DNA of 64,000 bases from Austropuccinia psidii (lineage: Eukaryota > Basidiomycota > Pucciniomycetes > Pucciniales > Sphaerophragmiaceae), in contig JALGQZ010000003.1 of assembly GCA_023105745.1 (NCBI GenBank), forward strand, positions 76,110,696 through 76,174,695, written 5' to 3'. This document shows, piece after piece, positions 1 to 64,000 of this stretch. Both the position numbers and the translations under genes were made by a program. Below the pieces are notes generated by a model. The model saw only the letters and a program-made list of their open reading frames with translations, ran no database searches and was not told where the DNA came from. Positions within the stretch are counted from its first letter, which is position 1. Every line of letters starts with the position of its first letter.

Positions 1-600
1 GTATGTAATACACATGCAAATTTCGATATTTCAATTGAATTGAATTGAAAATACTTCAATTCCTCACAACTTCTAAGCTAAACACAACACCTCAATTTCA
101 ACACAAAAAATTGATGGTTAACACCACATGTGGTGTGAATTAAATGAAAGTTTTGAAAATTTTCAACTGTTGTATTGAAAATACTAAAAACTTAATTTAA
201 CCTTATTTAGAGTTGAGTTACAAGAATTTCACCCAGAGGTGACCCCCACTGATTTTTTATGAGGAATCCAATGGTGAAATAATTTTACTATGTTTATTTA
301 TTGGATAAAAAGTTATGATAATTTTTATTTAACTTTTTTCCAAATTTATTTATTTTTTTACAATTTTGTTAAAATTTCATTTTTACTTAATTTTTTCAAG
401 TACAAATGTAATTTTATAATTCCAAAATTTAATGTAATTTTATTTTTAAATTGTAATTAATTTTTTATTTTGAATATAATTTCATAGTTATATCATTATT
501 TTTATTTTAATAATATAAATAAATCTATTTTATTTATATTTATATGTTAATTTTGTATTTGTGGTCTTTTGGGTATATGAAATTACCTCTAAGGCTCACA
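1..600 (-). repeat. LTR-A, partial copy at the left edge
   Basis: This stretch aligns with the right-hand LTR-A (about 13150-13726). Both share the terminal block reading, on the plus strand, a TGTGGTCTTTTGGGTATAT word, then ACCTCTAAGG and a terminal TCACA. On the minus strand the LTR begins TGTGAGCC at 600. Its other end lies left of the window, since the complete copy is about 1.79 kb. It abuts a truncated chromodomain-like coding end at 601 without a polypurine tract, so it may be a later insertion or a deletion junction rather than the proper 3' LTR of element A. Confidence 0.8.
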
Positions 601-1826
601 ACCTAACAAGGTATTCCCTTACTTTCTTGGTTCTTAATTTCCTTTCTTTAAGAACTTTGGTAATTTTCTTAGTACCAGATGTTCTAATAGGAGGTATAAC
701 TTGGGGAATCTCATTCCTCAAGGGAAATTTCTCAGCATCACTAGATTTATATGGATTTATCAAGCTCACTGGAAATGTACCATGCTTGTTGCTAAGTTCT
801 TCAGATAACTCTACTTCAACAGCATTTTCTCCATGGAGGGCCTTAATTACAAAAGGTCCTGCAAAGGAGTCTTTCAGCTTTTTACATCCTTTGATGTTAT
901 TGAAGTTATTGGTGAATACAAGAACTAGATCCCCCACTTTGAAATCTTGATTTGCATGTGATTTATGCCATTTGTCTTTAGCATATGCAAAAGACTCTTC
1001 CATGCACCTTACTGCATGCTTTCTAGCTTTGTCTAGCATTCCTTTGAAGCTAGCAGCTGTGGGATGTACTCCAATTAAATATTTCCTCAAGGAAACTTGG
1101 GGTAATTTTGAGTTCCATCCTTTTTCTAGAATAGCAGGAGTTTGATTAGTACTGGCATGGATTGATGTTTTATATGCTCATTCTAGTGCTGGCAACAGAG
1201 TACACCAATAAGGGTAAATACATCACAATCTTTGAATTCAAGGCCATATGCACAAAATCTTCTCACCATGTCCTCTAAGATTTGGATCATCCTTCCAGCT
1301 AGGCCATTAGTTTTTGGGTGGTAGGCTGTAGAGAAAGACAGTTTAGTGCCAAATAATTGGTGAGGATTTTTCCATAGTGCTGAAGTGAATTTGGGATCCC
1401 TATCACTAAGGATATTTGTAAACATCCCAGTCCATGACACTACTCTATTCAATATCAGAAGAGCTGTATCCATGGCTGTATCATCCTTGTGACATGGTAA
1501 AAAAATTGGAGTTTTACTGAATCTGTCCACAATTGCTAGACAAGCATTATAGCTTCTGTCACCTCCTGGTGGTAGGCCAGTTACCCAATCTATATGGAAA
1601 ATTTCCCAAGGTCTGCTTGGTTCTTGGTTTTTATCATATTTCCAAGTCTCTTGCCAGTGGATTTATTTGCCTTTTGCCATCTGTCACAGGTCTTGCAATA
1701 CTCTGCAACATCTTTCTGCCACATTGGCCACCATATGCAGGTCTTTACTTTCTCTCTTGTTCTGTCTTCAGACAGATGCCCTGAAAAGGGGCTATCATGG
1801 TATTCTTGTAGTACAAGATTGATTAA
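601..1826 (-). pseudogene. Element A integrase and C-terminal region, broken
   Basis: The minus strand encodes the Ty3 integrase core and tail in pieces: 1183-1530 holds the DRFSKTP and SDRDPKF blocks and 601-1090 holds the GDLVLV and FAGPFVIKALHG blocks, ending EYLVR at the LTR junction. In the intact relative B1 the matching region runs on for about 35 more residues. The catalytic glutamate of the D,D-35-E triad is lost: where B1 reads DGLAERM this copy reads NGLAGRM. The TDG before it is also NG-type. The reading frame is lost near 1180 and 1090. The zinc-binding HHCC part lies in the poorly preserved stretch 1531-1826. Not functional. Confidence 0.85.
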
Positions 1827-3821
1827 TTACCTGTCCACAACTGTCATGACACATGTGTGCTTGGCTGTGTGGTAAATTATACCATCCAGTAGGTGAAACC
1901 TTCCTTGTTTATAAGATTTCTTCCATACTTCATCCAAGACATGTATGAGAGAGTTTTCTTTACTGTCTTTGTTAAGTAATTGGAATAAGATGCTACAATT
2001 CTTATCTTGAGTGTAACTATATCTGACTTCTTCAAAGAAGGTGGTGTTCAAGTCTGTAACACTTATTCCTTCTATTGGGACTTGTGGTGAAGCTTCTTCT
2101 GGCACAAAAGCAGGATTATCAATATTATTTGGTAATGGCCATCTGCTTGGTCCATCTGCATTCTTGTGAATATTCCCATCCTTATGAGCAATAGTCATAT
2201 TTCCTCTGTATTCTTGTATGGCTATTTGCCATCTGAGCATATGTCTGTTGGGTGTTTTCATGTTTAAAAGTGATTTGACAGCTGTACAATCTGTTATCAC
2301 CTCAAAAGCACATCCCTCCAAGAAGTAGTTTAATTTTTCCAACGCCCAGACAAGACATAGATATTTCATTTGACCTGCTCCATATCTGGCTTCAGTTGGT
2401 TTGATTTGCCTGGATATGAAACATATGGGTCCTTCTACAGGTTTATCATTTATGATCTGAACTTGGTGAAGTGCAGCACCCACTCCATCTCCTGATGCAT
2501 CAATATACAGCTTAAAAGGTAATTTAAAGTCTGGAATCAGTAAGAGTGGAGCAGTGGTCAAGGCTTCTCTTAGAGACTCAAAAGCTTTGACTCTGTCAAC
2601 AGTCATTTCAAATACTGTGTCCTTGTCCCACAATTTAGAAAGTGGTCTTTCTATGGATGCAAAATCTTTAATTTGTTGCCTGTAATATCCTGCAAACCCT
2701 AAGAATGACTGAATTTCCCTCTTATTCTGAGGCATGGGTTTTAGCAATACTGCTGCAACTTTGTTTTTGTCAATTCCAAGGGACAAACCAGATACAACAT
2801 GTCCTAGTGCCTCAAGTTCTTTAAATCCAAATGGCATTTCTTCAAGGAGATTTTCATGTTTACTGATTGAATTTTTGTCAAATATCTGGAAATTCTGTAC
2901 ATGTGCTCCTCCCAAGCCTTGGAACAGACAATAATGTCATTGATGTAAATGATTAACCATCCCTCTGAGAGTTCTTCAGAGAATATTTAATTCATCATTC
3001 TTTGGAAGTGTGAAGGTGCATTTTTAATACCAAAGGGCATCCTCAAGTATTCATACACTCCACAATTAACAATAATTCTCAAGTATTTTCTTGCTCTTGG
3101 TGTCACCACATTTTTATGGAATCCTTTAAGGGCATCCATAGTGGTTATATACACTTCTTGAGATATTTGAGTCAGGGCAATTTGGATTTTTGGTATTGAG
3201 CATCTATGTGGAACAGTGTATGTGTTCAGAGGTCTAAATTCCCCAACCATTCTTGATTTTCCATTATGCCATGCCGCTATGACTGGTGTAGCTATTTCTA
3301 CTTCTTCATTGTGGCCTACCTTTCTTATTACACCAAGGTCCAGAAGCTCTTTGATATGAATTTCTAGAGCTTCTCTTGATTTTGGACTTGCTTGATATGC
3401 AGGTCTTCTTAGGAGTGGTGGATAGGGTATCTCAATGTTAAGAATGATGTCAACTTCATGACCAATAATTGCTCCCAGATGTTCTTTGTCTGAAGCAAAT
3501 GCTCCTCTGTGGTCATACAAAAGGGAAGAAAGTTCATTTTCTTGCTTATCAGTCAGATGAAGGCTTATTTCAGCCTCATTTACCTGTTCAGACTTGAATT
3601 TCTCTAACTCTAAGTTGACTGGTGATACTTTGTTTACTGTAATTTGTCTTTCAAATGGTAAAAAGGCAAACTTTTGGCGCTTGTTGTCTCCAATATTAAA
3701 GTATCTGTCTTTGTTTTTATGCAAATCTATCCTATACATGATTAAATATTCATTTACCAATATAAAATAGGTACTAGAGCAATTCTCCATAACAACAAAT
3801 TCAACTGCAATGCTCGAATTC
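1827..3821 (-). pseudogene. Element A reverse transcriptase and RNase H, broken
   Basis: Two minus-strand pieces, 2987-3821 (end of the protease region and reverse transcriptase fingers and palm) and 1827-2915 (rest of reverse transcriptase and RNase H), match the polyprotein of B1 in order. Landmarks are [43 protein letters not shown], the RNase H motif [13 protein letters not shown] and [12 protein letters not shown] stop follows FQRMMN near 2987. The catalytic box at about 2933-2947 reads YIND: the first aspartate codon is AAT (minus strand; 2939-2941). A frameshift lies between 2915 and 2935. Known family role: synthesis of element cDNA and removal of RNA; this copy cannot do so. Confidence 0.88.
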
Positions 3822-5257
3822 TGTCAGCCTGTGACTCAAAAGCAGAGCACAAGCATGACAGCCAAAATACCATAAGCCAATGGTATACCCAAGATACCAC
3901 CAAAACATGGAGCTGAGCCAAATCAGCTCAAAAGGTATCAAAGGAAATAGGAAACTCACCTCTTTCTGAAAACATAAGTCCCATCACCATAGGACAAGAA
4001 ATAACAAAGTTATTCCTGCTTAAAGTTATTGCTGAGCATAAACCTTAATTTTCACCTCTCATCTAAAATCTAGAAGGAGAGGCTTAACCCCATCAAATGG
4101 GTATTCAAAATGAGGCTCTACGTCAGGGCTATCCAATGGTCCCAGCCAAACTGAGCTAGCACCAGTATTACTTGAGTTATGGTCAAATTCAGGCTAAATA
4201 AGGGTGAACAAAACATTCACCTCCCATCTAACTTCTACAGTTTTAGTGTTGGATACTTGAAGTGGTGTATTTTTGGAAAGGGAACAATCAGGGCTATCTA
4301 ATGGTGCCATCCACTTCTTCATATCTCACCTATAACAAAAGTTATGAGGCAAACAAGCTCAATACAGCTTTTTGTCCAAACCACGCCTATGTACAAAAGC
4401 CTTGTACATGGGATAACTTTGTCACATTTAATGATAACCATACCAAATTGGGTACCATTGTGTAGAGCTCATACAGGGCTATTCAAGAGCCAACTTTGAG
4501 CATGATATCTCAAAAACTGACAGATTTATGGCCATTTTAAGGTTATAATCCCACAGTATGGCCAGTACAACTGTATTATGACAGGATACAGCTGTACTCT
4601 GATTATGAGCTGTTAAATGGACAAAGAAGCATGTTAATACTTCAATAACTCATAAGTCATTCAATACTGGGGTCCCATACAGTTTCTGTACAGCATTCTA
4701 CGCGTCATACACGTCAGAATCAGGCTGTGAGGTCCCCAGATGAAAGTTTTCACCCTGTATTGGTGAAACCTGCCCAGATGTGGTTTCAAAACCACATCTG
4801 GGCCCAATACAGGGTATACAGACTGTTTGCAAACCACAAGTCAGTCCTAGAGAGTGAAAAATCTTCACTTCCTCTACATGGAAAGGTCTAGCACCCTTTC
4901 CACCCCATTTCAGGATAAAAAGGAGGCTTTTCACAGCCAGAATTGTCTCCTCATCCTGCTCTTGAATACCCTACGTAGTAAACTGTCAAAAACAGTTTCA
5001 CTCTTGGGTAATAAACAGGTATACTCTTAAATAAAAGTATTGTAGTCTTTATTATTCTAACCCAACAGGTAAAGATGCACCCAGGGCTTTCAACAGCGCT
5101 CACCATCACTATATTCATTATAGTAAAGCCCTTTTCATTTTGATTCAATCCATCTTGCACCCTTATAAAACATTTTTAAACTATTTTCCACGTGTCACAG
5201 TCATAGTTCTAGTTGTAAATAGCTTTATTACCACTTCAACATAGACTCATCCTGACA
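3822..5257 (+). repeat. Solo LTR-G inside element A, 5-bp TSD AATTC
   Basis: A 1436-bp stretch starting TGTCAGCCTG and ending CCTGACA is flanked by AATTC on both sides (3817-3821 and 5258-5262). It aligns along its length with the 5' LTR of element G at 16988-18426 (1439 bp). It splits the protease-to-RT segment of element A between a protease piece ending FPHINGN and a piece beginning VEFVVMENC. No internal region is present, so it is a solo LTR left by LTR-LTR recombination. A TATA-like GATAAAAAGG lies near 4913, downstream of a long inverted repeat. Confidence 0.93.
4752..4815 (+). promoter_or_regulatory. Long inverted repeat (hairpin) in LTR-G
   Basis: Outer arms 4752-4763 and 4804-4815 are perfect 12-bp complements; inner arms 4772-4786 (GCCCAGATGTGGTTT) and 4789-4803 are perfect 15-bp complements around a 2-nt loop. 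An 8-nt bulge (4764-4771) separates the arms on the left side. The second LTR-G keeps it at 17919-17982 with only two arm mismatches in the inner and outer stems on the right side. It is about 100 bp upstream of a TATA-like motif, so it may be an upstream promoter element; its function is unknown. Confidence 0.85.
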
Positions 5258-6081
5258 AATTCCCATTTATGTGTGGGAATATGACATTGGTCTCAAAGAT
5301 TCCTGATGCTTTCATTGAATTACTTGCACTGTTGAATTTTATACCATCAATTGGTAACAATTGGTCTTCAAAATTTGGTACACAAGTCTTAAGAAAGGAT
5401 TTTCCAACACAAGAGCAGACGGCTCCTGGGTCAAGCAAGAGTTTGGTGGGCTTGTTGTAAATCACCACTTCTGTTATACAGGAGTTACCAGCTGTATAAC
5501 CTTTTCCCCGGTTTGGTTTGTTTTCATAAGTTGTTCATATTGAGCTTTTGATGAAGCAAGTTTACCATTGCACAACTGTGGCAAGTGGGAATAAGATTCC
5601 ATGATGTCAAAAGTGGCATTGATATTTTCTATATCTTTTGAAGATTCTGAAAATATTGATGACTTATCATCTGAATTGTCTTCAATTATGTCATCTTTTT
5701 CAACATCAGGTTCCTTTTCAATATCAATTTCATTGATTTTTCCCTTCTTTGGACATGTATTGGCTAAATGGGTGGTACTTTGGAAAATATGGCACTTTAT
5801 GACTGTACCTACAGCTTTATACTTAATACTGTTAGAATTTTCTTTGGGGTTTTTGTCCACAGAATCTTTCCAAGGTATATTAAACCTTGTTTTGAGATTC
5901 ATCCTACTAGAACAAATTTTGGTTCTGGTGGTTACGTTTTCTAATATATTGATAATATCCTCTGCTGAAGATTGCTCAGTAGTCCTGCTTTTTATAGCAT
6001 GCTCTAAGTCACCTCCACATTGTCTTAGAATTGTTCTATGGATCATAAATTCTGACATTTCAGGATATAATGCTGTTAATC
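5258..6081 (-). pseudogene. Element A protease and gag C-terminal half, broken
   Basis: Minus strand. The piece 5474-6081 continues gag (TALYPEM, LRQCGGDLEHAIKS, TTRTKI, then the nucleocapsid knuckle), and 5258-5470 is the start of the aspartic protease. The zinc knuckle of relatives ([14 protein letters not shown]) reads here CHIFQSTTHLANTC, so the second cysteine is Phe. The protease catalytic DTG reads DPG in LLLDPGAVCSCVG. The gag reading frame joins exactly to the piece at 9690 once the solo LTR-B and one TAATC copy are removed. A stop and shift near 5470 separate gag from protease. Confidence 0.85.
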
Positions 6082-9000
6082 TGTAAGATGTGACTATGAA
6101 ACTGTGTCACAACCACGAGTTTTGGCCCTCCTCGTTGATGGCTGCGGCAATCCAACCTGGAGCCAAGATGGGGCCAATTGGTCACGTCATGTCCCTTATG
6201 GTCAATTGGCCCCATTGGGTGTTTTATGGTCTTTACGCCATAGCCCCTCTCAACCATCATTTATGACCTCAGGCCATATCCTGCCATCATTGGCCTTCTT
6301 GGCCAATTTCCACCTCACCAATCCCCAGGCCTTCATCTTTTATTTTGGGCCTGGGGCGTCCTTTTATCTTCCAGGGGGTTCTGGACCCCCTAGCCATCAT
6401 CATTGGCCCCGGCCAACCCCTTTTCATTATGGGGGTTTTGGCCTAAATGGCCTTTTTGGGCCATTTAGGCCCCCTACGGCTTCTACGGTCCGCGGTCCGT
6501 AGGCCAATTAGGCCCCTTTTGGCCTAATCCAATGAGGCCAAAAGGGGCCAAAGGCGCCAGCCACCTAGGCCCCAAGGCCAGGTGGGTCCCAAACCACAAT
6601 TGGGCCCACCTGAGCCAATTTTGGCCATGATTTCCTTGGACCCAAAAATGACCAAATCCCTCTTGGACACCCTTTTGGCCATAAATCCCGTAGGACCCAA
6701 TTTTTGGCCATGGACCACCATGGCCTCTGGCAACCACCAGAGGCCACCAGATCAGCTCAGCAATCCTTCCCCTCAACTTAAGGGGAATTCTTTCCTTTCC
6801 TTCATGCACTCCGTACTCAAGACTGCAGGTGTGGTGCATATATGGTATTATATACCATTATGCACCATTTCTACTCAGCAATCCAATGGTGACGTTTTCA
6901 GGACCCAATTACACCTTTCCTTTTCAAGGTCCATAATTCCAACGCCCATTTCGAAGGAGGACTTTTCAGCTCATCAGTCTGGCAATCCATGGCGGCAATT
7001 CAGAAGATCATTCAAGGATCCCAACCACCTGTATCTGCAGGAGTTGGGTTGGTACAATTCATTCAGGATTATTCTAAGGTCAATTCTCAAGAGGTATTAC
7101 ATCATTTAAATCAGTTGTCAAGACATCAAGTATTCAATACTCCTTGGACAACCCAATTCATCCGTACAGGCCTTATTCAATCAACCTGTATGGCCTTGCC
7201 CCAATTGGGCCATTTCCTATTCCACTGTGTGAATTCCATCACACAGTTCAAATTTCAAGATGGCCAGAACTGTATTTCCCGAGTCGGACAATACAATCAT
7301 TGATCCACCTTCCAGGATCAATCTTTCAGCTTTTCACATATACCGGCCACCTTTCATCACCTGGGGACCTTTTCCCCAGTTAATTAATATATTGGATTTA
7401 TTTTTATCCTTATTTTCTTTTACATTATTAAAGTTAGTACTGATAATCTTAAGTCAGTCATTAGCACCTTTTTCTCTTTCTTTCTTCACCTGTCAGTGGA
7501 TATTGGTGGTCATATCCTTTACTAATTCCATTGTTCTTTCTGGCAGGTTGAAACAGTGAATTGAGGATTCACTTGGTTGGCTTCTTGGCTTTGGCTTCCT
7601 TTTATTTTGGCCTCTGGCTTCATTCTTCTTATTCTTTGTTATCTTTGGCATATTTGTCCTCTCCCTATTTCCTGCTTAAGAAATATATTCCATAGTATTT
7701 CTCATCATCTTTTGGAGCCCTCCAAGTGAGCTATTGATTCCTGAGTGCCAGGCCCTCTTGCTTCCATAAGAGCCCCTGTGAGAAACTGATGATAATATTA
7801 CTATTAATCAACAGTACTATGTCTGTTCTTATGAAATATAATAATAAAAAAATTATTATAACCACAATTAAATAATTATAAAATTATTTCTTTCACGTGT
7901 TATAAACTACTAGTGATTATAACAGTGAGCAGTAATTGTCTACAAGAATCAATTACAAGAATAATTTAATAATAAAAAGTTCTTTTATTAAAATAATAGA
8001 ATTATTTTAATATATAATTATCTTTTACAAGAATAATTATAAAGATAATTCTTGAAGAAAACTATTACTAGAGAAAAACTTTAAGAATTAAAGATAAATG
8101 ACTCACTAATACTCCAAAGAACTTATTGATAGATAAAAGTAGAGAAATTTGACGTGGAATTGTGGATTTAAGGGATCAAAAGGATTTATGACAGTATTAC
8201 AACAATATATAGTTGGATTATATGATTTCACGTCTTTCGGGTTGATTTTGAAAGATTTAAAACACTTAAGAATAGCTTATAACTAATACTTACTTGTTGG
8301 TAATAATGATTTAATAAATTGATAAGATGATTATACAGAAAAAACAGCAAGGAGAGGCTTCTTTTAAGTCAACAACAGCTCACAGAGGCGTGCCATGGAG
8401 CAAACTGAAAAACCAGTGAGTGAGAAAACAATAAACCTTTTTGGATTAATGATTGCATCATCTGTTGTCACGTAAGATTATCATAATTACTTAATTGATG
8501 CTTTTACGTGACTACCAACCCCAATATGGTCAAGAATAAAAGGAGTAACATCTGTAAATGTTCTTTTATTCCAAAATAATAGTTGATTTCCCAAATTTAT
8601 TGATGTTATTGCCAATTTCATCACAGGTTTTAATTACTGTGAATTTTTGAAGATTCAGTGTTTCACGTAGAATAGTCAAAAATGGACTATAAGTAAAACT
8701 GTTAATTTTACTAGTAAAACTGTAATTCTTTTTGGTAGTACCATAGATAATACAGTTCTCTATTGGTCCTGAAAGTTTAAGAAAGATTAATTAAGAATTG
8801 TATTTTTAATGAATTCTTGAAGTCTTTGCCTCATTTCTACGTAGAATTGCAAATAGCAGTATTTTGCTGGTTGCTATGAGGTAAATCAATGAATATGGGT
8901 CCCAAAAGGGTTTTAATTACTCTTTTAGGGTCTAGTAATGGAAAGTCATCAAGAATTGACGTGGTTACAGGAGTCTAAGTAGCTCATTACCTCCTTGGCA

Positions 9001-9689
9001 CGTCAAAATAGCAGGTTATTTGCTATTTTCTTATGATTACAGTAGGTGTAACTTGGTAACCAAGTTCCCAAAGAGTTTTAGTTTACCAATTGGGCCAAGA
9101 TAAGCCATGGATCCATTCTCTGGAGCTATCCATGCCTCTGAGGCCTCAGAAGTTGGGTACCCTGGCTCTCTTTGATGTCTTTTGTCCCCCTTGCCTAATT
9201 TTTACGTCAAAATAGTAATTTAAGCTTAAAGTGAGATATCCACTATGGGTGTACCAAAAGTCCATGTAAGAATACCATGATATTAAGTGCTCAAAACATG
9301 CATAAAACTATTCTTAGTGTATATGTAACATGGGATTTCTCACTTTCCCATTATTTTGGCTTAAAATCAAGAAAAACAAAAGTTTTCACGGATCTTTTAT
9401 TTGGTATTAATGATGTGGTATTGAAGTATTTTCCATTTTACCACCTCAAATACTTAAATTGAGCTTATTCACTCTATGGGGCTACCCTAGGTGAATTTTT
9501 GTGTAGAATCCAAATCTGGTCTTAAATCCATGGATTTACTTACTCAATAAAAAGTTATTCATCTTTTCTGAAATTGAAAATGATGAATTTTGGATATATG
9601 CATGACTTATGAGTTATGCATAATTCAAAATTTCTTTTTAAGATAATTGTGGCCTGTTTGGGTATGTAAAATATACCTCAAGGCTCACA
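6082..9689 (-). repeat. Solo LTR-B4 in element A gag, TSD TAATC, carrying a nested F-like LTR
   Basis: Starts TGTAAGATGTGACTATGAAACT at 6082 and ends CTCAAGGCTCACA at 9689, matching the B1 LTRs in the same orientation. TAATC flanks it at 6077-6081 and 9690-9694. It interrupts element A gag between DRL and TALYPEM. Without the nested insertion (6105-7783) and one AACTG copy it is 1924 bp, against 1922 bp for each B1 LTR. The body contains the palindrome TTCTACGTAGAA typical of this LTR. No protein-coding gene is supported inside it. Confidence 0.95.
6105..7783 (+). mobile_element. F-related long LTR (probably solo), TSD AACTG
   Basis: The insertion begins TGTCACAACCACGAG at 6105 and ends GCCCCTGTGAGA at 7783, flanked by AACTG (6100-6104, 7784-7788). 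Roughly its last 760 bp align with the 759-bp LTR of element F: shared words are CACATATACC, CCCCAGTTAATTAAT and GAGTGCCAGGCCCTCTT. About 0.9 kb in front of this is GC-rich for this genome, full of GGCC words, and includes CGGTCCGCGGTCCG at 6486-6499, a motif also found inside element F at 32184-32227. The terminal CA expected of the LTR is GA here. Open frames in the GC-rich part look like composition artefacts. Confidence 0.8.
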
Positions 9690-11466
9690 TAATCTGTCTT
9701 TTTGTTGGCAAAACCATGGTAAAGCTTTGTCTTTATCATTATTAAATTTGCCAGATTCAAACGCTGTTTCAACTTTAAACCTCCAAGCATCATTTCCCCA
9801 TTTGTTGAAGATTTGGGTTTTCCACCAAGTCCAACTCTGGTGCCCATGTGCTTGTCTTATTTTGATGTACCATCTGTGAGCTGATTTGGTAAACAAGGTT
9901 ATAAATCTGGCTGTTGCCAATCTGTCTGGTTATTCAAAATCCTCTTTGATCATGTCAATACTTCTAATGAATTCCATATGGTCATACTCTCCTTCACGGC
10001 TGAAGTGAGGCAATTCTTTAGGGTTTTGGAACTTCTTTCAAAAGTGCTTGGCCCATTGATGGTTCTAAGTTATGAAAAGAAGTAGAAAATTCATTTTTTA
10101 ACTGTGAATTTTCAATATCCAATACTTGTGGATTGGGAGTTCTTGCATCTTCATTTTGATTCAGAGGTGTAGACATTCTTGGTAAAGTGTTTAGCAGTTG
10201 TTCGATATCATTCATTTTACTGTTATTACACCTTTGTGAATTTCTTAACTCATGTTGTAAGCTTTGTATAGAGTCTATGATATTTTTTTTATGATCATCC
10301 TCTTTATATGTAAGCTCATTCCATAATTCTGTTTGTTGAGTATTATCAGATATAACTTCATTTAACTTTGTTGTTAATTTTGATATTTCCCCTCTTGAGG
10401 TATCAAAATGCTTTTTCAGGGCAGCTATATTTGTTTTTACTTCAGCAAATGATTTTGAAATATCATCAAGAGCTTTTTTATTATCTTCTTTGATAGTGCT
10501 TATGAATTGTTTTATTTTTGTTTCAATTATGTCATCAGTATTAAATTTAGAATATTTGTCTGTTAATTCTTTAATAATGGCAGATTGTTCATTCATCTCA
10601 ATGCCAAAAGAATTATCATTATTGGAAGTTTTGATTGTTCTTAAAACTCTTTCAAAGCATTTAAGCATATCATTTATTTGGCTCAGACTCAAGTTATTTG
10701 TTTTAAGATTGTCACAAATTGATGTATTTTTATCAGAAAGATGACTTTTTACATCAGAAATAGCTTTATACAACTCTGCAATACAATCAAAAGTATCAGA
10801 AATCATTTTTGATATTTTAATCTGGCTTCCTCCTTCTTTTGTAATTCCATCATGGTCCTGGCCATCTGAAATACATTTTCCATGGCATCCTGTTGAATCT
10901 TTGGGATTCTGTAGCCCTGGCTGTAAGGTTTTGGGGCTGGTGCCTTCCCTTTGGCCTTGTTTGGAGTTTGTGGCTTCTTTTTCACGTTGGAATTGCTGGT
11001 GCTGGCCACTGGGGCTGTTTTTGGCACTGGTTTGGGTGGTGGAGGGTTGTTTTTCCTCCATTCTAGTGTCAAAAGCATCATGTTTTTCTTGTCCATCATT
11101 GGATGCCATCCATTGAGAAATTTGCAAGTATTGGGATGGCCCAGGAATTTTCTCACTGTCAGGTAAGAATTCATGCAATTCTTCCACAGGTCTGCAGGGA
11201 TCTGGTACTCCTTGAACTGAAGGGCATTGTTTTATGAACTGTGGCTGGCTTTGTATATGTCTACTGGGGCTTGTTGTGGCGGTGTCAGCTCTTTTTGAAG
11301 GTAAAATGGCATTGTCAGCTTCAGAATGACCCATTTTAGTTGTTTGGAAGTCATCAACTGACCCTTTTCCTTCTGTACCTGATTGGCCTCTGCCATAATC
11401 ACGTCTATTACCTTTCTGGGAGCTGCTTGAGGGGTTATAGCTGGCTCCTTATCTGATTGCAGGCAT
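9690..11466 (-). pseudogene. Element A gag N-terminal part, broken
   Basis: Minus strand. The likely start is the ATG at 11464-11466, giving MPAIR then a stop, then GASYNPSSS; this lines up with the B start ([11 protein letters not shown]) and the E start (MTTRRGSQYS), so codon 6 is a nonsense change. The frame stays open from there to 10018 (with ATG at 11334), ending KEVPKP. The capsid-like part follows at 9690-10017 (EGEYDHMEFIRSIDM, TKSAHRWY, WTWWKTQI, DAWRFKVETAFES, up to KDRL) with a stop in DFE*PDRL and a shift near 10018. Residues from about 10800 down to 10200 are rich in heptad-like Lys/Asn/Ser sequence, a probable coiled coil. Confidence 0.82.
10803..11275 (-). pseudogene. Element A copy of the gag-overlapping +1 reading frame
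   Basis: In the frame +1 to gag, the minus strand encodes a protein that aligns without gaps to the overlapping frames of B and E. VDIYKASHSS (stop) is followed by FKEYQIPADLW, then MNSYLTVRKFLGH from the ATG at 11174, then TAPVASTS, a Lys/Pro-rich stretch, and YSQGYRIPKIQ with VFQMARTMMEL before the stop at 10803. The stop falls at a position that is Trp in B and Tyr in E, so it is probably decay. I do not recognise the protein; see the entries for B1, B2, E and G. Confidence 0.65.
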
Positions 11467-11484
11467 AATTATGGTTAAAAAGGC

Positions 11485-11714
11485 TTAAAATAGTAATTTT
11501 ACTTCAAAAAACGTACTATTGGCTACATATTTGGCTTTCTGAAGACTATTACTTATTTCCAAGTTGACTAATTCAGAAGAAATTGTCTCTGGTTGAATAT
11601 TCTGAGTCACAATAATAGTACTATTATGATCAGACTTAACAGTCCCGGCAGGAATAATGCTGGTTACTGTTGAGGCTGTTTCAATGTTTTCTTGTCTTAC
11701 CACGTTGTCAGACA
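11485..11714 (-). other. Putative leader exon of element A
   Basis: On the minus strand an open frame begins directly after a splice-acceptor-like ATTTTAG, reading (G)TGTCTGACAACGTGG, that is V-S-D-N-V. It runs to about 11485. The other three related families have an open frame at the same place after AG|TG. A donor at the 3' end is not clear in this copy. The product is Ser/Thr/Val-rich with no recognisable domain. Whether it is joined to gag or to the overlapping frame cannot be told. Confidence 0.45.
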
Positions 11715-11921
11715 CTAAAATTAATGAAAAAGCCAATTAATTAAGTAGAAAAAAGGTTATTTCAAAAAAGAAATAAAAATATAAGCCTCACTTATAATAT
11801 GAAAAAAAAATATTTTTTATGGATTTTTTGGATTATAAGTATTTTTTATATGTTTTTAAATTTTTTTCAATAAAAGAAAAAGCTTTAAAAAGAGTAAAAA
11901 AATATGTCACAGGTAAAATAT

Positions 11922-11939
11922 CATGGCTGGGCCCCCAAA
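11922..11939 (-). promoter_or_regulatory. Primer-binding-like site of element A
   Basis: On the minus strand TTTGGGGGCCCAGCCATG follows the LTR end directly. The same word with small changes follows the 5' LTR of B, E and G. Position and conservation fit a minus-strand primer-binding site; I cannot name the priming tRNA. Confidence 0.55.
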
Positions 11940-13726
11940 TTTAAGGTGTGGATATGAAACTTTGATTAAAAATCAAGTAGTTTTCCTGTCCTCAAAATTT
12001 GTATAAGGTAAAAATCAATTAAAAATAGTAAGAAATATTATTTTTAAGAGAAAACACGCCAAATGTATTGTTTATAAACTGATTAGTATAAAAAAATAGT
12101 ATTATAAAGATATATTGTTTTACCAACAATAAAAACCTATCCAAAAATACTCTATATGAGATATTTAAGGCTACAAAAGAAATTTCTGTAAGAGCAATTT
12201 CAATTGGAATTAATTGAGCAAAGAACTGCAATCAGTTAATTAAAGAAAAAAGTCTTTAAAAAGAATATTAAAGAGAAAACACGCCCAAAAGTGACCAGAG
12301 TGAATTTGGAAACAAAGTGACAAAGTTTACAGTGATGAAAGATGCTTTAATTCACTTTTGGGGTGGTTCAGGGGTAAAAATGATTATAAGAGTTACAAAC
12401 AATGATTATAATGATTTTTTGACGTGGTTAAAAGGATTAAAATGATTTAAAAATGGTGGTTAGAATCTTTGATTGATTGGTTTAACAGTGTTTAAACTAA
12501 TTATAAAAAGAAAAGATTCTAACATGAAGAGAAAAGTGGGGCAAAGGAGACATTCTTTTATAGCCATCAATTTTCTTACTCCAAAATCAAACTTCACTCT
12601 TTTCAGTCGTGAAAAGCATTCTGACAACAGAAAAGCCAATTATGGCATCATTGAACCCTGGTTTAGACCAAAAAGGGCTGGGTTTAGCCAATTTTAGCCA
12701 TTTTAGACCCTTAAATCGGCCATTACTATAGCAATACCTGGTCTATAGCCTTCAAAACACGTCAGAATGTGTGTAGGAGACGTAGAAACCAGTTAAAACT
12801 GTTTTACTATTATTGTTTTCTTTTAAGGGTAGTTTTACCCTCTTGGCAACAGCTAAAACTACCCCATTTGGTATCAAAACCTCATCATCAATTGAGTCCA
12901 CAGACCCTGTGACTCAATTCCAGGCCAAAAGTGATGAACCTTTGCGTGAATTTTGACACCACACGCCTTTCAGCAAGGATTTTGGGGGTCTAGCTCCCCC
13001 TTAGAGCTGGAGTTCCTTTTCCCCCCAAATTTAATCTTTCCAATTTATTTTTCCTTTAATTCCTCATCATGTATTATACTTATAGTTTACATATGTAATT
13101 CAATTGAATTGTACAGTAAAATTCAGTAATAATTGATACCTCATATGCAAATCAAAGTTCACTCATGTAATACACACACACATTTTGACATTTCAATTGA
13201 AAATACTTCAATTCCTCATAACTTCCAAATTACAAACAACACCTCAATTTTAACACAATTTTTGGTGATTAACACCACATTTGATGTGAATTAAATTAAA
13301 GTTTTGAGTATTTTTAATTTTCATACAGAAAATACTGAAAACTTAATTTAAGCTTATTTAGAGTTGAGTTACAAAATTTTCACTCAGAGGTGACCCCACC
13401 TGATTTCTTATGAGGAATCCAATGGTGAAATAATTTTTATATTTTTATTTATTGGATAAAAAGTTATAATAATTTTTATTTAACTTTTTTCCAAATCTAT
13501 TTATTTTTTTATAATTTTGTTAAAAATTTGTTTTTACTTAATTTTTTCAAGTATAAATGTAATTTTAATTTTAAATGGTAATTAAATTTTTGATTTTGAA
13601 TATAATTTTATATTTATATTTTGATTTTTATTATAACAATATATATAAATTTATTTTATTTATATTTATATGTTAAGTCTGTATTTGTGGTCTTTTGGGT
13701 ATATAAAATTACCTCTAAGGATCACA
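11940..13726 (-). repeat. LTR-A, complete (5' LTR of element A)
   Basis: A 1787-bp LTR in minus orientation. Its plus-strand left end TTTAAGGTGTGGATATGAAAC resembles the LTR-B end TGTAAGATGTGACTATGAAAC, and its right end ACCTCTAAGGATCACA resembles the LTR-B ACCTCAAGGCTCACA, so A and B are related families. Its right half aligns with 1-600. It contains scattered ACGT words. No gene is supported inside; a plus-strand frame at 12473-12697 shows no recognisable content. Confidence 0.88.
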
Positions 13727-14189
13727 CATACAATCATGGTTTCTCAAGACTCAGACACCAGTATGGCACTCTTTCACATATACCAGCCCCCTTTCACCCA
13801 CCTGGGGGCTTTCCCCCAGTTAATTAAAATATTGGATTTATTATTTAATATTATCTTATTTCTCATTAAGAAATATTATTTTATTAATTATTAAGTTAGT
13901 CTTTGCCTTCCCTCACCTGTTCAGTAGAGTCCTGGTGGTCATATCCTTTATTAATCCTTTCCTCTTTTCTGAACCGGTTGAAACAGTGGTACAGGATTAT
14001 TTGTGGTTGGCTCTTTATTATTACGTTTGTTTTTTCTCTCATATCTTTTAATGCTTATTATTTTATGACTAGGAATTTATCCTCTTACTTAATTACTCTT
14101 ATCAATTGAGTATCTTATTCTGAACCCTGCATAAGTAAGTCTGTTCACTGAGTGCCAGGCCCTCTTCAATTCGAAGAGCCCCTGTAACA
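13727..14189 (+). repeat. 3' remnant of an F-type LTR
   Basis: Resumes right after the element A LTR with ATACAATCATGG, then CACATATACCAGCCCCC, CCCCAGTTAATTAA, GAGTGCCAGGCCCTCTT and a terminal CCTGTAACA at 14189. The same words in the same order occur in the LTRs of element F (reverse strand) and at 7290-7783. Element A is therefore inserted in this LTR. The 5' part must lie left of the window. Confidence 0.8.
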
Positions 14190-16987
14190 TTGACTCTCAT
14201 GCTCTTAAAGTTTTGGTTCAAGCTTCTGGCCTATGCCTCAAAAATGGAATGTCCAGAGATAGTATCAAAGAATTTCTTCTATCAGAAAGGGAAAAGATAA
14301 CTAGCCATGGAGAGAAATTCAATTTTGATGGATTATCCATTGCTAAAGAAATCCCACTTTCAATTGAAAGTATTTTTGTTCAGCTGGGCATATCCATGGA
14401 CTTTGAAGAAAAGATTTTCTTTTCATAATTCTTCAGCTTGTATGATCTCACTGCAACAGGGCTAATCAACAAACACTGTACATCCAAATTTATTCAACCT
14501 TTTCCTTCCTCCATTATTAAATTTGGACCTCTTGCAAGCACAGAATGTCGTTCTCTTTTATTTAAAACTGATGACAAGAATGATATTTTGCTTCAAAAAC
14601 CAATCTGTACCTTTACATACCAATCCTTGTGAAAATGTTTGGCCTCCCATATGTGGATTCCGGGCTTTGAAAAGCTCTTAAATGCTCACAATACCCATAA
14701 TTCTCAAACAGACTCTGAAGTTATTTCTGATATTTGGCATAGAAAAATTTGGCGCAAATTCAAATCTTCCCCACATAGTAAACAAGCATTTACAAATAGA
14801 CCAGGTAATTTGATATTTGGCTTATATGTAGATTGGTCCAATCCATTTATTAACAAAAGGGCTGCAAAATCAATTTCAACTGGGTCAATTCTGCTCACTT
14901 TTTTGAATCTTCCTCCAAGTGAACGTCACAAAGAGGAGAACATGTTTTTGTATGCAATAATTCCTGGTCCTTAAGAGCCATCTCTTGATCAAATGAATTC
15001 AATCTTGGAGCCTCTTGTGATTGAGCTTCAAATTTTACAGAATGGTACTTTGTTTTCCAATACCCATGACTTTCCACAGGGTAGACTTATTAGAGTGGCT
15101 TTATTACCTTTAATTGCAGATCTTCATGCTCTATGTAAAGTGGCTGGATTCGCCTCTCATTCAGCCGATCAATTTTGCTCCTTTTGTAATATTACAAAGG
15201 TGGAAATTAATGAAATAGATATTTCAAAATTTGAACCAAGGACACATGAAACTCATATTTCCAAGGCAGATGAATGGCTCCAACTTCAAACCAAAAAGGA
15301 ACAAGATGAATTTGTCAAATCACATGGTGTCTGGTGGAGTATTCTTAATCAGCTAGATTACTGGAGACCAATAGACTTTTGGGGCATAGATATAATTCAT
15401 TGTTTGATTTTAGGGGATATGAAAGACTATTGCATATAATTCCTCAAGGTGGGGTTGGCTGGTCACGAGTTAGAGCTTCAAAGCAAAAAGCAATGTTTTT
15501 TGGAAGACTCAAATCCATCCAAATATCCTTTTTCTTTATTGGGGCTTCCAAGAAAAAGGAAAAAGGAAGATGAAAATGATTCTGAACAAATAAGTAGAAC
15601 CAAGAAACAAAACCTTACAAAACCTAGCTTTTCCTGTACTCAACCTCCTATGTCCCAAAGGCACAAAGGCTCTAGTGAAGCCGCCAGGACCAAAAGTGAT
15701 TAAACTTCCAAAAGCAACAGAAATTCAAACTCCAGGTATTCCCTAAGAACCCAGACAACCACTTCTACAATACTCAACTTATTACCCTTTACACATGGTT
15801 GTGATTTATTTGTTCCTTCAAATTTCTCTTCTGATGATAATCAGTATTTGCATGTAATTGGGGATGAAAACCCAAGATTAAAAAAGGAGAATTAGAGGTA
15901 CTTCAAAATTTCATCAATCAAACAAAAGTCCTGTCATGGTTTTCTTGTCTACCCAGAAAATTTGGGTTTAAAAACTTCCAGACACTCAAAGCAGAAGAGT
16001 GACAAATCTTGATGACATTGTATTTACCTTTGGCACTTGTACCTATATGGAAATCACAAATACCTCATAGGGAGGAAAGGGTAAAATGCCCAGGGAACTA
16101 CCTCCATAATGATCTTCTACTCAAATCACTCATTTCATTAGCTACGTTAGCAAACATTTTACTCCAAACAAGAATTCATGAAGAAGACATAGATAAGATT
16201 TAAAGGACTAAAAATATCTATTGTCAAACACTTTGTTTGGGTTGGTCCATGATAAACTCCCAACCTAATCTACACCTAACACAACATTTAGCAAATGTTA
16301 TCATGGAGCTAGGGCCACCAAGAAGCTTAGCTGCATGGGCATATGAAAAAATGAACCATACATTTAGGAACATACTACAAAATAATAAGCCATGTTGAGT
16401 TTGACTTATTTATTTTAATGTCATGAAAAACCCTCTCACAAAACTTACCCACATATAACCAATTGTAGCGGAGATCTCCCAAATGATACTGAGCAGATGG
16501 ATATCTAAAGTTCAATATCAACGGATCTCCCAATTTCTTAATCTTAAACAAGGAGTTGGTAGGAAAAATCCCCTCATTTCTCTGCATCAATCAAAAAAAA
16601 TCAGTGCCAGTCATACAATTCAATTGCATGATACTCTTTTTAAACAGTGGAAGCTACTCGTTTGAAGGGATTTAAGGGATGTTTTAAACCTCTTTGAATG
16701 CAAAAAGTCAAAAATTTTTGAAAAAAAGAGGTATTGTAATGTAAAATCACATTTTGAAGACACTATCATAGAGTATAGCATTAATAATGTCAAATCATTG
16801 GGACATATTGATGATACTGTCTCATTAGTTGGAGGTGATCCTGAAATATGGTGGCTAATAATCAAACATTGCAAGAAGCTTGAAAATAATGAAATAGAAA
16901 AAAACCCTTTCCATCATTTTCCAGAACTCAATTTTTCTATTCTATTAGACCAGATGGAGGATGCCATAATCATCAACTCACAATCAG
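14190..16987 (+). pseudogene. Decayed Plavaka-like (CACTA-type) transposase
   Basis: Several plus-strand fragments in order match the Plavaka/Tnp2-like transposases common in basidiomycetes, recognised from family knowledge. 14639-14974 has GNLIFGLYVDWSNPF and ILLTFLNLPPSER, ending in IIPGP; after an in-frame stop, 14993-15439 has QGRLIRVALLPLIADLHAL, VAGFASHSADQFCSFC and LNQLDYWRPIDF with IIHCLILGDMK. 16009-16203 (LYLPLALVPIW, SLISLATLANILL) and a frame near 16315 (ELGPPRSLAAWAYEKMNH) fit the C-terminal part. Stops and shifts occur throughout. Terminal inverted repeats were not found. The fragment is cut on the left by an F-type LTR and on the right by LTR-G at 16988. Confidence 0.7.
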
Positions 16988-18426
16988 TGTCAGCCTGTGA
17001 CTCAACACCAGAGCACAAGCATGAGAGCCAAAATACCATAAATCAATGGTATAGCCAAGTTACAACCAAAACATGGATCTGAGCCAAATTAGCTGAAAAG
17101 GTATCAAACGGAAGTGTAAACTCACCCCTTTCTGAATATATCAGTCCCATAACCATAGGACAAAGAATAACAAAGTTATTCCTGCTCAAAGTTGTTGCGG
17201 AGCATAAACCTTAATTTTCACCTCTCATCTAAAATCCAGAAGGAGAGGCTTAACCCCATCAAATGGGTATTCAAAATGAAGCTTTAAGCCAGGGATATCC
17301 AATGGTACTAGCCAAACTGAGCTAGCACCAGTATTACTTGAGTTATGGCCAAATTCAGGCCAAATAAGGGTGAACAAAACATTCACCTCTCATCTAACTG
17401 TTGCAGTTTTAGCGTGAGATACCTAAAGTGGGGTCTTTTTGGAAAGGGCACAATCAAGGCTATCTGATGGTTTCATCCATTTCCCCATATTTCAACTAGA
17501 ACAAAAGTTATGGGACAAATAAGCTCAATACAGCTTTTTGCCTAAACCATGCAAATGTAAAAATTTCTTGTACATGGGATGACTTTGCCATATTTAATGA
17601 TACTCATATCAAATGAGGTACCATTGTGTAGAGCACATACAGGGCTACACACCGAACCAATCATGAGGTTGATATCTCAAGAATTGACAAAGTTATGGCT
17701 GTTTTAAGGTCAGATTCCCAACTGCTGTCATATACAGCCTTACCATGGGATAATGTCCCATAATCATGAATATGAGGTGTCAAATAGACAAAGGAGCTTG
17801 TTTTGACTTCAATACCTCATATGTCAGCCAATAATGGAGTCCCATACAGTTTCTGTACAGCATTCTACACGTCATACACGTCAGAATCAGGCTGGGAGGT
17901 CCCCAGATGAAATCTTTCACCCTGTATTGGTGAAAGCTGCCCAGATGTGGTTTCAAAACCACATCTGAGCCCAATACAGGCTATACAGCTCTTTGCAAAC
18001 CACAAGCTTGTCTCAGAGAGTGAAAAAATCTTCACTTCCTCCATGTGGAAAGGTCTAGCACCCTTTCCACCCCATTTCAGGATAAAAAGGAGGCTTTTCA
18101 CAGCCAGAATTGCTTTCCTCATCCTCCTCTTAAATTCCTACGTAGTACAACTGTCAAAAACAATTATACTCTTGGAAAATAATCAGGTATAACTATAATC
18201 TTAGTTATTTTAGTCTTTATTATTGTAATCCAACAGGTAAAGCTGCACCTAGGGCTTTCAACAGCGCTCACCACCACTATTCTATAATAGTAAAGCCCTT
18301 TAATTTTATTATAAACCCTTATTTCTTCATGAAACACTCTTATTTTAAATCTTTTATCACGTGTCACAGTCACAGTTAAAGTTGTAAATAGCCTAATTAC
18401 TGCCTCATGATAGACTCAACCTGACA
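16988..18426 (+). repeat. LTR-G, 5' LTR of element G
   Basis: A 1439-bp LTR from TGTCAGCCTGTGACTC to GACTCAACCTGACA. It matches the solo LTR-G at 3822-5257 over the whole length, including the long hairpin (17919-17982) and the TATA-like GATAAAAAGG near 18082. The five bases before it are ATCAG (16983-16987); the matching copy would lie beyond the window. It is followed by the conserved primer-binding-like word, so it is a true 5' LTR and not a solo LTR. Confidence 0.9.
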
Positions 18427-19010
18427 TTTTCGGGGCTTGGCCATGTTTTTTGACCTTTTTGGACCTTATAAGTGAGTTTTTTACTTATTATCTTTATTTT
18501 CTGACACTTGTTTTATCTTTTTTCAGGGTAATTCTTTCCTAAAAATACATATTTATGATATATTTATCCTTATACCCATATTAAAAAGGGTACTTGTCAC
18601 GTGGCTAATAACCACAAGACCCTTATTTTTTGGCATGTTTTATATATAAAAACACTTTTTAGCCATCAATAAACTCTTAATTTTTAATTAACTTTAGACA
18701 CCTCATACTGATAAACCAACATTTGAGGCGTGGCGGGGCAGATTTTTAACTCAATTACCCTCTTACATACCAATTTTTGACAGTTTATACTTGCTAATTA
18801 CAAGTTATTCTGTAAGATATTGGTATACAAACAGTATACCAAATATCAGTAAGCTGTATTTCCAATGTGCAATTGTTAATTCAATTACACTGTCATTGTA
18901 CAAGGGCATATTGTAGTAATATACAAGCCCAGAGGCCATTCTTAAATGTGCAAACAGCATTTTAAGAAATCTTAACTGACATTAAGCCCTCTTTTTTGTG
19001 TCTGATTCAG
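18427..19010 (+). promoter_or_regulatory. Leader of element G with primer-binding-like site
   Basis: TTTCGGGGCTTGGCCATG (18427-18444) follows the LTR end directly, matching the site of A, B and E. The rest is AT-rich untranslated leader. A CACGTGGCTAATAACC word at about 18599 recalls the CACGTGGCTTTTTCACATCC of B and E. It ends in an acceptor-like GATTCAG at 19010. No gene is seen. Confidence 0.5.
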
Positions 19011-19304
19011 TGGAAGATAACTTCAAACCACTTCAAAGCCAGTCACAGGCCAACATACCAGTGACACCTTCAGAACCAGTGGGCAGGAAAGGCAAAGGAA
19101 AGAGGCAAAGTGAAGGCCTGATAACAGCAAAAAAGTGGACAACCATTGCCACACAGAAGAGTAGGAAACCACAAAATTCTGCTTTCATACAAGGTAAACC
19201 AACCTTGATAGCTTGTACAGGGAAAATTACTATGATTAACCCTGTTGTAACCTCTAAAGGTAAATTGCCCAAATCCACAGACAACAAATTTGTAAAAGGC
19301 ACAG
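19011..19304 (+). other. Putative leader exon of element G, cut by element E
   Basis: Begins after ATTCAG with TG GAA GAT AAC TTC in an open frame that runs to the element E insertion. The product starts (V)EDNFKPLQSQSQ and is Lys/Ser/Thr/Gln-rich (GRKGKGKRQSEG). A possible splice donor AAG|GTAAAC lies at 19193. Its position after the leader matches the exons of A, B and E. No known domain is recognised. Confidence 0.45.
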
Positions 19305-21330
19305 TGTGAGCCTTTGAGATATGACCACATACCCAATAAGGTCACAAGAAAGACTCAGAATAATTATAGCTTTAAGATAATTATACCAAAATTACTTAGA
19401 ATAATTATACATTAAAAATAATTACTTCAAAAATACAAAAATACCATAAATTAGTACAAAAGTTGGTTTAACTTAAAAACCAATGAACCAACATGTGAAA
19501 GAAATTATACTATTGGATTCCCCATGGTAAAATACACATATACCATTTTTATGGCATATCTGTAAAGTCAATATTTAATGAGTTATAAGGAATAATACCT
19601 TATAAAAGCCATGAATCCTTATTTATTTCAAGAACCAATGAAGCAACATGTGAAATAAATTGTACCATTGGATTCCCCATGAAAATTCACACATAAAACA
19701 ATCAATGAGCTAATTTCCAAAGTTAATACTTAAGGAATTAAGCTGAATATATGCACTTTTTTGCTCAACGCATATATTCAAGGATCATAGTTAATATCTC
19801 TTAAACTATACAAGATATAGTGATGAACCAAAAATAAAGTTACCACGTAATTACTGTAGGAACACATATATAAACTTTATTTTACAAATTATAATCAAGG
19901 TTAAAACCTATGATGAAATATTGATAAAAATCAACAGAGCTGTTGACCACTTTGTTGTAAAAGGGGTCCAAACTTAGAAAAAAGTACACAGTTAGATTCT
20001 ACTAGCTCATTCGTGAAGAATGACGTAATTCTTATTATTAAATTCAGGGTATAACCCTCTGAAATCATGGTTTGAAGTTTGAAATATTGAATGTCGACAG
20101 AAAAGATGAGTTACAAGAAAAATCATCAAAATTAGAGTTTTGATGATGTAATGAAAAAATCTTGGCAGCATAATAAGGTTATGTCAGGCTATCAGAATTC
20201 ACTGTCTGAATTGCTGTAGCGTGTAAAACTTAAAAGGTATTAAAGATCAAAGTTTGAGCTTAAATTGAGCAGCTATGATCACCTACTGTAACCTTAAATT
20301 AAGTTTAACAGTCATATGAGTGATACAATTGGTTAATACTATTAGTTTATGATTAAAAATAATAAAATCCACAAAATTTGGGGTTCTGCCAAGCCTCTGA
20401 TGTCATCAACTTTAGAGTTATAGTGATAACTCTAAATAATGGTGTAATAATGATGCAATATGGTTTGATCATGATGTAATCAATTCCAAACCTTGAAATA
20501 TTGATCAATTCCAGTGGATATGATCAGTACACGTCTACTAGAAGCCTGCTGGACTCTAGGAGGGAGGTATTTACTATAAATAGAGCTCTTTTTACTCTAT
20601 TTTCCCCTCAGATGCATCAAAAACATTAAATCAATTAAATCAAAGGTAATTTCTTTATTTTTTATATATGAAAAACTATTATATTATTAAAGACCAAAGA
20701 CCACCTTGTTTTAATCATCTATCTTGACGTGATTAAATCATTTATTTAATTGTTTTTGCTAAAAATCTCTCTAAAAACTCATTTCCACATAAAATTCAAG
20801 AATATTAGGAATTTTTCTATATTTTTATTGTAAATACAATTTGAAAAGGTTGTATTTATATTTTTTGGCATAAAATATTTCAAAATTATTATATTAAGTG
20901 TTAAAAGTAGGTTATTTTCTCTTATTATAATTATTGTCTCTTTATTATTATTTTAATAATTCTTTAATTAATACAAATAGTATTTATATCAATTTATAAC
21001 TTTAATATTGGTAATATTATTGTTATTAATTGTTTTTTATTAATAAAAAACAATTTTTTACGCCTTTATTATTTGTTTGTAACAATAATAAAGTGCTTTT
21101 AAATATATTAGTTATTTTATATTAATATATTTATTTTATTTTATTATATTTTATAATATAAATCATACTATTATATTTTATTAATAATATAATTAATTTT
21201 ACGCCATAATTATAATCCTTCATCATTATAATCATTTTTGATCTTATTTGTTTCATTCATAAGGACATTCATAGTACATTAAGTAAAATATTAGTAATTT
21301 TTACTTATTGTTTCATAGTCAAACCTTACA
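19305..21330 (+). repeat. LTR-E, 5' copy
   Basis: A 2026-bp LTR from TGTGAGCCTTTGAGATATG to CATAGTCAAACCTTACA. It aligns with 48569-50183 plus 62407-62817. Its ends resemble those of LTR-B (TGTGAGCCTTGAGGTAT and CATAGTCACATCTTACA), so the families are related. The U3 part holds a clear TATA box; the last 700 bp are extremely AT-rich. No gene is supported in it. Confidence 0.93.
20575..20583 (+). promoter_or_regulatory. TATA box of LTR-E
   Basis: TATAAATAG in the context TTTACTATAAATAGAGCTC, about 755 bp before the LTR end; a pyrimidine-rich stretch TTTTTACTCTATTTTCCCCTC follows at start-site distance. The 3' LTR repeats it at 49839-49847. This is the clearest core promoter in the window. Confidence 0.7.
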
Positions 21331-21834
21331 TTTGGGGGCCTGGCCATGATATTTAGTTAAAATACCTTTAAAAAGATTCTAATTGGGTTTATCAAATAAT
21401 AAATTATATTTATAAATCATAAAGTTATATAATAATTTTATATTTTATTGATTTTAAAAGCTATTGAGGCATTTGGAAAGCAATTGTACTGTCTTACACG
21501 TGGTTTTTTCACATCCTTAGACTTGCAAGAACTTTCTTTGAGTGACTCTAGTGATTAAAAAAGATATTCTATAAATTAAAAATAATTTTATTATAATTTA
21601 ATTTTATAAAGAATCATATTAATTTTTATTTTATTCCTTAAAAATTAAAATAAAAAATTAAAAAATATTAAAAAAAAAACCAATAAAAAAGTTATTTTTA
21701 TTAATTTTTATTCATTTCTTTATTCATTTCACTTTTTCAAAGATATAAAAGCAATTTCTACGTGGAAAATTGCCATATCTTGCCAAAAAATAACACTTCT
21801 TATAAAAAGACTTATATTTATTTGTCTTTTTTAG
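21331..21834 (+). promoter_or_regulatory. Leader of element E with primer-binding-like site
   Basis: TTTGGGGGCCTGGCCATG (21331-21348) follows the 5' LTR. ACACGTGGTTTTTTCACATCC at about 21496 is shared with the B leaders. The rest is AT-rich and ends in TTTTTTAG at 21834, a strong splice-acceptor-like site. No gene is seen. Confidence 0.55.
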
Positions 21835-21984
21835 TGTTTGAGGATGACCCAACAGAAGATAACCAAACTACTGTTGAGATATTGGTGGAAGAAACTTGTC
21901 AGAGTTCTCCAACACCAGTTATCACTAAAAGAAAGAAAGCTAAGAAATTAGATTTTCCAGGACCCATCATTCAAGACTCTGAAG
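21835..21984 (+). other. Putative leader exon of element E
   Basis: A 150-nt segment flanked by acceptor TTTTTTAG and donor GAAG|GTGAGC. Its open frame starts (N)TG TTT GAG GAT GAC and gives an acidic start (FEDDPTEDNQTTVEI) followed by a basic patch (KRKKAKK). The flanking splice signals are the best of the four families. The product has no recognisable domain. It could supply an N-terminus to gag, to the overlapping frame, or act as a separate short frame. Confidence 0.5.
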
Positions 21985-22059
21985 GTGAGCACCTCTTTTA
22001 TAATTGCCATAAAAAGAATTTTTATCCTAAAATACTTTTATTTTTTTATTTCTTAAATT

Positions 22060-25000
22060 ATGACTACAAGAAGAGGTTCCCAATACTCCATCCAATCAGA
22101 TGGAGCTGGACTCAGAAGTAGAACTGATCCCTCAAAAGGGAAAAGGAAGGGCAATATCCCCAGTGGAACAGAATCCACACAAGGAAGTGCCTTATCCCAA
22201 AGGCAAGTCCAAGGAATGCCCATGATATCTGAACCTGAATTGGAGCTAAGTATGAGTAACTCAAATAGGTACAAATCACATTCAGAGGGCTCAAATAGAC
22301 ATCTACATGAGCCAGTACAAGCAGTATTACACAGTGTACAAGGACAAAGATTGGGAAATGCTGCCTCAAATACACGAAGGAGTGATGAACCCCTGGCACA
22401 TCCTGAAAAAGTTCCTCAAAGAGGAGGAGATAGTAAAATACTCCAATGGATGGAAACCACTGTCATCCAAACCTCAAATCAAAAAAATCAAGGATTACCA
22501 CACCAAAAAGAGGGAGGTAACCAAGGAAGAAGCCCCAGTAGCTTCTACCAGTAAGCCCCAAGCCAACCCACTTCCCCAGGAAGGGAAGAAGAACAAGAAA
22601 AAGAATTGGAGGAAACCATATTCCCCAAGCTACAGGATCCCAAAAATCCAAAAGGATGCCATGGACAATGTTTTCAACATGGCCAGAACTTTGATGGAAT
22701 TCAAAGACAAAGAGGAACAAAGAATGAGACAACCCCATTTCCCAAAGAAATAACCTTGTCTCCTGATGTTGTAAATACTTTAACAGAGCTTAAAAATAGT
22801 ATTTTACCTTTTAAATACATTAAGAATAGTTTATTATCTTTTCAAGAAATAAATAATAGCTTATCATCTTTAACCAAACTTGTTGTACAAAATAAGAAAG
22901 AAATTGATAACATAAAATTTATGATTGAAAATAATAAACCAAAAGTATTAATTGACAATACTCAGAAATTAATACAAGGACAACAAGAATTGTACAAATA
23001 CATAAGTGATATCAAAGAGAAAACTTTGACAATCAATTATGATGTGAGTATTGACAATCTTACAGAAAAACTAAACAAATTAAGTATTTCTGTAGAAAAA
23101 TTGGAAGAAAAGACTTCATCACACCAAAAATTACTTTTGGACCATGTGGAAAAAAGTGATGAAGCAAGAATGCATCTAAAAGATGATATTCAAAGTGAAA
23201 TAAGGCTTATTACTGAAAAAATGGATAAAATGCATGAGGCTAATTTAAATATGCCAAAGTTATCAACTCCATTTTCTCATATAAGAAGCCCTGTTAAAAA
23301 AAAAGAGGAATTGACAAATCCTTTCATAACAGACTTGAGTCACCAAGACAATAACCAAGTCTTAATGAAGGAAGCACCTCAATTAAAAGATTGGCCAACA
23401 TTCACAGGAGAAGGTGAATATGACCACATGTCATTTATTAAAACAATTGACATGTTACAAGAAGACTATGCCATACCAGATGAATTAATCACTGCAAGAT
23501 TACATTCATTGTTTGAAAAATCTGCGAAAAGATGGTATTATGGCATAAGACAAACAAATGGTAAAAATACCTGGTCTTGGTGGAAACAAGAAATAATCAC
23601 CAAGTGGGAAAATGATGCCTGGAGGTATGAGATAGAAAATGCATTTGAAAATTCTTTCTTTGACCCAGAGAAAGATAAACCTTTAACTTGGTTCTTAAAA
23701 CAAGTTGAAAGACTTAATGCATTGTACCCAGAAATGTCACAAAAGCTGGTGCATATGAAAATACTCAAGAAATGTGGAGGAGAGCTAGAACATGCCCTAA
23801 GAAGCAGGTGTATAGAACCATGCTCCACAGAAGAGTACATTAATGCACTGGAAGACATAGTGACAAGAACAAAAATTGGCAGGACTTGGAAGAAATTGGA
23901 CATTAAAAGCCCAAATGAACCATTTATCAAAAAAGATAAATCGAAAGAATCCTTCAAGCCCAGTACATTCAACAATAATGAGCAAAGGAAATGCCATAAA
24001 TGTGGAGGTATTGGACACTTAGCCAAGAATTGCCTAAAAAAGGCAAAAATCAATGAAATTGTGGAAACAGAAAACCACAATGACAAAGAGGAATAATCTG
24101 ACTCTGAAAAAGAGACAGAAGAATCAGAAACTTTTGAAAGTGATGAAATCAATATAATTAATGCATAAATTAATAATATTGATATAATTTATGAAGTACT
24201 AGATGTCAACTCAAACTTACCACAAGCTGGAACATCTGACACAAACCTGACAAATATACAAGATGCCAAAATGTATAGAACCAAACCTGCAATAGGAATG
24301 GGATATACAGCTGGAAAATCAAGTATAAGTATTGTTATGGTTGATAACCAAGAAGGAAAAGTTAACTTAGATACAGGAGCATATTGCACCTGTGTTGGCA
24401 AAAGTTATTTAACAACCATTGTCCCAGACTGGCAAGAAAAACTTATGCCAATACAAGGTGATAAATTCAGTAGTGCAAGTGAAAGCATGAAGCCCCTTGG
24501 AATAATTGATTTAACACTAATTTTTCCTCACCCTTCACAATGTGTCAGAATTAAAGTGGAATTTGTGGTAATGGACAACTGTACCAGTAATCACTTTATC
24601 CTGGGAAATGACTACTTATCAATCTATGGTATAGATATCTCTAACCAGAAGGATAGATATTTTACTATAGGAGACAATAAGAGACAGAAGTTTGGCTTCT
24701 TAAATAACAAAAAACAAATTAAAGTAATTAAGAATGAAGAAAAGATTCCAGAAAAAGATCTTTTTATATCTGAACAACTTCAAGAGGCAGAATTCAATTG
24801 AGAATTAACAGATAGAATGAAAGAAAAATTAATTGACCTCTTATTTAAGTACGAAAATGCGTTTGCAACTGACAAAGAGCCACTAGGTGCTATAATTGGG
24901 CATGAAGTAGACATAATTCTTAATGTGGAAAAGCCTTACCCACCCTTACTAAGGGGACCAGCTTACCCAGCTAGTCCAAGGGCTAGAGAAGCCTTAGAGA

Positions 25001-25323
25001 TACACATTAAATAATTAATGGACCTTGGAGTACTGAGAAAAGTAGGACATAATGAACAGGTAGAAGTCACTACACCTGTCATTATAACTTGGCATAATGG
25101 AAAATCAAGGATGGTAGGAGACTTCAGAGCCCTGAACACCTATACCATTCCAGACAGATATCCAATACCTAGAATCCATGAGACATTGACCCAATTTTCA
25201 CAAGCTAAGTTCATTACAGCTATGGATGCTCTTAAGGGTTTTCATCAAAATGTCTTAACAGACAATGCCAAGAAACTACTAAGAATAATAGTCCATTGTG
25301 GAATTTTTGAATACTTAAGAATT
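22060..25323 (+). pseudogene. Element E gag, protease and reverse transcriptase N-part, broken
   Basis: Starts with ATG at 22060 (MTTRRGSQYS, parallel to the B start). Order: low-complexity N-part overlapping a second frame; coiled-coil-like Asn/Lys stretch (about 22770-23250); capsid-like block with FTGEGEYDHMSFIKTIDML, WSWWKQEIITKW and [11 protein letters not shown]; zinc knuckle CHKCGGIGHLAKNC near 24000; protease with NLDTGAYCTCVG (about 24365); reverse transcriptase fingers with [17 protein letters not shown] and [10 protein letters not shown]. Stops in frame near 22553 (CAG TAA), 24095, 24168, 24800 and 25014 break it. The frame ends at EYLRI, where B2 is inserted; it resumes at 45917. 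Catalytic residues visible here are intact. Confidence 0.9.
22307..22753 (+). CDS. Gag-overlapping +1 reading frame, element E copy
   Basis: Open in the frame +1 to gag, 148 codons from the ATG at 22307; the conserved alignment begins upstream at about 22265 (NHIQRAQIDIY). Landmarks in order: [57 protein letters not shown], a basic Lys/Asn-rich stretch (GKKNKKKNWRKPY), [24 protein letters not shown], ending PKK and a stop. The order and many identities match the B1 frame without large gaps, and exceed the similarity of the gag frame over the same DNA. Unlike gag in this copy, the frame has no stop inside. I recognise no domain; the basic centre could bind nucleic acid. Confidence 0.65.
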   Translation: MSQYKQYYTVYKDKDWEMLPQIHEGVMNPWHILKKFLKEEEIVKYSNGWKPLSSKPQIKKIKDYHTKKREVTKEEAPVASTSKPQANPLPQEGKKNKKKNWRKPYSPSYRIPKIQKDAMDNVFNMARTLMEFKDKEEQRMRQPHFPKK

Positions 25324-27241
25324 TGTGAGCCTTGAGGTATATTTTACATACCCAAATAGGCCACAATTATGTTAAAAAGAACTTTTGAATTATGCAAAAC
25401 TCATAAGTCATGCATATATCCAAAATTCATCATTTTCAATTTCAGAAAAGATGAATAAATTTTTATTGAGTAAGTAAATCCATGGATTTAAGACCAGATT
25501 TGGATTCTACACAAAAATTCACCTAGGGTAGCTCCATAGAGTGAATAAGCTCAATTTAAGTATTTAAGGTGGTAAAATGGAAAATACTTCAATACCACAT
25601 CATTAATACCACATAAAAGATCCGTGAAAATTTTTGTTTTTCTTGATTTTTAGCCAAAATAATGGGAAAGTGAGAAATCCCATGTTACATATACACTAAG
25701 AATAGTGTTATGCATGTTTTGAGCACTTAATATTATGGTATTCTTACATAGACTTTTGGTACACCCATAGTGGATATCTCACTTTAAGCTTAAATTACTA
25801 TTTTGACGTAAAAATTAGGCAAGGGGGACAAAAGACATCAAAGAGAGCCAGGGTACCCAACTTCTGAGGCCTCAGAGGCATGGATAGCTCCAGAGCATGG
25901 ATCCATGGCTCATCTTGGCCCAATTGGTAAACTAAAACTCTTTGGGAACTTGGTTACCAAGTTACACCTACTGTAATCATAAGAAAAATAGCAAATAACC
26001 TGCTATTTTGACGTGCCAAGGAGGTAATAAGCTACTTAGGCTCCTGTAACCACGTCAATTCTTGATGCCTTTCCATGAATAGACCCTAAAAGAGTAATTA
26101 AACCCTTTTGGGATCCATATTCATTGATTTACCTCATAGCAACCAGCAAAATACTGCTATTTGCAATTCTACGTAGAAATGAGGTAAAAACTTCAAAAAT
26201 TCATTAAAAATACAATTCTTAATGAATCTTCCTGAAACCTTCAGGACCAATGAAGAACTGTATTATCGATGGTACAACCAAAAATAATTATGGTTTTACT
26301 AGTAAAATTAAACGTTTTACTTACAGTCCATTTTTGACCATTCTACGCGAAACACTGAATCTTCAAAAATTCACAGTAATTACAACCTGTGATGAAATTG
26401 GCAATAACATTGATAACTTTGAGAAATCAATGATTATTTTAGAATAAAAGAAGATTTACAGATGTTACTCCTTTTATTCTTAACCATATTGGGGTTGGTA
26501 GTCACCTAAAAGCATCAATTAAGTAATTATGATAATCTTACGTGACAACAGATGATGCAATCATTAATCCAAAAAGGATTATTGTTTTCTCACTCACTGT
26601 TTTTCAGTTTGCTCCATGGCACGCCTCTGTGAGCTGTTGTTGACTTAAAAGAAGCCTATTCTTGCTGTTTTTTCCGTATCATCATCTTATCAATTTATTA
26701 AATCATTATTACCAACAAGTAAGTATTATTTAAAGCTATTCTTAAGTGTTTTAAATCTTTCAGAATCAACCAGAAAGACGTGAAATCATAGAATCCAACT
26801 ATATTTTGTTGTAATACTGTTATAAATCCTTTTGATCCCTTAAATCCACAATTCCACGTCAAATTTCTCTACTCTTACCTATCAATAAGTTCTTTGGAGT
26901 ATTAGTGAGTCATTTATTCTTAATTCTTAAAGTTTTTCTCTAGTAATAGTTTTCTTCAAGAATTATCTTTATAATTATTCTTGCAAAAGATAATTATATA
27001 TTAAAATAATTTTATTATTTTAAGAAAGAAGTTTTTATTATTAAATTCTTGTAATTGATTCTTGTAGACAATTACTTGCTCACTGTTAAAATCACTAGTA
27101 GTGTTTAACACATGAAAGAAATGATTTTTTAATTATTTAATTGTGGTTATAATAATACTTTATTATTATATTTCATAAGAACAGACATAGTACTGTTGAT
27201 TAATAGTAATATTATCATCAGTTTCATAGTCACATCTTACA
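25324..27241 (+). repeat. LTR-B, 5' copy of B2
   Basis: Runs from TGTGAGCCTTGAGGTATATTT to CATAGTCACATCTTACA, 1918 bp, matching the B1 LTRs in reverse orientation. It carries the LTR-B marks: TTCTACGTAGAA near 26165 and repeated ACGT words. A short plus-strand open frame at 26250-26447 recurs in part in the other copies but only because the LTR is repeated; no gene is supported. Confidence 0.94.
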
Positions 27242-27631
27242 TTTGGGGGCCTGGCCGTGTTTTTTGAACCTTGTACCCTTAATTAATATATTTTTAAGCT
27301 CTAAAATACATTAATTTAATAATTTTTTCTTTCATTTTAAAGTTAAAATAATCCTTATTTTTGAAATTGTTTTGAAAATCTTTTCATTGAGGAATTTGGT
27401 TTAATTTTATACTGTTTTCACACGTGGCTTTTTCACATCCAAAAACTTATAAAATTATTCTTTGAGTTAATCTGAATTAATTTTCATTCAAAATCTTAAA
27501 TTTTAATTTTTTTCTTTAAAAAGAATAATTTTTTTAATATTAAAAAATAATCAAATTCATAAAAAATCTTTTAAAAATATCTTAAAACACAAAAATAATT
27601 TCTTTTTTCATATTTTTTTTTCTTCTTTAAG
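27242..27631 (+). promoter_or_regulatory. Leader of B2 with primer-binding-like site
   Basis: TTTGGGGGCCTGGCCGTG (27242-27259) follows the LTR. CACGTGGCTTTTTCACATCC at 27421-27440 is shared with B1 and, nearly, with E. The rest is AT-rich and ends CTTCTTTAAG at 27631; B1 has a better acceptor (TTTTAG) at the same place. No gene is seen. Confidence 0.55.
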
Positions 27632-27790
27632 TGTCTTTAATCAAATACTGTGCAGCTGGTAACAGACTCAGTAAAAGATACATCAATAGTCCAGAATCTT
27701 CAGAAGCAGAATCTGAAGACAGTATTGAGGTGCAGATTGCTAAAAGAGGCACTTTATTCAATTCAGAAAAAGCTAAATTACCACCAAAAG
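27632..27790 (+). other. Putative leader exon of B2
   Basis: A 159-nt segment between an acceptor-like AAG and a donor-like CAAAAG|GTGTGT. The frame reads (N)TG TCT TTA ATC AAA, giving SLIKYCAAGNRLSKRYI and an acidic stretch (SSEAESEDS). The B1 copy at 59782-59940 has the same length and near-identical sequence. No ATG is present in it, so a start must come from elsewhere or be made by splicing. Confidence 0.45.
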
Positions 27791-27841
27791 GTGTGTATTT
27801 TATCTTATATTTTCACCTTTTATCTTTAAATTGACGTGAAA

Positions 27842-30820
27842 ATGGTGCATACCAGAAATGGAAGCAACTATTCAGTCCAACCAGATGGATGTGGACAAGA
27901 AAGAGGCAAGACCAAATCCAGAAGTGCCAAATCTTCCACAAGAAAGACACATCTGGAGGATGCCAGAGTTGCCCCCCATTCCCCAAGGTCTGTACCAACA
28001 GATTTTGACGCAAATTCTGAGCCTGAACTGATTTATGGTAATATTTCCAGGGCTGAACCACTTTCAGGTGGCAGCAATAGAAATATATCAATGCCAGTAC
28101 AAAAACTGGTTCAGAGCAGCCAAGGAAGAGGAGTGGGAAATCTGCCCAAGCCTTTGGCAGGGGGCCATGAACTCCTACTTACACATCAAGAGCTTTCTGG
28201 GTCAGGAGAAGACCATAGAACTCTTAGGAGGATGGAGCCCCCTGTCTTGCAAAGACAAGGTCAAAAAGATAAAGAATTGGTTGAAGAACCAAAGTCTTTT
28301 ATCCATAGACCAGAAGAAAGAGTTGGAAATGACTCCAGCTTTGGAGACAGAGGCACCAGTGGCATCTACCAGCTCCAAACCAGCTCCAGAAGCGCCCAAG
28401 GACAAGCCCAAAGGACCTCAAAAGAAACAGAGAGGTCCCAAGAACCATCAAGGCAAGGTCAAAGGCAAAGCCAATTGGCACAGACCTTACCCACAAGGGT
28501 ACATGATCCCCAAATTGGAGCCTTCAGCCGTGGAAAGTGTCTTCAATATGGCCAGAACTCTTATGGAATTCACAGCCAAGGAGCAGGAAAGGATGAACAG
28601 GACTTTTCCACGCAAATAAATGATGTACATAGAAGTATTGGTGTAGAAATTGGCAAACTTGAGTCGAAGTTAAAGCAAATTACATTAGACATCAATGATT
28701 TAAAGAAAAATGACAAGCAACATTCTGATTGGCATCAAGTGACAACTGTCACCCTTGAGTCAATTAGCAATGCTTGTGAAAGAATTGAGACCCAATGTCA
28801 AAATAATGACACAGAGGATCCTTACATTTTTAAAGTAAATGATAGACTTAAAACTCTTGAAGACCATGTCTTACAAATAGTTAAGAACACCAATCAATTT
28901 GCTATACATTTAGCAAAAAGTGACAGTGAAAGGCAGAAATTGAAGGATGATATAATTGCAAGTGTGGAGCAAATTCATAAGAATCATGAACCACATATGC
29001 CAAGACATTCCACACCTTTGACTGAAGAAGAACTTTCTGTTAAAGAAAGTTTGACTCCTTTCTTAGGAGAAAATGCCTACTCTGCAAGAGATATTCCCAA
29101 AATAGAAGAATGGCCAACATTCTCTGGTGAAGGAGAATACAACCATATTGAATTCATCAGGACTATTGATATGTTGGAAGAAGACTTTAATATACCTGAT
29201 GAAATCATAGTGGGAAAATTACACTGTTTGTTTACCAGAACTGCAAAGAAATGGTATTACAAAATGAGGATTGATCATGGTAAACATGACTGGTCTTGGT
29301 GGAATTCTGAAGTGATTACCAAATGGGCCAATAATTCTTGGAGGTTTAAAATGGAGAATGCTTTTGAAAGTTCCATTTTTAACTCAGAAAAAGACAAACC
29401 ACTTACTTGGTTCTTCAAACAAAAAGACAGATTATCTGCTTTACACCCAGATATGTCTGACACCATGATTAATATGAAAATATTAAGAAAGTGTGGAGGA
29501 GAATTCGAACATGCTATCAAAAGCAGATGTGTGGAACCTTGTTCAACAGAGGACTACATTAATACTATGGAAGATATCATTACCAGGACAAGAATTGGTA
29601 AGACTTGGATTAAAAACCCAATAGAGTCCAAAATAGTCTCAAAGATTCCTAGAGAGGAAAGAAGACCAGAAAGGCCTGTCTTGAAGTGTCATAAATGTGG
29701 AAGTACTTCACATTTAGCCAACACTTGTCCTAAGAAGACAAAAATCAATGAGGTTCAGGTCATTGAAGAAATTCAGAGTACTGAAGAGAAAGAGGAGTCT
29801 GATCAAGATTCTGCAATCTCTGAAGATACACCAGTGGAGGACTATCCCATTGAAAACATTTCAGCTTTCTTTGAGGTCACAGAAGTCCATACCCACTTGC
29901 CACAGTACAGTGAGGATTGCTACAACCTGATCAATATCCAAGATGCCAGAATGTGTAAAACAAAACCTGCTAGAGGAAAGGGTTATACTGCTGGAGCATC
30001 CTGTATAACATCAGTTCTGATGAGTGATATTGAAGCCAAAGTAAATTTGGATACAGGGGCATTTTGCACTTGTGTTGGCAAAGATTATCTCCAAATTATA
30101 CTTCCTGAATGGAAAAACCATCTATTACCAATAGAAGGTGTACAATTCAGTAGTGCCAGTAACAATATGTACCCCTTGGGCATATTGGACACTAATATTG
30201 TAGTCCCACATCCAGCAGGAAGTGTAAGAATGAAAACTGAGATTGTAGTAATGGATAATTGCACATCTCAGCACATCATTCTTGGAAATGATTCCTTAAA
30301 TTTTTATGGTATTGATATAAATAACCATAAAGACAGATATTTCACAATTGGAGATAACAAGAGACAAAAATTTGCTTTCTCCAATGTGCCAAAACAGATA
30401 TCTGTAGTATCTTCTGTCAAAGATACTTACAAAGATGAATTTGTGACTAATCAACTTGTTGAAGCACAAATTAATCAATAATTGTCACCAAAGATGAGGA
30501 ATGAGCTTATTAATGTGTTATACACATATAAAAATGCATTTGCCTCTGATAATGAACCATTAGGCGCTTTAAGAGGACATGAACTTGATATTACTCTTAA
30601 TATTGACAGACCATATCCTCCAGTACTTAGAAGACCAGCTTATCCAGCCAGTCCCAGAGCTAGAGAGGCCTTGGAAAAACATATCCAAGAGTTGATCCAA
30701 CTTGGTGTGCTAAGGAAAGTAGGCCATAATGAGGAAGTTGAAGTGACAACACCTGTTATTATTGCATGGCATAATGATAAGTCAAGAATGGTTGGAGATT
30801 TTAGAGCTTTGAATACCTAC
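27842..30820 (+). pseudogene. B2 gag, protease and reverse transcriptase N-part
   Basis: ATG at 27842 ([11 protein letters not shown]); the frame is open to 30478, then a TAA replaces the serine codon of B1 (INQ*LSPKMRN), and continues in frame to the F insertion after RALNTY. Domains: N-part overlapping a second frame (residues 1-260), coiled-coil-like part (260-380), capsid-like block (about 420-590; [29 protein letters not shown]), zinc knuckle [14 protein letters not shown] (about 617), aspartic protease [12 protein letters not shown] (about 738), RT fingers ([11 protein letters not shown]). The rest of pol lies at 41128-43851. Apart from the stop and the insertion this copy looks recent. 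Confidence 0.9.
28035..28619 (+). CDS. Gag-overlapping +1 reading frame, B2 copy (194 codons)
   Basis: Fully inside gag, in the frame +1 to it (199 nt downstream of the gag frame origin, as in B1). Contains [79 protein letters not shown], a Lys/Pro/Gly-rich basic part ([16 protein letters not shown]), then [23 protein letters not shown] and a stop. It is uninterrupted. A possible alternative beginning is the acceptor-like ATTTCCAG just downstream of the ATG. No domain recognised. The collinear matches in E, A and G suggest a real second product. Confidence 0.68.
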   Translation: MVIFPGLNHFQVAAIEIYQCQYKNWFRAAKEEEWEICPSLWQGAMNSYLHIKSFLGQEKTIELLGGWSPLSCKDKVKKIKNWLKNQSLLSIDQKKELEMTPALETEAPVASTSSKPAPEAPKDKPKGPQKKQRGPKNHQGKVKGKANWHRPYPQGYMIPKLEPSAVESVFNMARTLMEFTAKEQERMNRTFPRK

Positions 30821-31579
30821 TGTCACAGGGGCTCTTCGAAGTGAAGAGGGCCTGGCACTCAGTAAACTGGGACTCACTTATGGAGGGCTCAAAGATAAGA
30901 TAAGATGAGGTACACTTAAGAGTGTTAAAGATAAATTGCTAAAGAATAAATATGAGAAAGCAGCAACAAAAGATAAGAGTAAAAGAATAGAAGAGCCAAC
31001 CACAAAAAAGTCCAAGTCCACTGTTTCAACCTGTCAGAATGGAAAGAGAAGGGTTAATAAGGATATGGCCACCCAACTCATACTGTACAGGCAAAGAGAG
31101 AAATGCAAAGACTAACTTAAGATTAAATAATTATAATACCCAAAATAAGGATAAGAATAATTATAAAATAATAAATAAACTAAATTAATTAACTGGGGAA
31201 AAGTCCCCAGGGGGGAGAAAGAGGGGCTGGTATATGTGAGAATCACCAGCCCTGATCCAGAGGAAGAATTTTCATGAGAATAATTGATGATTGAATTGAG
31301 TCTGGCCAATACAGGTCCTGTACAACTGTACAGAACCTGTACAAGAGGTGTGGTGTATTTGAGTGATCATACAGTTCCATACTGGTGTATTGAAACTGTA
31401 TTGGGTGAATCCAACCTGTACAGGTATTGACAGGCTGTATTGATGTACCAAGCTGTATGCCTGTTTCAGAATGAAGATTGCTGAAACTTACTGCTGATGC
31501 AGATACTGGATTTGCTGATTTGAGGTGTTTGAGTGGGTGTATGACTGAATACCCTTACCCCTGATGGATGGTTGTTACA
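30821..31579 (-). repeat. LTR-F, 3' LTR of element F
   Basis: Plus-strand ends TGTCACAGGGGCTCTTC and GGTTGTTACA. Near-identical to 40364-41122. Between 31310 and 31465 it carries a cluster of CTGTA/CTGTAC words, including CCTGTACAGG. In minus orientation a TATATACC-like box is followed about 40 nt on by CAGTTAATTAATTTAG (31181-31194 core). Confidence 0.96.
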
Positions 31580-32042
31580 GTATCCCCCTCTTGAAACTGG
31601 TGGGCTCCTGAACACCATAATACCCTGCCACTGTTGAGTGGCATCTCAATATCCCCACCTTTTTTTCAAAAAATTTTCTTTTTAATTTTCTTTCCTCTTG
31701 ACCATTATCCTGAAAATCCTTCATTCCTTCTTCCCTTCCAAAGTCAATTGATTCCCCCCTTTTTCCAAGCTTAAGTGAGTATTCCTTCCAGAATATGCCA
31801 TTCTTTTCTTTTGATTCAATCAACCATGCTCTTGGGGTGTGGCCTTGGGATATATCCCAGAATAAGGACCACTGAGCTCTTGTGCTCAAAAAATGATGCC
31901 CAATGAGTATATGAAGTGTACTCATTGGGCAAGCCTTAAATCTCTGGAATAAATTGAAAAATTGAAACATTTGAAAAAATTTCCTCCAAGGCGTCTTGTC
32001 CCCATAATCGATGGAGATGGCCTTAACAGCCCTATAAGGCAC
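31575..32042 (-). CDS. Hypothetical frame between antisense gene and 3' LTR of F
   Basis: A 155-codon minus-strand frame that ends in the first bases of the 3' LTR, so its last codons (FKRGIL) are the polypurine tract itself. Contains a Lys/Glu-rich part (KLGKRGESIDFGREEG, NGQEERKLKRKFFEKK). It has no recognised domain. It could be a translated extra frame of the element or just an open stretch in the 3' untranslated region; the frame crossing the polypurine tract argues for caution. Confidence 0.25.
   Translation of the reverse strand: MPYRAVKAISIDYGDKTPWRKFFQMFQFFNLFQRFKACPMSTLHILIGHHFLSTRAQWSLFWDISQGHTPRAWLIESKEKNGIFWKEYSLKLGKRGESIDFGREEGMKDFQDNGQEERKLKRKFFEKKVGILRCHSTVAGYYGVQEPTSFKRGIL
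31580..31592 (-). other. Polypurine tract of element F
   Basis: On the minus strand AAGAGGGGGATAC lies directly before the 3' LTR start TGTAACA. Position and purine run fit the plus-strand priming site of LTR retrotransposons. Confidence 0.75.
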
Positions 32043-32522
32043 TTTGGGATGTGGCCTTTGCTCTGATGAAATTTGATGCCTTTGATTTTTTTATGGCCTA
32101 TGGGCCTTTTTGGGTGCTCTGGTGAAAAACCTTGATATCTTGATTTTTAGCCTTTGTTGGCCTTTTTGAGTCTCTGGGATCCTACGGTCCGTGGTCCGTG
32201 GACCGTACGCCGCGGTCCGCGGTCCGTGGGGGCTATTGGAGGCCCCCAGGACCAAAATGGAGCCCCTGGGCCCAAATTTTCTGGGGACCCAGGGTGACCA
32301 AGGGGTCCAGAAATGGCCCTTACCCATTTTTTACCCCACATGGCCTGGACCCATTGATGGGGTCCAGGACCATCAAGATCCTGGCCTCCCCAAAGTTGCA
32401 GGGGAGGCCCTGGGTGATGAGTTCAGCCCCAAAGGGGTATGAACCTTCACCTTAGAGGCTTTGAGGGGGGGCATAATTGAGTTGTGCCCCATCTCCTTGA
32501 GTCAAGTTCCTTTTTTCTTGAT
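32043..32522 (+). promoter_or_regulatory. GC-richer upstream region of the antisense gene, with CGG/CCG array at 32184-32227
   Basis: In an AT-rich window this segment is markedly GC-rich. At 32184-32227 seven-base units GGTCCGT, GGTCCGT, GGACCGT, ACGCCGC, GGTCCGC, GGTCCGT follow each other, giving several CGG-N-CCG inverted pairs. It lies about 300 bp before the ATG of the antisense gene. CGGTCCGCGGTCCG recurs at 6486-6499 in the F-like long LTR. Placement suggests a promoter for the antisense gene; open frames here are probably not coding. Confidence 0.5.
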
Positions 32523-33817
32523 ATGGAGTGGATTGATTCTGACGTCTTGAATCTTCTGCTTGCATATTCTTCAGTTATGAGTTCCAAACTGACTGAGCTC
32601 ACTGAATCTTCCCCTTCTGCACTGCCACCGTCTATTCTTCATGGTTCTGGCGTCTTCAGTCGATTGTCTTCTCCTTCTATGGCGTCTTCTGGCCATTTTG
32701 ACCCCTCCCAAACATATGATGGGTTCAGAGCAGTTGAAGTTCTTGATCCTGCCTGTACTGAGTGTTTGGCCAGGGGTAAGGATTGCTATCAACATTACAA
32801 TCCTCGATTGTCAAAATGCCATTTCTGCTTTATTGGGAAGAAACCATGCCGCCGTACCGGATCAACTTTGTCCCAGGTCAGGAGACACTTGTGGAGTAGG
32901 AAGGATGGGCCTTATGGGCAGGAATTCCCCATTCTTGAGGAACCTACCCCTGATGCAACTTCTGGGTTTTCCCAATGTGAGTGAATTGCATATTTTGATT
33001 GAATTGGTGCTGATATCTTGATGTAGTGACTGGTTCCAGGCAGAGGGATGTGGCCAGATGGACTAATGTTGGAGGGTCCATTCCAATTGGTGGTAGGCCC
33101 ATACACTACAGCTCAGAAATTCCAATTTCAAGGACCAATGCTGATGGAGTGGTGAAAGTAGTGAAGAAGCTAAGAAGAATTGTTGATTCCCCATCAGATA
33201 CAGATGCTGAAGGAAGTCATGAGTTGGATGGTGAAGAAGTTCAAGTTATTCCTCATTCAAGTGGCCATCCATCCAGCAATTCCTCTTCTAAACCTCTTGC
33301 CAACACCAGATTCCAAAGTCAAGTCATTCCCAGTACTCCTAGAACCTTTCAACCAATGCTTGCCTCCATTCCTACAACCCTTCCTCCTCCTTCACCAACT
33401 ACTTCCCATGCCACCAGGCCTGCCTTGAATCCAGCAGTAAGACCATAACCAGTTCAACAGCCTAGAAACTCACCCATAACCACCTCCCGTCAACTCCAAC
33501 CTGTGGCCAGCTCCAGCAGAAGAAGAGATGGATTATCCCCTTTGCCGTTTCCTGCCGCCCAAGTCTTCCAAAGAAGAGAACGTTGGCCTATCCGGGTTAC
33601 CAGAGAAGATCCCAACGCGGCTAGTGAAAATCAAGATGCTGTGGCCAGATTGTTCAGGAGGGTTGATAGAAATAGCAGAGAGGTGATTATGTATGCCAAT
33701 GACAGGACTATTCCAGGTACTGCTTCTGAAGAGATGGCTGCAAAATTTGCCTGGTATGAGGATTAGTTGATAAGTGACTTCCAGAGAACTTTTGATGACT
33801 TGGGTAGAGATAACTAG
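32523..33817 (+). pseudogene. Antisense gene of element F with Zn2Cys6-type cysteine cluster, two stops
   Basis: Two exons: 32523-32976 (ATG, MEWIDSDVLNLLL) and 33027-33817, joined by a 50-nt intron with GTGAGT donor, CTGAT branch-like site and GATGTAG acceptor; the frame is kept across it. Exon 1 residues 78-109 have spacing C-x2-C-x6-C-x10-C-x2-C-x6-C, the Gal4-type binuclear zinc cluster pattern (CTECLARGKDC, CHFCFIGKKPC), followed by a basic patch (RRTG, RRHLWSRK). Exon 2 is Ser/Pro-rich (VIPSTPRTFQP, PTTLPPPSPTT) and ends with an acidic-basic tail (EDPNAASENQDAVARLFRRV, IPGTASEEMAAKFAWYED). In-frame stops at 33446 (TAA) and 33764 (TAG); the true end is probably 33817 (DDLGRDN). It runs against pol, between the pol end and the 3' LTR. 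Confidence 0.65.
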
Positions 33818-34574
33818 TTTAATTTTCCTTGTTTGTGTTTGGTTTGGCTTCTATCCCCACTCTTATAATTACTAAAAACTTAAATAAAAAATAAAAAAGA
33901 TAATGGAACCTCCCAATACATGATTTGGGGAGGGGATGCTGCTGCTTTAAAGAAATAAAAGAAAGAAAATTATACAAGTAAAGAAAGAAAGAAAAATAAT
34001 AAGAGAAAATGAGAGTAAAGAAAGAAATATAGAAAAATCCTGATGGTTGGTCCTTCTTGTGGTGAGTTGCTTGGTTCTGGCCAAAGAAGTGTCTGAAAAA
34101 TGAAAACCAAGCATTTTGATGCTCACAGAGTGGGCAAGGTGATGTTTTACAAGAAGTAGAACCCTCAGGGATGCATACCAGGAGATGGAACTTACTTTCA
34201 TAACTTCCACTCCCCACCAAGCACCATAAGACTGAAATAAATTGCCATAAATGACTACTGAAATGAATTGCCGTAAATGACTTGAAGTAATGAATGTCTT
34301 GAATTATGATGATTGGCATAAAGTGAAATGATAATAAAGAAAGAAAATGAAAACATAAAGAAAGAAAGAAAATATTTGGCCATATCTTGATAAGGTCCAA
34401 ATGGAGGGTATTGATGTTGTATGCTTCCTGAACCTGTCCAAAGAATTGACAAGTGCTCACAAAGTGGCCAAGGTGATGCTTACAACAACATATGGGTAGA
34501 ATACCCCCTTAAAGGTGCATGCCAGGAGAGGAACTTACTTTCATAACTTCTTCTCCCCACCAAGCACCATAAAA
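33818..34574. repeat. Non-coding spacer with a diverged direct duplication
   Basis: About 760 bp between the ends of the two convergent genes. Stretches of AAGA/AAAG simple sequence (33950-34030, 34330-34370). A block around 34107-34231 (AAGGTGATG, GGAACTTACTTTCATAACTTC, CTCCCCACCAAGCACCATAA) recurs diverged at 34455-34570. No gene is supported. Confidence 0.6.
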
Positions 34575-37500
34575 TCAGACTCTTGAGGTATTTGGACCAG
34601 GCTTGTCTGGATACAATGAGTGGAAATCCTTGACAAGGTCTGGGGAGTTGGTAAGGTTGGAAGCTGGTTCCCAAGTGGTTCTTTCTGGGTCTTCACTGAA
34701 TCCTTTCCACTCTACAAGATACCATAATTTACCTCTTTTGAGTTTGGAGTCCAGAACCTGAGCCACTTCCCATTCTTCTTGCTCTTCCACTAAAACTGGT
34801 GGTGGCGGCAATTGATGACGATTTGGGATAGTTGAATGCTTGACTGGTTCTAATAGAGACACATGGAATACAGGGTGAACTGTCTTCCATTGCTGAGGCA
34901 ACTTGAGGTGATATGCATGGCTGCCAATCTTCTCAAGAACTTCAAAGGGTCCCAACCATCTTTCTGATAATTTCTTGGTGGGTCTTGTTGTCTTGATGTT
35001 CTTGGAAGCTAGCCATACTTTGTCCCCAGGTTGGAAATCAGGTGAAATTGCCCTATTTCTATCTGCATACTTCTTGAATCTCCTTATTGCTGACTCTAAT
35101 TCTTCTTTGACAGCTTGCTGTACTGATTGGGGTTTTGTTGATAATTTTCCAGCAGGTGAGTCTTGAGAAATATGGATTGAGTCAAAGCTGGGATTTCTTC
35201 CATAAATGGTGAAAAAGGGTGATTGTTTGGTTGAGGAATGTTCTGCATTATTATAGGCAAATTCAGCCAGAGGGAGCCAGGTGTACCAGTCATCTTGATG
35301 ATAGCTGACATACATCCGAAGGTATTGTTCTAGTATCTGATTTACCCTCTCTGTCTGTCCATCTGTTTCAGGGTGAAAAGCAGTTGAAAGATCTCTTGAT
35401 ATTTTGAGCTGCTGACACAATTGAGTCCAGAATGATGAAACAAATAAGGATCCTCTATCACTAACAATACTGACTGGGAGTCCATGCTTGGAAAATACAT
35501 GACTAATGAGTATTTGAGCTAAATCCAGAGCAGTGATTGTGCCATAAGTTGGAATGAAGATTGCCATTTTTGAGAATCTGTCCACAACTACTAAAATTGA
35601 ATCAAAGTTGTTGGACAGTGGCAATTGAGTGATAAAGTCCATTGATAATGAATTCCAAGGACCAGATGGAATTGAAAGAGGCTTGAGTAATCCAAACTTC
35701 TTGTGATGAATGTTCTTGTTTCTTGAACATTGCTGACATGAGGACACATAGTCCTTGATGAATTGATTCATGCCAGCCCAATAAAAATCCCTCTTGATGA
35801 TCTTGAGGGTCTTCTCCTGGCCAGGATGGCCAGCCAATGGTGAGTCATGACGCTTTTGAAGAATATTGAGTTGAAGTTCTTCATTGCTTGGGATTACCAC
35901 TCTATCTTTGAATAATAATAACTTGGCTTGAGGTTCAAGAGAGTAATCTGGAACTGATTCACCTCTTGCTAGTTGCTTGAGTATTTCTTTGTAGTCTTTG
36001 TCTTGCCATACTTCTTTTTGAATCTTGTCAACTAAATCTGAGAAAATTTCCACTTTTATTGAGAAGAATCTTGACTCTTGAATTCCATCTTGCTTAAGTA
36101 CTTGATGAAAATTCTGAGGATTCTTGCTGATGAAGTCCACCCCCCTCTCTGGGTACACGTCGTCCCGACGTGACAAGGCATCTGGTAGAGTGGCCAGCCT
36201 GCCTGGGCGGTAAGTGATAGTGAAATGAAATTCTGAGAGAAATTTGGCCAAACGGGCCTGACGACGAGTAAGAACTTTGGAAGACATGAAATATTGCAAG
36301 GAAGAGTGGTCTGTCAAGACCTCAAAAGGATTGGAAAGAGAAAGAAGAAATGCTCTCCAGCGCTTCAGAGCCCAAACTATGCCAAGGAGTTCCTTGTCAT
36401 GAATTTCATAGTTGAGTTCAGCTGGTAAGAGCTTGCGACTATCAAATGCAATGGGGTGCTTTCCTGAGTCATTCACCTGGCTCAGTACGGCGCCCAAAGC
36501 ATAATCAGAGGCATCAGTCTCTACTATAGTAGGTAGAGAAGGATTAAAGTGAGATAAGATAGGAGCAGAGGTGAAAGCTTCTTTGAGTGCTTGAAACTAA
36601 CTAAGAGCTTCCTCATTGAAGATGAAAGGAGAATCTTTTTTAAGGAGGGAAGTGAGGAAAGTGATTTTTTTACAATAATTTTTAATGAAACGTCGATAAA
36701 AATTGGCAAAGCCAAGGAAAGATTGAAGAGCCTTGATGTTTCTGGGCTGAGGCCAATTGAGGATTTGCTGAACTTTTGAAGAATCCATCTTGAGGCCATC
36801 ACTTGAAACAACATAGCCCAAGTATTCCACACTTGAGGCATGGAATACACACTTGGAGGCTTTGGCAAACAGATTATTGTCCCTCAGTCTTTGGAGGACA
36901 GAGGCCACATGTTTGACATGTTCCTCCTCAGAACTGGAAAAGACCATAATATCATCTAGATAAACCACAACAAACACATCCGAAAAATCTGCAAAGATAT
37001 CATTTACTAGATTTTGGAAAGAAGCAGGAGCATTGGTCAAACCAAATGGCATGACCAAATACTCATAACTGCCATATTTGGTTCTAAAGGCAGTTAAGTG
37101 CTCATCCCCCTCTTTGATTCTCAGAAGGTTATATGCACCACGCAAATCTATCTTGGAGAAGATAGTGGAACCGTTGAATACGGTAAGGAGCTGGTTCATA
37201 GGAGGAACAGGGTATCTGTTCTTCCTAGTGACAGCATTGAGTTTGCGGTAGTCAACACACAAACGAAGACCTCCATCCTTTTTCTTGACAAAAAGGACAG
37301 GTGCTCCTGTTGAAGAGGAGCTTGGTCTAATGAAACCTTTCTCTCCATTCTCTGAAATGTAGGCCCGCAGTGTTTCTGACTCTTGATTTGATAATGAGTA
37401 GATAACACCAATTGGAGGTAGAAGACCCTCCAATTCGATATGGTGATCACAGGCGCGGTGTGGAGGAAGTTTCTCTGCTTTCACCTTGGAGAATACATCC

Positions 37501-38299
37501 AAATATTGGTGATAAGCAGGAGGAACAACCTTCAACACAGTTTCAATTTCTTCTGGCTCTTCCTCCTCATCCCACTGCTCCTCCAGGGATGCATGAAAAG
37601 ATAAGGGAGCAAGGTCCATATCCCCTTGGAAGAGATGAAGTGAAGATATGGCAACATCTTCTCCAACATCCTTTATCTCTTTGAAGACTTCATCTCTTGA
37701 TGGAAGTAATGACTGAGAGGGAGTTATGGAAGGGATATGGACAGAAGAAGGGATGGAAGGTGTCTTAAGTTCACCAGCCAGAGCAACACTGTTGACAGCA
37801 GTGGCTAATTCATTACTAGTAGAAGGAATAATACCACTAGAATCCTTATGATTAGAATCATAGGTGATCAATCCATTTTTCCAATCAATAATGGGATTGA
37901 AATGGTAAAGGAAATCATAGCCCAATATCAGGTCTTCTCCTTTGGGTGAATCTATGATAAAGAAATCCCATTCAAAGCTTGGGAAGGAAGGCAAGTCAAC
38001 TACCCACTTGGTATAATGGGTGATGAACAAGGCAGGGGATTCATTAGAATCCAAAATGAAAAGAGGAAACTTTTCAGGGAGCTCTGACAGAGTCAATGAG
38101 TACTTGAGAACAAAATTCTTTGCAATAAAAGAGTTTGTAGCACCAGAATCAATGAGAATACTATAAAAAATATCAGAGACAGAAGAGAAAATAAGAAAAT
38201 TTAAAGATTTCTTGACACTAGTATTCAGAGTGCACAATTGTGCTCTTGAAGGAAATAAGTGAGAACCATTGAACACATCATGATCCCCACTCAGGCTTT
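34575..38299 (-). pseudogene. Element F pol: protease, RT, RNase H, integrase, chromodomain; one stop
   Basis: Reads in the -1 frame relative to gag, entered through a slippery site at 38297-38303. Order: protease LIDSGATNSF (about 38150), reverse transcriptase with RLCVDYRKLNAVT, MPFGLTNAPASFQ and YLDD intact (about 36960), RNase H (ETDASDYALGAVLS, ITYRPG), integrase zinc part (AGHPGQEKTL, SSCQQCSRNK) and D,D,E core (VVVDRFSKMAIF, VSDRGSLF, DGQTERVNQ), GPFEVLEKIG module, chromodomain (LWYLVEWKGFSEDP, TWEPASNL; about 34700-34770). A single TAG at about 36597 interrupts the RT-RNase H link; the frame is otherwise continuous to 34575. A chromodomain of this kind marks chromoviruses and is known to guide insertion into marked chromatin. 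Confidence 0.92.
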
Positions 38300-39640
38300 T
38301 CCCTGCTTGCTAGGGAAGCCTCCTGATGATAACCCAGGCTTGTTCTGAGGTCTCTTGAAGCATTTTTCAATTGGGTGCTTGCCACCACAATAAGTACACA
38401 ACCCTGCTTGAATCCTCCTCTCCTTTTCAGAACCAATTAATTTATTGTCCTTATTGAGGAGAGCAGCATGGGGTTTGTCCTTTGAAGATTGAAATTGCTT
38501 GCCCTTCTTATTCTTCTTCTGATGAGGCCTCTTTTGAAATGAGTTTTGAGGAGGCCTAGACTGATTGGATCCACTGACTGTAGGCTTCTTTTCTTGATTG
38601 CCACCCTTTTCCTTTTGCCTCTCATGATATCTTGTGTCTAATTCTAGAGTGACATCCATAAGTTCTTGAAGAGTATCAAAAGTTCCAGGGTGAGAAGCCA
38701 ACTGATCCAATAATCTTGATGCCAATCCTCTTCTGTACACATGAATGTAAGCTCTTTCCCCCCAATCTCCAATTCTTGACATTAAGCTTCTGAAATCTGC
38801 TATGTACAAGGATACATGACCACTTTCCTTCATCCTCAAATTGTCCAACTCTTGTTCAGCTTTCCTGACTTCATTGGGGTCACCAAACAGAGTGAATAAT
38901 TGAGATTCAAACAATGGCCAATTATTGAGGAGGTAGGAAGGGTCTTCATTGGAAATATTTGAGAGGTAAGGTTCAATCCATTTTCCAGCTCTACCAGTAA
39001 GAAAAGAAGTTGAGTACAAAACCTTCTTCCTGTCAGAGAAGAAGTTTGCTGGATCATTATGGAAAATTAGTTGACAGGATTGGATAAATCCTCTCAACTT
39101 ATGAGCTTGAGTACCATCAAAAGAATCAGGTGCCTTCATTGATGGAGTCTTGAAAGCAGGGGCTTTGGAATTGTCCCTGGGGGCAACTGCTTGAGTGAGT
39201 TGTCCCATGAATTGAGTCATCTGCTCCATCATCTTGAGGAGACTTGGGTCAGTTTGAGAGACAAGAGGTTGACTAGAAAGGGCTAGATTAGAACCCTGAG
39301 GCACCTCTGGAGCATTTGCCACTTCAGTTTCCCCAGAATCTTCCTCTTCCACACACTCTTCCCCCTCTTCATCTTCAACTTCCCCTAATCTTGCTCTTGC
39401 ACCTTCAGACATGCCAGGGTAGCCACCCAAAAGTCCAGAAAAGGATCTTGATCTTCTAGATTTCATTCCACCTCTTCTTGAGGGTGCTGCTCCTTCCATT
39501 GGTGGTCCTCTGTCCAAGTTTGCACTCAGTTGATGAACTGAGGGTGTGCGGTCAAGAGGGGCCCTTGCTGTAGGAGTGAGAACAGCTGGAATTTTCTGGG
39601 ATCTAGTATTCTTTGCTGGGGGGCTATGCTGGACTGGCAT
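38291..39640 (-). CDS. Element F gag (449 aa)
   Basis: ATG at 39638-39640 (MPVQHSPPAKNT), uninterrupted to TGA at 38291-38293. N-part Ser/Arg-rich (PSRRGGMKSRRSRSF), an acidic stretch (DEEGEECVEEEDSGE), then a capsid-like domain of the Ty3 retrotransposon gag type (about residues 160-310: PDSFDGTQAHKLRGFIQSC, KVLYSTSFLTGRAGKWIEP, LDNLRMKESGHVSLYIADF), a basic linker and one zinc knuckle CTYCGGKHPIEKC near residue 420. The last codons CAG GGA AAA carry a -1 slippery heptamer. This is the only fully open gag outside B1, and probably makes the virus-like particle. Confidence 0.92.
   Translation of the reverse strand: MPVQHSPPAKNTRSQKIPAVLTPTARAPLDRTPSVHQLSANLDRGPPMEGAAPSRRGGMKSRRSRSFSGLLGGYPGMSEGARARLGEVEDEEGEECVEEEDSGETEVANAPEVPQGSNLALSSQPLVSQTDPSLLKMMEQMTQFMGQLTQAVAPRDNSKAPAFKTPSMKAPDSFDGTQAHKLRGFIQSCQLIFHNDPANFFSDRKKVLYSTSFLTGRAGKWIEPYLSNISNEDPSYLLNNWPLFESQLFTLFGDPNEVRKAEQELDNLRMKESGHVSLYIADFRSLMSRIGDWGERAYIHVYRRGLASRLLDQLASHPGTFDTLQELMDVTLELDTRYHERQKEKGGNQEKKPTVSGSNQSRPPQNSFQKRPHQKKNKKGKQFQSSKDKPHAALLNKDNKLIGSEKERRIQAGLCTYCGGKHPIEKCFKRPQNKPGLSSGGFPSKQGKA
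38297..38303 (-). promoter_or_regulatory. Candidate -1 frameshift site G GGA AAA at F gag/pol
   Basis: Minus strand GGGAAAA, in gag phase caG GGA AAA, is an X XXY YYZ heptamer two codons before the gag stop. A -1 slip leads straight into the protease-RT frame (SLSGDHDVFNGS). A downstream RNA structure was not tested. Confidence 0.6.
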
Positions 39641-40363
39641 TATGAAAAGAATTAAAATAACTTGATGGTATTAAGAAGAATAATCAGGCTTGGCCAAATC
39701 AATCACAATAAGATCTTGATGAATCTTGAGGAATCAATTCAAATCTTGAGGAATCAAATTCAATCAACAGTCAAATAAATTCAATCAATCAACAATCAAT
39801 TCAAATCAAATATCAATAATCTTGAGGGAATCAATAATCAATCAATAATCAATCAATAATCAATCAATGAGTGTCTTCAATATGAAATCAAGTCTTGAGG
39901 AATCAACCAATCAGCTCAAAATCTTCAGAAATCAATTCAATATGTTGATGAGTCAAATCAAATCAATAATCAAAATCAATTCTTGAGGATCAATCAATAT
40001 CTTGAGAGTTCAAAGTCAATAAATCCAATAAATCCTGAATCAATAACCCAAATAAATCCCAATTAATAATCCAATCAATTAAACCAATCAATAATCCCCA
40101 GATAAAACCTGAATAAGAACACAGAAAAAATTTGATTGATAAAAAATAGAATGAAGTGATGAAATGGTCAGCAATGATTAAGAAAGGAAAAAGAATCAAT
40201 TTTCATAAGAATGAAAAGAATGAGATGGAAATTGATGAGAGAGAAAATTTCATAGAAAATCATAAAAAATCATAAAATCATGAAAAGGTCATAATTGATG
40301 AATGAGAGGAAATGAATATAAATGAATGAAAAGAAAGAATCAAATATGAGTTAATTAATTTAA
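39641..40363 (-). repeat. Leader of F: AATCAATC-rich repeats and primer-binding candidate 40348-40363
   Basis: From about 39700 to 40100 the plus strand is a low-complexity array of AATCAAT, CAATAATCAATC and ATCTTGAGGAATCAA words, with no gene. Next to the 5' LTR, the minus strand reads TTAAATTAATTAACTC; 14 of these bases are complementary to LTR-F itself (40724-40737), a layout like the self-primed Tf1 group. Confidence 0.6.
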
Positions 40364-41122
40364 TGTCACAGGGGCTCTTTGAAGTGAAGAGGGCCTGGCA
40401 CTCAGTAAACTGGGACTCACTTATGGAGGGCTCAAAGATAAGATAAGATGAGGTACACTTAAGAGTGTTAAAGATAAATTGCTAAAGAATAAATATGAGA
40501 AAGCAGCAACAAAAGATAAGAGTAAAAGAATAGAAGAGCCAACCACAAAAAAGTCCAAGTCCACTGTTTCAACCTGTCAGAATGGAAAGAGAAGGGTTAA
40601 TAAGGATATGGCCACCCAACTCATACTGTACAGGCAAAGAGAGAAATGCAAAGACTAACTTAAGATTAAATAATTATAATACCCAAAATAAGGATAAGAA
40701 TAATTATAAAATAATAAATAAACTAAATTAATTAACTGGGGAAAAGCCCCCAGGGGGGAGAAAGAGGGGCTGGTATATGTGAGAATCACCAGCCCTGATC
40801 CAGAGGAAGAATTTTCATGAGAATAATTGATGATTGAATTGAGTCTGGCCAATACAGGTCCTGTTTAGCTGTACAGAACCTGTACAAGAGGTGTGGTGTA
40901 TTTGAGTGATCATACAGTTCCATACTGGTGTATTGAAACTGTATTGGGTGAATCCAACCTGTACAGGTATTGACAGGCTGTATTGATGTACCAAGCTGTA
41001 TGCATGTTTCAGAATGAAGATTGCTGAAACTGACTGCTGATGCAGATACTGCATTTGCTGATTTTAGGTGTTTGAGTGGGTGTATGAATGAATACCCTTA
41101 CCCCTGATGGATGGTTGTTACA
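40364..41122 (-). repeat. LTR-F, 5' LTR of element F
   Basis: A 759-bp LTR with ends TGTCACAGGGGCTCTTT and GGTTGTTACA on the plus strand, equal in length to 30821-31579. Visible differences from that copy are about ten substitutions, three of them clustered at CTGTACAACTG versus CTGTTTAGCTG. A TATATACC-like box (minus strand, about 40774) precedes the CAGTTAATTAATTTAG stretch by about 40 nt. Confidence 0.96.
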
Positions 41123-41127
41123 CCTAC

Positions 41128-43851
41128 ACAGTTCCAGATAGGTATCCAATCCCTAGAATTCAAGAAACCTTGACTCAATTGTCTAAAGCCAAGTATATAA
41201 CATCAATGGATGCATTGAAAGGCTTTAATCAAAATGTTTTGACGCCTAAAGCTAAGAAATTACTTAGAATTATCACCCACTGTGGCATTTTTGAGTATCT
41301 TAGAATGCCATTTGGCATTAAAAATGCTCCATCTCATTATCAAAGAATGATGAATACCATCTTCCCTACAGAACTGTCTGAAGGATGGCTTATCATTTAT
41401 ATTGATGATATTATTATATGTTCTGACTCATGGCCTTTGCACCTTGAAAGACTTGCAAGAGTACTTCATAAGGTTGCAGAAGTGAACATGAAAATTTCAC
41501 TTAAGAAATGCAATTTTGGTTTTGAAGAACTCAAAGCATTAGGACATGTTGTTTCTGGTTTGAGCTTGGGTATTGACAAGAGTAAAGTAGCAGCAGTGTT
41601 ACTTGAGCCAATACCCTAGAATAAAAAAGAAATGATGTCTTTTCTTGGATTTGCTAGTTACTATAGGCAACACTTGAAAGATTTTGCAATTCTAGCCAAG
41701 TCACTCTATAGAATCTGTGATCAACAGACTGTATTTGAGATGACACAGGAAAGAATTAAAGCTTATGAGAAGATAAAGAAAGCCCTTACAGAAGCACCTT
41801 TACTCCTCATGCCTGACTGGAATATTCCTTTTAAATTGTACATTGATGCATGTGGAGATGGATTAGGGGCAGCCCTACACCAAGTCCAAATTATTGATGA
41901 CAAACCTACAGAAGGACCAGTTTGTTATATCTCAAGACAAATCAAACCAACAGAAGCCAGATATGGTGCAAGCCAGATGGAGTGCTTATGTTTGGTATGG
42001 GCACTTGAGAAATTACACTATTACCTTGATGGCAGTGTTTTTGAAGTGATAACTGACTGTAATGCTGTAAAATCACTTCTTAACATGAAACCTCCCAACA
42101 GACATATGTTGAGATGGCAAATAGCCATTCAAGAATATAGAGGAAACATGACTATAGTTCATAAAGCAGGAAACATTCACAAAAATGCTGATGGACTTAG
42201 TAGATGGGCTTTAGCCAACACTCCTGATAACCCAGCTTATGTACCTTTGGATGCTGAACCACAGATTCCAATTGAAGGAATTAACATAACTGATATTGGG
42301 ACTGAATTCTTTGAAGAGGTCAGAGAGTCTTATAATCAAGACAACAATTGCCATATCTTGACTTCTTTATTGGATAAAGACTGCAAAGACACATCTTTGG
42401 TTAATGCACTAGATGAAGTTTGGAAAAATTCCTATTCTGAAGGAAGATTTCACTTGTTTGATGGGATTATTTACCATAGAACAAAACATTCTTGTGTGAT
42501 GACACTGTGTAGTAGATTGCTTATCAATACCATTCTTCATGAATGCCATGATAGCATTTACTCTGGACACCTATCAGAAGACAGAACACTTGAAAAAGTA
42601 AAGAACTGTGCATGGTGGCCATCTTGGAGAAAAGAAACCATTCAATATTGCCATACCTGTGATAGATGCCAAAAAGCAAACAGGAGTACAGGCAAGAAAT
42701 TTGGATTGATGATCAATATTCAAGAACCAAAATCCCCTTGGGAAGTTGTTCACATGGATTGGGTCACAGCACTTCCTCCAAGTGGTGACAAAAGTTATAA
42801 TGCTTGTTTAGTCATTGTAGACAGATATAGCAAAACTCCCATATTCTTACCATGTCATAAAGATGACACTGCTATGGATACAGCTCTTTTTTTATGGAGT
42901 AGAGTTATTTCTCATACAGGGTTATTTAAGAATATCATAAGTGACAGAGATCCCAAATTCACATCTGCACTTTGGACCAATCTTCATAGATTGTTTGGGA
43001 CTAAGTTATCATTCTCTACAGCATATCACCCTCAAACAGATGGGCTAGCAGAGAGGATGATTCAAACGTTATAAGACATGATCAGGAGATTTTGTGCTTA
43101 TGGATTAGAATTCAAAGACTCAGATGGCTTTACCCATGACTGGTGCACTCTGATACCTGCATTAGAATTGGCATACAAGACATCAGTCCATTCTTCAACA
43201 GGACAAATTCCTGCTATGTTAGAAAAAGGATGGAATCCAAGACTCCCAGCAGAAACACTGAGGAAAGACTTGATTGACATTCATCCTACAGCTTCCAGCT
43301 TCAAATTAATGCTTGATAAAGGAAAACACCATGCAAAACAGAGTATGGATGATGCTTTTGATTATGCAAACCAGAAGTGGGACAAGAGTCATAAAGTACC
43401 AGACTTCAAAGTAGGGGACTTAGTTCTAGTTTCAACCTTGAATTTTAATAATATCAAAGGCCCAAAGAAACTTAAAGATTCTTATGTAGGACCTTTTGTT
43501 ATTGTTGCTTTACATGGAACCAATGCAGTTCAAGTGGAATTGAGTGGTGAATTGGACAATAAACATCCCACATTTCCAGTCAGCTTGATAAAACCTTATC
43601 AACCAGCTGATAAAGAATTGTTTCCTTTAAGAAACCCAACTCCTTTAACTGTACCACCTGTGGAACAGAATGAAGACAAAAAGATAAAGAAAGTCATTAA
43701 AGAAAGGAGACTTAGGGGTAAAAATCAAAGAGAATATCTTGTCAGATATAGAAATCCAGTACATGAAGATGAATGGATGGCAGAATCAGAAATACCTGAC
43801 TCAGATAAACTCCTAAGAAGATTTAGACATGAAAGAAGGCCACAAGCCTGA
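41128..43851 (+). pseudogene. B2 reverse transcriptase remainder, RNase H, integrase, C-tail; two stops
   Basis: Continues the frame from 30820 after removal of [37 protein letters not shown] intact (about 41400), [12 protein letters not shown], RNase H ([24 protein letters not shown]), integrase zinc part ([19 protein letters not shown]), core ([24 protein letters not shown]), [19 protein letters not shown] module and the tail [16 protein letters not shown] to RRPQA. Stops at 41617-41619 (TAG; B1 has CAG) and 43072-43074 (TAA; B1 has GAA). All catalytic residues seen are intact. Confidence 0.93.
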
Positions 43852-43990
43852 ATATGTCTATAAATGTGCTTTAAATTACTTGATCTGAGTAATGTGAAGA
43901 GGTTGGACAGTGGACATTACCCCCTTTGGGGCCTTATTCTTTTATCACTAATAAAATTGTAGTACAATTTTATTTTTTGGTGGGAGGGAA
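43852..43990 (+). other. 3' untranslated region and polypurine tract of B2
   Basis: Short spacer after the gag-pol stop; ends in GGTGGGAGGGAA (43979-43990) directly before the 3' LTR, a typical polypurine tract. B1 and E have the same arrangement. No gene. Confidence 0.75.
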
Positions 43991-45911
43991 TGTGAGCCTT
44001 GAGGTATATTTTACATACCCAAATAGGCCACAATTATCTTAAAAAGAAATTTTGAATTATGCATAACTCATAAGTCATGCATATATTCAGAATTCTTCAA
44101 TTTTGATTTCAGAAAAGATAAATACCTTTTTATTTAGTAAGTAAATCCATGGATTTAAGGCCAGATTTGGATTCTACACAAAAATTCACCTAGGGTAGCC
44201 CCATAGAGTGAATAAGCTCAATTTAAGTATTTAAGGTGGTAAAATGGAAAATACTTCAATACCACATCATTAATACCACATAAAAGATCCGTGAAAACTT
44301 TTGTTTTTCTTGATTTTTAGCCAAAATAATGGGAAAGTGAGAAATCCCATGTTACATATAAACTAAGAATAGTGTTATGCATGTTTTGAGCACTTAATAT
44401 TATGGTATTCTCACATAGACTTTTGGTACACCCATAGTGGATATCTCACTTTAAGCTTAAATTACTATTTTGACGTAAAAATTAGGCAAGGGGGACAAAA
44501 GACATCAAAGAGAGCCAGGGTACCCAACTTCTGAGGCCTCAGAGGCGTGGATAGCTCCAGAGCATGGATCCATGGCTCATCTTGGCCCAATTGGTAAACT
44601 AAAACTCTTTGGGAACTTGGTTACCAAGTTACACCTACTGTAATCATAAGAAAAATAGCAAATAACCTGCTATTTTGACGTGCCAAGGAGGTAATAAGCT
44701 ACTTAGGCTCCTGTAACCACGTCAATTCTTGATGACTTTCCATGACTAGACCATAAAATAGTAATTAAACCCTTTTGGGATCCATATTCATTGATTTACC
44801 TCATAGCAACCAGCAAAATACTGCTATTTCTATTCTACGTAGAAATGAGGTAAAAACTTCAAAAATTCATTAAAAATACAATTTTTAATTAATCTTCCTG
44901 AAACTTTCAGGACCAATGAAGAACTGTATTATCTATGGTACAACCAAAAAGAATTATGGTTTTACTAGTAAAATGAAAAGTTTTACTTACAGTCCATTCT
45001 TGACCATTCTACGTGAAACACTGAATCTTCAAAAATTCACAGTAATTACAACCTGTGATGAAATTGGCAATAACATTGATAACTTTGAGAAATTGATTAT
45101 TATCTTAGAACAAAAGAAGATTTACAGATGTTACTCCTTTTATTCTTAACCATATTGGGGTTGGTAGTCACGTAAAAGCATCAATTAAGTAATTATGATA
45201 ATCTTATGTGACAACAGATGATGCAATCATTAATCCAAAAAGGATTATTGTTTTCTCACTCACTGGTTTTTCAGTTTGCTCCATGGCACGCCTCTGTGAG
45301 CTGTTGTTGACTTAAAAGAAGCCTATCCTTGCTGTTTTTTCCGTATCATCATCTTATCAATTTATTAAATCATTATTACCAACAAGTAAGTCTTAATTAA
45401 AGCTATTCTTAAGTGTTTTAAATCTTTCAGAATCAACCAGAAAGACGTGAAATCGTAGAATCCAACTATATTTTGTTGTAATACTGTTATAAATCCTTTT
45501 GATCCCTTAAATCCACAATTCCACGTCAAATTTCTCTACTCTTACCTATCAATAAGTTCTTTGGAGTATTAGTGAGTCATCTATTCTTAATTCTTAAAGT
45601 TTTTCTCTAGTAATAGTTTTCTTCAAGAATTATCTTTATAATTATTCTTGCAAAAGATAATTATATATTAAAATAATTTTATTATTTTAATAAAGAAGTT
45701 TTTATTATTAAATTCTTCTTGTAATTGATTCTTGTAGACAATTACTTGCTCACTGTTAAAATCACTAGTAGTGTTTAACACGTGAAAGAAATAATTTTTT
45801 AATTATTTAATTTTGGTTATAATAATACTTTATTATTATATTTCATAATAACAGACATAGTACTGCTGATTAATAGTAATATTATCATCAGTTTCATAGT
45901 CACATCTTACA
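43991..45911 (+). repeat. LTR-B, 3' copy of B2
   Basis: 1921 bp from TGTGAGCCTTGAGGTAT to CATAGTCACATCTTACA, then GAATT (45912-45916), the target duplication. Near-identical to 25324-27241 with scattered differences. No gene inside. Confidence 0.95.
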
Positions 45912-45916
45912 GAATT

Positions 45917-48450
45917 CCATTTGGGATAAAAATGCACCTTCCCATTATCAAAGAATGATGAATACCATATTCCCTGAAGAATTATCAGAAGGATGGTTAA
46001 TTATCTATATTGATGATATTATAGTCTGCTCAGAAACTTGGGAAAATAACCTTACAAGACTAGAAAGGGTACTACAGAAAATAGTCCAAGTGAACATGAA
46101 AATTTCCTTGAAAAAGTGTCATTTTGCATATAGTGAGTTAGAAGCACTAGGACATGTTGTATCTGGACTCAGTCTAGGCATAGACAAAAATAAAGTAGCA
46201 GAAGTACTACTTAAACCAATGCCTCAAACGAAAAAAGAAATGCAATCATTTCTAGGATTTGCTGGTTACTATAGACAGCATATAAAGGACTTTGCAAAAA
46301 TTGCTAAATCCTTGTATAAGCTATGTGACCAACAAACAGTCTGTAAAATGACATAAGAAAGAGTTAAGGCATATGAAGAATTGAAAAATTCCTTAACAAA
46401 TGCCCCATTTCTTCTAATGCCAGATTGGGAACTACCCTTTAAACTTTACATTGATGCTTGTGGAGAAGGACTAGGTGCTGCACTTCACCAAATACAAATT
46501 ATCAATGATAAACCAGTGGAAGGACCAATTTGTTTCATTTCAAGGCAGATAAAGCCAACAGAAGCAAGGTATGGAGAAAGCCAAATGGAATACCTCTGCT
46601 TAGTGTGGGCTCTACAAAAATTACATTATTATTTGGATGGAACAGTATTTGATGTGATCACAGACTGTAATGCTGTAAAATCTCTATTAAACATGAAAAC
46701 CGCACATAGAAATATGCTGAGATGGCAAATAGCTATCCAAGAATATAGAGGAAATATGACTATTGTGCATAAGTCTGGAAATATTCATAAAAATGCAGAT
46801 GGTCTTAGCAGATGGGCTTTAGCAAATACCCCTGACAATCCAGCATGGGTACCACAAGAAGAACACCATATAGAAGGAATATGTGTTACAGACATTGGCA
46901 CAGAATTCTTTAACCAAGTTAAAGAAAGCTATAAGACAGACAAAAATTGCCATATCTTAAGCCAACTTCTATTGAAAGACTGCAAAGACCCATCACTTTC
47001 ATCAAAACTAGATGAAACATGAAAAAAGGCATATGATGAAGGAAGATTCCACCTCCTTGATGGAATCCTCTACCATAGAACAAAACACACATGTGCTATG
47101 ACCTTAACAGATAGAACACTAATAAACACTATTTTACATGAGTGCCATGATAGTGTTGCATCTGGACATCTCTCAGAAGATAGGACACTAGAGAGGGTGA
47201 AAACCTGCTCTTGGTGGCCAAATTGGAAGAAAGATGTTTCAGAGTACTGCCAAACCTGTGACAGATGCCAAAACACCAACAGAGCTACAGGAAATAAATT
47301 TGGAATGATGATCCAAATCCAAGAACCAAAATCCCCATGGGAAATAGCTCATATGGATTGGGTAACAGCATTACCTCCAGGAGGAGACAGGAGTTATAAT
47401 GCATGCCTAGTGTTAGTTGAAAGGTACAGTAAAACTCCCATGTTCTTACCATGTCACAAAGATGACACAGCTATGGATACAGCCATAATGATATGGAATA
47501 AAGTCATTAGCCACACAGGCTTATTCCAAAACATTATAAGTGACAGAGACCCAAAGTTCACTTCAGCATTATGGACAAATCTCCATAACTTGTTTGGGAC
47601 AAAGTTATCATTCTCAACAGCTTATCATCCTCAAACTGATGGTTTAGCAGAAAGAATGATACAGACCTTAGAGGACATTATCAGAAGATTCTGTGCTTAT
47701 GGGCTAGAATTCAAAGATTCTGATGTTTTTTCCCATGATTGGTGTACACCAATACCAGCACTGGAGCTGGCATATAAAACATCAATCCATTCTTCTACTG
47801 GAAAAACACCAGCAATGCTAGAAAAAGGTTGGAATCCAAGACTTCCTTATGATACCCTCAAAAAGGACTTAGTGGATATACATCCAACAGCAAGCAGCTT
47901 TAAAATAATGCTTGACAAGGCAAGACACCATGCAAACAGATGTATGCAAGATTCTTTCAAATATGCAAAAGAAAGATGGGATAAAAGTCATAAGCCACCT
48001 GATTTCCAAATAGGAGACTTGGTTGTAGTATCAACCCTTAATTTAAATAACATAAAAGGCCCAAAGAAATTGAAATATTCCTTTGCAGGACCATTTATGA
48101 TAAAAGCACTTCATGGACCGAATTCTGTGCAATTGGAACTCACAGGTGAACTAATGAACAAACACCCAACTTTCCCTGTAAGTCTGATAAAGCCTTACAG
48201 CTCATGTGACAAGGAGTTATTTCCACTAACAAATAAACCCCCACTTGAAATTCCCCCCTTGGAAGAAGGAGAGGAAAAGAAAATAGTAAAAGTCCTTAAA
48301 GAAAGAAGGACAACAAACAAAAAAGAAAGGGAATACCTTGTAAGGTATAGAAATTCAACTCAAGAAGATGAATGGCTACTTGAGAAAGATATAAGAAATG
48401 CTGATAAACTATGAAGAAGGTTCAGACATGAAAGAAATCCTGAAAAATAG
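45917..48450 (+). pseudogene. Element E pol C-part: RT, RNase H, integrase, tail; broken
   Basis: Continues the frame broken at 25323. PFGIK is followed by a 1-bp loss in a run of A, then [21 protein letters not shown] (catalytic box intact), [12 protein letters not shown], a stop at 46354 (KMT*), RNase H ([24 protein letters not shown]), a stop at 47020 (LDET*), integrase zinc part (HECHDSVASGH, CQTCDRCQ), core ([24 protein letters not shown] intact), [34 protein letters not shown], a stop at 48412 and RRFRHERN to about 48450. Similar to B along the whole length, but clearly a separate family. Confidence 0.92.
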
Positions 48451-48568
48451 AAAAGTTAAGCATTATTGAGCTTCAATACTAACAAAGTCTATTGAAGAGG
48501 TAGGACAGTGGATGATACCCTAATTACACATATCAGATTGTGGTACAATCTTTTTTGGTGGTGGGGAA
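48451..48568 (+). other. 3' untranslated region and polypurine tract of E
   Basis: Spacer after the coding end, closing with GGTGGTGGGGAA (48557-48568) directly before the 3' LTR. No gene. Confidence 0.72.
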
Positions 48569-50183
48569 TGTGAGCCTTTGAGATATGACCAAATACCCAA
48601 TAAGGTCACAAGAAAGACTCAGAATAATTATACCTTTAAGATAATTATACCAAAATTACTTAGAATAATTATACATTAAAAATAATTACTTCAAAAATAC
48701 AAAAATACCATAAATTAATACAAAAATTGGTTTAACTTGAAATCCAATGAACCAAAATTTGAAAGAAATTATACCATTGGATTCCCCATGGTAAAATACA
48801 CATATACCATTTTTATGGCATATCTGTAAAGTCAATATTTAATGAGTTATAAGGAATAATACCTTATAAAAGCCATAAATCCTTATTTATTTCAACAACC
48901 AATGAAACAACATGTGAAATAAGTTGTACCATTGGATTCCCCATGAAAATTCACACATAAAACAATTAATGAGCCAATTTTCAAAGTTCATACTTAAGGG
49001 ATTAACCTGAATATATGCACTTTTTTGGTCAACGCATATATTCAAGGATCATAGTTAATATCTCTTAAACTATACAAGATAGAGTGATGAACCAAAAATA
49101 AAGCTACCACGTAATTACTGTAGGAACACATATATAAACTTTATTTTACAAATTATAATGAAGGTTAAAACCTATGATGAAATATTGATAAAAATCAACA
49201 GAGCTGTTGACCACTTTGTTGTGAAAGTGGTCCAAACTTAGAAAAAAGTACACAGTTGGATTCTACTAGTTCATTCGTGAAGAATGACGTAATTCTTACT
49301 ATTATATTCAGGGTATAACCCTCTGAAATCATGGTTTGAAGTTTGAAATATTGAATGTCGACAGAAAAGATGAGTTACAAGAAAAATCATCAAAATTAGA
49401 GTTTTGATGATGTAATGAAAGGCTCTTGGCAGCATAATAAGGTTATGTCAGGCTATCAGAATTCACTCTCTGAATTTCTGTAGCGTGTAAAACTTAAAAG
49501 TTATTAAAGATCAAAGTTTGAGCTTAAATTGAGCAGCTATGATCACCTACTGTAACCTTAAATTAAGTTTAACAGTCATATGAGTGATAAAACTGGTGAA
49601 TACTATTAGTTTATGATTAAAACTAATAAAACTCACGAAATTTGCGGTTCTTCCAAGCCTCTGATGTCATCAACGTTAGAGTTATAGTGATAACTCTAAA
49701 TAATGGTGTAATAATGATGCAATATGGTTTGATCATGATTTAATCATCTCCAAACCTTAAAATATTGATCAATTCCAGTGGATATGATCAGCACACGTCT
49801 ACTAGAAGCCTGCTGGACTCCAGGAGGGAGGTATTTACTATAAATAGAGCTCTTTTTACTCTATTTTCCCCTCAGACGCATCAAAAACATTAAATCAATT
49901 AAATCAAAGGTAATTTCTTTATTCTTTAAATATAAAAAACTATTATATTATTAAAGACCAAAGACCACCTTGTCATAATCATCTATTTTGACGTGATTAA
50001 ATCATTTATTTAATTGTTTTCGCTAAAAATCTCTCTAAAAACTCATTTCCATGTAAAAATCAAGATTATTAGTAATTTTTCTTCATTTCTATTGTAAATA
50101 AAATTTGAAGAGGTTGTATTTATATTTTTTGGCGTAAAATATTTCAAAATTATTCTATTAAGTGTCAAAAGTAGATTATTTAC
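48569..50183 (+). repeat. LTR-E, 3' copy, first part
   Basis: Starts TGTGAGCCTTTGAGATATG and matches 19305 onwards, including the TATA box at 49839-49847. It is cut at 50183 by LTR-B3 and resumes at 62407. The two parts sum to 2026 bp, identical to the 5' copy. Confidence 0.94.
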
Positions 50184-51965
50184 TGTGAGCCTTGAGGTAT
50201 ATTTTACATACCCAAATAGGCCACAATTTTCTTAAAAAGAAATTTTGAATTGTGCATAACTCATAAGTCGTGCATATATCCAAAATTCATCATTTTCAAT
50301 TTCAGAAAAGATGAATAACTTTTTATTGAGTAAGTAAATCCATGGATTTAAGACCGGATTTGGATTCTACACAAAAATTCACCTAGGGTAGCCCCATAGA
50401 GTGAATAAGCTCAATTTAAGTATTTGAGGTGGTAAAATGGAAAATACTTCAATACCACATCATTAATACCACATAAAAGATCCGTGAAGATTTTTGTTTT
50501 TCTTGATTTTAAGCCAAAATAATGGGAAAGTGAGAAATCCCATGTTATATATACACTAAGAATAGTGTTATGCATGTTTTGAGCACTTAATATCATGGTA
50601 TTCTTACATGGACTTTTGGTACACCCATAGTGGATATCTCACTAAGCTTAAATTTCTATTTTTACGTGAAAAATAAGCAAGGGGGACAAAAGACATCAAA
50701 GAGAGCCAGGGTACCCAACTTCTGAGGCCTCAGAGGCGTGGATAGCTCCAGAGCATGGATCCATGGCTCATCTTGGCCCAATTGGTAAACTAAAACTCTT
50801 TGGGAACTTGGTTACCAAGTTACACCTACTGTATTCATAAGAAAATAGCAAATAACCTGCTATTTTGACGTGCCAAGGAGGTAATGAGCTACTTAGCCTC
50901 CTGTAACCATGTCAATTCTTGATGACTTTCCATGAATAGACCCTAAAAGAGTAATCAAAACCCTTTTGGGACCCATATTCATTGATTTACCTCATAGCAA
51001 TCAGCAAAATACTGCTATTTGCAATTCTACGTAGAAATGAGGTAAAACCTTCAAAAATTCATTAAAAATACAATTCTTAATGAATCTTTCTGAAACTTTC
51101 AGGACTAATAGAGAACTTTATTAACTATGGTACAACCAAAAAGAATTATGGTTTTACTAGTAAAATCCAAAGTTTTACTTACAGTCCATTTTTGACCATT
51201 CTACGTGAAACACTGAATCTTCAAAAATTCACAGTAATTACAACCTGTGATGAAATTGGCAATAACTTTGATAACTTTGAGAAATCAATGATTATTTTAG
51301 AATAAAAGAAGATTTACAGATGTTACTCCTTTTATTCTTCACCATATTGGGGTTGGTAGTCACGTAAAAACATCAATTAAGTAATTATGATAATCTTACG
51401 TGACAATTGATGATGCAATCAATAATCCAAAAGGGTTTATTGTTTTCTCACTAACTGGTTTTTCAGTTTGCTCCATGGCACGCCTCTGTGAGCTGTTGTT
51501 GACTTAAAAGAGGCCTCTTCTTGCTGTTTTTTCCACAGAATAATCATCTTATCAATTTATTAAATCATTATTACCAACAAGTAAGTATGGGTTACAAGCT
51601 ATTCTTAAGTGTTTTAAATCTTTCAGAATCAACCAGAAAGACGTGAAATCATAGAATCCAACTATACATTGTTGTAATACTGCTATAAATCCTTTTGATC
51701 CCTTAAATCCACAATTCCACGTCAAATTTCTCTACTTTTATCTATCAATAAGTTCTTTGGAGTATTAGTGAGTCATTTATCTTTAATTCTTAAAGTTTTT
51801 CTCTAGTAATAGTTTTCTTTAAGAATTATCTTTATCATTATTCTTGTAAAAGATAATTATATATTAAAATAATTTTATTATTTTAATAAAAGAAGTTTTT
51901 ATTATTAAATTCTTCTTGTAATTGATTCTTGTAGACAATTACTGCACACAGTTATAATCACTAGT

Positions 51966-53887
51966 TGTAAGATGTGACTATGAAACTGATGATAATATTA
52001 CTATTAATCAACAGTACTATGTCTGTTCTTATGAAATATAATAATAAAATATTATTATAACCACAATTAAATAATTAAAAAATTATTTCTTTCACGTGTT
52101 AAGCACTACTAGTGATTTTAACAGTGAGCAAGTAATTGTCTACAAGAATCAATTACAAGAAGAATTTAATAATAAAAGACTTCTTTATTAAAATAATAAA
52201 ATTATTTTAATATATAATTATCTTTTGCAAGAATAATTATAAAGATAATTCTTGAAGAAAACTATTACTAGAGAAAAACTTTAAGAATTAAAGATAAATG
52301 ACTCACTAATACTCCAAAGAACTTATTGATAATAAAAGTAGAGAAATTTGACGTGGAATTGTGGATTTAAGGGATCAAAATGATTTATAACAGTATTACA
52401 ACAATATATAGCTGGATTCTATGATTTCACGTCTTTCTGATTGATTCTGAAAGAATTAAAACACTTAAGAATAGTTGAACTAATACTTACTTGTTGGTAA
52501 TAAAGATTTAATAAATTGATAAGATGATGATACGGAAAAAACAGCAAGAATAAGCTTCTTTTAAGTCAACAACAGCTCACAGAGGCGTGCCATGGAGCAA
52601 ACTGAAAAACCAGTGAGTGAGAAAACAATAAACCCTTTTGGATTAATGATTGCATCATCTGTTGTCACGTAAGATAATCATAATTACTTAATTGATGCTT
52701 TTACGTGACTACCAACCCCAATATGGTTAAGAATAAAAGGAGTAACATCTGTAAATCTTCTTTTATTCCAAAATAATCATTGATTTCTCAAAGTTATCAA
52801 TGTTATTGCCAATTTAATCACAGGTTGTAATTACAGTGAATTTTTGAAGATTCAGTGTTTCACGTAGAATGGTCAAAAATGGACTGTAAGTAAAACGTTT
52901 AATTTTACTAGTAAAACCATAATTCTTTTTGGTTGTACCATAGATAATACAGTTCTTCATTGGTCCTGAAAGTTTCAGGAAGATTCATTAAGAATTGTAT
53001 TTTTAATGAATTTTTGAAGTTTTTACCTCATTTCTACGTAGAATTGCAAATAGCAGTATTTTGCTGGTTGCTATGAGGTAAATCAATGAATATGGATCCC
53101 AAAAGGGTTTAATTACTCTTTTAGGGTCTAGTCATGGAAAGTCATCAAGAATTGACGTGGTTACAGGAGCCTAAGTAGCTTATTACCTCCTTGGCACGTC
53201 AAAATAGCAGGTTATTTGCTATTTTTCTTATGATTACAGTAGGTGTAACTTGGTAACCAAGTTCCCAAAGAGTTTTAGTTTACCAATTGGGCCAAGATGA
53301 GCCATGGATCCATGCTCTGGAGCTATCCACGCCTCTGAGGCTTCAGAAGTTGGGTACCCTGGCTCTCTTTGATGTCTTTTGTCCCCCTTGCTTAATTTTT
53401 ACGTCAAAATAGTAATTTAAGCTTAAAGTGAGATATCCACTATGGGTGTACCAAAAGTCCATGTAAGAATACCATAATATTAAGTGCTCAAAACATGCAT
53501 AACACTATTCTTAGTGTATATGTAACATGGGATTTCTCACTTTCCCATTATTTTGGCTAAAAATCAAGAAAAACAAAAATTTTCACGGATCTTTTATGTG
53601 GTATTAATGATGTGGTATTGAAGTATTTTCCATTTTACCACCTCAAATACTTATATTTAGCTTATTCACTCTATGGAGCTACCCTAGGTGAATTTTTGTG
53701 TAGAATCCAAATCTGGTCTTAAATCCATGGATTTACTTACTCAATAAAAAGTTATTCATTTTTTTCTGAAATTGAAAATGATGAATTTTGGATATATGCA
53801 TGACTTATGAGTTTTGCATAATTCAGAATTTCTTTTTAAGATAATTGTGGCCTATTTGGGTATGTAAAATATACCTCAAGGCTCACA
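51966..53887 (-). repeat. LTR-B, 3' LTR of B1
   Basis: 1922 bp; plus-strand ends TGTAAGATGTGACTATG and CTCAAGGCTCACA. Holds the 12-bp palindrome TTCTACGTAGAA near 53033 and about ten ACGT words. No gene is supported. Confidence 0.97.
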
Positions 53888-54027
53888 TTCCCTCCCACCA
53901 AAAAATAAAATTGTACTACAATTTTATTAGTGATAAAAGAATAAGGCCCCAAAGGGGGGTAATGTCCACTGTCCAACCTCTTCACATTACTCAGATCAAG
54001 TAATTTAAAGCACATTTATAGACATAT
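53888..54027 (-). other. 3' untranslated region and polypurine tract of B1
   Basis: Minus-strand GGTGGGAGGGAA (53888-53899) directly before the 3' LTR; the rest is the short spacer after the gag-pol stop. No gene. Confidence 0.78.
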
Positions 54028-57000
54028 TCAGGCTTGTGGCCTTCTTTCATGTCTAAATCTTCTTAAGAGTTTATCTGAGTCAGGTATTTCTGATTCTGCC
54101 ATCCATTCATCTTCATGTACTGGATTTCTATATCTGACAAGATATTCTCTTTGATTTTTACCCCTAAGTCTCCTTTCTTTAATGACTTTCTTTATCTTTC
54201 TGTCTTCATTCTGTTCCACAGGGGGCACAGTTAAAGGAGTTGGGTTCCTTAAAGGAAACAATTCTTTGTCAGCTGGTTGATAAGGTTTTATCAGGCTGAC
54301 TGGAAATGTGGGGTGTTTATTTTCCAATTCACCACTCAATTCCACTTGAACTGCATTGGTTCCATGTAAGGCAACAATAACAAAAGGTCCTACATAAGAA
54401 TCTTTAAGTTTCTTTGGGCCTTTGATATTATTAAAATTCAAGGTTGAAACTAGAACTAAGTCCCCTACTTTGAAGTCTGGTACTTTATGACTCTTGTCCC
54501 ACTTCTGTTTTGCATAATCAAAAGCATCATCCATACTTTGTTTTGCATGGTGTTTTACTTTATCAAGCATTAATTTGAAGCTGGAAGATGTAGGATGAAT
54601 GTCAATCAAGTCTTTCCTCAGTGTGTCTGCTGGGAGTCTTGGATTCCATCCTTTTTCTAACATAGCAGGAGTTTGTCCTGTGGAAGAATGGACTGATGTC
54701 TTGTATGCCAATTCTAATGCAGGTATTAGAGTGCACCAGTCATGGGTAAAGCCATCTGAGTCTTTAAATTCTAATCCATAAGCACAAAATCTCCTGATCA
54801 TGTCTTCTAAAGTTTGAATCATCCTCTCTGCTAGCCCATCTGTTTGAGGGTGATATGCTGTAGAGAATGATAACTTAGTCCCAAACAATCTATGAAGATT
54901 GGTCCAAAGTGCAGATGTGAACTTGGGGTCTCTGTCACTTATGATATTCTTAAATAACCCTGTATGAGAAATAACTCTACTCCATAAAAGAAGAGCTGTA
55001 TCCATAGCAGTGTCATCTTTATGACATGGTAAGAATATGGGAGTTTTGCTATATCTGTCTACAATGACTAAACAAGCATTATAACTTTTGTCACCACTTG
55101 GAGGAAGTGCTGTGACCCAATCCATGTGAACAACTTCCCACGGGGATTTTGGTTCTTGAATATGGATCATTAATCCAAATTTCTTGCCTGTACTCCTGTT
55201 TGCTTTTTGGCATCTATCACAGGTATGGCAATATTCAATGGTTTCTTTTCTCCAAGATGGCCACCATGCACAGTTCTTCACCTTTTCAAGTGTTCTGTCT
55301 TCTGATAGGTGTCCAGAGTAAATGCTATCATGGCATTCATGAAGAATGGTATTGATGAGCAATCTACTACACAATGTCATCACACAAGAATGTTTTGTTC
55401 TATGGTAAATAATCCCATCAAACAAGTGAAATCTTCCTTCAGAATAGGAATTTTTCCAAACTTCATCTAGTGTATTAACCAAAGATGTGTCTTTGCAGTC
55501 TTTATCCAATAAAGAAGTCAAGATATGGCAATTCTTGTCTTGTTTATAAGACTCTCTGACCTCTTCAAAGAATTCAGTCCCAATATCAGTTATGTTAATT
55601 CCTTCAATTGGAATCTGTGGTTCAGCTTCCAAAGGTACATAAGCTGGGTTATCAGGAGTGTTGGCTAAAGCCCATCTACTAAGTCCATCAGCATTTTTGT
55701 GAATGTTTCCTGATTTATGAACTATAGTCATGTTTCCTCTATATTCTTGAATGGCTATTTGCCATCTCAACATATGTCTGTTGGGAGTTTTCATGTTAAG
55801 AAGTGATTTCACGGCATTACAGTCAGTTATCACTTCAAAAACACTGCCATCAAGGTAATAGTGTAATTTCTCAAGTGCCCATACCAAACATAAGCACTCC
55901 ATTTGGCTTGCACCATATCTGGCTTCTGTTGGTTTGATTTGTCTTGAGATATAACAAACTGGTCCTTCTGTAGGTTTGTCATCAATAATTTGGACTTGGT
56001 GTAGGGCTGCCCCTAATCCATCCCCACATGCATCAATGTACAATTTAAAAGGAATATTCCAGTCAGGCATGAGGAGTAAAGGTGCTTCTGTAAGGGCTTT
56101 CTTTATCTTCTCATAAGCTTTAATTCTTTCCTGTGTCATTTCAAATACAGTCTGTTGATCACAGATTCTATAAAGTGACTTGGCTAGAATTGCAAAATCT
56201 TTCAAATGTTGCCTATAGTAACTAGCAAATCCAAGAAAAGACATCATTTCTTTTTTATTCTGGGGTATTGGCTTAAGTAACACTGCTGCTACTTTATTCT
56301 TGTCAATACCCAAGCTCAAACCAGAAACAACATGTCCTGATGCTTTGAGTTCTTCAAAACCAAAATTGCATTTCTTAAGTGAAATTTTCATGTTCACTTC
56401 TGCAACTTTATGAAGTACTCTTGCAAGTCTTTCAAGGTGCAAAGACCATGAGTCAGAACATATAATAATATAATCAATATAAATGATAAGCCATCCTTCA
56501 GACAATTCTGTGGGGAAGATGGTATTCATCATTCTTTGATAATGAGATGGAGCATTTTTAATGCCAAATGGCATTCTAAGATACTCATAAATACCACAGT
56601 GAGTGATAATTCTAAGTAATTTCTTAGCTTTAGGCGTCAAAACATTTTGATGAAAGCCTTTTAATGCATCCATTGATGTTATATACTTAGCTTTAGACAA
56701 TTGAGTCAAGGTTTCTTGAATTCTAGGGATTGGATACCTATCTGGAACTGTGTAGGTATTCAAAGCTCTAAAATCTCCAACCATTCTTGACTTATCATTA
56801 TGCCAAGCAATGATAACAGGTGTGGTCACTTCAACTTCCTCATTATGGCCTACTTTCCTTAGCACACCAAGTTGGATCAACTCTTGGATATGTTTTTCCA
56901 AGGCCTCTCTAGCTCTGGGACTGGCTGGATAAGCTGGTCTTCTAAGTACTGGAGGATATGGTCTGTCAATATTAAGAGTAATATCAACTTCATGTCCTCT

Positions 57001-59730
57001 TATAGCGCCTAATGGTTCATTATCAGAGGCAAATGCATTTTTATATGTGTATAACACATTAATAAGCTCATTCCTCATCTTTGGTGACAATGATTGATTA
57101 ATTTGTGCTTCAACAAGTTGATTAGTCACAAATTCATCTTTGTAAGTATCTTTGACAGAAGATACTACAGATATCTGTTTTGGCATATTGGAGAAAGCAA
57201 ATTTTTGCCTTTTGTTATCTCCAATTGTGAAATATCTGTCTTTATGGTTATTTATATCAATACCATAAATATTCAAGTAATCATTTCCAAGAATGATATG
57301 CTGAGATGTACAATTATCCATTACTACAATCTCAGTTTTCATTCTTACACTTCCTGCTGGATGTGGGAATACAATATTAGTATCCAATATGCCCAAGGGG
57401 TACATATTGTTACTGGCACTACTGAACTGTACACCTTCTATTGGTAATAGATGGTTTTTCCATTCAGGAAGTATAATTTGGAGATAATCTTTGCCAACAC
57501 AAGTGCAAAATGCCCCTGTATCCAGATTTACTTTGGCTTCAATATCACTCATCAGAACTGATGTGATACAGGATGCTCCAGCAGTATAACCCTTTCCTCT
57601 AGCAGGTTTTGTTTTACACATTCTGGCATCTTGGATATTGATCAGGTTGTAGCAATCCTCACTGTACTGTGGCAAGTGGGTATGGACTTCTGTGACCTCA
57701 AAGAAAGCTGAAATGTTTTCAATGGGATAGTCCTCTACTGGTGTATCTTCAGAGACTGCAGAATCTTGATCAGACTCTTCTTTCTCTTCAGTACACTGAA
57801 TTTCTTCAATGATTTGAACTTCATTGATCTTTGTCTTCTTAGGGCAAGTGTTGGCTAAATGTGAAGTACTTCCACATTTATGACACTTCAAGACAGGTCT
57901 TTCAGGTCTTCTTTCCTCTTTAGGAATCTTTGAGACTATTTTGGACTCTATTGGGTTTCTAACCCAAGTTTTACCAATTCTTGTTCTTGTAATGATATCT
58001 TCCATAGCATTAATGTAGTCCTCTGTTGAACAGGGTTCCACACATCTGCTTTTGATAGCATGTTCTAGTTCTCCTCCACACTTTCTTAATATTTTCATAT
58101 TAATCATAGTGTCAGACATATCTGGGTGTAAAGCAGATAATCTGTCTTTCTGTTTGAAGAACCAAGTAAGTGGTTTGTCTTTTTCTGAGTTAAAAATGGC
58201 ACTTTCAAAAGCATTCTCCATTTTAAACCTCCAAGAATTATTGGCCCATTTGGTAATCACTTCAGATTTCCACCAAGACCAGTCATGTCTTCCATGATCT
58301 ATTCTCATCTTGTAATACCATTTCTTTGCAGTCTTGGTAAACAAACAATGTAATTTTCCTACTATGATTTCATCAGGTATATTAAAGTCTTCTTGCAACA
58401 TATCAATAGTCCTGATGAATTCAATATGGTTGTATTCTCCTTCACCAGAGAATGTTGGCCATTCTTCTAATTTGGGAATATCCTTTGCAGAAATAACATT
58501 CTCTCCTAAGAATGGAGTCAAACTTTCTTTGACAGAAAGTTTTTCTTCAGTCAAAGGTGTAGAATGTCTTGGCATATGTGGTTCATGATTCTTATGAATT
58601 TGCTCCACACTTGCAATTATTTCATTCTTCAATTTCTGCCTTTCACTGTCACTTTTTGCTAAATGTATAGCAAATTGATTGGTGTTCTTAACTATTTGTA
58701 AGACATGGTCTTCAAGAGTTTTAAGTCTATCATTTACTTTAAAGATGGAAAGATCCTCTGTGTCATTATTTTGACATTGGTTCTCAATTCTTTCACAAGC
58801 ATTGCTAATTGACTCAAGGGTGACAGTTGTCAATTTATGCCAATCAGAATGTTGCTTATCATTTTTCTTTAAATCATTGATGTCTAATGTAATTTGCTTT
58901 AACTTTGACTCAAGTTTGCCAATTTCTACACTAATACTTCTATGTACATCATTTATTTGCGTGGAAAAGTCCTGTTCATCCTTTCCTGCTCCTTGGCTGT
59001 GAATTCCATAAGAGTTCTGGCCATATTGAAGACACTGTCCACGGCTGAAGGCTCCAATCTGGGAATCCTGTACCCTTGTGGGTAAGGTCTGTGCCAATTG
59101 GCTTTGCCTTTGCCCTTGCCTTGATGGTTCTTGGGACCTCTCTGTTTCTTTTGAGGTCCTTTGGGTTTGTCCTTGGATGCTTCTGGAGCTGGTTTGGAGC
59201 TGGTAGATGCCACTGGTGCCTCTGTCTCCAAAGTTGGAGTCATTTCCAATTCTTTCTTCTGGTCTATGGATAAAAGACTCTGGTTCTTCAACCAATTCTT
59301 TATCTTTTTGACCTTGTCTTTGCAAGACAGGGGGCTCCAACTTCCTAAGAGTTCTATGGTCTTCTCCTGACCCAGAAAGCTCTTGATGTGTAAGTAGGAG
59401 TTCATGGCCCCCTGCCAAAGACTTGGGCAGATTTCCCACTCCTCTTCTTTGGCTGCTCTGAACCAATTTTTGTACTGGCTCTGATATATTTCTATTGCTG
59501 CCACTTGAAAATGGTTCAGCCCTGGAAATATTATCATAAATTAGTTCAGGCTCAGAATTCACGTCAAAATCTGTTGGTACAGACCTTGGGGAATGGGGGG
59601 CAACTCTGGCATCCTCCAGATGTGCCTTTCTTGTGGAAGATTTGGCACTTCTGGATTTGGTCTTGCCTCTTCCTTGTCCACATCCATCTGGTTGGACTGA
59701 ATAGTTGCTTCCATTTCTGGTATGCACCAT
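54028..59730 (-). CDS. B1 gag-pol polyprotein, uninterrupted, RT box mutated
   Basis: One frame of 1900 codons from the ATG at 59728-59730 ([11 protein letters not shown]); the frame is open two codons further up but without ATG. Order by approximate residue: gag N-part 1-260 (overlaps a second frame), coiled-coil-like 260-380, capsid-like 420-590, zinc knuckle [14 protein letters not shown] about 617, protease [12 protein letters not shown] about 738, reverse transcriptase about 900-1150, RNase H about 1190-1320 ([13 protein letters not shown]), integrase zinc part about 1460-1500, core D,D-35-E (HMDWVT, SDRDPKF, DGLAERM) about 1538-1638, module [13 protein letters not shown] about 1770, tail EYLVRYRN about 1860. 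The catalytic YxDD reads YIDY (codon 1087; 56470-56472), a GAT to TAT change against B2. All other catalytic residues seen are intact. No frameshift separates gag and pol. Confidence 0.95.
58953..59537 (-). CDS. Gag-overlapping +1 reading frame, B1 copy (194 aa)
   Basis: Uninterrupted 194-codon frame, +1 to gag, ATG at 59535-59537 ([10 protein letters not shown]). Landmarks: [74 protein letters not shown], Lys/Gly-rich basic centre ([16 protein letters not shown]), then [27 protein letters not shown] and PRK. The C-terminal block is the most conserved part across A, B and E. No membrane segment, signal peptide or known domain is seen. It may come from a spliced RNA or from leaky scanning; the leader exon in front could supply its N-terminus. 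Function unknown. Confidence 0.7.
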
Positions 59731-59781
59731 TTTCACGTCAATTTAAAGATAAAAGGTGAAAATATAAGGTAAAATACACAC

Positions 59782-59940
59782 CTTTTGGTGGTAATTTAGC
59801 TTTTTCTGAGTTGAATAAGGTGCCTCTTTTAGCAATCTGCACCTCAATACTGTCTTCAGATTCTGCTTCTGAAGATTCTGGACTAGTGATATATCTTTTA
59901 CTGAGTCTGTTGCCAGCTGCACAGTATTTGATTAAAGACA
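59782..59940 (-). other. Putative leader exon of B1
   Basis: 159 nt on the minus strand between acceptor TTCTTTTAG and donor CAAAAG|GTGTGT. Frame (N)TG TCT TTA ATC AAA, as in B2. Product begins SLIKYCAAGNRLSKRYI, then an acidic stretch. The B1 acceptor is better than the B2 one. No ATG lies in it. Confidence 0.5.
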
Positions 59941-60330
59941 CTAAAAGAAATTATAAAAGAGAAAAAATTATTTTTTATACTTTATAAAATATTTTTTTAA
60001 AGATTTTTTATAAGTTTTATATATTTTTTAATATTAAAAAAATTATTCTTTTTAAAGAAAAAAATTAAAATTTAAGATTTTGAATGAAAATTAATTCAGA
60101 GTAACTCAAAGAATAATTTTATAAGTTTTTGGATGTGAAAAAGCCACGTGTAAAAACAATATAAAATTAAACCAAATTCCTCAATGAAAAAGATTTTAAA
60201 ACAATTTCAAAAATAAAAATATTTTAACTCCAAATTGAAAGAAAAAAATTAATTAAATTAATATATTTTAGAGCTTAAAAATATATTAATTAAGGGTACA
60301 AGGTTCAAAAAACACGGCCAGGCCCCCAAA
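59941..60330 (-). promoter_or_regulatory. Leader of B1 with primer-binding-like site
   Basis: Minus-strand TTTGGGGGCCTGGCCGTG (60313-60330) follows the 5' LTR; CACGTGGCTTTTTCACATCC at 60131-60150 is conserved with B2. Otherwise AT-rich, no gene. Confidence 0.55.
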
Positions 60331-62252
60331 TGTAAGATGTGACTATGAAACTGATGATAATATTACTATTAATCAACAGTACTATGTCTGTTCTTATGAA
60401 ATATAATAATAAAATATTATTATAACCACAATTAAATAATTAAAAAATTATTTCTTTCACGTGTTAAGCACTACTAGTGATTTTAACAGTGAGCAAGTAA
60501 TTGTCTACAAGAATCAATTACAAGAAGAATTTAATAATAAAAGACTTCTTTATTAAAATAATAAAATTATTTTAATATATAATTATCTTTTGCAAGAATA
60601 ATTATAAAGATAATTCTTGAAGAAAACTATTACTAGAGAAAAACTTTAAGAATTAAAGATAAATGACTCACTAATACTCCAAAGAACTTATTGATAATAA
60701 AAGTAGAGAAATTTGACGTGGAATTGTGGATTTAAGGGATCAAAATGATTTATAACAGTATTACAGCAATATATATCTGGATTCTATGATTTCACGTCTT
60801 TCTGATTGATTCTGAAAGAATTAAAACACTTAAGAATAGTTGAACTAATACTTACTTGTTGGTAATAAAGATTTAATAAATTGATAAGATGATGATACGG
60901 AAAAAACAGCAAGAATAAGCTTCTTTTAAGTCAACAACAGCTCACAGAGGCGTGCCATGGAGCAAACTGAAAAACCAGTGAGTGAGAAAACAATAAACCC
61001 TTTTGGATTAATGATTGCATCATCTGTTGTCACGTAAGATAATCATAATTACTTAATTGATGCTTTTACGTGACTACCAACCCCAATATGGTTAAGAATA
61101 AAAGGAGTAACATCTGTAAATCTTCTTTTATTCCAAAATAATCATTGATTTCTCAAAGTTATCAATGTTATTGCCAATTTAATCACAGGTTGTAATTACA
61201 GTGAATTTTTGAAGATTCAGTGTTTCACGTAGAATGGTCAAAAATGGACTGTAAGTAAAACTTTTAATTTTACTAGTAAAACCATAATTCTTTTTGGTTG
61301 TACCATGGATAATACAGTTCTTCATTGGTCCTGAAAGTTTCAGGAAGATTCATTAAGAATTGTATTTTTAATGAATTTTTGAAGTTTTTACCTCATTTCT
61401 ACGTAGAATTGCAAATAGCAGTATTTTGCTGGTTGCTATGAGGTAAATCAATGAATATGGATCCCAAAAGGGTTTAATTACTCTTTTAGGGTCTAGTCAT
61501 GGAAAGTCATCAAGAATTGACGTGGTTACAGGAGCCTAAGTAGCTTATTACCTCCTTGGCACGTCAAAATAGCAGGTTATTTGCTATTTTTCTTATGATT
61601 ACAGTAGGTGTAACTTGGTAACCAAGTTCCCAAAGAGTTTTAGTTTACCAATTGGGCCAAGATGAGCCATGGATCCATGCTCTGGAGCTATCCACGCCTC
61701 TGAGGCTTCAGAAGTTGGGTACCCTGGCTCTCTTTGATGTCTTTTGTCCCCCTTGCTTAATTTTTACGTCAAAATAGTAATTTAAGCTTAAAGTGAGATA
61801 TCCACTATGGGTGTACCAAAAGTCCATGTAAGAATACCATAATATTAAGTGCTCAAAACATGCATAACACTATTCTTAGTGTATATGTAACATGGGATTT
61901 CTCACTTTCCCATTATTTTGGCTAAAAATCAAGAAAAACAAAAATTTTCACGGATCTTTTATGTGGTATTAATGATGTGGTATTGAAGTATTTTCCATTT
62001 TACCACCTCAAATACTTATATTTAGCTTATTCACTCTATGGAGCTACCCTAGGTGAATTTTTGTGTAGAATCCAAATCTGGTCTTAAATCCATGGATTTA
62101 CTTACTCAATAGAAAGTTATTCATTTTTTTCTGAAATTGAAAATGATGAATTTTGGATATATGCATGACTTATGAGTTTTGCATAATTCAGAATTTCTTT
62201 TTAAGATAATTGTGGCCTATTTGGGTATGTAAAATATACCTCAAGGCTCACA
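60331..62252 (-). repeat. LTR-B, 5' LTR of B1
   Basis: 1922 bp, same length as the 3' LTR. Differences noted: AGCTGG versus ATCTGG and one more base beside it, AACGTTTAA versus AACTTTTAA, CATAGATAA versus CATGGATAA, AATAAAAAG versus AATAGAAAG. The plus-strand end GGCTCACA is followed by CTAGT. Confidence 0.97.
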
Positions 62253-62406
62253 CTAGTAGTGTATAACACGTGAAAGAAATAATTTTATCATTATTTAATT
62301 GTTGTTATAATAATTTTTTATTATTATATTTCATAAGAACAGACATAGTACTGTTGATCAATAGTAATATTACCATCAGTTTCATAGTCACATCTTACAT
62401 TTCCTC

Positions 62407-62817
62407 TTATCATAATAATTTTCTCTTTATCATTATTTTAATAATTCTTTAATTAATATAAATAGTATTTATATTAATTTATAACTTTAATATTGGTAAT
62501 ATTATTGTTATTAATTGTTTTTTATTAATAAAAAACAATTTTTTACGCCTTTATTATTTGTTTGTAACAATAATAAAGTGCTTTTAAATATATTGATTAT
62601 TTTATATCAATATATTTATTTTATTGTTTTTTTTTTATAATATAAATTATATTATTATATTTTATTAATAATATAATTAAATTTACGCCATAATTATAAT
62701 AATTCTTTGTTATTATAATTATTTTTTATCTTATTTATTTCATTCATGAGGACATTCATAGTACATTAAGTAAAATATTAGTAATTTTTACTTATTGTTT
62801 CATAGTCAAACCTTACA
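62407..62817 (+). repeat. LTR-E, 3' copy, second part
   Basis: Continues the sequence cut at 50183 (TCTTATCATAATAATTTTC against TCTTATTATAATTATTGTC in the 5' copy) to CATAGTCAAACCTTACA at 62817, followed by CACAG. Extremely AT-rich. No gene. Confidence 0.93.
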
Positions 62818-62822
62818 CACAG

Positions 62823-63822
62823 TCAAAGTTAAATACCCCAAGAACATAAAGTTTTTGACTGCTTTCAAACACTAACACGTCACCTGTATACCTCAGAGAT
62901 CTTGGCTTCCAAAGAAGCCAGCCAGAGGACAGAGGAGGCCTGTCTAGAGCCAGAAGACCTGGAACAGGACACCTTGGACACAGTACTGGATGCAAAAAAA
63001 TGAGGGAGATAATATCAACGCTGCATTTCACACTCCAATTCAATGGAGACCCCAACCAGAGGACTGGAAAGACATGGATCAAGTTCTTCAGCTCCAACAA
63101 CTCCTCAAGGATCTATTCCAATGGAGCATGGACAACAAGAGGTTCAGCCTGGCATCTCACTGGGCAGAACTTGGAGCAAGTTGCCAGAAGATCTGTCTCA
63201 AAGAGATAGACTTCAAGTAACTTATGGTAATCACCAAAGGTTGTAATCCTACCAGACAGTTCAGACTCCTGGAGGCAAGGGCACAAAGGATAAGGGAGAA
63301 TCAAGCCACTATCCAAGCTATAGAAGAACAGTTAACCCAGACAGGGCCGACTCAGATTCCTTCAGGCTCACAAGTAGCTGGCCAAATCAGCTCTCCAGTG
63401 GCTTCACACCATTCAGAAACCCAAAGATCAGCTGCCAAGAGTCACCATTCTTCGCAATTCCAGGAAGTTTCCAGGAGAAGACAAGGAAACAAGGGAAAGA
63501 ACAAAACCTCCTTCAACCAGAGGAGGAAAGGTCAGACCCTATGATCCAGAAGCTGTTGAATTTGGCAAGAGAAGTACACAAGAGCCAGAAGTAGTTGTAA
63601 ACCACTGTAGAATCAGTAGTCCTATTAATAAAAATATTACCCCCACTCAGATTGAACATAAAGTTGTCAGACCTGAGAGTAACTTAAACAGTGATGCACT
63701 GTGGTTACAAATGTCCCAATATTCTGAGCACACTCAAAAGCAGTTTGCAGAAGCTTAAGAAAGCCATGAGAGGATGAAAAAATTAACAGCCTCCACGGAG
63801 AAAATTGTTCAAACCCTTGGAG
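62823..63822 (+). pseudogene. Element G gag N-part, broken
   Basis: After one copy of the target duplication the sequence continues element G. The gag frame can be followed from about 63040 (TPTRGLERHGSSSSAP, GQQEVQPGISLG), with a stop at 63244, to about 63535. It then continues one frame on from 63540 (YDPEAVEFGKRSTQEP, NKNITPTQIEHKVV, LNSDALWLQMSQYSEHTQ) with a stop at 63759, ending at the LTR at 63823. An indel near 63530 explains the change, because the overlapping frame shifts by the same amount. This fits gag of a Ty3 family common in rusts, from memory. The capsid-like, knuckle and pol parts are beyond the window. Confidence 0.65.
62990..63594 (+). pseudogene. Gag-overlapping +1 reading frame, element G copy
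   Basis: In the frame +1 to gag: QPEDWKDMDQVLQLQQLL, DNKRFSLASHWAELG, a stop at 63218-63220, MVITKGCNPTRQFRLLEARA, SSPVASHHSET, a basic part (RRRQGNKGKNKTSFNQRR), then after an indel near 63530 SDPMIQKLLNLAREVHKSQK and stop at 63594. The layout is the same as in A, B and E: acidic/aromatic N-part, a PVAS word, basic centre, amphipathic LNLAREVHK-type end, stop just before the next gag part. Identity to the other families is low; the match is by layout. Confidence 0.5.
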
Positions 63823-64000
63823 TGTCAGGATGATACTATGATAAAGGTATAACTAGGCTAATTACAACTTTAACTGTGTATGTGAGACGGCAGAAAATGA
63901 TTTAAAAGAGATTTATAAAGGTTTATAATAAGATAAAAGGGTTCTACTATTGAGAAATAGTGGTGGTGAGCGCTATTGAGAACCCTGGGTGCAGGCTTTA
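63823..64000 (-). repeat. LTR-G in reverse orientation, running out of the window
   Basis: TGTCAGGATGATACTATG and the following TAGGCTAATTACAACTTTAACTGTG and TAGTGGTGGTGAGCGCT match the reverse complement of the 3' end of LTR-G at 18240-18426. It interrupts element G gag after VQTLGV. Because the 5' LTR of G is in plus orientation, this one is a separate insertion, not the partner LTR. Confidence 0.85.

What the first reader, a model, noticed from the sequence alone, without database searches (positions are those of the whole stretch)
32523..33817. Spliced antisense gene with a perfect Zn2Cys6 spacing carried by chromovirus F
Between the end of pol and the 3' LTR, on the opposite strand, lies a two-exon gene with a 50-nt intron (GTGAGT...TAG). 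Exon 1 has C-x2-C-x6-C-x10-C-x2-C-x6-C at residues 78-109, the pattern of fungal Gal4-type binuclear zinc clusters, followed by a basic patch and a Ser/Pro-rich second exon. Antisense frames at this place are known in some plant Ty3 elements (RIRE2/Retand type), but I know of none with a transcription-factor-like cluster. It might regulate the element or the host.
Basis: partly seen in the sequence, partly recalled or inferred. Interest (0 to 1): 0.88.

Follow-up and report, generated by a model that had tools for sequence, protein, structure and literature searches.

The report
Spliced antisense gene in rust retrotransposon
An abundant mobile element in a rust-fungus genome carries, on its opposite strand, a selected and spliced gene that may encode a DNA-binding regulator, next to a short repeat array that is the most CpG-rich spot of the region.

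Summary
Inside a Ty3 chromovirus (LTRs 30821-31579 and 40364-41122, TSD CCTAC), between pol and the 3' LTR and opposite to both, lies a two-exon gene (32523-32976, 33027-33817; start probably Met19, 32577). This copy is broken by two in-frame stops. In 31 of 40 close copies the spliced 415-codon frame is open; 38 of 40 keep all six cysteines. Over 27 copies of divergent subfamilies median dN/dS is 0.33. GT/AG and branch sites change 3-6 times less than the rest of the intron. So it is a selected, spliced protein gene of an abundant element. The Gal4-type label is not established: spacing fits, but PF00172 does not match, AlphaFold gives no confident cluster, and cysteines decay like other residues in mostly dead copies. 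New here: about 300-400 nt upstream, 40 of 40 close copies have 2-14 tandem heptamers (mostly CGGTCCG), the CpG-richest spot of the window in a largely CpG-depleted element. Best guess: a nuclear DNA-binding regulator acting on its own element's array (inferred). Antisense accessory genes are known in plant Retand elements and reported in Botrytis (brtn): new variant of a known kind.

The parts
30821..31579 (-). 3' LTR (759 nt)
   Evidence: 98.56% identical to the 5' LTR over 762 aligned bp; ends and TSD CCTAC at 30816-30820 and 41123-41127
32185..32226 (+). tandem heptamer array (6 units, YGGNCCG/CGGTCCG type), candidate cis site about 300 nt upstream of the gene
   Evidence: TRF period 7 at 32186-32229; an array in 40 of 40 close copies with 2-14 units, CpG o/e 0.94; CpG-richest 100 nt of the window
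32523..32976 (+). exon 1 of the antisense gene as read from Met1; start probably Met19 at 32577
   Evidence: residues 1-18 unconstrained
32754..32849 (+). six-cysteine cluster C-x2-C-x6-C-x10-C-x2-C-x6-C
   Evidence: kept in 38 of 40 close copies; regional pN/pS 0.27 across subfamilies
32977..33026 (+). 50-nt intron, GTGAGT donor, CTGAT branch at -17, TAG acceptor
   Evidence: GT..AG in 39 of 40 close copies and 21 of 25 divergent 51-nt introns
33027..33817 (+). exon 2 (Ser/Pro-rich, then conserved helical C-terminus); broken in this copy by stops at 33446-33448 and 33764-33766
   Evidence: codons 353-413 pN/pS 0.26; two helices with pLDDT about 72-86 in P0003
34575..36596 (-). pol part 2: RNase H, integrase, chromodomain
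   Evidence: Pfam RT_RNaseH, Integrase_H2C2, rve, Chromo
36597..38309 (-). pol part 1: protease, reverse transcriptase; same frame as part 2, one stop at 36597-36599 between them in this copy
   Evidence: Pfam RVP_2, RVT_1
38291..39670 (-). gag open frame, with its own CCHC knuckle near the end (read by eye)
   Evidence: Pfam Ty3_capsid, Retrotrans_gag
40364..41122 (-). 5' LTR (759 nt)

Best explanation
An accessory protein gene of a chromovirus family that amplified strongly in a genome of Austropuccinia psidii or a near relative. It is transcribed antisense to gag-pol from a promoter between the 3' LTR and the gene, spliced once, and makes a protein of about 396 residues: N-terminal six-Cys module, basic patch, Ser/Pro-rich linker, helical C-terminus. 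SHOWN: an open spliced frame in most close copies examined, conserved splice signals, purifying selection on codons, convergent position relative to pol, and a CpG-retaining heptamer array upstream in 40 of 40 close copies. INFERRED: transcription and its promoter; that the cysteines bind metal; that the protein enters the nucleus, binds the CGG-N-CCG heptamers (perhaps as a dimer through its C-terminal helices) and regulates its own family in trans, either autoregulating the antisense promoter or keeping copies from being silenced by CpG methylation. Because the sense genomic RNA is the replication template, the antisense intron would not be lost on retrotransposition. The gene part I hold at about 0.95; the number below is for the whole mechanism.
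For: Open 415-codon spliced frame in 31 of 40 close copies, six Cys in 38 of 40. pN/pS 0.39 in this frame against 1.05-1.30 in four other frames; the fifth, 0.48, has at least 12 stops in every copy. Biallelic variants whose minor state is in 2 or more copies: N:S 22:19 (binomial p 0.003 against a neutral 2.97 estimated); singletons 105:45, p 0.19. Median dN/dS 0.33 over 340 of 351 pairs of 27 copies. pol C-terminus 0.47 (15 loci) against 0.35 for the antisense gene (13 of those loci). Lowest regional pN/pS: C-terminal helices 0.26 and cluster 0.27. Intron: GT/AG 0.079 and branch 0.047 pairwise difference against 0.271 elsewhere. pol C-terminus on the opposite strand in 25 of 30 divergent loci. 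Array: 40 of 40 close copies, 2-14 units, CpG o/e 0.94 against 0.00-0.24 in six other segments; two or more degenerate units in 22 of 30 divergent copies against 1.0 expected. Zn2Cys6 proteins typically bind pairs of CGG triplets (PMC5559640, passages); TEs in A. psidii are CpG-methylated and the genome CpG-depleted (PMC12774611, passages).
Against: No significant Pfam, NCBIfam or PDB match (weak ones only, such as Metallothi_Euk2 E 0.079 in 3 of 35 members and one kinase chain at E 1.5). AlphaFold low at the cluster, helix plus hairpin rather than the two-helix Gal4 module; no fold match at E <= 0.001. The position of Gal4's CGG-contacting Lys18 is Gly here (register recalled). Cysteines in mostly decayed copies change as often as other residues, 17.3% against 16.9%; 26 of 89 annotated relatives keep all six. 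The low cluster ratio across subfamilies owes much to high pS (0.47); its pN (0.128) is not the lowest, and among the 40 close copies the cluster has pN/pS 1.00 on few changes. Strict CGG.CCG sites within 800 nt upstream: 108 in 40 close copies, 1 in 30 divergent ones, lost also in L050 and L052, which have no stops. A two-unit array sits at 6486 in a stretch with no relative of the gene. The 40 close copies are the best matches, not a random draw. No RNA or methylation data could be examined.
Confidence: 0.42

Rival explanations
1. The protein is an accessory factor that does not bind DNA by sequence: for example an RNA or nucleoprotein factor, or one that blocks a host defence, with the six cysteines as a structural module; the array is only the CpG-rich promoter of the antisense gene or a microsatellite.
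For: Selection is as strong on the helical C-terminus as on the cluster; no DNA-binding domain is recognised; a two-unit array exists at 6486 without the gene.
Against: CpG retention concentrated in the array, in the 40 close copies, inside a largely CpG-depleted element; triplet palindromes fit a zinc-cluster type binder.
Confidence: 0.35
2. A true member of the fungal Gal4-type Zn2Cys6 family captured from the host and used as a transcription factor.
For: Exact C2-6-10-2-6 spacing; basic residues between and after the cysteines (by eye).
Against: PF00172 finds 5 places in the whole genome, none a listed copy; none in 35 relatives; models not Gal4-like, at low confidence; Lys18 position is Gly.
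Confidence: 0.12
3. The antisense RNA itself is the functional product (for example it makes double-stranded RNA with the genomic RNA) and the open frame is incidental.
For: Antisense transcripts of LTR elements may regulate them, as discussed in PMC7264820 (passages).
Against: Codon-level selection, dN/dS 0.33, and conserved splice sites that keep the frame.
Confidence: 0.05
4. A chance open frame, or an overprinted sense gene that creates the codon signal.
For: One sense-strand frame shows pN/pS 0.48.
Against: On the spliced sequence every sense-strand frame has at least 11 stops in each of 40 copies.
Confidence: 0.01

Closest known systems
Antisense additional ORFs of plant Retand-lineage Ty3 elements (Grande gene23, RIRE2, Retand; TRP28 domain PF04195)
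   Same: Gene between pol and 3' LTR, antisense to gag-pol, kept in nearly all recently active elements, predicted DNA binding, proposed regulatory role (PMC11963269 and PMC7264820: passages seen).
   Different: Host is a rust fungus and the element a chromovirus (Retand is non-chromovirus); no TRP28 match; six-Cys module; a conserved short intron; CpG-retaining heptamer array.
brtn of Boty-like retrotransposons, Botrytis cinerea (Zhao et al. 2011)
   Same: An additional antisense gene in a fungal Ty3-type element (title seen in reference lists, and a methods passage that calls it an additional ORF).
   Different: Paper not held, protein not compared; whether brtn has such cysteines, an intron or an array is unknown to me.
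Gal4-type Zn2Cys6 transcription factors (PF00172)
   Same: Cysteine spacing; neighbouring CGG triplets in inverted and everted arrangement.
   Different: No profile match, no confident fold, Lys18 position not basic, predicted helices far from the cluster.
VANC anti-silencing proteins of Arabidopsis VANDAL transposons
   Same: Works-like parallel: TE-encoded protein plus short motif in variable tandem repeats of the TE's own noncoding DNA (PMC5735166, passages; PMC10398659, abstract).
   Different: A different kind of transposable element and, as far as I recall, an unrelated protein (not compared); for this element binding and demethylation are untested.

Membership tests
Gal4-type Zn2Cys6 (PF00172) | C-x2-C-x6-C-x(5-12)-C-x2-C-x(6-8)-C spacing (range recalled) | tested here: met
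   38 of 40 close copies keep all six
Gal4-type Zn2Cys6 (PF00172) | Match to the Pfam profile | tested here: not met
   no family at E <= 10 in the window product, no PF00172 in 35 relatives; genome search 5 hits, none a listed copy
Gal4-type Zn2Cys6 (PF00172) | Two-helix binuclear zinc fold | tested here: inconclusive
   pLDDT 34-44 over the cluster (full length); 58-69 falling to 41 at the last Cys (86-aa piece); helix plus two strands
Gal4-type Zn2Cys6 (PF00172) | Basic residue at the CGG-contact position (Gal4 Lys18) | tested here: not met
   by eye Gly, flanked by Arg/Lys and Lys; Pho7 also lacks it, and mutation of its CGG abolishes binding. Gal4 register recalled
Gal4-type Zn2Cys6 (PF00172) | Binds two zinc ions and CGG DNA | not testable with these tools
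   needs protein
Retand antisense ORF (TRP28) | Antisense, between pol and 3' LTR | tested here: met
   convergent with pol in 25 of 30 divergent loci
Retand antisense ORF (TRP28) | TRP28 domain PF04195 | tested here: not met
   not among Pfam hits
Retand antisense ORF (TRP28) | Non-chromovirus plant Retand lineage | tested here: not met
   chromodomain at the end of pol
Boty brtn | Sequence relationship to brtn | not tested
   sequence not held; one search listed no copy of the paper
VANC-like anti-silencing system | Short motif in variable tandem repeats of the element's noncoding DNA | tested here: met
   heptamers, 2-14 units in 40 of 40 close copies
VANC-like anti-silencing system | Element-encoded protein binds the motif and removes methylation | not testable with these tools
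   CpG retention (o/e 0.94) is only compatible with it

The most novel reading that the evidence does not exclude
A fungal LTR retrotransposon carries a two-part, VANC-like system on its antisense strand: a spliced zinc-cluster-like protein and a matching, fast-changing CGG-N-CCG heptamer array that it binds to keep its own family from being silenced by CpG methylation. This may help explain the explosion of the element in a gigabase rust genome.
Probability: 0.18. Interest if true: 0.87.

Novelty: new variant of a known kind. Interest (0 to 1): 0.62.

Why it matters
The function of antisense accessory genes of Ty3 elements is described as unknown in the two reviews and surveys seen here. Here one is shown to be protein-coding under selection, spliced, and paired with a candidate target array in a genome where, by published work, young elements are CpG-methylated. 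That makes the question of what such genes do directly testable, partly with existing RNA-seq and PacBio methylation data. If the pair is real, it would be a non-plant example of sequence-specific self-regulation or anti-silencing by a transposable element.

Tried and rejected
Pfam, NCBIfam and PDB sequence searches for a domain: nothing significant. Two structure predictions and two fold searches: low confidence, no match at E <= 0.001. Relatives outside this species: 792 proteins at E <= 1 and 1205 at E <= 10, but only the best 120 of each are listed, and those carry the name Austropuccinia psidii MF-1, so other rusts remain untested. Poly(A) signal downstream: AATAAA in 40 of 40 close and 29 of 30 divergent copies, but 61% of mononucleotide shuffles of one copy have it too, so no weight. 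CGG or CCG in the LTRs: none. Cysteine columns as proof of zinc function: rejected, they decay like other columns. Genome-wide count of the heptamer array: not completed. Overprinted sense gene: rejected.

Full report
WHERE IT LIES. The window belongs to a 1.015-Gb assembly (84 contigs, window at C3:76110696-76174695). The best 120 listed protein relatives are named as Austropuccinia psidii MF-1 hypothetical proteins, and that species has a genome of just over 1 Gb with Gypsy TEs dominant (PMC8063080, passages). I infer A. psidii or a near relative. The host element is a Ty3 chromovirus on the - strand: LTRs 30821-31579 and 40364-41122, 98.56% identical over 762 bp, target duplication CCTAC on both sides, gag 38291-39670, protease-RT 36597-38309, RNase H-integrase-chromodomain 34575-36596. 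pol is split by one stop at 36597-36599 in this copy.

OBSERVATION. On the + strand, tail to tail with pol, exons 32523-32976 and 33027-33817 flank a 50-nt intron with GTGAGT, CTGAT starting 17 nt before its end, and TAG. The six-cysteine spacing is exact and unique in the window, 0 of 100 shuffles. This copy has stops at codons 292 and 398. The genome search scored 40 copies of this DNA out of 3287 first-look candidates, all 40 full length at 98-100%; candidates are not confirmed copies. In 31 of the 40 the 415-codon frame is open, GTGAGT plus TAG is kept in 38, GT..AG in 39, and six Cys in 38. These 40 are the best matches, not a random draw.

SELECTION. Among the 40, pairwise pN/pS is 0.39 in the spliced frame; the other five frames give 1.28, 1.17, 1.30, 0.48, 1.05. 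All five, read on the spliced sequence, have at least 11 stops in every copy. Biallelic variants whose minor state is carried by two or more copies have N:S 22:19, against a neutral 2.97 (p 0.003); singletons 105:45 fit neutrality (p 0.19); the direct contrast of the two classes is p 0.06. This is the pattern expected of a gene selected in live elements and decaying after insertion. An earlier form of the test agreed. In the same 40 copies the pol C-terminal end has pN/pS 0.79 and stops in 14 of 40, but the copies were chosen by similarity in the antisense gene.

DIVERGENT SUBFAMILIES. A protein search with P0058 scored 125 of 9121 candidates and gave 160 matches. Thirty loci were returned; 7 were left out of the codon work for frameshifts, indels or partial exons (L043, L044, L046, L060, L064, L065, L069). 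With 23 divergent and 4 close copies, 340 of 351 pairs had dS above 0.1: median dN/dS 0.33 (interquartile 0.29-0.37, maximum 1.00), although 21 of the 27 carry at least one stop. Regional pN/pS: residues 1-18 0.95, 19-75 0.41, cluster 76-112 0.27, 113-151 0.44, 152-215 0.38, 216-300 0.54, 301-352 0.35, C-terminal 353-413 0.26. The cluster's low ratio owes much to a high pS (0.47); its pN, 0.128, is about average. The start is more likely Met19 (32577) than Met1. pol C-terminus is found in 25 of 30 loci, always on the opposite strand. In the 15 loci with a clean pol end its dN/dS is 0.47 (100 of 105 pairs), against 0.35 for the antisense gene in 13 of them (74 pairs).

INTRON. In 25 of 30 divergent copies the intron is exactly 51 nt; 21 of the 25 are GT..AG and 23 of 25 keep CTRAY at -17. 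Mean pairwise difference is 0.079 at GT/AG, 0.102 over the six donor bases, 0.219 over the last three bases (the third from the end varies), 0.047 at the branch, against 0.271 in the rest of the intron. This is conservation of splicing in the antisense direction.

IS IT A ZINC CLUSTER? Spacing says perhaps; nothing else does. No Pfam family at E <= 10 in the window product; in 35 relatives only weak chance-like hits, among them Metallothi_Euk2 at E 0.079 in 3 members. The genome as a whole has 5 PF00172 matches, none at a listed copy. AlphaFold on P0003 with 94 relatives: mean pLDDT 51.5, cluster 34-44, two C-terminal helices at about 72-86. A second model of 86 residues with 45 relatives: 58-69 over most of the cluster, 41 at its end, helix and hairpin. 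Fold searches gave nothing at E <= 0.001. The six cysteines vary in 17.3% of 27 copies, like the average residue, 16.9%; 26 of 89 annotated relatives keep all six, each position 80-91%. Most of the 27 carry stops, so this neither proves nor disproves function. Among the 40 close copies the cluster region has pN/pS 1.00 on few changes. I therefore do not file it as a Zn2Cys6 member.

THE HEPTAMER ARRAY. 291-395 nt upstream of Met1, 40 of 40 close copies carry an array of 2 to 14 heptamers, degenerate units allowed: 106 of 225 units are CGGTCCG, 162 are YGGNCCG. Measured between fixed flanks, 37 of 40 array lengths are multiples of 7; in two the flank was missed and in one not found. CpG observed/expected is 0.94 in an 80-nt zone over the array, against 0.04 (LTR part), 0.04, 0.00 and 0.05 (spacers), 0.11 (pol end) and 0.24 (gene). 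In the window copy it is the CpG-richest 100 nt of the 64 kb, with 10 CpG; the next, with 6, lies in exon 2 at 33541; the window mean o/e is 0.15. Of 30 divergent copies 22 have two or more degenerate units, 187-350 nt upstream, against 1.0 expected from dinucleotide shuffles (maximum 4 in 60); 7 have three or more. But strict CGG.CCG is nearly gone there (1 site, against 108 in the close copies), also in L050 and L052, which have no stops. A two-unit array in a similar setting at 6486 lies away from any copy of the gene. Fungal Zn2Cys6 factors typically bind CGG pairs, inverted, direct or everted (PMC5559640, passages). A. psidii TEs are reported as hypermethylated and the genome as CpG-depleted (PMC12774611, passages). 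A CpG-rich array inside such an element suggests selection on it, recent expansion of the array, or protection from methylation.

MECHANISM. Most likely an element-encoded nuclear regulator that recognises its own family through the array. The nearest functional parallel is VANC of Arabidopsis, which binds short motifs in variable tandem repeats of its own TE and causes loss of methylation (PMC5735166, passages; PMC10398659, abstract). Binding, localisation and expression are all inferred here.

KNOWN AND NEW. Antisense genes between pol and the 3' LTR are known in plant Retand-lineage elements, with a TRP28 domain predicted to bind DNA (PMC11963269, passages; review PMC7264820, passages). One is reported in Botrytis Boty-like elements, brtn (seen as a citation and one methods passage; paper not read). 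For the statement that an antisense zinc-cluster gene in a fungal chromovirus is not in print I rely on searches, whose listings (14 of 14, 20 of 154, 4 of 4, 10 of 53, 7 of 7 and 8 of 61 papers) named none by title or start of abstract; the longer lists were not seen whole. Two A. psidii genome papers and one rust TE paper do not contain the words zinc or antisense in their main text. So: new variant of a known kind, with that limit.

Noticed in passing
window 6380-6620, array at 6486: Two tandem CGGTCCG units in a GC-rich palindromic setting resembling the flanks of the array at 32185, in a window stretch with no relative of the antisense gene; perhaps a non-autonomous element sharing the motif.
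   Followed up: partly
40 close copies of 32523-33817 (L001-L040): Substitutions among close copies are rich in C>A and G>T transversions (61 of 226 changes), nearly as many as C>T plus G>A (68), in a genome described as shaped by 5mC deamination.
   Followed up: no
13-15 divergent loci of L041-L070: Median dS of the antisense gene (0.46) is nearly twice that of the pol C-terminus (0.25); faster mutation, mosaic origin or constraint on pol synonymous sites.
   Followed up: no
window 34187-34229 and 34530-34572: 43-nt direct repeat, 95% identical, 343 nt apart, in the spacer between pol and the antisense gene.
   Followed up: no
whole genome G000: Only 5 PF00172 matches at E <= 0.001 in 1 Gb (48 first-look candidates, all scored), so Gal4-type factors look scarce in this genome, as far as single-exon matches show.
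   Followed up: no
window 25324-30820 and 56752-62252: A 5.5-kb segment repeated in inverted orientation at 96% identity; the window looks like a pile of nested retroelements.
   Followed up: no
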